A stretch of 53,198 nucleotides of DNA from Opitutaceae bacterium (GTDB lineage: Bacteria; Verrucomicrobiota; Verrucomicrobiia; Opitutales; Opitutaceae). The notes under the pieces are model-generated. The model had not been told where the DNA came from. It ran no database searches and worked only from the letters and a program-made list of their open reading frames with translations. Every line of letters begins with the position of its first letter. Position 1 is the stretch's first letter. Positions 1 to 53,198 of the stretch are shown here, piece after piece. The stretch spans positions 1-53,198 of the forward strand of contig JACMRG010000408.1 of NCBI GenBank assembly GCA_014376585.1. The letters are read 5' to 3'. The translations under genes and the position numbers were made by a program.

Positions 1-242
1 CCGAGGCCCCCGGCGTAGGGCGCAAGCGCGCCGCGGCGTTTTTCCGGCGCCAAACCAAACGCCTCGGCGGCGGGGGCGTTGGCCAGCGCCTGCACGTGCT
101 CGCCCCCGCCGCCGCCGATGAGCCCCGACCAGCCGATGCCGCCCTGGCCGACGAGGAAGCCGAGCCCGACGGCGGCCAGCACCAGCACGTTGAGCAGCAA
201 CCAGAGCGAGACCTTGAGCGAGAGGGGAAAGCGGAGTCGCAT
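1..242 (-). CDS. Sensor histidine kinase, N-terminal fragment (runs off left edge)
   Basis: Only the first 80 codons are present; the gene reads leftwards off the window. The start is the ATG at 242. After a short basic stretch (MRLRF) comes a long hydrophobic segment at about residues 8-31, then a presumed periplasmic stretch rich in Gly and Ala. This layout is that of CpxA/CopS-like kinases, which sense in the periplasm and phosphorylate an OmpR-type regulator. No kinase motif is visible because the gene is cut. The identity rests on this layout and on a response-regulator gene on the same strand at 6595-7335, the usual regulator-then-kinase order, here separated by two opposite-strand genes. 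CTTAAC sites lie 51-88 bases upstream of its start. Another membrane protein with such an N-terminus cannot be excluded. Confidence 0.55.
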   Translation of the reverse strand, partial: MRLRFPLSLKVSLWLLLNVLVLAAVGLGFLVGQGGIGWSGLIGGGGGEHVQALANAPAAEAFGLAPEKRRGALAPYAGGL

Positions 243-282
243 GCCCGCACCGTAGCGCAGAGCCGGGGGGAAATCCCGCGCA

Positions 283-346
283 TTTACCGGGCCTTAACAA
301 ATTTCGCCACCGCGCACACAGGGTCTTAACCGCGACGCGGTTTCAT
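283..346 (+). promoter_or_regulatory. Candidate response-regulator site and promoter, copy 1
   Basis: CTTAAC at 293-298, CACACA at 315-320 and CTTAAC at 325-330; a weaker TTTACC lies upstream at 283-288. A -10-like TTTCAT at 341-346 follows the last repeat by 10 bases. The same set of words with nearly the same spacing precedes two other genes in this window (4123-4160 and 7395-7433). Half-sites spaced by about one or three helical turns, and sitting where a -35 element would be, are typical of OmpR/PhoB-family regulators. The position of the -10 supports translation from 366 rather than from the ATG at 345. Binding by the regulator encoded at 6595-7335 is inferred. Confidence 0.55.
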
Positions 347-365
347 GGCGGCACCGTTTTCCGCC

Positions 366-3300
366 ATGCAAAAATTTCTCCCGCTCGTTTTCTCCTTCGG
401 TCTGGTGCTCACCACGCGCGCCCAGAGCGTCACTGATCCGCATGTCACGATGTGGCTCACCGCCAAGTCAGCCCAATATGCGCGCGTCTATGAAACCGTT
501 TCCGACAAAACTTCCGGCAACGCCGTGAGCACATGGCCGCGCTCGGGTCTTACCAATGGTGGCGGCGGTCAGGCGACCAACGCCTACTCCGATGTGCAGC
601 GCGTCGCCTATTCGACGAACTACGTGTATATCCAGACGACCGGGCTCGCGAGTTATACGATGGGAAACTGGTTCACGCCCAACGCAATGACCTACACGTC
701 GTGGCCGACCAACCGCGCGGCGATCCACCGCATCCCGCGCACGCCGTCGATCCCGGCGACCAAACCAAAGAGCGGCGGCAACGGGGGCGTGCTCGTCAAC
801 GGCGTCTTCGTCTGGGCCAACGGTGACGCGCAGTCGTATTCCACGAGCACCGCCACGGTGAGTATGGCGGGCTCCGGGGTGTGGAACCGGCTCGCGGGCG
901 TCGCAGAAGCTTTCAATTTCGACGCGGGCTACGGGCATCAGCCGAACTCCGGGGCTTATCACAATCACATCAACCCGATCGCGCTGCGCTATCAGCTCGG
1001 CGACAACGTGACCTACAGCACTGCGACGAAGACCTACACCGAGGCGGGCACGATCACGCGCCATTCGCCGATCATGGGTTGGGCCAACGACGGTCTGCCG
1101 ATTTACGGCCCCTACGGCTACTCGACCGCCACCGATGCCACCGGCGGCCTGCGCCGGATGGTGAGCGGCTTCGTCAAACGCGACGGCACCGTGAACCTCG
1201 CCGCGACCGGCCGTGCCATGCTGCCGGTATGGGCCGCCAGCGTGCAAGGGATCAGCCCGACGTTGTCCGCGGGTTCCTACGGGCCGAGCACGACGACGAC
1301 TTACGCCGTCGGCGGTGGCGTCACCGGGACTTATTCCATCGGGCTCTTCGCCGAAGATTACGAATACCTCGGCGATCTCGGGAAAACGCAGGGCGTGGAC
1401 TTCGATTTGAACCGGCAAAATGTCCGCTACTGCGTCACCCCCGAATATCCCGGCGGCACTTACGCGTATTTCGTCTGCATCAATGCATCGGGCGCGACGG
1501 TGTTTCCCGATATCATCAACCAAGAATTTTTCGGCACGCCGGTCAACGGCACCGGCACGGTCACGAGCATCAGCGAAACCGTCACAGAATATGTGGATGC
1601 GGGACCAGCGGCGCCGATCACCGTCACCGCCGCTGCTGCGGGCGGCAGCGTGGCACTCAGTTGGAATTCTGCCGAGGCTGCGACTTACAAAGTCGAAGCC
1701 TCCTCCGATAACGCGACGTGGACCACGCTCTCAGCCGCCACGACGAGCGGTGGGCTCACGACGAGCTACACCGCGACTACCGCCACGAATTATTACCGCG
1801 TCACCCTCACCGCCATCGCGAGCTACGACACGGGCGGCACCTACGGCACGGCAGTCGGCAAGACCGCCATCGTGTCCTACGGCGCGGCTGTGACCGCGCC
1901 GACGATCACGACGCAGCCCGCGAGCGTGAGCGTGACGGCGGGTGCGAGCGCAACGTTTACGGTCGCGGCGGGCGGCACAGGCACGCTGAGCTATCAGTGG
2001 AAAAAATCCGGTTCCGCGATCTCGGGCGCCACGGGTGCGAGCTACACGATTGCCACGACGGGGAGCGGCGATGCCGGCAGCTACACCGCGACGGTGACGA
2101 ACTCGGTGGGCTTGGTGACGAGTGCTGCCGCCACGCTCACGGTGAGCGCCGCGGCGACGGCGCCGACGATCACGACCCAGCCAACGAGCCTGAGCGTGAC
2201 GAGCGGCGGCAGCGCGACATTCACCGTGGTGGCGAACGGCACCGCGCCGCTGAGTTACCAGTGGTATAAGGGCGGGGTCGCGATCGCGGGGGCAACCGCG
2301 GCGAGCCATGCGATCACGGGCGCGCAGAGTGCGAATGCCGGCAGCTACACGTGCGTGGTGACGAACTCCGCGGGCTCAGCCACGAGCGATGCCGCCACGC
2401 TCACGGTGAGCGCCGCGGCGACCGCGCCGGCGATCACGACCCAGCCGGCAAGCGCGGCGGTGACGGTGGGGAGCGGCGCGACGTTCACCGTGACCGCGGC
2501 CGGAACATCGCCGCTCAGTTACCAATGGTATAAAGGCGGTGCGGTGATTTCGGGTGCGACGGCGGCGAGTTACACCCTCGCATCCGCGGCAGCGGGTGAT
2601 GCCGGCAGCTACGCGGTGACGGTGACGAATTCCGCCGGCGCCGCGACGAGTAGTGCCGCGACCCTGACGATCAGTGCCGTTGCGGTGGCGCCGAGCATCG
2701 CGACGCAGCCCGTTAGCCTGAGTGTTTTGGCGGGCGGCGCGGCCACCTTCACCGTGGTGGCCAACGGCGCGGCTCCGTTCACCTACCAGTGGAGCAAGGA
2801 CGGCGTCGCGATCAGCGGGGCGACGTCGAGCGCCGTGACTGTGGCGAACGTGCTAGCGGCCAACGGAGGGAACTATGTGTGCGTGGTGACGAATGCGGTC
2901 GGCTCCGCCACCACGAATGCGGCGGGACTGCTGGTCGCGGCCGTGCAGGCCAGCGCGCCGATGATCACGACGCAGCCGGTAAGCGCGAGCGCGGCGACGG
3001 GCGCGAGCGCGACCTTCACGATTGCGGCGAACGGCGCGGCGACGCTGAGCTACCAATGGCGCAAGGATGGCACGGCGATCACGGGAGCGGCGGGGGCCAG
3101 CTACACGATCACTGCCGCGCAAAGTGGCGACGCGGGCGCCTATGCTTGCGTGGTAAGCAACAGGGTCGGATCGGCCACGAGCGCGGTGGCGACGTTGACG
3201 GTGAACGTGGTTGGGACTTCCTCGGCACGCCTCGTCAACCTCGCCGTGCGGGCGCGGGTGGGCGGCGCCGGGGGCAAGCCGATCACGGGTTTCGTGCTCG

Positions 3301-4022
3301 TGGGCACGGGTGCGGGCAAGCCGATGATCATCCGCGCGGCGGGCCCGGCGCCCACGGGATTTGGGCTGGCGGGCGCACTGGCCGACCCGTAACTGCAACT
3401 CTGGTCGGACAGCGGGATGGTCGCGGCCAACGACAATTGGCTCTCGGGCGATGCGGCGGCGATGAACGCGGTCGGGGCGTTTCCGCTCACGGTGGGCAGT
3501 GCCGATGCGGGCATCGTCACCACGCTCGCCGCGCGCGGCTCCACGACGCCGGTTTCCACGCCGGGAAATGGCACGGGGATCACGCTGATCGAGTGCTACG
3601 ACGGCGCGCCCAACGACACGAGTGTGCGCCTCGTCAACGCATCGGCGCGAGCGTATGTCGGGACGGGTGAGGATGTGCTGATCCCGGGTTTTGTGATCAC
3701 CGGCGAGGGCACGGTGCGGCTGCTCGTGCGGGCGGTGGGGCCGGGGCTCACGGCGTTCGGCGTGCCGGGTGCGCTGGCCGATCCGCAGCTGACGCTCTAC
3801 AAATCCAGCGAGGTGCTCGCCACCAACGACAATTGGTCGAGTGCGGCCAATCCCGGCGAGATCGTGAGCGCGACGGCGGCGGCGGGCGGTTTCGCGCTCG
3901 TGGGCGGGAGTAAGGATGCGGCGCTGGTCGTGACACTCGGCGCCGGTGCCTACACCGCGCTGGTGAGCGGAGTGGGGAACACGACGGGAACGGCGCTGGT
4001 GGAAATTTACGTGCTGCCGTGA
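366..4022 (+). pseudogene. YHYH-domain surface protein with five Ig-like repeats, interrupted by an in-frame TAA
   Basis: Exported protein with signal peptide (residues 1 to about 20), a YHYH domain (motif here Y198-H-N-H201), a fibronectin-like stretch (about residues 410-510), five Ig-like repeats of 85-90 residues each opening with a ITTQP-type motif (nucleotides about 1900-3210), and two copies of a module with RLVN, LADP, NDNW and ALVE motifs. An in-frame TAA at 3390-3392, in the LADP-Q position of the first module, ends translation after 1008 residues. The same frame stays open and clearly homologous to 4022, where the full 1218-residue product would end. One C-to-T change in a CAA codon explains it. 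The ATG at 366 is preferred over 345 because of the signal peptide and promoter spacing. YHYH domains have no settled biochemical role; metal binding is suggested by the His motif and neighbours only. Confidence 0.8.
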
Positions 4023-4025
4023 AAT

Positions 4026-4103
4026 GTGGGGCGGGGTCACCGAACCCCGGCGACCGGGCGTCGCCTCGGCCGGAAAAACGCCGGCGCGTCGACCCCGCCC
4101 TAC
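4026..4103. repeat. Palindromic intergenic repeat, copy 1
   Basis: Imperfect inverted repeat directly after the first YHYH gene. The left arm is 4026-4052 (starts GTGGGGCGGGGTC) and the right arm 4079-4103 (ends GACCCCGCCCTAC). It belongs to the same sequence family as the palindromes at 6504, 12589, 17487 and 39477. It could fold in RNA and act as a terminator, but has no T-run. Confidence 0.55.
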
Positions 4104-4112
4104 AGCCCGGCG

Positions 4113-4176
4113 CTTACGCGGGCTTAACAAAAGCCCCCGCACGCCACACACACGCTTAACCGAGACGGAGTTTACT
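4113..4176 (+). promoter_or_regulatory. Candidate response-regulator site and promoter, copy 2
   Basis: CTTAAC at 4123-4128, CACACA at 4145-4150 and CTTAAC at 4155-4160: exactly the same 22- and 32-base offsets as the copy at 293-330. A degenerate CTTAC lies 10 bases upstream at 4113-4117. A -10-like TTTACT at 4171-4176 follows, with the YHYH start codon at 4184. Confidence 0.55.
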
Positions 4177-4183
4177 CGGTGGC

Positions 4184-6499
4184 ATGAACCGCCTTCCCAT
4201 TTTTCTCGCCGCGATGGTTGTCACGGCTTCCGTCGTCCGCGCCGCCGATCCTCAGCTCGAATCGTGGCAGACCGGGAGTTCCCGACGCTACGCGCGCCTC
4301 TACGAAAGCGACGCCGCCAAGGCGGCAGGAACCTCCGTCATCACGTGGAGCCGTGGCCAAGCCGCGCAGACCTCGCCCACTTACGCGGGCGTGATCCAAA
4401 TCTCGTCCTCTGCGAGTTGGGTCTATCTGCGCACGACGGGCCTCGGGACCCATGTGATGGGGCCGTGGTATATCAACGCCGCGCACACGGTGAATTTCCC
4501 CAACTTCCCGGCAAACACCGGCGCGATTTTCCGTTTTCCCCGCACGCCGACGATCCCGACGACCAAGACGCCGACCGGTCTCGCTGCGATCGGCTTCTTC
4601 GTGGACGGGGTCGCGGCGTTCGATAACCGCGATGCGTTTTCCTACGTGACGGCGAGCGGCACCGACGCCGGCCCCACCAACGGACTCCGCGGTGACGGTG
4701 TGTGGAACCGTGAGGCCTACGCGAACGAGGGCGTGACCTTCGATGCGGCCTTCGCCCATCAGGCCGGCACGAACTACCACTATCACGCGAACACTCCGGC
4801 GCTCCGCTTCCAACTCGGGGACAATGTGGACTACAATGCCACCACCAAGACCTACGCCGAAAAATCCACTCTGCCGACCGCGCACTCGCCGATCCTCGGC
4901 TGGATGGCCGACGGGTTGCCGATTTACGGACCGTATGGCTACGCCTCACCGATGAGCCCCGCGAGCGGCGTGCGCCGCATGACCACCGGCTACGTGAAAC
5001 GTGATGGCGCCAACGGCACCACCAACCTGTCTTCGACGGGCCGCATCACCATTCCCGTCTGGGCCACGCGGGCGCAGGGCCGCGGGGCGACTCTGCTTTC
5101 CACGCTCTACGGTCCGGCGGTCGGCACGGCTTACCCGCTCGGGAACTATATTGAAGACTACGACTACCTCGGCGACCTCGGAAAAACGCAGGGCGCGGAT
5201 TTCGATCTCAATGACTGCAACGTGCGCTTCTGCGTGACGCCCGAGTTTCCCGCCGGCACCTACGCCTACTTCCTCACCATCGAGGCCGACGGCACACCGA
5301 AATTCCCCAACACGGTCGGCCGGTGGTTTTTTGGCAATCCCACGGGCGGATCGGTCGCTGCGATCAATGAAACCGTGACGGAATACGTGCGCGCCAGTCA
5401 GGCCTCGGCGATCAGCGTCACGGCGACGAGCGCCATGGGCACGGTGACGATCAGGTGGACCTCGGCCGAGGGCGCGACCTACAAGATCGAGACGTCCGCC
5501 GATGCGACGACATGGAGCGTGCTGAGCGGCGCGAGCGCGGTCACGAGCAGCGGCGGCGACACGACGAGTTTTTTGACGGCCGTGGCGGCGACGAACTATC
5601 GCGTGACGCTGACGGCGCTGGCGACCTATGACACGCGTGGAGCGGGCGGCCTGTCGGGGGTGGGAAACTCAGCCTCGGCGACAGTCGCAGTCGGCGCGGC
5701 GGGCACCGCCCGGCTGGTCAACATCGCCTCCCGCGTGGCGCTCGGCGGCGCGGCCGGCACGCCGATCGCGGGCTTTGTCTTGGGTGGCGTCGGCACGAAG
5801 GCGATGTTGGCCCGTGCGGTCGGGCCGACGCTGGCGAATTTCAATGTGAGCGGCGTGCTGGCCGATCCGCGCCTCGGTCTTGTGAGCGGCACGACGACGG
5901 TTGCGAGCAACGACAACTGGCTCGCGGCCGATGCCGCCACGATGAGCGCCGCCGGGGCCTTCGCGCTTGCGGCCGGCAGCAAAGACGCGGCGCTCGTCGC
6001 GACGCTCGGCGCCGGCGGCTACACGTTGCCCGTGACCGCGACGGACGGCGGGAGCGGCGTTGCGTTGCTGGAAGTTTACGACGCGGCGAGCTCGACCACG
6101 CTCAACGTCGTGAATGCCTCGACGCGCGCCTACGTGGGCACGGGGGACGCGGTGCTGATCCCGGGCTTCGTCGTGGCCGGCACGGGTTCGCTGAGACTGC
6201 TCGTTCGCGCGGTCGGCCCCGCGCTGGCGAATTTCGGCGTTGCGGGCGTGCTCGCCGATCCCGCGCTCACGCTTTACAGCGGCACGAAGGCCGTGGCGAC
6301 TAACGACAACTGGTCCTCGGGAGCGGACGCGACCGAGCTGTCTGCGGCGGGGGCCGCCGTCGGTGCCTTTGCGCTGACGACGGGAAGCAAGGACGCCGCG
6401 ATTCTGACAACGCTGCCGGCCGGAGCTTACACTGCGGTCGTGAGCGGGGTCGGGAGCACGACTGGAACGGCGCTGGTGGAAATTTACGTGATACCGTGA
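4184..6499 (+). CDS. YHYH-domain exported protein
   Basis: A 771-residue paralogue of the gene at 366-4022, intact. It has a signal peptide (residues 1 to about 20, ending VVRA), a YHYH domain with the canonical Y198-H-Y-H201 motif at exactly the same residue number as in the paralogue, a conserved YGPYGY segment near residue 250, a fibronectin-like stretch (about 405-500), and two C-terminal modules (about 507-640 and 645-771) with RLVN/LNVVN, GFV, RAVGP, LADP, NDNW and ALVEIY motifs. It lacks the five Ig repeats of its neighbour. The protein is probably periplasmic or surface-bound; no enzymatic residues can be assigned. The shared promoter motif links it to the regulator at 6595-7335 and to the MbnP-MbnH gene, so a metal-related (copper) role is a reasonable inference, not shown. 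Confidence 0.85.
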   Translation: MNRLPIFLAAMVVTASVVRAADPQLESWQTGSSRRYARLYESDAAKAAGTSVITWSRGQAAQTSPTYAGVIQISSSASWVYLRTTGLGTHVMGPWYINAAHTVNFPNFPANTGAIFRFPRTPTIPTTKTPTGLAAIGFFVDGVAAFDNRDAFSYVTASGTDAGPTNGLRGDGVWNREAYANEGVTFDAAFAHQAGTNYHYHANTPALRFQLGDNVDYNATTKTYAEKSTLPTAHSPILGWMADGLPIYGPYGYASPMSPASGVRRMTTGYVKRDGANGTTNLSSTGRITIPVWATRAQGRGATLLSTLYGPAVGTAYPLGNYIEDYDYLGDLGKTQGADFDLNDCNVRFCVTPEFPAGTYAYFLTIEADGTPKFPNTVGRWFFGNPTGGSVAAINETVTEYVRASQASAISVTATSAMGTVTIRWTSAEGATYKIETSADATTWSVLSGASAVTSSGGDTTSFLTAVAATNYRVTLTALATYDTRGAGGLSGVGNSASATVAVGAAGTARLVNIASRVALGGAAGTPIAGFVLGGVGTKAMLARAVGPTLANFNVSGVLADPRLGLVSGTTTVASNDNWLAADAATMSAAGAFALAAGSKDAALVATLGAGGYTLPVTATDGGSGVALLEVYDAASSTTLNVVNASTRAYVGTGDAVLIPGFVVAGTGSLRLLVRAVGPALANFGVAGVLADPALTLYSGTKAVATNDNWSSGADATELSAAGAAVGAFALTTGSKDAAILTTLPAGAYTAVVSGVGSTTGTALVEIYVIP

Positions 6500-6503
6500 A
6501 ACG

Positions 6504-6584
6504 GTGGGGCGGGGTCGCGGAACCCCGCCGGTCAGAGCGTCATTTCGGCCGGGGAAACGGCGGGGTTCGGCGACCCCACCCCAC
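6504..6584. repeat. Palindromic intergenic repeat, copy 2 (27-base arms), possible bidirectional terminator
   Basis: The left arm 6504-6530 and right arm 6558-6584 are reverse complements at 25 of 27 positions, with a 27-base loop. The element fills almost the whole gap between two convergent genes (stops at 6499 and 6595) and could terminate both. It is related in sequence to the palindrome after the first YHYH gene. Confidence 0.7.
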
Positions 6585-6594
6585 AATTTGCCGT

Positions 6595-7335
6595 TCACTC
6601 CGGGTTGACCATCATGTAGCCGGCGGAGCGCACGGTGCGGATGAAGCGGGGCGATTGAGCGTCGTCGTGGAGTTTTTTGCGGAGCGACGAGATATGCACG
6701 TCGATCGAGCGGTCGAACACGTCGTAGTTGCGGTCGCGGGCCTCATCGAGGAGCGCCTCGCGGGATTTGATGCGGCCCTTGGCCTTCGCGAGGCTGGCGA
6801 GCAGATCGAATTCGACGGGCGTGAGCACCAAGGGTTCGGCGCCGAGCACGGCGGAGCGGGCGTCGAGATTTACGCGGAGTTCGCCGACGACCAGCTCCTT
6901 GGGCGGGGCTGCTGGTCCGGCGTCGGGGGCGGCGTTGAGCGCGCTGCGGCGGAGCACGGCACGGAGGCGGGCGAGGAGTTCGCGGGTGGAAAAGGTTTTC
7001 GGGAGATAATCGTCGGCGCCGATTTCGAGGCCGACGATGCGGTCCATCTCGTCGCCGCGGGCGGTGAGCATGAGCACGGGCACGGTGGATTTTTGGCGGA
7101 TGCGTTTCAGCACTTCGAAGCCGTCGAGGCCGGGGAGCATCACATCGAGGATGACGACATGGGGCGCGGTCGCGCCGGGTGTGGTGGCGCGCTCGACGCC
7201 TTCGGGACCGGTGTGGGCGGCGGTGACGGCGAAGCCGAGCGGCTCAAGGTAGGAGGTGACGAGACGGCAGAGCTTTTTGTCGTCGTCGATCATCAAGAGC
7301 CGGGTCTGACCGGGGATGGGGGCGTCGGCATTCAT
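6595..7335 (-). CDS. OmpR/PhoB-family response regulator
   Basis: A 246-residue transcription factor of a two-component system. The receiver domain spans about residues 12-128, with the acidic pocket IDDD (16-19), phosphoacceptor D64 in VVILDVMLPG, conserved T91 and K113 (LPKTF). The C-terminal winged helix (about 145-243) has the family pattern LTPVEFDLL...SREALLD...RSIDVHISSLRKKL. Its strand-mate downstream is the kinase fragment at 1-242. The start at 7335 lies 49-98 bases from CTTAAC repeats in the gap shared with the divergent MbnP-MbnH gene, so it probably regulates itself and that gene. CpxR/CopR-like specificity (envelope or copper stress) is inferred from the neighbours. Confidence 0.9.
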   Translation of the reverse strand: MNADAPIPGQTRLLMIDDDKKLCRLVTSYLEPLGFAVTAAHTGPEGVERATTPGATAPHVVILDVMLPGLDGFEVLKRIRQKSTVPVLMLTARGDEMDRIVGLEIGADDYLPKTFSTRELLARLRAVLRRSALNAAPDAGPAAPPKELVVGELRVNLDARSAVLGAEPLVLTPVEFDLLASLAKAKGRIKSREALLDEARDRNYDVFDRSIDVHISSLRKKLHDDAQSPRFIRTVRSAGYMMVNPE

Positions 7336-7383
7336 CGGGGGCGAGTTTTGGCGGGGTGGTTTACCGCGTGCAACCGCCGAGCA

Positions 7384-7448
7384 CTTAACACGGCCTTAAC
7401 AATTCCCGGCGGCGTTTCACACAACGGCTTAACGTCGGCGTGGCATTC
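7384..7448 (+). promoter_or_regulatory. Candidate response-regulator site and promoter, copy 3
   Basis: Three CTTAAC half-sites (7384-7389, 7395-7400, 7428-7433) plus CACACA at 7418-7423, in the divergent gap between the regulator and the MbnP-MbnH gene. The first two CTTAAC are 11 bases apart and the next is 33 bases on, as expected for a dimeric winged-helix regulator bound on one DNA face. A -10-like GCATTC at 7443-7448 precedes the ATG at 7456. Confidence 0.6.
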
Positions 7449-7455
7449 TCGGCGT

Positions 7456-9234
7456 ATGCGAGTGAGCGCCGTCGTCTTATTTTTGCTCTGGGCCCGACTG
7501 GGCGCAGCGGAGCTCACGCTGGAGTGCCAGCTGCGTTGGCGCGGCGCACCCCTGACTGTGCCGTCGGTGGAGTTGGCGGGGGCGGAAGGCCGGGTGCTGC
7601 GGGTCACCCGTTTTGCTGCACTGGTGTCCGGCGTGGAGTTGCGGCGGGCGGACGGCGGTGCGGTGCAGCTCGACGGGCAATACGGTTTCATCGACGCGGA
7701 GACAGGGCGGCTGGCGATGACGTTGCGCAACGTGCCGGAGGACAACTACACGGGGTTGGAATTCCAAATCGGCGTGCCGCCCGCGATAAATCACGCTGAT
7801 CCGGGCCAGTGTGTGGCGCGCCATCCGCTCAACCCGATCGTGAACGGGCTGCATTGGGGGTGGTCAGGCGGCTATGTCTTTGCGGCGATCGAGGGGCGCT
7901 GGCGGGCGGCGGGGCATGATGCGGACGAGAGGAAAGCGGAACGGGGTTTTTCGTATCATCTGGCGACGGATGCGCGGCTGATGCGGGTGCGCTTTGCCGC
8001 GGCGGTGGAGATCGCGGGGCCGACGACGGTCAGGCTGACGCTGGATTTGGGGAAAGTCTTGGGCGCGCAAAAGATCGCGGCGGACGGCGGCAGTGAGACG
8101 ACGCACTCGGGCAAGGACGATCTGCTCGCCGTGGTGCTGGCGAAGGCGACGGAGCGGGCTTGGTTTTTTCTGGAGGCGGTGCCGATGGTAGGTGCGTTGG
8201 CGGAGCCGGAACGGCGCGTTAGGGATAACGCGCCCTACCTCGGAATCGGCACGCCGCTGGCGTTTGCGGTGCCGACGGGATTTCCGCAGCCGGAGTTGCC
8301 CGCGGACAATCCGCTCACCGTGGAAGGTGTGGAACTTGGGCGCAGGCTTTTTGGCGACCGTCGGCTATCGGCACGCGACACGCAGAGCTGTGCGACGTGT
8401 CACCGGCAGGAACTGGCGTTTTCCGAAGCGCGGGCGCTGAGCATCGGGGCGGACGGGACGCAGGGCACGCGTAATTCCATGCCGCTTTTCAATCTCGCGT
8501 GGAGCCCGAGCTACGCCTGGGACGGCGCGAAGCCGCAGTTGCGCGACCAGGCCATCGCGGCGCTCACCGGCGAATTGGAAATGCATGCTGATCCGGCCAA
8601 AGTCGCGGCGACGCTCGGGCGTGACCCGGGGGTGAGACAGGATTTCGCGGCGGCGTTTGGCACGCCGGAAGTGACCGTGGAGCGCATCGGATTGGCCCTC
8701 GAGCAGTTCATGCTGACGCTCGTTTCGGCCGATTCGAAATTTGACCGGGCGCTGCGCGGAGCGGTGGAACTTAGCGACGAGGAGAAAAAGGGGTTTGAGC
8801 TGTTCGCCAGCGAATATGATCCCGCACGGAGCCGACGCGGGGCGGATTGTTTTCACTGTCACGGCGGGGCGCTGTTTACGGATTACGGTTTTCGCGACAA
8901 TGGTCTTGGGCTCACACGAGGCGAGGAGGCACGATCGGGGGTGACGGGACGGGCGACGGACGCGGGAAAATTCAAGACGCCCTCGCTGCGCAACGTCGCC
9001 GTGACGGCGCCCTACATGCACGACGGCCGGCTGGGCACGTTGGAAGAGGTGGTGGCACACTACGACCACGGTGTCAGCCGCACGGCGACGCTCGATCCGA
9101 ACCTCGCGAAACATCCCGACGCGGGCCTACAGCTCACGATGGAGGAGCAACGGTCGCTCGTGGCGTTTTTGCGGACGCTTACGGATACGAAGCTGGAACG
9201 GGCCGGCGAAACGTTGGCGTCCGGCGGGCTCTGA
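7456..9234 (+). CDS. MbnP-MbnH fusion: copper-binding domain joined to di-heme peroxidase-like enzyme
   Basis: A 592-residue periplasmic protein, start chosen at the ATG before a clear signal peptide (residues 1-18). Residues about 19-240 match the MbnP family, including the aromatic segment N130-G-L-H133-W134-G-W136 and a following GYVF...EG motif. Residues about 265-592 match MbnH and other bacterial di-heme cytochrome c peroxidases, with two heme-binding motifs, C312-ATC-H316 and C465-FHC-H469, and the typical distal TPSLRNVAVTAPYMHDG segment. In characterised systems MbnH oxidises a Trp of MbnP to kynurenine, which helps bind copper, and the two are separate adjacent genes. Here one chain holds both. 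The upstream sites tie it to the divergent response regulator. No methanobactin genes are seen, so general copper handling is the likeliest role. Confidence 0.8.
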   Translation: MRVSAVVLFLLWARLGAAELTLECQLRWRGAPLTVPSVELAGAEGRVLRVTRFAALVSGVELRRADGGAVQLDGQYGFIDAETGRLAMTLRNVPEDNYTGLEFQIGVPPAINHADPGQCVARHPLNPIVNGLHWGWSGGYVFAAIEGRWRAAGHDADERKAERGFSYHLATDARLMRVRFAAAVEIAGPTTVRLTLDLGKVLGAQKIAADGGSETTHSGKDDLLAVVLAKATERAWFFLEAVPMVGALAEPERRVRDNAPYLGIGTPLAFAVPTGFPQPELPADNPLTVEGVELGRRLFGDRRLSARDTQSCATCHRQELAFSEARALSIGADGTQGTRNSMPLFNLAWSPSYAWDGAKPQLRDQAIAALTGELEMHADPAKVAATLGRDPGVRQDFAAAFGTPEVTVERIGLALEQFMLTLVSADSKFDRALRGAVELSDEEKKGFELFASEYDPARSRRGADCFHCHGGALFTDYGFRDNGLGLTRGEEARSGVTGRATDAGKFKTPSLRNVAVTAPYMHDGRLGTLEEVVAHYDHGVSRTATLDPNLAKHPDAGLQLTMEEQRSLVAFLRTLTDTKLERAGETLASGGL

Positions 9235-9327
9235 ATGACCATTTTCCGGGGCTGGGCGGGGGGCTGTGATTGTGCTCTCTTGCGAGAACTGATTCCGAGC
9301 GCGTCCGGCGTCCGGCCTTTTACCCCT

Positions 9328-11496
9328 ATGAGAAAATTCCTGTGTGTGGCCGTTTTTGCGTTGGTAAGTGTGTCCGTGCGCGGTGCCGAGAGCGTGCTCA
9401 CGGCGGCGCAGACGCCCGGTTCGATGGAGAATTTCCCGCGCTTCCTCGTGCCGGGAAAGGCGAAGGAAATGGCGGCGCTGAATGCGATGCACCGGCTGCA
9501 TTATCCGCCGGTGTGGCTCGATTATCCGCACCGCGATCCGCAGGGCGCGCTGTGCACCCTCTGGGACGAGTGGCTCACGGCGCCGTGCCTGTGGGCGGAC
9601 ACGGCGGGCATTTTGGTGTGCGATGGGAAGGTCGCGATCACGCAGCGGCTCAAGAATTCGTTTCACCACAAGATCATCGATGCCGAGGGCTACGTGGCCA
9701 CGCATCAGCACGAAGGCATCGGCCATGAACTCGGTTGGCCGTTTCCTTACTGGACCAAGAGCGTGGGCGGGTTGGGCGTGCACTTTTCAGCGGTCGGCAC
9801 GAAGTCGGCGGTGCTCGTCAAAGGCGCGCCAGTCACGACGACCACGGACAACTGGGCACTGGTCGGCGTGGAGAATCGCGGCATCGATACGGAGGGCCTG
9901 CGCTTGGGGCTGATGGCGCCGCACGCGACGGCGACAGTGACGTTGGGCGTGATCGATCCGCGCGTATCGCCGTTCATGCAGTTGCGTTGGTCGGTGAAGA
10001 ATCTCGGCGCTGCGCAGCCTTGGCTGGAGTGGGAAACGGAGGCGCAACCGGGCTTTTCTCCGGAGCGACGGATGGCGATTCCGCGGCCGACGGGCGGCGA
10101 TGGCGTGATGACGCACGAGATGTTGCCGCTCTATCGGCATCCGCAATGGCAGGGGAAAATCACGCGACTGCGCCTGAATTTCGCGAACGCGGAGGCGGGT
10201 GCGGAGGTGACGGTGCAGGCGCTGTTTTCGCAGTATGATACGCGGCACAATATCAATAATTTCGATTTTATCCGCGGGGCCATCGACGTGTTTCTCTGGA
10301 CGGGTGATCTCGACTTCATGCGGATGGAGCTGCCGCGGATTCGGAAAGCGTTGCGGTATGCGCAAACGGAGTTTCGCACGCGGGAGAATAATTGTGTGCT
10401 GACACCGTGGGTGGGCCACGAAGGGACTTCAGGCCTCAAACTCGACGAGGGCGGTGCGAAGACGATCCTCTACGAGCGGGGCATCGGAAATAACTACTGG
10501 GACTTGTTGCCTTTTGGCCACAAAGACAGCTACGCGACGATCCGCTACTACGACACGGTTGTGCGCTTGGCGGCGCTGGAGCGCGACATTGAGCGTCATC
10601 CCGAATGGAATTTTCCGGGCGGGGAAGGCCGCTTCGATGCGGCGGAGCTCGAACGTCACGCGGCGGCGGTGAAAGCGGAGGGCAACCGGATTTTTTGGAG
10701 CGATGAAACCGGACGCTTCGTCGCCGGGCCGGATGTGAAGGGCGAGCGTCATGACTACGGCTTCACGTTTCTCAACGCCGATGCGATTCACTACGGTTTC
10801 GCGACGCCGGAACATGCGCGTCAGATCGTGGATTGGCTCGATGGGAAACGCATCGTCGAGGGCGATACGTCGAAGGGCGCGGATATTTATCGTTTTCGCT
10901 TCGGCCCACGCAGCACGACCCGGCGCAACGTAGAATATTATTTCTGGGGTTGGTCGAAGCCGGAGAGCATCACGTTCGGCGGCCAGGTGCAGGACGGCGG
11001 AGCGGTGCTCGGCTGGTCGTTCATGGATTTGAGCGCGCGACTCAAGGTCGATGGCCCGGACGCGGCGTGGAAGCGGCTGCAGGAGATCGCGACGTGGTTT
11101 GACGAAGTGCAGGCCGGCGGCGGCTACCGGGAGTATTACAAGAAACAGGGGGCCGCGTTGCAGGGCGACGGCGCGGCGGGCGGGCTCGGCATGGACCGTG
11201 AGTTTTTCGAATCGCTGCTCGTGCCGCAGATTATGCTGCGCGGTTTTTTGGGATTCTCGCCCACGGCGGAGGGTTGCCGCATCGCGCCTAAGCTGCCGGG
11301 GGAATTTCCCTCGCTCACGATCGATCGGATCAGCGTCAAGGGCCTCGTGCTCAGTGTCACCGCGAGTAATGACAACATCGTCATTCGGAAAATTTCGGGA
11401 GCGACGGATGGTCCGTTTGCGTTGGTCGCGCCTGGTTTCAAGCCGGTGGCGCCGATTGATTGGGCGCAGACGACGGAAGTGCGGCTGACGCGATAA
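9328..11496 (+). CDS. Exported six-hairpin glycosidase-like protein
   Basis: A 722-residue protein with a signal peptide (MRKFLCVAVF...VRGA); the ATG at 9328 is used because the earlier frame start gives no signal sequence. The central part (about residues 300-660) has the look of an (alpha/alpha)6 six-hairpin glycoside hydrolase: an NFDFIRGAIDVFLWTGD segment, repeated Trp- and acid-rich helices, and a terminal beta domain (GFSPTAEGCRIAPKLP). Such enzymes act on plant or algal oligosaccharides, often alpha-L-rhamnosides. The exact family and substrate cannot be read from the sequence, and the catalytic acids are not assignable with confidence. It follows the MbnP-MbnH gene after 93 bases with no obvious terminator and precedes a lactonase-like gene, which would fit sugar catabolism. 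Confidence 0.6.
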   Translation: MRKFLCVAVFALVSVSVRGAESVLTAAQTPGSMENFPRFLVPGKAKEMAALNAMHRLHYPPVWLDYPHRDPQGALCTLWDEWLTAPCLWADTAGILVCDGKVAITQRLKNSFHHKIIDAEGYVATHQHEGIGHELGWPFPYWTKSVGGLGVHFSAVGTKSAVLVKGAPVTTTTDNWALVGVENRGIDTEGLRLGLMAPHATATVTLGVIDPRVSPFMQLRWSVKNLGAAQPWLEWETEAQPGFSPERRMAIPRPTGGDGVMTHEMLPLYRHPQWQGKITRLRLNFANAEAGAEVTVQALFSQYDTRHNINNFDFIRGAIDVFLWTGDLDFMRMELPRIRKALRYAQTEFRTRENNCVLTPWVGHEGTSGLKLDEGGAKTILYERGIGNNYWDLLPFGHKDSYATIRYYDTVVRLAALERDIERHPEWNFPGGEGRFDAAELERHAAAVKAEGNRIFWSDETGRFVAGPDVKGERHDYGFTFLNADAIHYGFATPEHARQIVDWLDGKRIVEGDTSKGADIYRFRFGPRSTTRRNVEYYFWGWSKPESITFGGQVQDGGAVLGWSFMDLSARLKVDGPDAAWKRLQEIATWFDEVQAGGGYREYYKKQGAALQGDGAAGGLGMDREFFESLLVPQIMLRGFLGFSPTAEGCRIAPKLPGEFPSLTIDRISVKGLVLSVTASNDNIVIRKISGATDGPFALVAPGFKPVAPIDWAQTTEVRLTR

Positions 11497-11545
11497 GAGT
11501 TGAGGGTTGAAGGCAGGGGAGTGCGCGCTAAACCCGAGGCACCCT

Positions 11546-12543
11546 ATGAAAATTACCCTGTGCTGGTTGGCCTTGGCTCCGTTTTTCGCGATGGCGGCGG
11601 ACAACAAATTCCCGGAGTTTGCGGGAAAGATCGAGCGGCTCGCGCCCGCGTTTGATCAACTGGTCGCGGCGGATGCAAAATTGGAAAAGCTGGCCGACGG
11701 CTTTACCTGGTCCGAGGGACCGGTGTGGTATGCGGGGGCGTGGTGTTTTCCGATGTGCCGAAGAACGTCGCGTATCGCTGGCAGGAAGGCGCGACGCAGG
11801 CGGAGGTTTTCTTGAAGCCGAGCGGATTGCTGAGCCCCACGCCGGGGTTTCGCGAAGAAGGCAGCAACGGACTCGCGCTCGACGGGCAGGGGAGGCTTTT
11901 GCTCTGCCAGCACGGTGAGCGCCGGATCGCGCGGTATGAGAACGGAAAGTTCACATCGCTGGCGGACCGTTTTGAGGGCAAACGCTTCAACAGCCCCAAC
12001 GACCTCGCGGTGCGGCGCAGTGGCGAAATCTATTTCACGGACCCGCCCTATGGTTTGGACAAGATGAACGAATCGCCGCTGAAGGAGCTGCCGTTCAGCG
12101 GGGTTTATCGGCTGGCGACGGACGGGAAAGTCACGCTGCTGACGAAGAGCCTGAATTTCCCCAACGGCATCGCGTTCTCGCCCGACGAGAAAGTGCTCTA
12201 CGTCGCGGTGAGCGACGGCAAGGCGCCGCGGATCGTCGCCTACGATGTGCAGCCCGACGGCGGCATCGCCGGCGAGCGGGTATTTTTCGATGCACTGCCG
12301 CTGAAGGCGGCGGGCGGCAAAGGCTCGTGCGATGGACTCAAGGTGGACCGCGCGGGCAATCTCTGGGCGACGGGGCCGGGTGGGGTGTTGGTAATTTCGG
12401 CGACGGGCAAACACCTCGGGACGTTGGGGACCGGCGTGCCCACGGCCAATTGCGGCTGGGGCGACGACGGCAGCACGCTCTACATTACGGCGAATAACAT
12501 GCTACTGCGCGTGAAGACGCAGACCAAGGGCGCGGGTTGGTGA
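11546..12543 (+). pseudogene. SMP-30/gluconolactonase-family protein, frameshifted
   Basis: The ATG at 11546 begins a signal peptide (MKITLCWLALAPFFAMA) and the start of a six-bladed beta-propeller lactonase (GFTWSEGPVWY). The reading frame then breaks at a run of five G at 11734-11738; one extra G restores GGVVFSDVPKN and the rest of the propeller to 12543. The downstream part carries family motifs SNGLALDGQGRL, FNSPNDLAV, FTDPPYG, NFPNGIAFSPDE and CDGLKVD, with Asn and Asp residues that usually hold the divalent metal. The intact product would be about 332 residues and would open sugar lactones in the periplasm. Either the gene is broken or the homopolymer was misread. A shortened product starting with GTG at 11725 would lack the first blade and the signal peptide. 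Confidence 0.8.
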
Positions 12544-12588
12544 GAGCGTGGCCGGAGTGGGGCAGGTGATTTAGTGCTGCGGGCGAAT

Positions 12589-12679
12589 GGTAGAACCGGG
12601 ATTTCCGGGCCCGGCTGGACTGGGAGGAGTGTGCAAGCCGCCGTCCAAAGCCGTCGGGCCCGGAGGTCCCGACCCTACC
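12589..12679. repeat. Palindromic intergenic repeat, copy 3
   Basis: The left arm 12589-12615 (starts GGTAGAACCGGGA) pairs with the right arm 12653-12679 (ends GGTCCCGACCCTACC), 21 of 27 positions matching and the mismatches all transitions. It lies between convergent genes (SMP-30 and the bicupin), where a bidirectional transcription stop would be useful. Confidence 0.65.
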
Positions 12680-12711
12680 GGGCAAGTCCAATTTGCCCCC
12701 GCCGCCGCAGA

Positions 12712-13734
12712 TCACTCCTCCCCGTCCCAGTAATCAACGTCGGTGGCCCGAAAGAATTTCCGCGGCTCGCGCAGGCCCCATTTGTTGGAATCGGGGTAGT
12801 GATAGATGTCGTAGATGGGATTGTCGGCGACGAGGAGGTAGTGCAGGTCGTCGAGGCCGGTGTTGGTAAACTGGTGCGCCGCTCCCGGCGGCGTGAGGAC
12901 GATATCGTCCGGGCCGACTTCGGTCGTGCCGGCGGGCGTGCGGAACGCGGCCGTGCCGTGCAGAAAAATGTAAAACTCCCACTGCGTCACGTGGGAATGG
13001 AAGGGGCAACCGCAGTAGCCGGGGGGGACGCGGCCGAGCTCCAGATCGAACGGGTGCCCGCCAAGGCCGGTGGGCGTGTTGCGCTGAGCGCCGATTGTTT
13101 CGGAAAGCTGCGCAAAATCGGCGCGGTATTTTTTCTTCGGAGACTGCCAGATTTCCCACGCGAGATCGTCGAGGTTGCTTTTGCGTTGAGCGAAAGGCGT
13201 GAGCGCAGGTGCGGGCGGTGAGCCAGAAGGTTGGTAGGGTGGGGCGTCGGGCGCGGGCGGCTCCTCGCCATCGAAGTAGTCGGCGGGCGTGTTGCGGAAA
13301 TAGATCCCGGGCGGGCGCAGACCCCATTTTTTGGAGTCGGGATAGTGGAAGGCATCGAGCGGCGGATTATCGGCAACAATGAGGACCTCGAGATGGCTAC
13401 TGCCGGAGTTGATCAACTGATGCGGTTCGCCCGGCGGGTGGACGAAGAAATCGCCGGGTTTGACGGCGTGAGTCTCGTCACCGACGCGAACGGTGCCGGT
13501 GCCGGCGCGGATGATGAAAAATTCCCACTGCGCAAGGTGCGAGTGAAACGGGCAGACCGCGGTCCCCGGCGGGACGCGGCGGATCTGCACGTCGAACGGG
13601 TGCCCGCCGTGCGAGAGTCCGGCATTGCGCGGAGCGCCGAGGGCGACGGAGATGTTTTGGCAGAACGAGTGAAATTTGCCCGAGGGCGAACGCTGTTCGA
13701 GCCACGGGACATCGGCGAGTTTGAGGCTGGGCAT
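12712..13734 (-). CDS. Bicupin-domain protein
   Basis: A 340-residue cytoplasmic protein (no signal peptide) with two cupin domains, about residues 35-150 and 200-325. Each half repeats the same block: HPFD, CPFHSH followed by QWEF, a Pro-Gly-Asp/Asp-Asp turn, a PHQ or AHQ motif, LIVADNP/LLVADNP, and H(F/Y)YPDS-KWG at its end. The His-x-His, Glu and later His are the usual cupin metal ligands, and both domains keep them. The halves probably arose by duplication. Cupins of this kind include sugar isomerases, oxalate decarboxylases and dioxygenases; the substrate cannot be decided here. The gene is convergent with the SMP-30 gene and lies 33 bases downstream of the Fic gene on the same strand. 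Confidence 0.8.
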   Translation of the reverse strand: MPSLKLADVPWLEQRSPSGKFHSFCQNISVALGAPRNAGLSHGGHPFDVQIRRVPPGTAVCPFHSHLAQWEFFIIRAGTGTVRVGDETHAVKPGDFFVHPPGEPHQLINSGSSHLEVLIVADNPPLDAFHYPDSKKWGLRPPGIYFRNTPADYFDGEEPPAPDAPPYQPSGSPPAPALTPFAQRKSNLDDLAWEIWQSPKKKYRADFAQLSETIGAQRNTPTGLGGHPFDLELGRVPPGYCGCPFHSHVTQWEFYIFLHGTAAFRTPAGTTEVGPDDIVLTPPGAAHQFTNTGLDDLHYLLVADNPIYDIYHYPDSNKWGLREPRKFFRATDVDYWDGEE

Positions 13735-13767
13735 GACGGTAAAGCGGATTGTGCCTTGGGACGAAGT

Positions 13768-15168
13768 TCAACGCCACGCCTGCCGCCAGGCGGCGAACTC
13801 GGCGGGGCGCAAGCGGTAGCGCGCGAAGTTGCCCTCGTGCAAACTCGTCAGCTCGGTCTCGGCGAGTGTGGCAAAGTGCGTCCGCTCGCGGGGCTCGGGC
13901 AACTTCTCGGCCTCGCGCCGGACGAAGACGGCGGCGGCCGGCTTGTCGAGGCCGCCGCGCACGACGTCGCCCACGACCTGCTTCAGTCGCTCGCGGTGGC
14001 GCAGCCGAAACTCGTCCGGCTCGCCCAGCACCTGACGCACGGCGGCGTAACGCGCGCACGAGCGCTCATACGCCCACTCGAAGACATCGCGCAGGTAGTC
14101 CACGCGGTTCAACTCATAGACGCCGAGGATCGCATGCGTGTAATCGGCCTGCGGGACATCGACGAACGACAAGGGCCCGAGGTTGCGCTGCACGAGCGGG
14201 ATGTTGGCGGCGAGCCGCGACACGCGTTTGTTCACGTCCTCGAACGGCTGGAGGTAGGGCAGCTGCACCATCGCGAAAAACGCCTGTTCAAACGGGTCGT
14301 GGATCGCGGCGGTGGTGGCGAGGATCTGATCGAAGCATTCCTCGATGAACGTAGGCACCTCGGGCGGATGATAGACCGAGGCGCCGATGCCGACCGCGTG
14401 GGCGCGCAGCCGCCCGCCGGCGGCCGCCTCGGGCAGCAGGTTTTCCGACAGCAACGCGTGGAGATTACAAAGCGTGTAGCGGTTGAAACCGATCTCGCCC
14501 GCGTGTTCTGCGAGCAGCTCGATCGCCGCCTTGTGGTTGAGGATCATCTGGGTCTCGTGCGCGGCGCGACCGACGGCGGCCTCGCCCGCCTCGAGCAAAC
14601 GCTGTGTCTCCAACAACGAGTAGGTGTTGCCCTCCAGCCGGCTCGAATTCCACGACAGGTCGATCAGCAGCCGATCCATCACCTTGCGCAGATGCGTGCC
14701 GGCCGGCAACGCCTCGCCCGCCGTGCGGCCGAGCACGGCGAGTTTTTTCCGGAGCGCCGGCGAAAGATACGCGGACACGTTGGGCCGGTAACCGTCGAGA
14801 AACGAAAACACATAGCCCACCGGCTTGCGCCGGGTGAGCGGCTGGGTGACGAGTTTCAGGGTTTGCTGCGCGGCGCGGGAGAGTTGGATGCGATCAAACT
14901 CGGCCGGCGCTTCGGCGACGGCCCACCGCTCCGCTGCGGGTGCGGTCGGCAGGGGAGCGTCAGCCACGAGATAACGACGACCCCGGCCCTCGCCGATGGG
15001 CACAATACGCCCCTGTTCGACGAGTAGCGCGAGCCAGCGCTGCACGCTTCGCCGGGGCGGCAACGGCTTGAGCGACTGATGAATCGCATCCACGGCAGCC
15101 CCCTCCGGCTGGCGGCGAAGAAAGCCGACCACAGCGTCGAGTTGAGCGGATGGAAGCGGGAGCGGCAT
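13768..15168 (-). CDS. Fic/DOC-family protein with N-terminal winged helix and Gln in place of catalytic His
   Basis: A 466-residue protein. Residues about 1-70 look like a small winged-helix DNA-binding domain (SVQRWLALLVEQGRI...GRGRRYL). S175-SRLE179-GN fits the class II inhibitory helix motif (S/T)xxxE(G/N). The Fic core ends in L306-QPFEDVNKRVSR; the standard motif is HPFx(D/E)GNGR, so His is Gln307, and both Gly are Val312 and Lys314, while Phe, Asp311, Asn313 and Arg315 are kept. Fic enzymes transfer AMP or other phosphate-linked groups to proteins; with Gln, the usual base catalysis is doubtful. I think this variant recurs in a subfamily, so it may be a changed activity rather than decay. 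The ATG at 15168 is preferred to 15249 because the longer start runs through the operator-like palindrome. Confidence 0.8.
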   Translation of the reverse strand: MPLPLPSAQLDAVVGFLRRQPEGAAVDAIHQSLKPLPPRRSVQRWLALLVEQGRIVPIGEGRGRRYLVADAPLPTAPAAERWAVAEAPAEFDRIQLSRAAQQTLKLVTQPLTRRKPVGYVFSFLDGYRPNVSAYLSPALRKKLAVLGRTAGEALPAGTHLRKVMDRLLIDLSWNSSRLEGNTYSLLETQRLLEAGEAAVGRAAHETQMILNHKAAIELLAEHAGEIGFNRYTLCNLHALLSENLLPEAAAGGRLRAHAVGIGASVYHPPEVPTFIEECFDQILATTAAIHDPFEQAFFAMVQLPYLQPFEDVNKRVSRLAANIPLVQRNLGPLSFVDVPQADYTHAILGVYELNRVDYLRDVFEWAYERSCARYAAVRQVLGEPDEFRLRHRERLKQVVGDVVRGGLDKPAAAVFVRREAEKLPEPRERTHFATLAETELTSLHEGNFARYRLRPAEFAAWRQAWR

Positions 15169-15176
15169 GGCGGAAT

Positions 15177-15333
15177 ATGTGGCGCGATTTGCATTAATCG
15201 CGTCACATCCGGCGCTATTGGTAACGCAATTATAGTTATTGCGCCACAAAATTTACCTCTAAAAACCGGAAAATCACGTAATGGCGCCACAATAAGTAAT
15301 CATATCGCGCAATATCCGTAATAACGCCATTAC
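15177..15333 (-). promoter_or_regulatory. Operator-like inverted repeats upstream of the Fic gene
   Basis: AT-rich stretch with three related inverted repeats: arms 15177-15189 and 15196-15208 (12 of 13 match, 6-base spacer); 15221-15230 and 15238-15247 (8 of 10); and 15278-15286 with 15325-15333 (GTAATGGCG/CGCCATTAC, perfect, wider spacing). The shared half-site is close to GTRRCGCAAT. The first begins 9 bases upstream of the Fic ATG, where a bound repressor would block transcription. The winged helix of the Fic protein itself is the natural candidate binder. Confidence 0.5.
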
Positions 15334-15371
15334 ACCAACGTCACTTAGTTCTTAAACTTTGGATGAATTGA

Positions 15372-15398
15372 GGTAGAACCGGGCCCTCCGGGCGCGGC
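15372..15398. repeat. Lone left arm of the palindromic intergenic repeat
   Basis: These 27 bases (start GGTAGAACCGGG) match the left arm at 12589-12615 closely, but no right arm follows. The transposase remnant starts about 40 bases further on. Confidence 0.5.
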
Positions 15399-15435
15399 TG
15401 CGCGGCGGCCAAAAACGCTTCAAGGCCCGCGAGAC

Positions 15436-16513
15436 TTGGATCGGCTGGTATCCGCGAACCCGCGACAGCACCACCGCCTCGCCACCGTGCTGACGATCGC
15501 CAGCCTCGCGGACCCTCATGGGCCGCCAGCGCCCTGCCGACTTCGTGCGCCTGGCCCAACAACTCAACGCCCGCCAGCGCGAAGCGCTTTACTACTACCG
15601 GCCCCCCGGGCAAAAAAGCCTGCTTCGCCCCCGGCAGCGACGTGTTCTACACCCTCCTCACGCGCGTCGACCCCCACGCCCTCGCCGCCGGCCTCAACGA
15701 GTGTTTACAGACCCAGCACGGCGCGTTGCCCGCCGCCCTCGCCCTCGACGGCAAGGCCATCACCGACCGGCTCGCGCAAGTCGTCAGCTTCGTCGCGCAG
15801 GAAACCGGAGCCACCGTCGCCGTCGCCCCGGTGCTCACGGGCGAAAAAGAACCCGAAGTGCCCACCGCCCGCGAGCTCCTCGCGGCGACCGACCTGACCG
15901 CCACGCTGGTCAGCCTCGACGTCGGCCACGCCAACCACGAAACCGCCCGCACCCCCGTCACCGCTGGCGGCGACTATCTCATCCAACTCAAAGGCAACGC
16001 CCCCGCGGTCCAAGCGGTGGCCGCGCACGCGCTCCACGGCCTGGCTCCCTTATTTTGCACCGACGACGGCGGCCACGGCCGCGCCGAGCACTGCGCGTTG
16101 ACCCTCGCCGCGGTCACCCCGCTCTAACTCGGCTTCCCCCACGCCGCCACCGTCCTCGCGGTGCAAAGCGAGGTGACCGACAAGAAGACGGGCCACACCA
16201 CCATCAAAACCCGCCACTTCGTGTCCTCGCTGGAACGCTGGGCATTCACCCCACACCAGTGGTTCGCCCCCGCCCGCGTTCATTGGAGCGTGGAAAGCGC
16301 CAACCATTACCGGGCCGCGACGTCACTTGGCGCGAAGACGCCGGACGCGGTCGCCACGCCCGGCGCGCCGGCCACCTCGCGCCCTTGCGCTCCGCCCTGC
16401 GCGACGCGCTCCTGCGCGACGGCTCCATCAACCCCTCCGCCCGCACCCAGCACTACGCATCCCACCCCGCTGCCGCCCCGCGCTTCCTGCTTACCTCTGT
16501 CCACTCGTCATGA
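15436..16513 (+). mobile_element. Decayed ISAs1-family transposase
   Basis: Remnant of an ISAs1/H-repeat type DDE transposase, readable only by joining frames. HRLATVLTIASLA (frame of 15436) leads to GRQRPADFVRLAQQL (frame of 15518), then after a shift near the A-run at about 15611 to SDVFYTLLTRVDPHAL and the conserved ALALDGKAITD block (frame of 15642). An in-frame TAA at 16125-16127 follows, then the same frame resumes with VTDKKTGHTTIKTRHFVSSL, and a last shift near 16310 gives RDVTWREDAGRGRH, the usual C-terminal block. At least three frameshifts and one stop show it is dead. Terminal inverted repeats could not be identified. Confidence 0.8.
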
Positions 16514-16656
16514 CGCCAAACCGGAATACCGTGGGGGAGCGGGGGTGGGGCGGAGGGAGGTGAACATCGAACTCTGAACTTTGAATGATGAGCGTTGAAT
16601 GGCGGAGGGAGGAAATAAGGGTTGGCGCGTTTGGGGGGGGCTTGCACGTTGGCGCG

Positions 16657-17439
16657 ATGTTGAAGCTTTTGTTCATCGGTGACATCGTGGGCCGCCCGGG
16701 GCGAGATCTCGTGATGGAGCGGGTGCCAAGGCTGCGGCAGGAACTGGGGCTCGATTTCGTAATCGCCAATGCGGAGAATGTGGCGGCGGGCGCGGGCATC
16801 ACCGAGAAGCTGGCGAAGTCGATTCTGGAAAGCGGCGTGGATGCGATCACGCTCGGCGATCACGTGTGGGATCAACGCGGTTGGGAGACGGAGATCGTGG
16901 AAATGGAGCGGGTGTGCCGGCCGGCAAATCTGCCGAAATCGAATCCGGGCTGGGATCATCTCATTATTGAAAAACGCGGGTTTCGCGTTGCCGTTTTCAC
17001 GGTGCTCGGGCGCACCTTCATGGGGATGAAGGCGGACTGCCCGTTTCTTTGCGCCGACCGGATGATCGAGCAACTGCGCGGGCAAGCGGATGCGATCGTG
17101 GTTGAAATTCACGCCGAGGCGACGAGTGAGAAAATCGCGCTCGGCTGGCACCTCGATGGACGCGTGACGGCGGTGCTGGGCACGCATACGCATGTGCCGA
17201 CGGCCGACGCGCGGGTGCTGCCGAAGGGCACGGCGTTCATATGCGATGTGGGCATGACGGGGCCCTATGAGAGCGTGCTCGGGCGCGAGGTGGCCCCCGT
17301 GATTTCTAAATTTATCGACGGGATGCCGCGGCGGTTTGAAGTCGCTGAAGGGGACGTGCGACTGTCGGGCGCGGTGGTGTCGATCAGTCCCTCGATGGCG
17401 CGGGCGGAGAAAATTGAACTGCTGACCGTGCGGAAGTAG
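16657..17439 (+). CDS. ymdB: YmdB-family metallophosphoesterase
   Basis: A 260-residue cytoplasmic protein matching the whole length of the YmdB family, which hydrolyses 2',3'-cyclic mononucleotides with a di-metal centre and affects RNA turnover and biofilm decisions in Bacillus. The metal-binding blocks are in order: [10 protein letters not shown] (residues 5-14), [21 protein letters not shown] and [10 protein letters not shown]. The ATG at 16657 is used because the family starts with MKxLFIGD; the earlier frame start adds 24 unrelated residues. It stands alone between the transposase remnant and the convergent accA. Confidence 0.88.
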
Positions 17440-17486
17440 GCATGGGGACGAGGTGGTGCGCTCACCGCTGCGGGGCGGAAAGGCCG

Positions 17487-17560
17487 GGTGGGGCCGTGCT
17501 TCCGGGCCCGGCCGGTCTTTCAATTTCAAACCCATCGCGGCCGGAGGTCGCGAGGCCACC
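17487..17560. repeat. Palindromic intergenic repeat, copy 4 (degenerate)
   Basis: The left arm 17487-17513 (GGTGGGGCCG...CCGGGCCCGGCC) and right arm 17535-17560 (GGCCGGAGGTCGCGAGGCCACC) pair with several mismatches and a one-base offset. It lies between the convergent YmdB and AccA genes, the same position type as copies 2 and 3. Confidence 0.45.
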
Positions 17561-17567
17561 CCGGAGA

Positions 17568-18548
17568 TTAGCTGCGCGTGGCGCCGGCTTCGACGTAAAC
17601 GCCGAGGTGGCGGTAGCGTTCGTAGCGGGTTTCAAGGAGCTTGTCGGTGTCGAGATCGCGCAGATCGTTGAGATGTTTTTTGAGCGCGTATTTGAGCGCG
17701 CTGGCGGCTTGGGCGGGATCGTTGTGCGCGCCGCCTTGCGGCTCGGTGATAACCTCGTCCACGATGCCCATCTTCTCAAGATGGTCGGCGCTGAGCTTGA
17801 GGGCGGCGGCGGCTTTCGGGGCGGCGGCGGCGTCTTTCCAGAGGATCGCGGCGCAACCTTCGGGCGAGATCACGGAGTAGTAGCTGTTTTCGAAAATGAG
17901 GACGCGGTCGGTGACGCCAATGCCGAGGGCTCCGCCGGAACCGCCTTCGCCGACGATGACGGAGATCGTGGGCGTCTTGAGCATGGCCATTTCACGGAGG
18001 TTGACGGCGATGGCTTCTGAGACGTGACGGGCCTCGGACTCGATGCCGGGGAACGCGCCGGGAGTGTCGATGAAGGTGAGCACGGGGAGGCCGAATTTCT
18101 CGGCCATTTTCATCAGGCGAAGGGCTTTCCGGTAACCCTCGGGCTGGGGCATGCCGAAGTTGCGCGCGATTTTCTCCTTGGTGTCGCGGCCTTTTTGCTG
18201 GGCGACGATCATGACGGCTTCGCCGTCGAAGAAGGCGGTGCCACCGACGAGGGCGCGGTCGTCGTTGAACTGGCGGTCGCCGTGAAATTCCTGGAAATCC
18301 GTGCACATGAGGGCGACGTAATCGAGGGCGTAGGGGCGCTTGGGGTGACGCGCGACCTGGACCTTTTGCCAGGGAGAAAGCGAGGAGTAGATCTCGCGTT
18401 GGGTGGCGTCGATTTTCTTTTCGATGCCGTGGATTTCTTTGGCGAGGTCCACATTGGTCTCGATCGACTGCTGGCGCAGTTCATCAAGCTGGTTCGAGAG
18501 TTCGCGCAGCGGTTTTTCGAATTCCAAAACGTAGGCCGGAGCTTCCAT
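17568..18548 (-). CDS. accA: Acetyl-CoA carboxylase carboxyltransferase subunit alpha
   Basis: A 326-residue subunit that, with AccD, transfers the carboxyl group from biotin to acetyl-CoA to give malonyl-CoA, the first step of fatty-acid synthesis. Full-length for the family: an N-terminal coiled helix region (LDELRQQS...IEKKI), RHPKRPYALDYV, the GDRQFNDDRALVGG block, IAQQKG-like VAQQKGRDTKEK, and the oxyanion-hole segment GEGGSGGALGIG followed by YSVISPEGCAAILWKD. No partner accD is in the window. The downstream-facing neighbour is the convergent ymdB with a palindrome between. Confidence 0.95.
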   Translation of the reverse strand: MEAPAYVLEFEKPLRELSNQLDELRQQSIETNVDLAKEIHGIEKKIDATQREIYSSLSPWQKVQVARHPKRPYALDYVALMCTDFQEFHGDRQFNDDRALVGGTAFFDGEAVMIVAQQKGRDTKEKIARNFGMPQPEGYRKALRLMKMAEKFGLPVLTFIDTPGAFPGIESEARHVSEAIAVNLREMAMLKTPTISVIVGEGGSGGALGIGVTDRVLIFENSYYSVISPEGCAAILWKDAAAAPKAAAALKLSADHLEKMGIVDEVITEPQGGAHNDPAQAASALKYALKKHLNDLRDLDTDKLLETRYERYRHLGVYVEAGATRS

Positions 18549-18604
18549 AAGGCTGAGAAATTACCGGGGCGCGGGAGCGGGTGTCAACGGGCTGACAGTG
18601 GCGG

Positions 18605-18970
18605 TCAGTGCAAGGTGCTGGCGTCGGCGGCCGGCGGAGTTTTGAGCTGTTCCTTCCAGCTTTGGATTTTGGCCTGGGCGCCGAAGTGCTCGGCGCGGGC
18701 TTTGTCGCCGCGTTCCATCCAGATGCGGGAAAGGGTGGTGTTGATGAAGAGATCGGCGGGCTGGAGGGCGTGGGCGCACTCGGCGGCGGCGAGGGCGGCG
18801 TCGAGGTGGCGGCCGGAGAAATTGATCTCGGCGAGGGCGTGCCAGGCTTCGAAGGAGGCGGGCGCGGCGTGGGTGGCGCGGGCGAGCTTGGCGAGGGCGG
18901 TATCCGTTTCACCGAGCGAGAAATCGGCGGTGGCGTCTTCGATCAGGGTCTGGAGTTCGTCGTCGGTCAT
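18605..18970 (-). CDS. Small TPR-like protein
   Basis: A 121-residue, mostly helical protein without signal peptide. Two to three tetratricopeptide-like units can be seen: AFSLGETDTALAKLARATHAAPASFEAWHALAEI-type spacing at about residues 17-50, then LDAALAAAECAHALQPADLFINTTLSRI at about 56-84. Such helices form protein-binding scaffolds; the partner is unknown. It lies 56 bases upstream of accA on the same strand, so it may be cotranscribed. Confidence 0.6.
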   Translation of the reverse strand: MTDDELQTLIEDATADFSLGETDTALAKLARATHAAPASFEAWHALAEINFSGRHLDAALAAAECAHALQPADLFINTTLSRIWMERGDKARAEHFGAQAKIQSWKEQLKTPPAADASTLH

Positions 18971-19008
18971 GGGCGGATGCGGGAGCTGCAGTGTGATGCG
19001 ACGCAGGT

Positions 19009-19039
19009 AAAAAGAAAGGACGGCCTTGTGGGCCGTCCT
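19009..19039 (-). terminator. Rho-independent terminator after yceI
   Basis: Perfect 9-base stem (arms 19017-19025 and 19031-19039, AGGACGGCC/GGCCGTCCT) with a 5-base loop. Read on the minus strand it is followed by TTTCTTTTT. It follows the yceI stop and separates it from the TPR gene. Confidence 0.85.
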
Positions 19040-19072
19040 GAGTTCTGAGTGGGAGGGGGGGGGTGGAACTGA

Positions 19073-19660
19073 TCAGCTTTTCAGCACGGCTTCGACGCCG
19101 ATGCTGAGCGTGACTTCGTCGCCGAGGGCTTTGGAGAGCATGGCGGGGCCAGAAAGGCCGAAATCGGATTTTTTGATCGCGCCGGTGACCTCCCACCCGG
19201 AGAGCTTGGCGCCGCGCATGCCATCGCCGAAGCCCAGGAGTTTCACCTTCAGGGTGACGGGCTTGGTGACGTCCTTGAGAGTGAGATTGCCGGTGACGTC
19301 AAAAGTGTCTTCGCCGGTTTTTTTCCACGCAGTGCTCTTGAAAGCGCCCTTGGTGTATTTGGCGACGTCGAAGAAGTCCGGGCTTTTCACGTGGGTGTTG
19401 CGTTTTTCGTCGGCGGTGTTGATTGAGGCGATGTCAACGACGGCCTCGACGGTGCTTTTCTCGAGGTCGGCGCGATCCACGGTAAGACCGCCGGAGACTT
19501 TGCCGAAGCTGCCGGTGAATTTGGAGACGATATGGCGGAGGCTGAAGTTCACAGTGGAGTGAACCGGATCAATTTCGTAGGTCTCAACGGCAGCAGACGC
19601 GGAGCGGATGAAGCCGAGCGCGAGCGTGGCGACGAGGATGAGTTTGGCGGATGTTTTCAT
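19073..19660 (-). CDS. YceI-family periplasmic protein
   Basis: A 195-residue secreted lipocalin-fold protein of the YceI family, which bind long isoprenoid or fatty molecules. The ATG at 19660 gives a typical signal peptide (MKTSAKLILVATLALGF...ASA) followed directly by YEIDPVHSTVNFSLRHIVSKF, the family's opening. Further motifs are GSFGKVSGGLTVD, SINTADEKRNTHVKSPDFFD, and a C-terminal SDFGLSGPAM...DEVTLSIGVEA. The frame extends 25 codons further upstream but these are not needed. The gene has its own terminator and stands apart from the neighbouring queA. Confidence 0.9.
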   Translation of the reverse strand: MKTSAKLILVATLALGFIRSASAAVETYEIDPVHSTVNFSLRHIVSKFTGSFGKVSGGLTVDRADLEKSTVEAVVDIASINTADEKRNTHVKSPDFFDVAKYTKGAFKSTAWKKTGEDTFDVTGNLTLKDVTKPVTLKVKLLGFGDGMRGAKLSGWEVTGAIKKSDFGLSGPAMLSKALGDEVTLSIGVEAVLKS

Positions 19661-19791
19661 GGGAGGATGTTGGCGAGATATTTTGATGTTTAACGATTCG
19701 GGAGGAGACAAAAAGTAGGATGGGGCGATATGCAACCAAATAAGTTACTTTTAGCTCCAGCGACGCAAGAACGTCACCTGATAAATCGCGT

Positions 19792-20910
19792 TCAGAGAAT
19801 GAGCATGGCGTCGCCGTAACTGAAGAAGCGGTAGTCACGGGCAATGGCTTCGGCATAGATCGTGTGCAGCCACGCGATGCCGTCGGTCGAGCCCGGGGCA
19901 AGGAAGGCGGCCACGAGGCAGAGCAGGGTGGAGCGTGGCTGGTGGAAATTGGTGATCAAAGCGTCGATGCCGCGGAAAGGGCGGGGCGGATAGATGAAGA
20001 TGCCGGCTTCGGCGAGGAGCGGGTGGTCGAGCGGTGAGGAGTGGGTGGTGAGAAAATCCTCGATAGTGCGCACCGAGGTCGTGCCCACCGCGATCCGGCG
20101 GCCGGTCAGGGGCGGGAAGAGCGCGCGCTGGGTCGCGACGGGGATTTCGTAGAGTTCGCGGTGAATCCCGTGCGCCTCGATGGTGTCGGTGGTGATGGGC
20201 TTGAAGGTGCCGAGACCGACGTGAAGGGTAAGATCGGCGTGGTGGACGCCTTGGGAGGACAGGGTGGCGAGTAATTCGGGCGTGAAGTGCAAGCCGGCGG
20301 TCGGCGCGGCGACGGCAACTTGGCGGGCGGGGTTGGCGTAAACGGTTTGGTAGCGCTCGCGGTCGAGTGTCGGCGGTGTCGCGGTGGCAGAGGAAAGGGG
20401 GGAGGAGGGTGCGGCGTCCGGGCGCAGGATATAGGGCGGGAGTGGGACTTCGCCCAGACGGTTGGCGAGGGCGGTGACGGGTTCGCCACCGGGTGTGGTA
20501 AAACGCACTAAGGCGGAGCCGTCGGGCTCCCGGCCGGTGGTCTCGGCCGAAAATGCGCCGCTTGGCTCGACAAAGGTGGCGCCGACGGGGAGCTTTTTCC
20601 CGGGCTTGATGAGGCAGCGCCACGTCTGGCCGGCGTGGCCTTCGGCGGGGCGGAGGAGGAAGCACTCGACCTGGCCGCCGGTGGGGCGGCGGGCGTGGAG
20701 GCGGGCGGGGAGAACGGATGCGTTGTTGCGGAAAAGGGTGTCTCCGGCGCGGAGAAACTGGGGAAGATCGGCAAAGGTGTGGTGCGTGAAGGTGCGCGTG
20801 GCGCGGTCCACGACGAGCAGGCGCGATTGGTCGCGGCGGGCGGCGGGCGTCTGGGCGACGAGGTGCGCGGGCAGAGTGTAGTCAAAGAGTTCGGCTGAGA
20901 GCGGCGGCAA
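19792..20910 (-). CDS. queA: S-adenosylmethionine:tRNA ribosyltransferase-isomerase
   Basis: A 372-residue enzyme that moves the ribosyl part of S-adenosylmethionine onto preQ1 in tRNA, forming epoxyqueuosine at the wobble position. Family blocks are present in order: LFDYTLPAHLVAQTPAARRDQSRLL (split here by the length rule: FDYTLP, RRDQSRLL), GDTLFRNNASVLPARL, E(V/C)FLL, ERYQTVYA, SVAAPTAGLHFT-like VAVAAPTAGLHFT, LHVGLGTFKPI, GTTSVRTIE and TNFHQPRSTLL. The length is normal. A low-complexity Ala/Pro/Ser/Thr insert is visible at about residues 180-195. No other queuosine genes are nearby. Confidence 0.93.
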   Translation of the reverse strand: MPPLSAELFDYTLPAHLVAQTPAARRDQSRLLVVDRATRTFTHHTFADLPQFLRAGDTLFRNNASVLPARLHARRPTGGQVECFLLRPAEGHAGQTWRCLIKPGKKLPVGATFVEPSGAFSAETTGREPDGSALVRFTTPGGEPVTALANRLGEVPLPPYILRPDAAPSSPLSSATATPPTLDRERYQTVYANPARQVAVAAPTAGLHFTPELLATLSSQGVHHADLTLHVGLGTFKPITTDTIEAHGIHRELYEIPVATQRALFPPLTGRRIAVGTTSVRTIEDFLTTHSSPLDHPLLAEAGIFIYPPRPFRGIDALITNFHQPRSTLLCLVAAFLAPGSTDGIAWLHTIYAEAIARDYRFFSYGDAMLIL

Positions 20911-20991
20911 GGCGGGAAAATGAGGCTTGCCCTTGCTGAGGTGGCGAGTTTCTTCCGAACTTCGCGCGGGCAGCCCAGCGCAATTCAGTTC

Positions 20992-21067
20992 GCCGACATA
21001 GCTCAGTTGGTAGAGCAGCTCATTCGTAATGAGCAGGTCATCGGTTCAAGTCCGATTGTCGGCTCCA
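20992..21067 (+). tRNA. tRNA-Thr (anticodon CGT)
   Basis: Cloverleaf with a perfect 7-base acceptor stem (GCCGACA 20992-20998 with TGTCGGC 21057-21063), D-loop AGCTCAGTTGGTAGAGC, anticodon stem GCTCA/TGAGC with loop TTCGTAA giving CGT, TTCAAGT T-loop, and an encoded CCA at 21065-21067. It reads ACG threonine codons. It sits in the gap between the queA start and the Lon-domain gene. Confidence 0.96.
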
Positions 21068-21113
21068 TTTTTCGCCGGAATTATCCGAGGGCGGAAATTG
21101 TAAATCAGAGAGA

Positions 21114-21809
21114 TCAGTTATCCGCGATGCGGTCGTCGGCGAGGCCGCCCTGAAGTTTGCGGCGGAGTTTGATCTGCTCGATATCGTGGCGGAGTTCTCG
21201 GTTAAAGAGTTCGAAGCGCCGATGGACGTCGAGGGTTTCGAGGAGTGTCTGTTTCAGCGCAGGGTTTTCGCAGAGGCTGAAGGCGGCGATGTCGAGGAAG
21301 GTCTCGGGATCGGCGACGGTCTTTAGGAACGTGGTGATTTCGCCCGCGTCGGTGTCGGCGAGTTTCAATTTGAGGGCGATCAGGCGGGCGAGTTCGGAGC
21401 GGAGGCGCTCGTTTTCGGGCACGGTGGCGCCGGGCTCACTCGTAAGAGTGCGGATGCGGATGCGGCGGTAGGGTGTGTCGCTGATGATTTCGCTGATCTC
21501 AGCGCGGCACAGGCCTTGGAGGAGGAGGTTGAAGGTGCCGTTGTCGTTTTTCTGGCAGGCGCGGACGATGCCGATGCCGGCGATGCGGTGCTGTGGCTCG
21601 ATGGTGCCGGACCGGCCGAGCTGGCGTTGATCGAGGCCCGCGATGGCGAAGATGCGGTTGGTCGCGAGCACGTCGCGGAGCATTTTCTGATAACGGGGCT
21701 CAAAGATATGGAGGGGCAGGAGCGATTGCGGGAAAAACGCCACATTGGGCAGGGTCATGACCGGGACTTCGTCAGGCACGATGATTTCCATTGGGCGAAC
21801 CGTAGGCAT
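21114..21809 (-). CDS. Lon substrate-binding-domain protein (LON-N only)
   Basis: A 231-residue protein whose first 190 residues match the N-terminal substrate-recognition domain of Lon protease: VPVMTLPNVAFFPQSLLPLHIFEPRYQKML (opening strand and turn), then GIGIVRACQKNDNGTFNLLLQG. There is no AAA+ or protease domain, so it is a stand-alone LON domain protein; such proteins have no settled function, possibly protein quality control. The C-terminal 40 residues are helical and charged. The start could be 21809 or the ATG six codons later at 21791. It lies head-to-head with dnaK, sharing a 193-base gap. Confidence 0.85.
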   Translation of the reverse strand: MPTVRPMEIIVPDEVPVMTLPNVAFFPQSLLPLHIFEPRYQKMLRDVLATNRIFAIAGLDQRQLGRSGTIEPQHRIAGIGIVRACQKNDNGTFNLLLQGLCRAEISEIISDTPYRRIRIRTLTSEPGATVPENERLRSELARLIALKLKLADTDAGEITTFLKTVADPETFLDIAAFSLCENPALKQTLLETLDVHRRFELFNRELRHDIEQIKLRRKLQGGLADDRIADN

Positions 21810-21840
21810 CCAACTGAAAAATTCAACTGAGACGCTGAGT

Positions 21841-21890
21841 GTGCCAGGAAAAAGGCAGGTTGTCCGAAAGTGAGACAGGTTGGCCTGAAT
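21841..21890 (+). promoter_or_regulatory. Direct repeats in the dnaK upstream gap
   Basis: Two near-identical words, GCAGGTTGTCC at 21856-21866 and ACAGGTTGGCC at 21875-21885, are spaced 19 bases apart upstream of dnaK (start 22003). A regulatory role is only suggested by repetition. No CIRCE element (TTAGCACTC-N9-GAGTGCTAA) is present here or before groES. Confidence 0.3.
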
Positions 21891-22002
21891 TAGAGCAGTA
21901 GGGTTTGCCGAAATAAGGATGAATTTGTTTTTTAAGTGCCCGTAATTAGTGACTTAGATTTGCTAGGAAGATGGAGGCACATGCGTTGCTAGACGTAGGT
22001 AT

Positions 22003-23967
22003 ATGAGCAGAATTCTTGGCATCGACCTCGGCACCACCAACTCCTGTATGGCTGTAATGGAAGGCGGCGAACCGGTTGTTATCCCTAATGCTGAAGGCGC
22101 GCGCACTACACCTTCCGTCGTCGCGTTCACCAAGACTGGTGAGCGTCTGGTCGGCCAAGCCGCCAAGCGGCAAGCGATCACCAACCCGCGCAACACCGTG
22201 TTCTCGGCGAAACGTTTTATCGGCCGCAAACTCACTGAGGTGACCGAAGAGTCGAAGAACATGCCCTACAAAGTTGTCGCGGGCAAAAACGGCGACGCTT
22301 ACATCGAGGTTCAATCCAACGAGAAGACCGAGCAGTTCGCCCCTGAGCAGATCGCGGCGTTTGTGCTCGGCAAGTTGAAGGCCGACGCCGAAGCCTACCT
22401 CGGCGAGAAGATCACGCAGGCAGTGATCACAGTGCCCGCCTATTTTAATGATTCGCAACGTCAGGCGACCAAAGACGCGGGCAAAATCGCGGGCCTTGAA
22501 GTGCTCCGCATCATCAACGAGCCGACCGCCGCTTCGCTCGCCTACGGCCTCGACAAGAAGAAGGACGAGAAGATTTCCGTGTTCGATTTGGGCGGCGGCA
22601 CATTCGACGTGTCCGTGCTTGAGATCGGTGACGGCGTGTTTGAGGTGAAGGCCACCAATGGCGACACGCACCTCGGCGGCGACAATTGGGACGAGGCTCT
22701 CATCGGCTGGCTCGTTGAAACCTTCAAAAAGGAAAGCGGCATCGATCTCCGCAAAGATCCTATGGCTCTTCAACGACTCAAGGAAGAAGCCGAAAAGGCC
22801 AAGATCGCGCTTTCTTCGACGCAGTCCGTGGACATCAACCTGCCATTCATCACGGCCGACGCCTCGGGCCCCAAGCATCTTAATGTGCAGCTCAGCCGCG
22901 CGAAGATGGAGCAGATCTGCGAAAGCCTTTTCGAGCGCTGTATCCAGCCGTTTAAAAACTGTCTCAAAGACGCCGGTTTTACCTCCGACAAGATCGATGA
23001 ACTGGTGCTCGTCGGCGGCATGACCCGTATGCCCAGGGTCGTCGAGATCGCGAAGACCCTTGGCGGCAAGCCGCCGCATCAGGGTGTGAACCCCGACGAA
23101 GTCGTCGCCATCGGCGCGGCCATTCAGGGCGGCGTGCTCAAGGGCGAAGTCCGCGACGTGCTCCTCCTCGACGTCACGCCGTTGACGCTCGGCATCACGA
23201 CCGCCGGAGACGTTTCCACCGCGATGATCCCACGCAACACCACGATCCCGTCTAAGAAGACGCAGACGTTCTCCACCTACAGCGACAACCAGCCCGGCGT
23301 TGAAATCGTCGTCCTTCAAGGCGAGCGTTCGATGGCCAAAGATAATAAGACCCTCGGCACGTTCAAACTCGACGGCATCCCACCCGCACCGCGCGGCACG
23401 CCACAGATCGAAGTCACCTTCGACATCGACGCTAACGGTATTCTCCACGTCTCCGCGAAGGATCTCGGCACCGGCAAGGATCAGAAAATCACCATCCAAG
23501 GCTCGTCCGGTCTCTCCAAAGAAGAGGTTGAGAAGATGACTAAGGAAGCCGAGCTCAACGCCGCCGAAGACAAGAAGCGCCGCGAGGCCGTCGAGACGAA
23601 GAACCAACTCGACAGCACCATTTACCAGCTCGAAAAGACGCTGAAAGACAGCGGCGACAAACTCACCGCCGACAAGAAATCCAGCATCGAGACTGCCATC
23701 GCCGACGCTAAGAAAGATCTCGAAAGCAATGACGGCGACCGCATGAAAGCCGCTATGGAGAAGCTCTCCAAAGTCGGTGCGGACCTTTACGCCGACGTCG
23801 CGGCTGCCGCCCAAGCGGCCGGTGCGGCGGGCGCGGGGGCGACTGCTGATGCCGGTCCCGAGCAATCGGCCGGCGGTGCCGCGGCTTCCGGCAAAAAGCC
23901 GGAGAAAAAAGCCGACGTGGTCGATGCCGACTTCGAGGTCGTCGACGAGGACAAGAACAAGAAATAA
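22003..23967 (+). CDS. dnaK: Molecular chaperone DnaK (Hsp70)
   Basis: A 654-residue ATP-dependent chaperone for unfolded proteins. The ATPase domain (1 to about 385) has GIDLGTTNS (6-14), [44 protein letters not shown] and [10 protein letters not shown]. The linker [14 protein letters not shown] leads into the substrate-binding domain (about 390-505), followed by the helical lid and a disordered tail rich in Gly and Ala. The extreme end, [14 protein letters not shown], resembles the conserved bacterial DnaK tail. groES and groEL follow on the same strand after a terminator-like hairpin; grpE and dnaJ are absent from the cluster. Confidence 0.98.
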
Positions 23968-23981
23968 TTTTCAAACCTTTG

Positions 23982-24016
23982 CGCAGCGTTGCGCTTTGCC
24001 GCGGACGCTGCGTTTT
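23982..24016 (+). terminator. Probable terminator between dnaK and groES
   Basis: Perfect 8-base stem CGCAGCGT (23982-23989) and ACGCTGCG (24005-24012), 15-base loop, followed by TTTT. It probably makes most dnaK transcripts end before groES, implying a promoter for groESL in the A-rich 24017-24060 stretch or partial read-through. Confidence 0.6.
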
Positions 24017-24066
24017 GTTGAAACCCACAAACCCAAATCAACCTTCAGCCCAAAAACATAAACAAT

Positions 24067-24363
24067 ATGGCCAAAGTAAAAATCAAACCCATCGGTGATC
24101 GCGTTCTCGTAAAGCACCTCGAGGAAAAAGAGCAAGTGCGCGGCGGGATCATCATCCCGGACAGCGCCAAGGAAAAGCCACAGGAGGCGGAAGTCATCGC
24201 CCTCGGCACCGGCAAGAAAGATGAAAACGGCAAGCTCTCCACCTTCGAAGTGAAGGTCGGCGACAAGGTCCTCATCAGCAAATACGGCGGCACCGAAGTC
24301 AAAATCGACGAGGTCAAATACACGCTCGTGCGCGAAGACGACATCCTCGGCGTTCTCGTCTGA
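24067..24363 (+). CDS. groES: Co-chaperonin GroES
   Basis: A 98-residue, full-length GroES, the heptameric lid of GroEL. Motifs: [12 protein letters not shown], the mobile loop [21 protein letters not shown] (shown by its parts EKEQVRGGI and IPDSAKEKP), [17 protein letters not shown] and the closing REDDILGVL. It is followed after 52 bases by groEL, the usual operon. Confidence 0.98.
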
Positions 24364-24415
24364 ACTCCGTTTCCGAAATCAAACTCCAATCTTTAGTCTA
24401 ATTTTTTAAAAACAC

Positions 24416-26050
<1,635 letters not shown>

Positions 26051-26089
26051 GTCCGCGCCGATCTCACGATCACGCTAGAAAAAAAATTC

Positions 26090-26121
26090 AAGGCGCCTCG
26101 CGTAAGCGGGGCGCCTTTTTT
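26090..26121 (+). terminator. Terminator after groEL
   Basis: 12-base stem (26090-26101 with 26106-26117, one G-T pair), loop GTAA, followed by six T at 26116-26121. A classical Rho-independent terminator closing the groESL unit. Confidence 0.92.
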
Positions 26122-26204
26122 GTGCTCTTAATTCAAGACATTCATGGCTATGCGTTATCAGTTCCGTCCTGTTGACGGGCATAACCTTACAGCTGCGAAC
26201 TATT

Positions 26205-28379
26205 ATGAGCACGTTTCCCGTCTCTTTGCGCGCCGGTGGTCGCATGGTTGGGATTTCCACCCATGTCCGGACGTTGCTCACCGTCGTGGTGATGTCGGCG
26301 ATGGCCATTGCGGCGGCCTCGTCCGCGTTCGCCGCGGAATTTATCGCCGCCGCGTCGCCCGCTGTTGGGGAAGCCCGTGCGCGCATTCATGTCTTGCGCC
26401 GGGAGATCGCGCACCATGACGAACTCTATTACAAAAAATCCGCGCCCGAAATCAGCGACGTTGCGTATGATCGGTTGAAGCGCGAACTGGCGGCGCTGGA
26501 GAAAGAATTTCCCGCGTCGGCGACCGGTGATTCGCCCAGTGATTCACTCGGCGATGATCGCACCGGCGCGTTTCCGCTCTATCGGCATCGCGAGCGGATG
26601 CTGAGCCTCGACAAAAGTTATTCGGAAGCCGATTTGCGTGGATTTTACACGCGCCTCACCAAGCGGCTCGGGCGCAACGATCTCGTTTACGTGGTGGAGC
26701 CGAAGTTCGACGGCCTTGCGGTCAGCGTGACCTACGAAAGGGGCAAACTGGTCCGCGCCGTCACCCGCGGCAACGGGATCGAGGGCGACGACATTACCGC
26801 GAACGCCCTCACGATTCGCACTCTCCCCCGCGAGCTGCGCGCGGCGGCGCCCGATGGCTCGACCAATTTCGTGCCGGACCTGATCGAACTGCGCGGCGAA
26901 ATTTATCTGCCGCTCGCGGAATTCAACCGCATCAATCACGAGCGCGAAGCCGCCGGTGAAGCACTCTTTGCGCATCCGCGGAATCTCGCGGCGGGCACGC
27001 TGAAGCAGCAGGATCCTCGTGAGGTCGCGATGCGGAAACTCGCCATCGTGTTCTACGGCTGGGGTGCATACACTCCGGTGACAGAGCTGCCGGCGACTCA
27101 GAGCGAATTTCACGCCCACGTGCGGGCATGGGGCCTGCCGGGGCTGGCGAGTTTTTCCACGGCCCGCACGGCCGATGAGATCTGGTCGGCCGTGCAGGCG
27201 TTTGACCGCTCGCGGCCGCAACTCGCGTTTCCCGTCGATGGCGCGGTCGTGAAGCTCGATTCCGTGCCGTTGCGCAACGAAGTCGGCGCCACCGAGCACG
27301 CGCCGCGTTGGGCGATGGCCTACAAATTTTCGCCCGACCGCGCCGAGACGCAGCTGCTTGCGATCACCGTGCAAGTGGGGCGCACCGGCCTGCTCACGCC
27401 CGTGGCGGAACTGGCACCCGTGCGCTTGGCCGGTTCCACGATTGCGCGCGCCTCGCTGCACAACCGGGAAGAAATCGCCCGCAGCGATATCCGCGTGGGC
27501 GATTTCGTCTATGTCGAGAAAGCCGGCGAAATCATTCCGGCCATCGTCGGTGTAAACACCGCGCGACGCCCCGTGACGAGTCAGGCCTTCGTGTTCCCCG
27601 TGGCTTGCCCTGCTTGCCAGACGGCAGTGGTCCGGGTTGCGGGCGAGACTGCCGTGCGCTGCCCGAACCCCGATTGCCCCGCGCAGCTGCGACGGCGCGT
27701 GCAACATTTCGCTTCCGATGCGTGCGTGGACATCGGAGGTCTTGGGCCAGCCGTGATCGATGCGCTCGTCGAAAGCGGCCGCGTGAAAGCCATCCCCGAC
27801 CTTTACCGACTGAAACGTGACGGTCTGTTGGCGTTGAATGGCGTCGGTGCCAAATCGGCTGATCGATTGCTGTCCGCGCTGGAGCGGAGCAAGCACGCCG
27901 AACTCTGGCGTTTCATTTATGGTCTGGGGCTCCCGCAGATCGGCACGGTCTCCGCCAAAGAACTGGCGCGGAGATTCCACAAGCTCGACGCCTTGGCGGC
28001 GGCGACCGCCGAAGATTTTTCCGCGGTGCTAAGTGCGTCGTCCTCGGCCGCGCTCGTGGCCTATTTGAACGTGCCGCGAAACCGTTCCGTCATCACGGAT
28101 TTGTTATCTCTCGGCGTGCAGCCGGCAGCGCCCGTCGCAACGACCACGATTTTCGCCGGCAAGGTCTTTGTGCTGACGGGCACCTTGCCGCATCTCACCC
28201 GTGCCGACGCGGAGGCGAAGATTCTCGCCGCGGGCGGCAAAGTATCGGGCAGCGTGAGTCGGAAAACGGACTACGTGCTGGCAGGCGAGGGGAGTGGCGC
28301 GAAGTTGGACGCCGCGCGCTCGCTCGGCGTGACGGTGATCGACGAGGCGGCTTTGCTCGAACGGTTGCGCGAAAACTAA
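26205..28379 (+). CDS. ligA: NAD-dependent DNA ligase with signal-peptide-like N-terminus
   Basis: A 724-residue LigA-type enzyme that seals nicks using NAD+. From about residue 67 it matches the family: domain Ia with HHDELYYKK, adenylation motif EPK167-FDG, GDDITANALTIRTLP, RNLAAGTLKQQD, the OB fold, a four-Cys zinc finger (CPAC...CPNPDC), helix-hairpin-helix repeats and a C-terminal BRCT domain with GKVFVLTGTLP. The usual catalytic Lys is near 115, so about 50 residues are added in front. They read as a Sec signal peptide: hydrophobic TLLTVVVMSAMAIAA then SSAFAAEF. Other starts (26244, or ATGs inside the hydrophobic stretch) exist; none begins cleanly at the ligase core. It may be an exported or second ligase, or a mis-evolved leader. 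Confidence 0.88.
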   Translation: MSTFPVSLRAGGRMVGISTHVRTLLTVVVMSAMAIAAASSAFAAEFIAAASPAVGEARARIHVLRREIAHHDELYYKKSAPEISDVAYDRLKRELAALEKEFPASATGDSPSDSLGDDRTGAFPLYRHRERMLSLDKSYSEADLRGFYTRLTKRLGRNDLVYVVEPKFDGLAVSVTYERGKLVRAVTRGNGIEGDDITANALTIRTLPRELRAAAPDGSTNFVPDLIELRGEIYLPLAEFNRINHEREAAGEALFAHPRNLAAGTLKQQDPREVAMRKLAIVFYGWGAYTPVTELPATQSEFHAHVRAWGLPGLASFSTARTADEIWSAVQAFDRSRPQLAFPVDGAVVKLDSVPLRNEVGATEHAPRWAMAYKFSPDRAETQLLAITVQVGRTGLLTPVAELAPVRLAGSTIARASLHNREEIARSDIRVGDFVYVEKAGEIIPAIVGVNTARRPVTSQAFVFPVACPACQTAVVRVAGETAVRCPNPDCPAQLRRRVQHFASDACVDIGGLGPAVIDALVESGRVKAIPDLYRLKRDGLLALNGVGAKSADRLLSALERSKHAELWRFIYGLGLPQIGTVSAKELARRFHKLDALAAATAEDFSAVLSASSSAALVAYLNVPRNRSVITDLLSLGVQPAAPVATTTIFAGKVFVLTGTLPHLTRADAEAKILAAGGKVSGSVSRKTDYVLAGEGSGAKLDAARSLGVTVIDEAALLERLREN

Positions 28380-28418
28380 CCTCTTTTCCCCGCCACTCCT
28401 TCACCCGCCCGATCCAAG

Positions 28419-28439
28419 CTCGCGGCTAGCGCGGGTTTT
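28419..28439 (+). terminator. Short terminator after ligA
   Basis: 6-base stem CTCGCG (28419-28424) and CGCGGG (28430-28435) with a GCTAG loop, then TTTT. Modest stability; the next start codon is 20 bases further. Confidence 0.5.
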
Positions 28440-28459
28440 CGTTTTCGTGCGGCTCTCTT

Positions 28460-29239
28460 ATGGAAATTATTTTCCTCGGCACCGGCACTTCCCAGGGCGT
28501 GCCCATGATCGCCTGCGATTGCGCCGTCTGCACTTCGACCGATCCACGCAACAAGCGCACCCGTTCCTCCGTCCATGTCGTGATGGACGGCCTGCACGTC
28601 CAAGTGGACGCGGCCCCGGAATTCCGCCTCCAGTGCCTCCGCGAAAATGTCCGCCAGCTCGACCTCTTCATTCTCACGCACGGCCATACCGATCACATTA
28701 CGGGCATGGATGATCTGCGCCGCTTCTGCGATCTGCTCGGCGGCGTCGGCCTGCCGGTTTACACGACCGACGAAGGCATCAGCCGCGTGCTCGCCATGTA
28801 TCCCTACGCGATCATGGAACGGCCGGTGGTGAAGGGTTATCCGGCGTTCAAAATGGCCGAACTGCCCGCGGTGCTCCATCTCCCGCAAGGCACAATCCAG
28901 TCCACCCTGCTTCCCCACGGTGGCACTAACACGCTCGGACTTATCTTCACCGAACGGAGCAGCGGCAGAAAATTCGCCTATTACACCGACTGCAAACGCG
29001 TCCCACGCGAAGGCGTCGCGCTGGCCAAAGGTGCCGATCTCGTCGTCCTCGATAGCCTGCGCCCGTTACCACATCCCTCGCACATGAGCATCCCGGAAGC
29101 GATTGAAGTGGCTAAAGAAATCGCCGCGCCCCGCACCGTGCTCACCCATCTTACGCACCTCAACGATCACGCTGAACTCGCCGCGGAGCTGCCCGCGGGT
29201 ATCGAGCCCGCGTATGATGGCCTGCGAATCGCACTCTAG
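28460..29239 (+). CDS. PhnP-like metallo-beta-lactamase-fold hydrolase
   Basis: A 259-residue cytoplasmic protein of the MBL fold. The opening MEIIFLGTGTSQGVPMIACDC-type start, with Cys at 19, 21 and 24, is that of the PhnP branch, where such Cys often hold a structural zinc. The metal-binding H74-GH76-TD78-H79 motif, then a later PHGG, a YYTDCKRVP segment and a final HLTHLNDH supply the two-metal site. PhnP hydrolyses cyclic phosphodiesters such as 1,2-cyclic phosphoribose; relatives act on other phosphodiesters. No phosphonate genes are nearby, so the substrate is open. Confidence 0.85.
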   Translation: MEIIFLGTGTSQGVPMIACDCAVCTSTDPRNKRTRSSVHVVMDGLHVQVDAAPEFRLQCLRENVRQLDLFILTHGHTDHITGMDDLRRFCDLLGGVGLPVYTTDEGISRVLAMYPYAIMERPVVKGYPAFKMAELPAVLHLPQGTIQSTLLPHGGTNTLGLIFTERSSGRKFAYYTDCKRVPREGVALAKGADLVVLDSLRPLPHPSHMSIPEAIEVAKEIAAPRTVLTHLTHLNDHAELAAELPAGIEPAYDGLRIAL

Positions 29240-29289
29240 CTTGTTCGCTCGAGAAGGACCTTAACTCGCTTGCGGGGGCTCGTGCGTCA

Positions 29290-29360
29290 TAGCTGTTTTT
29301 ACTCAAAACACGGCTTGCTCTAATCCCTATCAAGTCAATGTAGTATCAACCAGTCGTGAT
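29290..29360 (+). promoter_or_regulatory. AT-rich promoter region of the Rrf2 gene
   Basis: Local AT-rich stretch in GC-rich surroundings. TTGCTC at 29315-29320 and a weak -10-like ATGTAG at 29338-29343 have a 17-base spacing. CTATCAAGTCAATGTAGTATC at its core may hold the regulator's own site, but no clean palindrome could be fixed. Confidence 0.3.
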
Positions 29361-29960
29361 ATGAAGCTATCAAAAAAAGGCGAATACGCGCTCCGCTCGC
29401 TCATCAACCTCGGCATTGCCGTGGAGGTGAAGCGGTCACTGGTGCAGGTTTCGGAACTGGCCGATAGCGAACAGCTCCCCGTCAAGTTTCTGGAGCAGAT
29501 CATGCAGGTGTTGAAGGAAGCGGGATTGGTCTCCTCTGTCCGCGGAAAATTTGGCGGCTATCGTTTAGCGAAGCCTGCCCGCGAGATCACCATCGGCCAA
29601 GTCGTTCGTTTGATCGACGGCCCGCTCGCCCCCATCGGCTGCGTCAGTCAGTCGGCCTACGAGAAATGCACCTGTCCGGACGAGGCGCACTGTGGCCTGC
29701 GCATGTTGATGCTCGATGTGCGCAACGCCATCGCGGGCATCCTCGACCGCTACACGCTCGCCGATGTCGTCGAGATCACCCTCCGCAAGCTCCGCCGCGA
29801 CGATGTTCCGCTGCCATTCTCCGCCGAGGCCGACGCCGCCGCATCGCCCGCGCGCTTGACCGCCCGCCACGCCCGCAAACTCGCCCACGCCGCCGGTAAG
29901 GCCCGCATCGATGCGACCGAGGGCGTCCTCCACCAGCTGCTCGGCGAATACAGTATCTAA
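29361..29960 (+). CDS. Rrf2-family transcriptional regulator (CymR-like)
   Basis: A 199-residue Rrf2/IscR-family protein. The winged helix (residues 1-75) begins MKLSKKGEYALRSL and contains LPVKFLEQIMQVLKEAGLV and RGKFGGYRLAK. Cys94, Cys103, Cys105 and Cys111 lie in the region where IscR-type proteins bind a cluster, but with different spacing. It is the first gene of a run with sulfate uptake and cysteine synthase genes, so it most likely senses sulfur supply as CymR does, which works with cysteine synthase CysK. The last 55 residues are an Ala/Arg-rich extension. Confidence 0.88.
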   Translation: MKLSKKGEYALRSLINLGIAVEVKRSLVQVSELADSEQLPVKFLEQIMQVLKEAGLVSSVRGKFGGYRLAKPAREITIGQVVRLIDGPLAPIGCVSQSAYEKCTCPDEAHCGLRMLMLDVRNAIAGILDRYTLADVVEITLRKLRRDDVPLPFSAEADAAASPARLTARHARKLAHAAGKARIDATEGVLHQLLGEYSI

Positions 29961-30200
29961 ACGCGCGTTCGCCAATTCCCTCCCCCGGCATGCCTTCCCT
30001 TTCTTTCGACTCCAGCGCTCCCGTTCTCCCCGCCGCCCGCGACGGCCAACCCGGCACCTGGGCCGCCTTCTTCAGATTTCCCGCCCACCGGCTTCCACCG
30101 GCGGCCTTCAGCCAACCAACCCTTCGTATCGTTCGTCCGACCCGAGAACGCTGACCCGCACTCCGGGAAGTTGCTCAACCGCACCCACCATCACGCTCCC
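29961..30200. other. Gap between Rrf2 gene and porin gene
   Basis: Pyrimidine-rich on the plus strand. A 54-codon open frame from 29990 to 30154 has no recognisable similarity and no convincing start signal. No clear promoter or terminator is seen; the regulator and the porin may be on one transcript. Confidence 0.3.
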
Positions 30201-31583
30201 ATGAGAAACCTCACCCGCTTTGGCTCGGCGCTTCTCGCCGCAGCGACCTTCACCACCGGCCTGCTGGGCGTCCCCGTTGACAGCTCCGAGCTCCAGGCTC
30301 TGCGCGAACAGGTCCGTGCGCTTGAGCAGCAACTCAAGATCATCTCGCGCCAGATCGAGATCAAGGACGAGGCCGCCGCCGCTGCTGCGCCGACCACGCC
30401 CAAGATCACCGTCAACGACAAGGGCTTCACCATCGCCTCCCCCGACGCCGCCAACTCCATCAAGTTCCGGGGGCTCGTGCAGCTCGACTCCCGTCTCTTC
30501 TTCAATGACGGCGGCGGCGTGGTGAACAACGCCTTCGTTCTGCGTCGTGCGCGCCTCGGCACCGAAGGCCTCTTCGCCAAGAAATTCTCCTTTCAGTTCG
30601 TGCCCGAGTTTGCCGGCAGCGCGGTGAGCATCCTCGACGCCAACTTTGGCATCGCGGTCAGTCCCGCGCTTCAGCTCAAGTTCGGCAAGTTCAAGGTCCC
30701 CGTCGGCCTCGAACAGCTCCAGTCTGACACTTGGACATTCTTCAACGAGCGTTCCATCGCCAACAACCTCGTCTCTAACCGCGACCTTGGCGTCCAGGCT
30801 TCGGGCGACATCCTCGGCGGCACGCTCAACTACGCCGTCGGCGTCTTTGGTGGCCTCGGCGACGGTGGCAGCACCAACAACACTGACTTCGACAACGAAA
30901 AAGAAGTCGCCGCCCGCCTCTTCGCCACGCCGTTTAAGGGCTCCGCCGGCTCCCCGCTGCAGGGTCTCTCTTTTGGCATCGGCGCCAGCGTCGGCCGCAC
31001 CAAGTCCGCCGCGGCCCGCACCGCCGGCTACCGCACCGACGGCCAGCAGACTTTTTTCAGCTACACCGCCGCCACCGCCGGCGACGGTCAGAATTGGCGC
31101 GTCTCGCCGCAGTTCGACTACCGCCTCGGCTCCCTCGGCGTGCTCGGCGAATACATCGTCTCCACGATCAACGTCCGCCCCAGCGCCTCCGGAGCGAAGG
31201 CTGAGTTGCAAAACAAGTCATGGCAGCTCGCCGCCGGCTACGTGCTCACCGGGGAAGACTCCAGCTACGCCGGCGTCGTCCCGCGCACCAACTTCGACCT
31301 CGCCGCCGGGACTTGGGGCGCCTTCGAGGTCACCGGCCGCGTGGCCAACGTGACCGTTGATGACGCCGCATTCCCCGTCTTCGCCTCCGCCGCCACCAGC
31401 GCTAACGAAGCCACCGCTCACGGCGTCGGCCTCAACTGGTATCTCGGCAAAGCCGTCGCCTTCAAAATCGATTACTACCAGACCCACTTCGGCTTCAACG
31501 CCGCCGCCCCCGCCACCTCCTCCACGCCGATCCTGCGCCAAGACGAAAAGGTATTCATCACCCGCTTCCAGCTGTCGTTCTGA
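30201..31583 (+). CDS. OprP-like outer-membrane porin
   Basis: A 460-residue porin with signal peptide ([17 protein letters not shown]...) and a short periplasmic coiled coil (about residues 25-55, [18 protein letters not shown]), as in phosphate-selective porins O/P. A beta-barrel pattern follows: [54 protein letters not shown], and a last strand ending in Phe (FITRFQLSF), the BamA recognition signal. Residues EQLQSD and FNERS match the family. Given the sulfate transport genes 36 bases downstream, it may pass sulfate or organosulfur anions instead of phosphate. Confidence 0.85.
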
Positions 31584-31618
31584 GCCTACGCACCCTCTTC
31601 TTTCCACTGTTTCCCGTC

Positions 31619-32617
31619 ATGAAACTGAAAACTCTTTCCCTCGCTCTGCTCGCCCTGCTCACCGCCGGGCTCGCCTCCGCCAAGTCCATCGAACTCCTCA
31701 ACGTCTCCTACGATCCCACGCGCGAACTCTATGTTGATTTCAACAAAGCCTTCGCCGCCCACTGGAAGGCCAAGACCGGCGACACTGTCACCATCAAGCA
31801 GTCGCACGGTGGCTCGGGTAAACAGGCCCGCAGCGTGATCGACGGCCTCCCGGCCGACGTCGTCACCCTTGGCTTAGCCGGCGACGTCGAAGCGCTCTAC
31901 GATGTCGCCAAGCTCATCCCCCGGGACTGGCAAAAACGCCTGCCCAACAACTCGTCCCCCTACACGAGCACCATCGTCCTTCTCGTCCGCAAAGGAAATC
32001 CCAAGGGCATCAAAGACTGGGATGATCTCGTAAAACCCGGCGTCGATGTCATCACCCCCAACCCCAAAACCTCCGGCGGCGCGCGCTGGAACTACCTCGC
32101 GGCTTGGGAATACGGCCGCCGCAAATATGGCAATGACCAGAAGGCGAAAGAGTTTGTTCGGAAACTCTACAAAAACGTCCCCGTCCTCGACAGCGGGGCG
32201 CGCGGCTCGACCACCACGTTCGTCCAGCGCGGCATTGGCGACGTTTTCATCTCGTGGGAAAACGAGGCTTTCTACGCTATCAAGGAATTGGGCGCCGACA
32301 AATTCGAGATCGTCGTGCCTTCGCTCAGCATTCTCGCCGAGCCCCCTGTCACCGTCGTGGACAAGGTCGCGAAAAAGAAGGGCACCGAGGCCGTCGCCAA
32401 AGCCTACCTCGAATATCTCTACTCGGACGAAGGCCAGGACATCGCCGGCCGTAATTTCTACCGCCCGACCGCGCCCGCCGCCGTCGCCAAATACGCGAAG
32501 CAGTTCCCCGCCGTGGAACTTTTCCCCTTCGACAAGGCGTTCGGCAACTGGACCAACGTCCAAAAAATCCATTTCGCCGACGGTGGCACGTTCGACCAGA
32601 TTTATCTCGGCAGGTAA
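31619..32617 (+). CDS. sbp: Periplasmic sulfate-binding protein
   Basis: A 332-residue solute-binding protein with a signal peptide ([21 protein letters not shown]). It follows the Sbp/CysP pattern: [41 protein letters not shown], then [34 protein letters not shown] and [26 protein letters not shown]. The backbone-rich SHGGSGKQ and GGARW segments are known to wrap sulfate. It feeds the CysTWA transporter just downstream. Confidence 0.95.
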
Positions 32618-32635
32618 TGCCTCGTTTACGTTGAC

Positions 32636-32661
32636 GCCCGCGCAGCTAAACCTGCGCGGGC
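32636..32661 (+). other. Stem-loop between sbp and cysT
   Basis: Perfect 10-base stem (32636-32645 with 32652-32661), loop CTAAAC, no T-run after it. Such hairpins after a binding-protein gene usually protect the upstream mRNA so that more binding protein than permease is made. Confidence 0.65.
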
Positions 32662-32680
32662 CTCCGCGCCACCCCCGCTG

Positions 32681-33514
32681 ATGTCCCTCCTTCGCAAAGA
32701 ACACTCCGTCCTCCCCGGCTTCGGCCTCTCGCTCGGCTTCACGCTGGCCTACCTCGGCCTGATCGTGCTCGTCCCACTCTCGGCCGCCTTCCTGAAGACC
32801 GCCGGCATGTCGTGGGACGAATTCGTCGCCGCCGTCGCTTCGCCGCGCGTGATGGCCGCGTATCGCCTGAGTTTTTTCGCCTCGCTCGCCGCCGCCACCG
32901 TCAACGCGTGTTTCGGCCTCATCGTCGCGTGGGTGCTGGTGCGCTATACGTTTCCCGGCAAACGCATCGTCGATGCGCTCGTGGATCTCCCGTTCGCGTT
33001 GCCGACCGCCGTCGCGGGCATCGCACTCACCGCAATCTACGCGAAGAACGGCTGGCTCGGCCAGTGGCTCGAACCGCACGGCGTGAAGGTCGCGTTTACC
33101 GAAATCGGCGTGTTCGTGGCACTCACATTTGTCGGTCTGCCGTTCGTCGTGCGCACTCTCCAGCCGGTGTTGGAAGAACTGGAGCCCGAGATCGAGGAAG
33201 CCTCCGCCAGTCTCGGGGCCAACCGCTGGCAGACCATCAGCCGCGTGCTTCTGCCCGAGCTTTTTCCCGCGCTGCTCACGGGCTTCGCACTTTCTTTCGC
33301 CCGCGCCCTCGGTGAATACGGCTCGGTCGTCTTCATCTCGGGCAACATGCCGATGCGCACGGAGATCGTGCCGCTCCTCATCATCACCAAGCTGGAGCAA
33401 TACGACTACCGTGGTGCCACCGCGATCGCCGTCGTCATGCTCACCGCCTCCTTCGCGCTGCTGCTCCTCATCAACCTCCTCCAAAAATGGAGCCGTCGCC
33501 ACCACCGCGTATGA
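32681..33514 (+). CDS. cysT: Sulfate ABC transporter permease CysT
   Basis: A 277-residue inner-membrane permease with about six membrane segments, the first at residues 13-35 (GLSLGFTLAYLGLIVLVPLS). The EAA loop that contacts CysA is visible as EEASASLGANRWQTISRVLLPELFPALLTG. Family signatures are LPTAVAGIALTA and GEYGSVVFISGNMPMRTEIVPLLI. With CysW and CysA it forms the sulfate/thiosulfate importer. Both sbp upstream and cysW downstream are in line on the same strand. Confidence 0.94.
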   Translation: MSLLRKEHSVLPGFGLSLGFTLAYLGLIVLVPLSAAFLKTAGMSWDEFVAAVASPRVMAAYRLSFFASLAAATVNACFGLIVAWVLVRYTFPGKRIVDALVDLPFALPTAVAGIALTAIYAKNGWLGQWLEPHGVKVAFTEIGVFVALTFVGLPFVVRTLQPVLEELEPEIEEASASLGANRWQTISRVLLPELFPALLTGFALSFARALGEYGSVVFISGNMPMRTEIVPLLIITKLEQYDYRGATAIAVVMLTASFALLLLINLLQKWSRRHHRV

Positions 33515-33573
33515 CGAACCCCGGCTTGGACATTCCCGCGCCCCGTCGCACCGTCTTCATTTCCCGCTCTTAA

Positions 33574-34455
33574 ATGGCCGCCGCCGTCACTTCCAGCCTT
33601 CCTGCTGTCCGCCCTCCGTCGGGCGCGCCGCTGCGCGCCACGCACGACCCGCGTTGGGTGCGTTGGACGCTGACCGGCCTCGCGTTGGTATTCCTCGCGT
33701 TTTTTCTCGTGCTCCCGCTCGCCGCTGTTTTTGGCGAGGCCCTCCGCAAGGGCGCGGGCGCCTACTTCGCAGCGTTTAAGGACGCCGATGCGCTCGCCTC
33801 CGTGAAACTCACGCTCATCGCCGCCCTCGTTTCCGTGCCATCCAACGTCGTCTTCGGCGTCGCGGCGGCTTGGTGCATTGCCAAGTATTCTTTCCGCGGA
33901 AAAAGCCTGCTCATCACGCTCATCGACCTGCCGTTCGCCGTCTCGCCCGTGATCTCCGGCCTGATCTACGTGCTCGTCTTCGGCGCGCAGGGTTGGTTCG
34001 GCCCGTGGCTGATCGAGCACGATTACAAAATCATTTTCGCCGTGCCCGGCATCGTGCTCGCGACCACGTTCGTCACGTTCCCTTTCGTCGCGCGCGAACT
34101 CATCCCGCTCATGCAGGCGCAAGGCAGTGAGGAAGAATACGCCGCGATCACGCTCGGTGCGAACGGCTGGCAGACCTTCTGGCGCGTCACGTTGCCCAAC
34201 ATCAAGTGGGGCCTCCTCTACGGCGTCATCCTCTGCAACGCCCGCGCAATGGGCGAATTCGGCGCCGTCTCCGTCGTAAGCGGACACATCCGCGGCGAGA
34301 CCAACACCATGCCGTTGCACGTCGAAATTCTTTATAACGAATACAACTTCGTCGGCGCCTTTGCCGTGGCCTCGCTGCTGGCGCTCCTCGCGCTCGTCAC
34401 GCTTGTGCTCAAATCCATCGTCGAGTGGCGCCACGCCCAGGCGCGCGCCGTCTAA
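33574..34455 (+). CDS. cysW: Sulfate ABC transporter permease CysW
   Basis: A 293-residue permease, partner of CysT. About six membrane segments, first at residues 30-52 ([20 protein letters not shown]). The EAA loop is [31 protein letters not shown], and family blocks are [32 protein letters not shown] and [25 protein letters not shown]. The last cytoplasmic residues are Arg-rich. It starts 60 bases after the cysT stop. Confidence 0.94.
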
Positions 34456-34469
34456 GTCCGCCTCATCGC

Positions 34470-35513
34470 ATGAGCGTCCACGCAACCAATATCCGCAAAA
34501 CCTTCGGCGCCTTCACCGCTCTCGGCGGTGTCGATCTCAACGTGCCCGCCGGTAAACTCGTCGCGCTCCTCGGTCCGTCCGGCTCGGGCAAGACCACGCT
34601 CCTCCGCATTGTTGCCGGCCTCGAGCAGGCTGACCCGGGCAGCGGCCCGATCTCCTTCCACGGCGAAGACGTCACCAATGTCCCCGCGGGCAAGCGCAAG
34701 GTCGGTTTCGTGTTCCAGCACTACGCGCTTTTCCGACACATGACGGTGTTCGAGAACATCGCCTTTGGCCTCAAGGTCCGCCCGCGCCGGGATCGCCCGC
34801 CCGCGAGCGATATCGCGGACCGCGTGCAGAAGCTGCTCAAGCTCGTGCAACTCGAGGGTCTCGACGCGCGTTTCCCGACCCAACTCTCCGGCGGCCAGCG
34901 CCAGCGCGTCGCCCTCGCCCGCGCTCTCGCCGTCGAGCCGAAGGTGCTGCTCCTCGACGAGCCCTTCGGTGCCCTCGATGCCAAGGTTCGCAAAGACCTC
35001 CGCCGTTGGCTGCGCCGCTTCCACGAGGAGATCCATCTCACGACCCTCTTCGTCACCCATGACCAGGAGGAGGCGCTCGAAATCGCCGACGAGGTCGTGA
35101 TCATGAATCAGGCGAAGATCGAGCAGGTCGGCACGCCGCAGGAGGTTTATGACCGGCCGGCGTCGCCGTTCGTCTATCAATTTCTCGGCAATGTGAACGT
35201 CCTCCGCGCCCCCGCGCTCGCGCCCACCGTCGGGGCCCCTGCGCTGATGCGCGACGGCCAGCTCTACGTGCGTCCCCACGACATCGGGGTCGCGCCTTAC
35301 GTCCCGGGCTTCACCGGTCTCATCGCCGAGATCCGCTCGATCCACGCCGCCGGCCCGCAGGCGCGGCTCACCGTCGAGCAACTGCCCGGCCGTGAACTCA
35401 TCGAAGTGGAACTTTCCCGGGCCGAACTCGTCGGTCTCTCGCTCAACCTGAACGACCGCGTTTGCCTCCGTCTCCGCCAATCCCATTCCTTCAACGACGA
35501 CTACGAAATCTGA
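34470..35513 (+). CDS. cysA: Sulfate/thiosulfate ABC transporter ATP-binding protein CysA
   Basis: A 347-residue ATPase driving sulfate import. Walker A is GPSGSGK41-TT, the Q-loop [12 protein letters not shown], the signature [15 protein letters not shown], Walker [17 protein letters not shown], and the switch His in [11 protein letters not shown]. The C-terminal domain (about 240-347) is the regulatory TOBE-type region with VRPHDIG. The ATG at 34470, 15 bases after cysW ends, begins [13 protein letters not shown], matching the family's start. Confidence 0.95.
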
Positions 35514-35554
35514 TTTCCCCCTCTTCCTAAAACTAAAACTCAACCCAGTCCCAC

Positions 35555-36535
35555 ATGGCCAAAATCCACAACGACATCACGGAAACGATCGGCAACACCC
35601 CGCTCGTGCGCCTCAACCGCACCGCGGCCGCCCACGGCGCGCAGGCCGAGATCCTGCTCAAACTCGAGTTCTTCAACCCGCTCTCCAGCATCAAGGACCG
35701 CATCGGCTTCGCCATGATCGACGACGCCCTGCGGAGCGGCAAAATCACCAAGGACACTGTCCTCATCGAGCCGACCTCCGGCAACACCGGCATCGCGCTC
35801 GCCTTCGTCGCCGCCGCGAAAGGCCTCAAGCTCATCCTCACCATGCCCGAGACGATGACCATCGAACGCCGTAAACTCCTCAAGGTTCTCGGAGCCCGCC
35901 TCATCCTCACCGAAGGTGCCAAGGGCATGAAGGGCGCCATCGCCAAGGCCGAGGAACTCGCCGCCAAGATCCCCGGCGCCGTCATCCTCCAGCAGTTCAA
36001 CAATCCCTCGAATCCGGAAATCCATCGCAAAACCACCGCCGAGGAAATCTGGCGCGATACCGACGGCAAAGTGGACATCCTCGTCGCCGGCATCGGCACC
36101 GGCGGCACCATCACCGGTATCGGCGAAGTGCTGAAAGCCCGCAAACCGTCCGTCAAAATCGTGGCCGTCGAGCCCGATTCCTCGCCCGTCCTTTCCGGCG
36201 GGGCTCCCGGACCTCACAAACTTCAAGGCATCGGCGCCGGCTTCGTGCCCGGCGTGCTCAACACCAAGGTTTACGACGAGGTCATCCGCGTTAAAGAAGC
36301 CGACTCCGGTCCCGTTTCGAAGCAGGTCAACCAGCTCGACGGTATTCCGATCGGCATCTCTTCCGGCGCCGCCGTCTGGTCCGCGCTGCAACTCGCGAAG
36401 CGTCCCGAAAACAAGGGCAAGCAGATCGTCGTGATCATCCCGTCCGCCTCCGAGCGCTACCTCTCTTCTTGGCTCTTCGCCGACATCAACGTCGAGAGCG
36501 ACTCCATCGACGACCTCCTCGGCGCCGCCAAATAA
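35555..36535 (+). CDS. cysK: Cysteine synthase A (O-acetylserine sulfhydrylase)
   Basis: A 326-residue PLP enzyme that joins O-acetylserine and sulfide to make cysteine. The PLP lysine is K47 in NPLSSIK47-DRIG; the substrate loop [17 protein letters not shown], the phosphate-binding [13 protein letters not shown] and the late [12 protein letters not shown] and GISSGAA segments are all present. It closes the sulfate uptake run and ends before a GC-rich hairpin. In CymR systems CysK is also the co-regulator, so the linked Rrf2 protein is a plausible partner. Confidence 0.96.
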
Positions 36536-36550
36536 AAGTTATCTTCCGTG

Positions 36551-36574
36551 CGCCCCGCGTCGCTGCGCGGGGCG
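36551..36574 (+). terminator. GC-rich hairpin after cysK
   Basis: Perfect 9-base stem CGCCCCGCG (36551-36559) and CGCGGGGCG (36566-36574), loop of 6. There is no T-run, so it may be a weak terminator or an RNA-stabilising hairpin. Confidence 0.5.
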
Positions 36575-36833
36575 TATGTTGTCAGTCGTTCTTTTTCCGC
36601 ACCCCGGCCACGGAGGCGGTCAGTTTGCTCATCGGCGACGCACTCGCTGCGTCGCCGGCTCTATGCGAGGTTGGCCAGTCATCTGGAATCGTTCGCCGCC
36701 CATCCGGGCATTTTACGCTGATCCACGCCCGCTCGTTCCTGTCGCGCTTTTATTGGTTCCACCGGTTCCAAGGCGCGGGAGTTGCTGAGTGGGAATGCCG
36801 TCTCTTTTCACCGCTTTGTTTTAAACTACCACC
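36575..36833 (+). other. Leader region of the TonB-receptor gene with a hairpin
   Basis: 259 bases without a gene. A perfect 9-base stem-loop lies at 36634-36656 (GGCGACGCA/TGCGTCGCC, loop CTCGC). Nothing resembles a cobalamin or SAM riboswitch on reading. A promoter probably lies in the less GC-rich 36740-36830 part (TTTTATTGG, TTTTAAACT), not fixed to exact boxes. Confidence 0.35.
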
Positions 36834-39464
36834 ATGAGCCCACGCACCTACCTTCCGCCGCGCCTTACCGTCGCGTTCGCGGCCCTCGCGCTCGCCACCG
36901 CGGCGTCCGCCCAAACCGTGACCCCCGTCGCCAAAGACGAGGCCGTGAGCCTCGAGGCTTTCGTCACCATCGGCTCGCGCTTCAACCAGCGCACCGCCAC
37001 CGAATCCGCCGTCCCCATCGACGTCATCACCGAGCGTGAAATCCGCCAGGGCGGCTACACCGAGACCGCCAAGATTCTCCAGGCGCAGATCCCGTCGTTC
37101 AACAATCCGCATCCGACCACGCCCGACGGCAACACGCACATCCGCTCCGTCACGCTGCGCGGCCTCTCGCCCCATCAGACGCTCGTCCTCGTCAACGGCA
37201 AGCGCCGGCACACCTCCGCTTGGGTCAACACCGGCGGCACCATCGGCCGCGGCGCCGTTTCCACCGATCTCAACGCCATCCCGTCCACCGCGCTCGGCCG
37301 CATCGAAGTGCTTCGTGACGGCGCCTCCGCGCAATACGGCTCCGACGCCATCGCGGGCGTGATCAACCTCGTCCTCCGCGAAGACCTCGGCTTCGGCGCG
37401 AGCGGCACTTACGGCGCGACCAAGGAAAGCGGCGGCGAAGTCTGGGAAGCATCCGTCGAGTCCGGCTTCAAACTCGGCGACGGCGGTTATTTCCACAGCA
37501 CGCTTTATCACCGCGACCGCAACGCCACCAACAGCGCGCTGCCCGACACCCGCCAGTTCTACTTTGGCACCAACGCCACCACCGGTGCCGTCACCGCCAA
37601 CAACGCCGCCTTCGCCTCCGGCACCACGAACCCGCCCGCCAATACCCTCCTTGATCCGCGTGAAGCCTCGGTGAACCGCAACGTCTGGCGCTACGGAGAC
37701 GGCGACCTCGTCGAAAACACGTTTTTCTTCAACGCCGGCGTCCCGCTCCAGCCCAAAAAGGCGCTCGAATTCTACGCCTTCGGCGGCATCGGCCGCAGCG
37801 AGGCCGTCTCCAACGCGTCCTTCCGTCGTCCCGCCGACAACAACAACGTCCGCGCCCTTTACCCGAACGGCTTTCTGCCCTTCGTTGATACCGACAGCAC
37901 CAACCTCTCCCTTGCCGCCGGCCTTCGCGGCAAAGCCAGCACGTGGGACTGGGACCTCAGCCAAGAAATCGGCAACAACAAGCTGAAATATTTCACGCAC
38001 AACACGCTCAACGCCTCGCTCGGCACCGCCAGCCCTACGCGCTTCTACAACGGCCGCCTCGAGTTCACGCAGGCCGTTACCAATCTGGATCTCAAGACCA
38101 GCCTCGATGGCGGTCTGCCCGCGCCCGTGAAGGTCGCCACCGGGGCCGAGTTCCGTGCCGACTCCTACAAGATTGGCTCAGGCGGGCCCGACTCCTCCCG
38201 CGGCGGCGGCGTCGCCGTCCTCGACGGTCCGTCCATCGGCGCCGTCGCTACGGTCGGCGCGCAAGGCTTCGGCGGTATCGGCCCGCGCGACGCTCAGGAC
38301 GTCGATCGCCACAGCTACGCGTTCTACGTGGACGCCGAAAATGATCTCACGAAAACCCTCCGTGTCTCCGCCGCCGCCCGCTTCGAGGACTACAGCGATT
38401 TTGGCACCACGTTTAACGGCAAGGGCGCCGCGCGCCTCGCGCTCTTAGGCGGCCTCGCCGCGCGCGCCTCCGTGAGCACCGGCTTCCACGCTCCTGCGCT
38501 CCAGCAGCAATCCTTCGGCTCCACCAGCAGCCGCACCGACGCCAACACCAACACGATCATCCTCTCGCGCGTTTTCCCCGTCGGCGATCCCGCGGCCCGC
38601 GCCCTCGGAGCAACCAAGCTCGACGCCGAAAAATCCATCAACTGGACCGGCGGCTTCGCGTATGAAAACGGCGGCCTCGCCGCGACGGCGGACTTTTATC
38701 AGATCGAAATCAATGACCGCATCTTCCTCTCCAGCCAGTTCACCGGCACCGCCGTCCTGAACTACCTCACCGCCCAAGGCATCGCCGGGGTCGAGGGCGC
38801 GCGCTTCTTCACAAACGCCGCCGACACCAAGACCCGTGGCTTCGACCTCACGCTGCGTGATCGTTTCTCCCTCGGCCCACTCGGCAAACTCACGGTGACC
38901 GCCGGCTACAATTACAACACCACCACGCTCACCCGCGTGCGCTCCACGCCCGCTTCCGTGACCGCGCTCGGTATCACCACGCCGCTCTTTGACATCACCG
39001 AACGCATCCGCGCCACCCGCGGCCAGCCGCGCACCAACGCCCAGCTCGCCCTCGCGTGGGACTACCAGCGCTTCTCCTTCCTCGCCCGCGGCGTCCGCTA
39101 CGGCGACTACGAGGCCGTCGCGCTCACCAACCTCTCCGCCGCTCAAGTCGCGCTATTCTCCGCGGGTTCCAACTTCCGCACGCTGCCCACCGAGACCATC
39201 GGCGCCGCCGCGGGCAATGCGGACGTGATCGGCAAGTTCGATGCGCGCATCCTCACCGACTTGGATTTCGCCTATCGCCTGAACGACCGCTTCACCCTCT
39301 CCGTCGGCGCGAACAACGCCTTCAACATTCACCCGCCCGAGGTCATCCGCAGCAACCCGCAGCGCCTCGGTGCCGATGCCGGCGGCGTGTTCCGCTACAG
39401 CGAGTTCTCGCCGTTTTCCTATAGCGGCGCGTTTTACTACACGCGTCTCACGGTTAAATTCTAA
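36834..39464 (+). CDS. TonB-dependent outer-membrane receptor
   Basis: An 876-residue receptor that imports a bulky or scarce nutrient using TonB energy. It has a signal peptide (MSPRTYLPPRLTVAFAALALA...SAQ), a short TonB-box-like VSLEAFVTIGSR segment (about 40-52), a plug domain (about 55-180) with SVTLRGLSPHQTLVLVNGKRRH and the IEVLRDGASAQYGSDAIAGVINLVL signature, then a 22-strand barrel ending in Phe. The substrate cannot be read. Its place after the sulfate and cysteine genes suggests an organosulfur compound, inferred only from position. Confidence 0.93.
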   Translation: MSPRTYLPPRLTVAFAALALATAASAQTVTPVAKDEAVSLEAFVTIGSRFNQRTATESAVPIDVITEREIRQGGYTETAKILQAQIPSFNNPHPTTPDGNTHIRSVTLRGLSPHQTLVLVNGKRRHTSAWVNTGGTIGRGAVSTDLNAIPSTALGRIEVLRDGASAQYGSDAIAGVINLVLREDLGFGASGTYGATKESGGEVWEASVESGFKLGDGGYFHSTLYHRDRNATNSALPDTRQFYFGTNATTGAVTANNAAFASGTTNPPANTLLDPREASVNRNVWRYGDGDLVENTFFFNAGVPLQPKKALEFYAFGGIGRSEAVSNASFRRPADNNNVRALYPNGFLPFVDTDSTNLSLAAGLRGKASTWDWDLSQEIGNNKLKYFTHNTLNASLGTASPTRFYNGRLEFTQAVTNLDLKTSLDGGLPAPVKVATGAEFRADSYKIGSGGPDSSRGGGVAVLDGPSIGAVATVGAQGFGGIGPRDAQDVDRHSYAFYVDAENDLTKTLRVSAAARFEDYSDFGTTFNGKGAARLALLGGLAARASVSTGFHAPALQQQSFGSTSSRTDANTNTIILSRVFPVGDPAARALGATKLDAEKSINWTGGFAYENGGLAATADFYQIEINDRIFLSSQFTGTAVLNYLTAQGIAGVEGARFFTNAADTKTRGFDLTLRDRFSLGPLGKLTVTAGYNYNTTTLTRVRSTPASVTALGITTPLFDITERIRATRGQPRTNAQLALAWDYQRFSFLARGVRYGDYEAVALTNLSAAQVALFSAGSNFRTLPTETIGAAAGNADVIGKFDARILTDLDFAYRLNDRFTLSVGANNAFNIHPPEVIRSNPQRLGADAGGVFRYSEFSPFSYSGAFYYTRLTVKF

Positions 39465-39476
39465 TCCCGCGTCCCC

Positions 39477-39554
39477 GGTAGCGCCGGGACCTCCGGTCCC
39501 GGCCTCCGCGCTGTAAGTTCATCTCAGGCCGCGCCCGGAGGTTGCGGCCCTACC
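39477..39554. repeat. Palindromic intergenic repeat, copy 5
   Basis: Left arm 39477-39505 (GGTAGCGCCGGGACCTCCGG...) and right arm 39526-39554 (...CCGGAGGTTGCGGCCCTACC) pair at about 24 of 29 positions. Same family as copy 3 at 12589. It lies between the TonB receptor and the aminotransferase on the same strand. Confidence 0.65.
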
Positions 39555-39583
39555 TCCAGAATCCCGTCCCCGTCTCGTCCCCC

Positions 39584-40681
39584 ATGCCCACGCCCCCGTC
39601 TCGTCCCCGCACTCTTCTCGCCTGCTTCGCCGGGCTTGCGCTCACCGGCGCCGCGTTCGCACAGCCGGCCGCGCCGGTGCGGCTCGCGCTCAATGAAAAT
39701 CCCTACGGCCCTTCGCCCCAGGTGGTGAAGGCGCTGCAGGCCGATCTCGGCGGACTTTTCCGTTACGTGGGCGACGAGGCGACCGCGCTGACCAACCAGA
39801 TCGCCGCCTTCGAAGGGGTCGCGCCCGGGCAGATTATCTTGGGTGAAATCCTTGATCCGCTCGGTGTGCATCTGAGCCTCCAAGGCGGTCCCGGCGGCGA
39901 ATTCATCTACACCGTTCCCGGCTATCCCGCCCTCGTCGATGCCGGCGCCCGCGTCGGTGGCGTCATTGTCGCAGTGCCGCTCAACGCGAAACTCGAAAAC
40001 GATCTCCCGGCCATTAAGGCCAGGGTCAGCGCCAAGACCCGCGCCGTCTTCCTCATCAACCCGCACAACCCTTCCGGCACCGTTAATCCGGCCGAGGAAT
40101 TTCTGTCCTTTGTCCGCCAGATTTCGAAACGGGCGCTCGTCATCGTCGATGAGGCCTACCTTGAGTTCGGCGATGACTACGCGAAACGCACCGCGGCCTC
40201 GCTCACGCGCGCCGGTGAAAACGTGATGGTCTTCCGCACCTTCGCCAAAGTTCACGGCCTCGCCGCGCTGCCCTTCGGCTACGCCGTCGCCCCTCGCCCG
40301 CTCGCCGAGTATCTGCGCAAACAGGGGCTCGGTTTCTCCCGCGATCAAAACCGCCTCGCGCTCGCCGCCGCCTCCGCGAGCCTGCGCGACACCGCGCACA
40401 TCGTCCGCGTCCACGACGCCGTCGCCGCCGAGCGCGTGAAGTGGCACGCGGTGCTCGATGAGCTCAAACTCCGCCACACCGACTCGCAGGCCAACTTCGT
40501 CTATTTCGACGCCGCGCGCCTGCAGGCCGAAGTCGCGAAAGCTCTCCTGGCCGACGGCGTCGTGGTCGCCCGCGGTTTTGCTCCGCACACCACGTGGGTC
40601 CGCATCACCATCGGCCTGCCCGGGGAAAACGCCCGCGCCCAAGCGGCGGTGAAGAATTTATTCGGCGCGACGGCGAAGTAG
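39584..40681 (+). CDS. Exported HisC-like PLP aminotransferase
   Basis: A 365-residue class I/II aminotransferase resembling histidinol-phosphate aminotransferase. Directly after a signal-peptide-like leader (residues 1-28, RTLLACFAGLALTGAAFAQ) the enzyme opens with RLALNENPYGPSPQVVKAL, the normal N-terminus of HisC-like proteins. Later blocks are NPHNPSGTV, IVDEAYLEFG, the PLP lysine in FRTFAKVHGL, and a terminal Arg in TWVRITIG. The start at 39584 gives the leader; the earlier ATG at 39542 lies within the palindrome. Exported aminotransferases of this type are known in other Gram-negatives but their substrates are not settled. The true HisC role in histidine synthesis is unlikely outside the cytoplasm. 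Confidence 0.8.
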   Translation: MPTPPSRPRTLLACFAGLALTGAAFAQPAAPVRLALNENPYGPSPQVVKALQADLGGLFRYVGDEATALTNQIAAFEGVAPGQIILGEILDPLGVHLSLQGGPGGEFIYTVPGYPALVDAGARVGGVIVAVPLNAKLENDLPAIKARVSAKTRAVFLINPHNPSGTVNPAEEFLSFVRQISKRALVIVDEAYLEFGDDYAKRTAASLTRAGENVMVFRTFAKVHGLAALPFGYAVAPRPLAEYLRKQGLGFSRDQNRLALAAASASLRDTAHIVRVHDAVAAERVKWHAVLDELKLRHTDSQANFVYFDAARLQAEVAKALLADGVVVARGFAPHTTWVRITIGLPGENARAQAAVKNLFGATAK

Positions 40682-40770
40682 GGCGGGGGCCGGCGCCCGC
40701 GCGCACATGACGTGCCCGTGCCGGGTTGGGCTTTGCCAAGGGGGGGCGGGCGACCCTGCTGGGCGGTTCC

Positions 40771-41796
40771 ATGCGGTTACTCCTCCGCGGGTTGTCGGCC
40801 GCTTTTGCGGCCTGTGTTCTCATCGCGCCGGCTGGCCGTGCGCTCGAAGCGATCAAGGGGGGACGCCGGCCCGGCGCGAACTCGCCCCGGCGGTGCGGCC
40901 GATCTTCGAGCAGGAGGATTTCGCTCTGCGCGATCAGATGGCGGACAAGATGCGCGGAGAAAAATCCCGCCTGCCCGGGGGCGCGTGGAAATTGGCGGGG
41001 TTCTACACGGCGTTTCAGTTTGAAGGCACGGAGCGCGCGTCGACCGACTGGCCTGGGTTGTTTGCGCGCCTCGAGCGGGGGAGCGGGCGGTCCGGCCTCG
41101 ATCACCGCGCGCGTCGCCCGCGCCACCGCGTTGACCAGCTACGCGTGGGCGGCACGCGGGAGCGGATATGCGGACAAGGTTTCGGCCGAGGGTGGGGGGC
41201 TTTTTGAGCAACGCCTCGCGTAGGCGAGCACGTCGCTGCAATCCGACGCGGCGCTGAAAAAACGCCCCGGATATTACTCGACCATGATGCTGGTCGCCCT
41301 GGGCCAAGGGTGGCGGCGCGGCGGCTACGACCGCCTTTTCGCGGAGGCGGTCGCGCTGGCGCCCGACTACGAGACGTGCTATTTCCGCATGGCGAATTTC
41401 CTCCGGGAGAAGTGGTCTGGCACCTCGCCCGACGAGTGGCACCGCTTCGCGCTCGCGCCGGCGGAGGCGACGAAGCGTGAGCACGAGCAAAGTTTTTATT
41501 CGCGCATCGTGTGGAGCATCCACGGCGCGGGGATGGCGCGCGTGAGCGCGTTCAAGACGGCGGGCGTTGATTGGCCGTGGATGCGCGAGGGTTTCGAGGA
41601 TCTCGGGCGGCAGTATCCCGATTCGCTGTGGAATAAAAACGCGTTCTGTTTTTATGCATTTGCCGCCGACGACAAGGTGACGGCGCGGCGGTTGTTTGCC
41701 GAACTCGCCGGTCGGTATGCGCGCAAGATCTGGGGCCGCCCGGAAAATTTTAACCGCACGGTCCGGTGGGCCAATGCAGGTGCGCGCACGCCTTGA
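40771..41796 (+). pseudogene. DUF4034-like protein, decayed
   Basis: Pieces of one protein in shifting frames. A leader (MRLLLRGLSAAFAACVL) in the frame of 40771 gives way to VRPIFEQEDFALRDQMADKMRGEKSRLPGG and WKLAGFYTAF in the frame of 40707, then back to SYAWAARGSGYADKVSAEGG in the first frame. An in-frame TAG at about 41221 follows, then the frame is open to 41796 with YYSTMMLVALGQGWRRGGYDRLF and PDYETCYFRMANFLREKW. The order of these blocks matches DUF4034 proteins as I recall them; function is unknown. Two frameshifts and one stop mean no full product. Confidence 0.6.
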
Positions 41797-43150
41797 CCGG
41801 TTCGCGCGTCGCGGGGCCGGCCTCGCGGGGGCGCTCGGCTTTTTCGCAGCGTCCGCTGTTTTTAGCGCCGTGCCGCGATCAACCCCGGCGCCGGCGCCGC
41901 GGTGCGGGAGGATATTTCGCGGCTGACCCTGGGCACCCGCTACGCTCCCAAGATTTTCTCGGAAATTGTCCGCGGTCGGCCCGATGTGCTGCGCGCCCTG
42001 ATCGCGGCAGGAGAAGATATGAACGGGCGCAATTCGCAGGGGCTCACCGCGGTGATGGCGGTAACTCACAGTGGGAAGATGCCGCTGCTGGAGATTTTGC
42101 TTAACGCGGGCGCGGACCCGGATCGCACCGACCGGGCGGGGCGCACCGCGCTCTATATCGCCATCGGGTATGGACGGATCGACGCCACGCGGCTGTTGCT
42201 GGTGAACGGCGCCGACACCGCGCGCATTCATACGAGCGGGTCGGGCGCATCGGCCTATGCCGCCAGTCCCGGCCGACGGACGCAGGCGGGGATGTTCATG
42301 GCGGCGGGCGCCGATGCGCTGACGGAGGGTCCGGGCGAGGCGCCGATTCATTTCGCGGCGGCGCGGCAGGACCGGACGTTGATCGAGTGGTTGCTGGCGC
42401 GCGGTGAAGATATCGGCCGGCCGGCGGCGGCCACGGGCATGACGCCGCCCATGCACGCGGCGAAATTTGGCAGTCCCGGCGGGCGTCGGGCTTGTGCTCG
42501 GTTATCACCCGGATGCCAACTGGCAGGACAAGGCGGGATGGACGGCGTTGATGCACGCGGTGCATCAGGATCGTGTGGAAAACGCGGACGTGTTGCTCGC
42601 GTCGGGTGTCGATTGAAATATCGCGGGGGCCGCCGGGGAAACGGGGTATCTGCTGGCGGGGCGGCGCGGGCATGTCGCCTTGCAGCGGCGGTTGGCGGCA
42701 GGGGGCGCGAAAGTGGTCCCGATCCTTCTAGCGGCGTCGGCGCTGAGCGGGGGGACGGAGGAGCGACGTTTCGCGTGGGCGATGGCGGCGCTGGAGCGGC
42801 ACGTGAACGCGGGCGAGCAATCTCTGTTGCCGAACGCGACGGCGGATGCGCGGAGGAATCTGACGGTGGCGCAGGGCGTCGCCGGCGCCGAAGCACTGGC
42901 GCGGCGCTTGGATGAACTCTTGCAGCCGGAAACCGCGTTGGCAGAGCGCCCGGCGGTGGCGGAGCCCACGGCGACGGAATTTCAGGCGCGGATCGCGGCG
43001 ATCTCCAATGATCCGGTAGCGGTAGTGGCGCTGCGCGACGCGCGGCAGCAGCGGATCTTGATCGGGCGCGGAAGGGATGCTCCCGTGGCGGCTTTGCCAT
43101 CACAACTACCTCGCGGCGACGGCGGTCACGGCCGGTTGGCTGACGACGGA
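41774..43150 (+). pseudogene. Ankyrin-repeat protein, decayed
   Basis: A signal-like leader (ATG at 41774, RFARRGAGLAGALGFFAASAVF) shifts frame near 41870 into an ankyrin array: IVRGRPDVLRALIAAGEDMNGRNSQGLTAVMAV, LLEILLNAGADPDRTDRAGRTALYIAIGYG and IDATRLLLVNGAD (given as separate repeat pieces). A second shift near 42480 moves to GYHPDANWQDKAGWTALMHAVHQDR and VENADVLLASGVD, ended by TGA at 42614-42616 but continued in frame as a helical tail. More shifts lie near 43080, and remnants may reach 43350. It overlaps the end of the DUF4034-like remnant. Ankyrin repeats bind proteins; no partner is evident. Confidence 0.65.
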
Positions 43151-43352
43151 GGATGCCGATGTGTGAATGGCGGCGGCGGCGAGTCTCCGGCGGGCCCAGC
43201 ATCGGGATTGGGCGCAAGCGGCGCCGGCTCTCGTCGGGCGGGGCTCGGGGCGAAGGGAGGCGGTGGCGTGCGTTGGGAAGCGCTGGTGAAGCTGTTCCTC
43301 GAGAGGACCGATGCGAACAGCCCGTGGGTGCTTGCGCCCTTTGCGGCGCCGG

Positions 43353-44150
43353 TCAGGTCGCGACAGCCGATTTCACGCGGTCGGCGGCGGACCACTTGAA
43401 AAAACAAACACCGAAGGCCGCGAGCGCGACGGAGAGGCCCATCAGCTTCATGCCCACGCCGGCGAGCAGTTGATCCTCGGCGGCGCTAAAGGTGGCGAAG
43501 AGGCGCGGGGCGTATTCGTAGGTGGGGTAGAGGATATCGTCGGAGAACGTGATGTAGGCGAAGACGGGGGTCATCGCAATGAGCACACCGAAGAGGTAGA
43601 TCATGCGGGCGCCGTGGGAAATCGGCGGCAGCGCACGCGAGGGGCTGAGTAGCGGCCACCAATAGAGCAGGCCGGAGCCGAAAAACATGAGATGTTCGAC
43701 GACGTGGATCGTCTTATTTTGGAGCGCCCAGTCGTAGGCGACGGGGGCGTGCCAGAGACTGATGACGAGGGTGTAAAGCAGGCCGCAAATCAATGGTTGC
43801 GTGAGAAAGCGCAGAGGCCGGCGAAGAGAGGGCCGGGCGAGCACGGGATCGACCATCCACGCGGGCAGCCCGCGGAGGAAGAGGATGGCGGCAGGGTAGA
43901 TCAGCAACTGATGTTGCAGCATGTGGACGCTGAAGAGAAAACGTTCGCCGATCTGGTCGAGCGGGGAGCCGACGGCCAGGTAGAAGATCACGAGGGCGGC
44001 GTAGAATTGCGCGGCGTGGCCGCGAGGGAAGGCCGTGCCGGGAGCCAGACGCGGGCGCAGGGGACCGGCGAGCATCGCGTAGAGCCAGCCGAGGAAAACG
44101 AGCCCACCGACGAGGTGGGGTTCATTGTGCCAGTGGCGCCAGTCGATCAT
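43353..44150 (-). CDS. ctaG: Cytochrome c oxidase assembly protein CtaG (caa3 type)
   Basis: A 265-residue membrane protein with about seven hydrophobic segments, of the CtaG family linked to caa3 oxidases in Bacillus, needed for CuA/CuB-type copper insertion or assembly. Family features are the Trp/His-rich start (WRHWHNEPHLVGG), VHMLQHQLLIYPAAILFLRGLPAW, the SLWHAPVAYDWAL motif and VVEHLMFFGSGLLYWWPLL, whose His residues may hold copper. It is the last gene of the oxidase operon but is preceded by a terminator-like hairpin whose T-run touches its start codon. Confidence 0.92.
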   Translation of the reverse strand: MIDWRHWHNEPHLVGGLVFLGWLYAMLAGPLRPRLAPGTAFPRGHAAQFYAALVIFYLAVGSPLDQIGERFLFSVHMLQHQLLIYPAAILFLRGLPAWMVDPVLARPSLRRPLRFLTQPLICGLLYTLVISLWHAPVAYDWALQNKTIHVVEHLMFFGSGLLYWWPLLSPSRALPPISHGARMIYLFGVLIAMTPVFAYITFSDDILYPTYEYAPRLFATFSAAEDQLLAGVGMKLMGLSVALAAFGVCFFKWSAADRVKSAVAT

Positions 44151-44153
44151 GGG

Positions 44154-44181
44154 AAAAAAGAAAGGCGGCCCGGAGGCCGCC
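44154..44181 (-). terminator. Terminator-like hairpin between ctaF and ctaG
   Basis: On the minus strand a perfect 7-base stem (GGCGGCC 44175-44181 with GGCCGCC 44164-44170, loop TCCG) is followed by TTTCTTTTTT ending 3 bases before the ctaG ATG. It should lower ctaG expression relative to ctaCDEF. Confidence 0.7.
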
Positions 44182-44207
44182 GCGGATAATGGAGAACTTG
44201 GCGAGCC

Positions 44208-44558
44208 TCAGGGCGTCGCGGTGATCGGAATGCCATCTTTCACCATGAAAAGCGCCACGAGCGCCCAAGCGGTGCCGGCGGCCAGCACGAGCCCGATAAA
44301 AAACATGATCGTGCAAAAGGGCTTATCCCAGCGCAGGTGCATGAAGTAGAAGATCACATACATGAACTTCACGACGGAGAGCACAACGAGCGCCGTGACG
44401 ATGATCCACTTGGCGAAGGGCAGGTAGATGCCGACGATCTCGACGCCGGTGATGACGGCGAGGAGCATGGCGATGTTCACGTAGATCTGAAACTTGCTGT
44501 CGTCGTGGCCGTGATCGGCATGGCCGGCGGCGGGGGCGTGGGAGGCGGGTGCGCTCAT
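44208..44558 (-). CDS. ctaF: Cytochrome c oxidase subunit IV (CtaF/CoxD-like)
   Basis: A 116-residue membrane protein. A His-rich head (HAPAAGHADHGHDD) precedes three hydrophobic segments: YVNIAMLLAVITGVEIVGIYL, WIIVTALVVLSVVKFMYVIFYFMHLRW and MFFIGLVLAAGTAWALVALF (parts shown). The VKFMYVIFYFMHLRWD block is that of the subunit IV/CyoD family, which helps assemble the CuB centre. It begins 9 bases after subunit III ends. Confidence 0.9.
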   Translation of the reverse strand: MSAPASHAPAAGHADHGHDDSKFQIYVNIAMLLAVITGVEIVGIYLPFAKWIIVTALVVLSVVKFMYVIFYFMHLRWDKPFCTIMFFIGLVLAAGTAWALVALFMVKDGIPITATP

Positions 44559-44567
44559 GGTGATTTC

Positions 44568-45407
44568 TTAAAGGTATTCGAGGAGATAGACGGCGGTGAA
44601 GATGACGATCCAAACAATATCAACGAAGTGCCAGTAGAGGCCCATCGATTCGACGTCGATCGCGTTGCGTTCGTCGAAGTTCACTACGCCGCGTGGGCGG
44701 GCGAAGAAGATACTGGCGACGATACAGCCGACCAAACCGGCCAACATCGCGAAGTGTCCACCGAAGAACGAGCCGACGGTGGCGCCGCTGTGGAGGGTGT
44801 GGACGAGACCGAGCACGGAAAACATCGCGAGGAGAATGCCGCCGATGATGGCGAGGACGTGCATCAAATTGCCGACAAACCAACCTGCGTTGCGGCTGGT
44901 CTCCGGTGGCTGGAACGAACGGACATACATCAGGATCAGCCACAACACACCGATGGCGACGTGGGTGCCGTGCGTGCCGGTGAGGGTGAAGAACGTCGTG
45001 CCGAGCATGCTGTTGGTGATCGTCATCTTCTTGATTTCGACGAATTCCTTGAACTCATAGACTTGGCATCCGAGGAAGATCGCGCCGAAGAAAATGGTCG
45101 TGAGGATCGACCAGCGCATGCTCTTGAGATTGCCCTTCTGGATCGCCGTGACGGCGAGGGCCATCATGAGCGACGACATCAGCAGGATGAACGTGGAGAA
45201 CGACGTGAGCTCGATGCTGAAGATTTCCTTCGGCGACGGGGCGCCGGGCATCGGATGCAGGCGGTAGATCAGGTGGGTCGAGATGAGCGCGCCAAAGAAC
45301 ATGCAGTCCGAGGCCAGAAACGTCCACATGAGGAGTTTCTTGTTGGGGATCCCGGTCGAAGTGCTCGGATCGTGGTGATGGTCGATGGGGCCAGCGTGAC
45401 TGCTCAT
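44568..45407 (-). CDS. ctaE: Cytochrome c oxidase subunit III
   Basis: A 279-residue membrane subunit of the heme-copper oxidase with about five to seven transmembrane helices. Typical blocks are NKKLLMWTFLASDCMFFGALIS, FSTFILLMSSLMMALAV, GTTFFTLTGTHGTHVAIGVLWL (the HGxHV motif) and the closing GLYWHFVDIVWIVIFTAVYLLEYL. The segment HALHS-type TLHSGATVGSFFGGHFAML is an extra helix relative to short forms. It lies between subunits I and IV in the standard order. Confidence 0.94.
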   Translation of the reverse strand: MSSHAGPIDHHHDPSTSTGIPNKKLLMWTFLASDCMFFGALISTHLIYRLHPMPGAPSPKEIFSIELTSFSTFILLMSSLMMALAVTAIQKGNLKSMRWSILTTIFFGAIFLGCQVYEFKEFVEIKKMTITNSMLGTTFFTLTGTHGTHVAIGVLWLILMYVRSFQPPETSRNAGWFVGNLMHVLAIIGGILLAMFSVLGLVHTLHSGATVGSFFGGHFAMLAGLVGCIVASIFFARPRGVVNFDERNAIDVESMGLYWHFVDIVWIVIFTAVYLLEYL

Positions 45408-45465
45408 ATTAGAGAGGAAAGGTATTGAAGAGGCGGTAGGGCGATCAGGTGGGACGTGGCGCCGC

Positions 45466-47439
45466 TTAATGTCTGGCGGCGTGCTTGTCGGAGGAATCGT
45501 GGCCTTCCTCGCCGAGGTGGAGATGGTAGCCTTCGTTGCCCTCGAGGGCCCAGAAGTAGATGCCGATCAGCATGACTGCGCCGCCCATCATCGCGGTGCC
45601 GATTTTCTTACCCCAGAAACCGGGGCTGGGATCGTGGTCGATGACGGCGATGCCGATGGCGGCGATCAGGAGACCGAGACTGGCGACAAACGGATAGATC
45701 GACTGAAACGGCATGTGGATGCCGCCGTGATCGGCCTCGGCCTTGGCGTGCTCGGCCTCTTCCTTTGCGATTTGAGCTTGGTTTTGTTTAATATACCAAA
45801 AGGCGTCGCGGGCGTGGACCGTGGGGATCACGCGGTAGTTATACTCGGGCGGGGGATTGGGCAGGCTCCACTCCAGAGTGCGGGCGTCCCACACATCTTT
45901 GCCGACTTTTTCGCCCTTGAAATAGGTGTAGGCCATCACCGCGAAGTAGATGAAGATACCTACGCCGAGGATGAGCGCACCGATGGTGGCGACGAAGTTC
46001 GCGGTGTTCCAACCGAGGTTGGCGTCGTAGGTGTAGGTGCGGCGGGGCATACCGTTCAGGCCGAGGAAGTGCATCGGGAAAAACGTGACGTTGAAACCTA
46101 CGAAAATGACCCAGAAGGACAGTTTGCCCCAGAACTCGCTGACCTTGCGGCCGAACATGAGCGGGAACCAGTAGTGGATGCCGGCGAGCAACGCGAAAAT
46201 CGAGCCACCGATGAGCACATAATGGAAGTGGGCGATGACGAAATAGCTGTCCTGCTGCTGCGCGTCGGCCGGGGCGGCGGCGTGCATGACGCCGGAGAAG
46301 CCGCCGATCATGAACATCCAGACGAAGCCGAGGGCGAACATCATGGGCGTGCGCATCGAAATGTGGCCGCCCCAGAGGGTGCCGATCCAGTTAAATATCT
46401 TAACGCCCGTGGGCACGGCGATGGCCATGGTGGCGAGGGAGAATGCCGCGGTGGCCATGGTGCCCATGCCGGTGGTAAACATGTGATGGCTCCACACGGA
46501 GAAGCCGAGAAAGCCAATGGACGCGCCCGAGAACACCACGATCGGGTAACCGAAGAGAGGCTTGCGCGAAAACGTGGGGAGAATTTCCGAAACGATGCCC
46601 ATCGCGGGCAAAATCAGGATGTAAACCTCGGGATGTCCGAAGACCCAGAAGAGGTGCTGCCAGAGAATGGGCATGCCACCGTTGGAGACCTCGAAGAAGT
46701 TCGTGCCGAAAAGACGGTCCATCATCAGCTCGACGAGCGCGATGGTGATGAAGGGAAAGGAGAGGACGATCAAGAAGGCCGTGATGAGCGTCATCCACGT
46801 GAAGACCGGCAGGCGCATCATGGTCATGCCGGGCGCGCGCAGGTTGATGATGGTGACGATAAAGTTCAGCGAGGCGGCGATGGAGGCGACGCCGAGGAGC
46901 TGGAGGCCCATCACCCACATGTCGATCGAGTGGTCGGGTGCGAAGGTCTTCGAGGTGAGCGGGGCATAGCCGACCCAGCCGCCGTCAGGCGCGCCGTCGT
47001 GCATAAACCAACCGAGGTTAATGATGATCGCGCCGGCGACGAAGGTCCACAGCGAGAAGGCATTCAGGCGGGGGAAGGCGACGTCGCGCGCACCGATTTG
47101 GAGCGGCATCATGAAATTGAAAAAAGCGGCCGAGAGCGGCATGACGGCGAGGAAGATCATCGTCGTGCCGTGCATCGTGAACATCGTGTTGTATTGCTGC
47201 GCGGTCAGCACGGTGCCGTTGGGGAACATCAGCTGGAGGCGGATGAGCAACGCCTCAACGCCGCCGACGAGGAAGAAAAACAACGCAAAAATACCGTAGA
47301 GGAACCCGATCTTCTTGTGGTCAACCGTCGTGAGCCAGCTCACGAGCCCGGTCTGCGCCGTGGGGCGCCAGAAGACCGATGATTTAGCCGGAGCCGCGCC
47401 GTCTTTGACGTGGAGATCTGATTTGAGAATGGCGTCCAT
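45466..47439 (-). CDS. ctaD: Cytochrome c oxidase subunit I
   Basis: A 657-residue catalytic subunit reducing oxygen to water while pumping protons, with twelve core transmembrane helices plus a C-terminal pair (PFVASLGLLIAAIGIAVI, MGGAVMLIGIYFWAL). The heme and CuB site is visible: MHGTTM near residue 90 for the low-spin heme His, FGHPEVYILILP with CuB His and the cross-linked Tyr, HHMFTTGM, and the heme a3 region HFHYVLIGG. K-channel Tyr of the HPEVY motif marks an A-type oxidase. The start at 47439 is 10 bases after the ctaC stop. Confidence 0.97.
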   Translation of the reverse strand: MDAILKSDLHVKDGAAPAKSSVFWRPTAQTGLVSWLTTVDHKKIGFLYGIFALFFFLVGGVEALLIRLQLMFPNGTVLTAQQYNTMFTMHGTTMIFLAVMPLSAAFFNFMMPLQIGARDVAFPRLNAFSLWTFVAGAIIINLGWFMHDGAPDGGWVGYAPLTSKTFAPDHSIDMWVMGLQLLGVASIAASLNFIVTIINLRAPGMTMMRLPVFTWMTLITAFLIVLSFPFITIALVELMMDRLFGTNFFEVSNGGMPILWQHLFWVFGHPEVYILILPAMGIVSEILPTFSRKPLFGYPIVVFSGASIGFLGFSVWSHHMFTTGMGTMATAAFSLATMAIAVPTGVKIFNWIGTLWGGHISMRTPMMFALGFVWMFMIGGFSGVMHAAAPADAQQQDSYFVIAHFHYVLIGGSIFALLAGIHYWFPLMFGRKVSEFWGKLSFWVIFVGFNVTFFPMHFLGLNGMPRRTYTYDANLGWNTANFVATIGALILGVGIFIYFAVMAYTYFKGEKVGKDVWDARTLEWSLPNPPPEYNYRVIPTVHARDAFWYIKQNQAQIAKEEAEHAKAEADHGGIHMPFQSIYPFVASLGLLIAAIGIAVIDHDPSPGFWGKKIGTAMMGGAVMLIGIYFWALEGNEGYHLHLGEEGHDSSDKHAARH

Positions 47440-47448
47440 GGTGGGAAA

Positions 47449-48696
47449 TTACTTGAGGCTTTGGAGGTAGGCGACGAGGGCGACTTCGTCTTCGGCGGTG
47501 AGCTTGATGTTATTGTCGACATAACCCTTGGCCATCTTGTTGCCGGGTTTGACGGCGCCGGGGTTGTGAATCCAGCGCTGGAGTTGCTCGGGGTTATTTT
47601 CGATCACGCCAGCGGCGAGGGTGGAGCGGGCGCCGATGTGGGTGAGATTCGGTCCGCTGATGCCGACCGCACCGTGGCCGCGAACCTCATGGCAGGACAC
47701 GCAGGCCTTGGTGGAAAAGAGCGCTTTGCCTTGGGCGATGAGAGCGGGATTTTCGCCTTTCTCTGGAAACTGTTTGGCCTTCCACGCATCGAGGGGGGCG
47801 ACGTCAAATTTATCCGAGATGCCCGTCTCGTTCTGCTTAAAGGTGCGGAGCGCAGCAAACTGGGCCTTGGGCGCGTTGGAATCGGCGAGCTTCGGCGCGG
47901 CGACGTTGCGGGCGGGAGCGGTCTGCTGGCTGAGCCAATCGTTGAAATCCTTCGGCCCGAGCGCCACCACACGGAAACGCATGACGGCGTGCGAATCGCC
48001 GCAATACTCGGCGCATTGACCCCAGTAGTAACCGGGCTGGTCGGCTTCGAGCCACAGGAAATTCGCGCGGTTCGGGATCATGTCCACCTTGCCTGCGAGC
48101 TTGGGCACCCAGAAGCTGTGGATGACATCGGCGCCGCGCACATTGATGCGCACGGGGCGGTTGGCGGGGATAACGAGTTCGTTGCCCGTGGTCAGGGCGC
48201 CAGCACCGGCAATCTGCTCGCTGGGGTATTCAAATTTGAACCACCACTGATAACCGGTGGCCGTGATCTCGTAGAGATCGGCCTTCCGGTCTTCGGGGAC
48301 ATCGTAGGTGTAGAAGATGCCCTTGAGGGTGGGGATGGCGATGATGACGAGCGCCAGCACGGAGGCACCGATGAGGCCCACCTCGATCAGTGGGTTGCCA
48401 TGACCTTGCTCGGGCGGGACCGCTTTTTCCTCTGCAGCGGTGCGGGCACGGAATTTCCACGTGGCGTAGGCGAGCACGCCGCCAACGAGAATGAAAATCA
48501 CGAGGGTGACCCAGCATGTGACATAAAACACTTCCAACTGACTCCGCGCCACCGGGCCGGCCACCTTGATCGTCGATTGGTGTCCGTCCATACGCCACCA
48601 ATTGTAGTCACAGCCCGACAACAGGGCGAGGGTGCCCAGCGCGAGGCCGGCGAGGCCCCAACGGGCGAAGGATGAAGGAAGTGTGGACAGGCGCAT
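47449..48696 (-). CDS. ctaC: Cytochrome c oxidase subunit II with fused cytochrome c (caa3 type)
   Basis: A 415-residue subunit. A lipoprotein signal with lipobox LLSGC29, then two transmembrane helices (about 57-80 and 105-125), a periplasmic cupredoxin domain with the binuclear CuA ligands in CAEYCGDSHAVM (about residues 228-239), and a C-terminal cytochrome c domain with CVSCH and a distal Met (probably in GNKMAKGYVD). The fused heme makes it caa3, able to receive electrons directly. ATG at 48696 is chosen over 48771 because it gives the lipoprotein signal. First gene of ctaC-D-E-F-G. Confidence 0.96.
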   Translation of the reverse strand: MRLSTLPSSFARWGLAGLALGTLALLSGCDYNWWRMDGHQSTIKVAGPVARSQLEVFYVTCWVTLVIFILVGGVLAYATWKFRARTAAEEKAVPPEQGHGNPLIEVGLIGASVLALVIIAIPTLKGIFYTYDVPEDRKADLYEITATGYQWWFKFEYPSEQIAGAGALTTGNELVIPANRPVRINVRGADVIHSFWVPKLAGKVDMIPNRANFLWLEADQPGYYWGQCAEYCGDSHAVMRFRVVALGPKDFNDWLSQQTAPARNVAAPKLADSNAPKAQFAALRTFKQNETGISDKFDVAPLDAWKAKQFPEKGENPALIAQGKALFSTKACVSCHEVRGHGAVGISGPNLTHIGARSTLAAGVIENNPEQLQRWIHNPGAVKPGNKMAKGYVDNNIKLTAEDEVALVAYLQSLK

Positions 48697-49002
48697 GGTG
48701 CGTTTCAGGAATTTATTTAATGGCCAGAGCGATCGCCAAACTCTGCCGAGAGTCCGCGAACACACAGGCATTTCAAGTCATAATACTGCATTGCAGGAGA
48801 CTTTGCGGTGGGGTGAGGTGCGGGGCAACTCAGGCGCGGTTGAAAGCCTCAGCTATTAACACCGCTCGCAGTCATATTAGGGGCGAATTAGCGCCGGGCG
48901 CGGGCGCCGGGGTATCACGAGTTTGCTCAACCCGAAGTCGCTGGGCTAATTTTATGGCTTCGAGTTTGCCAGCGACAGCGGGGGGCATGAGCCTCCTCCG
49001 AC
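48697..49002. promoter_or_regulatory. Divergent promoter gap between ctaC and the azurin-like gene
   Basis: 306 bases without a gene, AT-richer than its surroundings in 48700-48800. It must hold the promoters of both divergent units. AATTTATTTAATGG at 48709 onwards sits close to the ctaC start. No CTTAAC pair of the type found at the left end was seen, and no other repeat stands out. Confidence 0.35.
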
Positions 49003-49518
49003 ATGAAAAATCGCATTCTCTTAGCCACCACGGTTTCCATTCTCTTCGTTTCTGGCTGCGGCCAGAAAGATTCGACCGCCGCCGCCCCGGCCGCATCGAC
49101 TCCGGCCTCCGCCCCCGCACCGGCCACCCCCGCAGGTCCGCGCATCGTGGAGGTCACCGCCGGTGATAACATGAAATTCAGTCTGACGACAATTGAGGCG
49201 AAGGCGGGCGAAGAGCTGAAGATCATCCTGACCAATATTGCCACGGCGCCCAAAGAGGCGATGGGTCATAACCTGATCATCCTGAAGAAAGGTTCCGATG
49301 CCGCCGCGTTTGCCACGGCCGCGACCACGGCCAAGGCCACCGAATACATTCCCGAAGCTCTTAAGGATCAGGTCCTCGCCCACTCCGAGTTGCTGGGGCC
49401 CCGTAAGTCCTCGGAATTCACCTTCAAAGTTCCCGCCGAAGCTGGCGACTATCCGTTCCTCTGCTCATTTCCCGCCCACTTCATGATCGGCATGAAGGGT
49501 GTGGTTTCGGTCAAGTAA
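49003..49518 (+). CDS. Azurin/auracyanin-like blue copper lipoprotein
   Basis: A 171-residue cupredoxin for periplasmic electron transfer. A lipoprotein signal (lipobox FVSGC19) is followed by an Ala/Pro/Ser linker (about 25-45) and the copper domain. The type 1 copper ligands are His in MGHNLIIL (about residue 87) and, in the C-terminal loop, Cys, His and Met of LCSFPAHFMIGM. Azurins donate electrons to terminal oxidases or denitrification enzymes. It diverges from the caa3 operon, and electron delivery to that oxidase is a natural inference. It ends with its own terminator. Confidence 0.93.
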   Translation: MKNRILLATTVSILFVSGCGQKDSTAAAPAASTPASAPAPATPAGPRIVEVTAGDNMKFSLTTIEAKAGEELKIILTNIATAPKEAMGHNLIILKKGSDAAAFATAATTAKATEYIPEALKDQVLAHSELLGPRKSSEFTFKVPAEAGDYPFLCSFPAHFMIGMKGVVSVK

Positions 49519-49544
49519 GCTTTTTTTCAGCTCTTTGGCTGATC

Positions 49545-49574
49545 AAAGCCGGATCCCCGCGGGTCCGGCTTTTT
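49545..49574 (+). terminator. Terminator after the azurin-like gene
   Basis: Perfect 9-base stem AAAGCCGGA (49545-49553) and TCCGGCTTT (49564-49572), 10-base loop, followed by more T (to 49574). Confidence 0.9.
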
Positions 49575-49650
49575 GTTTGATGACGCAATCGCTTGGTCTG
49601 TCGCGGTGTGCGCTTGCCAAGCTCGACGCGATTCGCAACCTCGCGGCTCG

Positions 49651-50925
49651 ATGCCCCTCGGGAATCCCCGCCGATTCTGGGAAGCGCGCGCGAACTCGCT
49701 CGTTTGGCGCATCAACGTCGGCGCATGGCTCGAACGCGCCGCGCCGGCTTCATTTGCGGTCGCGACGCCTTTTGCCGTGGCGATTTTCGCCCTGCGCCGT
49801 CGCCAGGCTTCGTTGCTCTCCGCCGAAATCGCGCTCGCGGTCGCCCTCTTGCTTTCGGCGATCTACGCCGCGTGGCGCGCGCGCGCGGCTTATTATAGCC
49901 GCACCGAGGCCCTTGTGCTCATCGAATCGCGTCTGCGCCTAGACACCCGACTGACCGCCGCGACCGCCGGGCTCGTCGCCTGGCCCGCAGCACCCGACGC
50001 GTGGCGCGCGCTCGTGCATTGGCGACTGCGCGCGCCGGCTGGTTGGCTCGGGGGCGCGGTTTTACTATTGGCGTTTGCACTCACATTTCCCGTCACCCAC
50101 GACGCTGGCGTTGCCCGTTCCGCCGGTCCGCCGCCTTCGGTGCTGCAGACCAGGGAAATGATCGCCGCCCTCCAGGATTTAAAAACGGCCGACCCCGCCG
50201 AACTTGAGAAACTCTCCGAGCGCGCCGCCGAACTCGCCCGCCGTCCCGCCGAAGCGCAGTTCGCGCATTCCGCCCTCGAAGCCGCCGATGCGCTCCGCGA
50301 TCAAACGGCCGCCGCCGCCGCCGCTCTTGGCCGCAACCTCGAATCCGCCGCCGCCGCGCTCGAAGCCGCCGGCAACGACGCTGATCTAAAATCCGCCGCT
50401 AGCCGCCTCGGCGCCGCGCTGCAAGGACTCCGCGATGGTCCGTTGCCAGTGAACAAAGACCTTCTCGCCAACCTTCCCGCCGGCGCCGGCGATCTTTCCA
50501 ATCTCAGCGCCGCGCAATGCGCCCAGCTCGCCCGCCAGCTCGCCCAAGCCGGTCAGCAAACGCGCGGCGTCGCCGGAGCTGCCGGCGCGGGTGCCTCCAT
50601 CGCGAAAGGTGAGGACCAGGGAGAAGGCGGCGCTGGTGCCGGCGGTGAGGGTGGGGGCGGCGGAAGCGCACCGTTGTCGTTCTCGAATCAAGTGGCCGAC
50701 ATCACTCCCGCAAAATCCGAAGGCCTCGCGCTCGGCGATCTCAGCCGCGTTTCTCTCGGCGACAAACTCAGCACCACCGCCGGCACCCACGATGTGGATC
50801 CCACCCGCGCCGCCGGCCCCGCCGCCGCCGGTGCGATCGCCGCGCCCGCGCAGGGCGGCGACGCCGTGTGGGTGAACCGCCTTACTCCCGCCGAACGCGC
50901 CGCGCTCAAGACTTTCTTCAAATGA
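49651..50925 (+). CDS. Membrane protein of a MoxR operon, function unknown
   Basis: A 424-residue protein of unknown function. The start at 49651 (MPLGNPRRFWEARANSLVWRI) is preferred; an in-frame extension upstream runs into the terminator. Hydrophobic stretches at about residues 30-46, 56-70 and 130-148 suggest three membrane segments. From about 165 it is a long Ala/Glu-rich helical region (LEKLSERAAELARRPAEAQ), then a low-complexity Gly-rich linker (about 330-350), ending in a short motif VNRLTPAERAALKTFFK. Its stop overlaps the MoxR start by four bases, so the two are coupled. MoxR operons often begin with such helper proteins. Confidence 0.7.
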   Translation: MPLGNPRRFWEARANSLVWRINVGAWLERAAPASFAVATPFAVAIFALRRRQASLLSAEIALAVALLLSAIYAAWRARAAYYSRTEALVLIESRLRLDTRLTAATAGLVAWPAAPDAWRALVHWRLRAPAGWLGGAVLLLAFALTFPVTHDAGVARSAGPPPSVLQTREMIAALQDLKTADPAELEKLSERAAELARRPAEAQFAHSALEAADALRDQTAAAAAALGRNLESAAAALEAAGNDADLKSAASRLGAALQGLRDGPLPVNKDLLANLPAGAGDLSNLSAAQCAQLARQLAQAGQQTRGVAGAAGAGASIAKGEDQGEGGAGAGGEGGGGGSAPLSFSNQVADITPAKSEGLALGDLSRVSLGDKLSTTAGTHDVDPTRAAGPAAAGAIAAPAQGGDAVWVNRLTPAERAALKTFFK

Positions 50926-51962
50926 CCATCCCCGCTTCCGCTGTCACCACGCCCCCGAACGACACCGAACTCACGAACGCCTCCGCCGCGCTTGAGCGAC
51001 TTGTCGCCACGCTTCGCACCGTGCTCTTCGGGCAGGAGGAATTGATCGAGCTCGTCGTCACCGGCGTGCTCGCGCGCGGCCATCTGCTGCTCGAGGGACT
51101 CCCCGGTCTCGGCAAAACCGAACTCGTCAAAGGCCTCGCCGCGTCGCTCGGTCTCCAATCACGTCGCGTGCAGTTCACGCCCGATCTGCTGCCCGGCGAC
51201 ATCACGGGCAATCCCGTTCTCGAAGAGACGCCGACGGGCCGCCGCTTCGTTTTCCAACGCGGCCCGGTCTTCGCCAACATTCTCCTCGCCGACGAAATCA
51301 ACCGTGCCTCCCCGAAAACGCAGTCCGCGCTGCTTGAGGCGATGCAGGAGCGCCGCGTCACCGCCGGTGGTGAGACGCACGCGCTGCCCGATCCGTTTTT
51401 GGTCCTCGCGACGCAAAACCCCATCGACCTTGAGGGCACCTATCCGCTGCCGGAGGCGCAGCTTGATCGTTTCCTTTTCAAGATCGTCGTCGGCGCCAAC
51501 TCCGCCGATGTGCTGCGTCGCATCGTGATGAACCGCGAACTCGGTGCCGAGCCCGTCGTCGCGCCCGTGCTCGCCCGCGAGGAATTCACCGCGCTGCTCG
51601 CGCTCGTGCGCCGCGTGCATTTGCCCGAGGTCGTCGCCGATTATATCGCGCGCCTCGTCTATGCCTCGCAACCCGGTGCCTCCCCGGCCTCGGCCGGCGT
51701 GCGGTTCGGCGCGAGCCCGCGGGCAGCGCTCGCGCTCGCCGCCGCCGGGCGCGCCCGCGCGATCCGCCACGGCCGCCCACACTTGAGCTTCGAAGACGTG
51801 CAAGCGGTTGCGCGTTCCGTCCTCGCGCACCGGATCATTTTGGAACACACGGCGCGACTTGACGGAGCCACCTCCGCCAGCGTCGTCGAAAAACTTCTCG
51901 CCGAGATCCCCATGCAGTCGAAGCCGCTCCCCGGCACGCTCGCCGCCGCGAAAATCGCATGA
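50922..51962 (+). CDS. MoxR-family AAA+ ATPase
   Basis: A 346-residue AAA+ ATPase thought to act as a chaperone helping to mature envelope or enzyme complexes. Walker A is GLPGLGKTE, Walker B ILLADEINRASPKTQSALLEAMQE, sensor 1 LVLATQNPIDLEGTYPLPEAQLDRFLF (given by its parts ATQNPI and LPEAQLDRF), and a C-terminal lid with GASPRAALAL. The start overlaps the upstream stop (ATGA at 50922) and its own stop overlaps the next start (ATGA at 51959), so the three genes are translationally coupled. The expected DUF58 and VWA partners are not yet reached at the window edge. Confidence 0.93.
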   Translation: MTIPASAVTTPPNDTELTNASAALERLVATLRTVLFGQEELIELVVTGVLARGHLLLEGLPGLGKTELVKGLAASLGLQSRRVQFTPDLLPGDITGNPVLEETPTGRRFVFQRGPVFANILLADEINRASPKTQSALLEAMQERRVTAGGETHALPDPFLVLATQNPIDLEGTYPLPEAQLDRFLFKIVVGANSADVLRRIVMNRELGAEPVVAPVLAREEFTALLALVRRVHLPEVVADYIARLVYASQPGASPASAGVRFGASPRAALALAAAGRARAIRHGRPHLSFEDVQAVARSVLAHRIILEHTARLDGATSASVVEKLLAEIPMQSKPLPGTLAAAKIA

Positions 51963-53198
51963 AGACGTCCTGCGGTTCGGATTCTTTTTTAATCTCGTTT
52001 CTGGTTTTCGCTTTCGTCGCCACCCCACTCCGGGCGGAAACGCTGGTGTCGGTGCCGACGACCCCGGGCACGGGTATCACGGTGCGTTTCGCGACCCCGC
52101 TCACCCAGATGCCGCATTTCGGTTTCCTGCCCGTGCGCGCGATCATCGAGAATCTATCCGCCAACGACGGCACCTGGGATCTGCAATTTCAGCTCGGCAA
52201 TAGCGGCGCCGCCGCACCGCTCACGCTCGTCACGCGTCACAATCTCGCCGTGCCCGCCGGGCAGACGCGGGAAATGTGGCTTTATCTGCCCGTCGCGCGC
52301 GCGGGATTTGCGGCGAATGGCGGTAGCCCCGGTCCGCGGACCTCCATCGTTAAGACGCCCATGGGCACGAAAATCTCTCGCGTTGTCCCGCCCGCCGCGG
52401 GTCGCGGTTTGCCCACGAGCGTGGTCGTCGATATCAACGAAACCACCGGTGATCTCATCACTCAGAATCTCAGTTTTACGGGTGCCGTGATATCCACGGC
52501 CACCACGCGACCGCCCCCGGGTAACAGTGTCAGCTACACCGTCGATGCCTTCGGCTCTGTCACCACCCGCTACCGGCCGAACGTCGGTGCGTTCAGGGTC
52601 GATGTTATCACCAACGCAGGTGGGCGCATCGCGCGCTCCGTGCGAACGCCCCCGCTGGCGAAGATCACAGTCACCCCGACTCCGACGGGCATGAGGATCA
52701 GCCGAGTATTCGCGAACCTGAGATCGGTGACCGAGGAAGTTGATTTCGATACGATCACCGGCGTGGTGAAAACATCCCGGATTATGGCGGACGGCGCGGT
52801 GTTTGTAACCAATTCGAAGTCCCTGCCCGCGACACCCGGCTCTGAGACTATCTATACCATTAACCCGACGGACGGCACTTACAGCACGCAGACCCGACAG
52901 ACGTCCAACTCCACGGCGCCTGCGAAGATGAGCGTCACGGTTTCTTCCACCGCCGCCGGGTCTCCCAGTGGTGTTCCTTCCGCTCCCGCTCCGACCGGCA
53001 ACCCCATCATGACAACCGCCGTCGCCGAGATTTCCGGTCCCGGGCTCAGCGGTTTGGCGCGGGTGCCGCTTCCCAATAGTTCCGCCGGCAATCCCATGCG
53101 GCCCTTCGCTGTCAGCGCCGCGCTGGAGTCCGATTTTCGTGCGGCCCTCGCCTCGCAGGTGGCCGGTGCGCCCAATCTGGCGGCGGTCATCGTGGCGC
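51959..53198 (+). CDS. Exported protein of a MoxR operon (runs off right edge)
   Basis: The ATG at 51959 overlaps the moxR stop. The frame stays open to the edge, 413 codons without a stop. A signal peptide is clear (SFLISFLVFAFVATPLRAE). A beta-rich domain follows (about 25-110), with LPVRAIIENLSANDGTWDL and AGQTREMWLYLPVA, which could hold an immunoglobulin-like or DUF-type fold common in MoxR operons. Residues about 120-320 contain two loosely repeated units, TPMGTKISRV and TPTGMRISRV, then VDINETTGDL / VDFDTITGVV. No known family was recognised. Confidence 0.7.
   Translation, partial: MKTSCGSDSFLISFLVFAFVATPLRAETLVSVPTTPGTGITVRFATPLTQMPHFGFLPVRAIIENLSANDGTWDLQFQLGNSGAAAPLTLVTRHNLAVPAGQTREMWLYLPVARAGFAANGGSPGPRTSIVKTPMGTKISRVVPPAAGRGLPTSVVVDINETTGDLITQNLSFTGAVISTATTRPPPGNSVSYTVDAFGSVTTRYRPNVGAFRVDVITNAGGRIARSVRTPPLAKITVTPTPTGMRISRVFANLRSVTEEVDFDTITGVVKTSRIMADGAVFVTNSKSLPATPGSETIYTINPTDGTYSTQTRQTSNSTAPAKMSVTVSSTAAGSPSGVPSAPAPTGNPIMTTAVAEISGPGLSGLARVPLPNSSAGNPMRPFAVSAALESDFRAALASQVAGAPNLAAVIVA

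What the first reader, a model, noticed from the sequence alone, without database searches (positions are those of the whole stretch)
7456..9234. Natural fusion of MbnP and MbnH in one chain
Seen: one open frame with a single signal peptide carries an MbnP-like domain with the H133-W134-G-W136 segment and a di-heme enzyme domain with two CXXCH motifs. Known: MbnH oxidises a Trp of its separate partner MbnP to kynurenine in copper-binding systems. Inferred: the fusion ties substrate and enzyme at 1:1 and might modify itself in cis or modify other chains. I do not recall such a fusion being characterised.
Basis: partly seen in the sequence, partly recalled or inferred. Interest (0 to 1): 0.78.

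Follow-up and report, generated by a model that had tools for sequence, protein, structure and literature searches.

The report
Class-wide one-chain MbnP–MbnH fusion protein
A copper-binding protein and the heme enzyme thought to modify it, normally two separate proteins, are joined into one in this bacterium and in essentially every relative of its class that has them, which makes a natural self-modifying copper protein that could be tested directly.

Summary
Window 7456–9234 (+) is one uninterrupted 592-residue frame with one signal-like start, an MbnP domain (PF20243, E 1.9e-29) containing H133-W134-G-W136, and a MauG/MbnH di-heme domain (closest solved structure MbnH 6e1c). It is not a sequencing error: 48 of 50 MbnP matches in the class sit in frames of 563 aa or more, and all 78 readable of the best 80 GTDB loci are fused. 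The fusions form one clade.

Best reading: the heme domain oxidises Trp134 of its own chain to kynurenine, completing a periplasmic Cu(I) site. Kynurenine, copper and cis reaction are inferred, not shown. New variant of a known kind.

The parts
7456..9234 (+). MbnP-MbnH fusion gene, 592 aa
7456..7509 (+). signal-like N-terminus, residues 1-18 (by eye)
   Evidence: helix 2-12 in the model
7510..8199 (+). MbnP domain, about residues 19-248
   Evidence: Pfam; 7l6g Z 17.2
7852..7863 (+). H133-W134-G135-W136 (WxW motif; W134 is the predicted kynurenine precursor)
7957..7959 (+). H168, predicted copper ligand
   Evidence: invariant; aligned with the HLGS His of separate MbnP
8104..8106 (+). H217, predicted copper ligand at the position of the CMS Met of four-Cys MbnP
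   Evidence: invariant
8281..9204 (+). MbnH/MauG-type di-heme domain, about residues 276-583
   Evidence: 6e1c Z 32.1
8389..8403 (+). first heme motif CATCH, residues 312-316
8518..8520 (+). W355 of the WDG motif, aligned with the CCP FWDGR Trp
8848..8862 (+). second heme motif CFHCH, residues 465-469
9061..9063 (+). Y536, aligned with MauG Tyr294 (predicted axial ligand of the low-spin heme)
9100..9117 (+). NLAKHP, residues 549-554: N549, K552, H553 near-invariant in fusions and lost in the stand-alone relative
4184..6499 (+). YHYH-domain protein, 771 aa, conserved neighbour
345..3392 (+). second YHYH-domain protein with immunoglobulin-like repeats; in-frame stop at 3390-3392
6595..7335 (-). 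OmpR-type response regulator, divergent from the fusion

Best explanation
The gene encodes an exported one-chain MbnP-MbnH protein. The C-terminal di-heme domain, a MauG/MbnH-type enzyme with a predicted His/Tyr low-spin heme, is oxidised by hydrogen peroxide to a high-valent state and withdraws electrons from Trp134 of the MbnP domain docked against it on the same chain. Trp134 is converted to kynurenine, which completes a Cu(I) site made of His168, His217 and kynurenine 134, perhaps with His133. The protein then works in periplasmic copper handling, together with a YHYH-domain protein encoded beside it. Shown here: the fusion, its conservation and single origin, domain folds, motif alignments and the gene neighbour. 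Inferred: the kynurenine, the copper, the choice of cis over trans, and the physiological role.
For: Both domains identified by profiles and by fold: MbnH 6e1c Z 32.1, MbnP 7l6g Z 17.2. WxW motif, H168 and H217 invariant in 36 of 36 fusions not chosen by motif. Y536 aligns with MauG Tyr294. Separate pairs have MbnP directly before MbnH in the same order. Single origin of the fusion. Domain spacing nearly constant, W134 to first CXXCH about 172 residues. pTM 0.89 over both domains; CCP superpositions begin at model residues 134-136, so the WxW loop touches the heme domain in the model. The relative that lost the MbnP half lost nine fusion-invariant residues of the heme domain in two short stretches. 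A separate Deinococcus pair that also has His at the Met position lies beside copC and copD.
Against: No chemistry was measured. NCBIfam curated cut-offs for both families are not reached. The copper ligands are inferred from alignment at about 20% identity. The stand-alone heme relative is a single case. No known copper gene lies directly beside the fusion in the window.
Confidence: 0.62

Rival explanations
1. The heme domain oxidises the Trp of another chain (homodimer or domain-swapped trans reaction). The fusion only keeps the two activities at equal amounts and in one place.
For: MbnH and MauG act on separate partners (established for these families); the linker near 251-260 is the least confident internal part of the model.
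Against: Confident relative placement of the two domains in one chain (pTM 0.89) and contact of the WxW loop with the heme domain in the model. A monomer model cannot exclude a dimer.
Confidence: 0.2
2. The heme domain is mainly a peroxidase or electron-transfer domain and the MbnP domain a plain copper store; W134 is not oxidised.
For: Same superfamily as cytochrome c peroxidases.
Against: Tyr536 stands in the place of MauG Tyr294; W134 and W136 invariant without selection; closest structure is MbnH.
Confidence: 0.1
3. The main substrate or client is the neighbouring YHYH protein: the fusion matures it or hands copper to it.
For: YHYH domain in 60 of 81 fusion loci, always on the same strand; both YHYH domains of the genome lie here; invariant His and Asp residues in YHYH.
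Against: At least 13 fusion loci with long upstream flanks have no YHYH domain in reach; no known function or fold match for YHYH. It is compatible with the best explanation rather than an alternative to the cis reaction.
Confidence: 0.25
4. A sequencing or assembly error joined two genes.
For: The genome is a draft of 435 contigs.
Against: The same fusion appears in many independent genomes, including single-contig ones.
Confidence: 0.005

Closest known systems
MbnP of Methylosinus trichosporium OB3b (PDB 7l6g; PF20243, TIGR04052)
   Same: Fold (Z 17.2), WxW motif, conserved His of HLGS, operon order before MbnH
   Different: Fused to the enzyme; four-Cys set missing; Met of CMS replaced by invariant His217; His before the first Trp; below the TIGR04052 cut-off
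MbnH (PDB 6e1c; TIGR04039)
   Same: Di-heme MauG-like fold (Z 32.1), Tyr at the low-spin axial position, two CXXCH
   Different: Part of a larger chain; below the TIGR04039 cut-off; residues such as R363, E416, L420, P456, D464, R525, N549, K552 special to fusions
MauG (TTQ biosynthesis)
   Same: Tyr294 equivalent, di-heme fold (Z about 30), protein Trp as presumed substrate
   Different: Acts on methylamine dehydrogenase, a separate protein; curated model cut-off not met (173 of 444 bits)
MopE/CorA with SACCP/CorB (Methylococcus capsulatus, Methylomicrobium album)
   Same: Predicted copper site chemistry: two His plus kynurenine, Cu(I), with a di-heme CCP-like partner (PMC3912023)
   Different: Separate proteins; MbnP is described as not markedly similar in sequence to MopE or CorA (PMC3621798)

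Membership tests
MbnP (PF20243) | Pfam gathering score | tested here: met
   103 bits against 27
MbnP (PF20243) | MbnP fold | tested here: met
   7l6g Z 17.2, rmsd 3.6 over 215, next unrelated chain Z 5.5
MbnP (PF20243) | WxW motif | tested here: met
MbnP equivalog, four-Cys type (TIGR04052) | curated score cut-off | tested here: not met
   44.7 of 140 bits
MbnP equivalog, four-Cys type (TIGR04052) | four-Cys set and His/Met copper ligands | tested here: not met
   Cys set absent, Met position is His217
MbnP (PF20243) | kynurenine from the first Trp, and Cu(I) binding | not testable with these tools
   needs mass spectrometry and titration
MbnH (TIGR04039) | curated score cut-off | tested here: not met
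   227 of 363 bits, though it is the best NCBIfam match
MbnH (TIGR04039) | di-heme MauG-like fold with two CXXCH | tested here: met
   6e1c Z 32.1
MbnH (TIGR04039) | Tyr in place of the CCP Met ligand | tested here: met
   Y536 aligned with MauG Tyr294 and with the 6e1c Tyr
MbnH (TIGR04039) | encoded with MbnP | tested here: met
   same chain
MauG (TIGR03791) | curated score cut-off | tested here: not met
   173 of 444 bits
MauG (TIGR03791) | location in a methylamine dehydrogenase (mau) cluster | tested here: not met
   neighbours are YHYH proteins, a response regulator, a protein with only a weak glycosyl hydrolase 65 C-terminal match and an SMP-30-like protein
Bacterial cytochrome c peroxidase | Met axial ligand on the high-potential heme | tested here: not met
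   Tyr536 aligns with MauG Tyr294
MopE/CorA | two His plus kynurenine copper site | not testable with these tools
   predicted from alignment only
MopE/CorA | same protein family | tested here: inconclusive
   CorA and MopE are not among the structure matches listed, which excludes nothing; PMC3621798 calls MbnP not markedly similar in sequence

The most novel reading that the evidence does not exclude
The fusion and the YHYH protein form one uncharacterised exported copper module of Verrucomicrobia: a self-modifying protein builds a two-His/kynurenine Cu(I) site in cis and hands copper or an oxidising equivalent to a YHYH metalloprotein whose predicted fold has no match among solved structures.
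Probability: 0.25. Interest if true: 0.75.

Novelty: new variant of a known kind. Interest (0 to 1): 0.52.

Why it matters
MbnH acting on MbnP, like MauG on its substrate, is a two-protein reaction in which enzyme and substrate must find each other. A natural one-chain version with nearly constant domain spacing gives a system in which long-range electron withdrawal, kynurenine formation and copper loading could be followed without a docking step. It also predicts a copper site of two His and kynurenine in the MbnP fold, the chemistry of MopE/CorA in a different family, and ties kynurenine copper proteins to the uncharacterised YHYH family across a bacterial class.

Tried and rejected
Sequencing error or missed stop: rejected. 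Ordinary cytochrome c peroxidase: rejected as best reading. Proteobacterial fusion: the MAG titled 'Proteobacteria' (L076) is placed in the window's own phylum by the genome tool, since the same genomes come up. Planctomycetota and Armatimonadota as further homes: apart from the seed genome none of about 293 and 200 sampled genomes had MbnP, so these are sporadic and probably transferred. Plasmids: no fusion seen; the four best places are separate genes. Literature: no paper on such a fusion in the held library; the PNAS 2021 MbnP paper is not held and the 2019 MbnH paper did not turn up, so whether they mention fusions is unknown to me. Co-variation between the domains gave cross-domain pairs around residues 350-370, but with an effective 83 sequences and uncorrected clade structure it is not used as evidence. 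YHYH fold: none of the 197 chains compared reached Z 2, best Foldseek E 1.9. A search with a MauG sequence for a Paracoccus MauG brought none among the listed rows; Tyr294 was settled through PDB alignments instead.

Full report
Observation. Window 7456–9234 (+) is one frame of 592 codons from an ATG. Residues 1–18 read as a signal peptide by eye. Pfam places MbnP at 19–210 (E 1.9e-29) and CCP_MauG from 290. NCBIfam places the MbnH model at 282–580 with E 2.8e-67 but below its curated cut-off, and the MbnP_like_WxW model well below its cut-off. Phmmer against the PDB gives MbnH 6e1c first. The genome has one copy.

Not an error. In 57 related genomes, full-length or nearly full-length matches occur at 70, 62, 61, 45, 45, 44, 43 and 42% identity in unbroken frames. 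Over 286 genomes of the class, 45 have MbnP, and 48 of 50 places over the cut-off lie in frames of 563 aa or more. Translations of the loci show HWxW followed by two CXXCH and PYMHDG in the same frame. A scan of 84,980 GTDB genomes with the MbnP half found 287 relatives. Of the best 80, all 78 that are not cut by a contig end carry both halves in one frame: 75 by the full motif test, three with both heme motifs and a variant of PYMHDG. That scan used the pattern HWxW[QST]GG[YF][IV], so conservation of those letters in L051–L130 is by construction. The 36 sequences were gathered by Pfam or by whole-protein search and show H133, W134 and W136 invariant without that bias. Outside the phylum the fusion is sporadic: a few Planctomycetota and one Armatimonadota genome carry it, and sampling of those phyla found no other.

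Origin. Separate pairs in Trichormus, Deinococcus radiodurans, Pseudoalteromonas and Methylocystis have MbnP directly before MbnH with gaps of 78, 55, -8 and -4 nt, so the fusion joins an operon pair in its existing order. A tree of the heme halves puts all sampled fusions on one side of a branch with SH-aLRT 99. A stand-alone heme half in the single-contig genome G016, which has no MbnP match, lies inside the fused clade on a long branch, so it looks like a secondary loss of the MbnP half. It has lost E453, P456, D464, H467, G470, D547, N549, K552 and H553, positions kept in 98% or more of 104 fusions. These are candidates for contact with the MbnP domain. This rests on one sequence.

MbnP half. 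Residues 16–248 of the model superpose on 7l6g at Z 17.2, and no unrelated chain exceeds Z 5.5 for that part. In the alignment with separate four-Cys MbnP proteins the HLGS His matches H168, and the Met of CMS matches H217. H168 and H217 are invariant in 69 of 69 fusions. The separate Deinococcus MbnP proteins also have His at the Met position. The four Cys are missing, and the residue before W134 is His, where Methylocystis has Ala. The published abstract, as I recall it (paper not held), names His, Met, solvent and kynurenine as the MbnP copper environment, with the first Trp of WxW modified. On that basis the fused form should have two His plus kynurenine. That is the site chemistry of CorA, with H64, H114, Kyn62 and water (PMC3912023).

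Heme half. The best structural match is 6e1c (Z 32.1, rmsd 2.1 over 302 residues), then MauG at about 30. Y536 aligns with MauG Tyr294; the Y294H entry 3orv scores lower than the other MauG entries in the same search, as it should if that position is matched. W355 of WDG aligns with the CCP FWDGR Trp.

Geometry. AlphaFold2 on 69 fusions gives pLDDT 89.3 and pTM 0.89, so the relative placement of the domains is predicted with confidence apart from a linker near 251–260. Many CCP superpositions begin at model residue 134, 135 or 136, paired with the first residues of the CCP chain, and run to about 580. In the model the WxW loop therefore lies against the heme domain where CCPs have their N-terminus.

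Neighbours. With a profile built from the window's own YHYH domain, 60 of 81 fusion loci hold a YHYH domain within the fetched flank, always on the same strand and upstream in 57. Eight of the 21 loci without one have under 1.3 kb of upstream sequence. The window's genome has exactly two YHYH domains, both here. For phage YHYH domains others predicted a metal-dependent hydrolase with a His triad and an Asp (PMC7824862). The domain here keeps H174, H181, H183, H216 and several Asp/Glu, folds with pLDDT 95 and has no PDB match. A response regulator cluster stands near the fusion in 13 loci, a histidine kinase in 16, and a galactose-oxidase-like protein with a MauG-type tail in 6.

Mechanism. Shown: fusion, conservation, single origin, folds, motif positions, neighbour. 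Inferred: H2O2-driven oxidation of W134 to kynurenine in cis; Cu(I) bound by H168, H217 and the kynurenine; a role in periplasmic copper handling with the YHYH protein. Trans reaction between chains is the main rival and cannot be excluded from sequence.

Novelty. The two activities are known as a pair. What I have not seen described is the one-chain form as the norm of a whole class, the exchanged copper ligand and the YHYH link. The fusion is probably already visible as a domain architecture in public databases, and the two key papers could not be read, so I rate it a new variant of a known kind.

Noticed in passing
345-4022 (+): The first YHYH gene has an in-frame stop at 3390-3392; the same frame continues to 4022 with the rest of a C-terminal domain that is intact in the second YHYH gene. 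Nonsense mutation, assembly error or real truncation.
   Followed up: partly
4184-6499 and relatives (alignment): The YHYH domain has a confidently predicted fold (pLDDT 95) with no match among solved structures, and invariant His and Asp/Glu residues that look like a metal site.
   Followed up: partly
L114:4162-8859 and five other loci: A large protein with a galactose-oxidase-like part and a MauG-type cytochrome tail follows the fusion in six loci; frames of about 2,400-2,550 aa with a short MauG-like match lie about 7 kb from the fusion in G024 and G030.
   Followed up: no
L010/L164 (G016): Stand-alone heme half nested within the fused clade, with its own signal-like start and no YHYH or MbnP: secondary loss of a domain.
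   Followed up: partly
L194, L196, L197: Sister group of di-heme enzymes of about 515 aa without MbnP but with an added C-terminal stretch that looks like EF hands by eye, about 43% identical to the G016 stand-alone heme half.
   Followed up: no
43356-49515: A caa3-type cytochrome oxidase cluster (CtaG, subunits IV, III, I, II) and a plastocyanin-like copper protein about 35 kb downstream; TonB receptor at 36834-39461. No evidence of a link to the fusion.
   Followed up: partly
L131:8877-10028, L136:2896-4056: Public annotation calls several MbnH-type di-heme enzymes 'methanobactin export MATE transporter MbnM', apparently a naming error.
   Followed up: no
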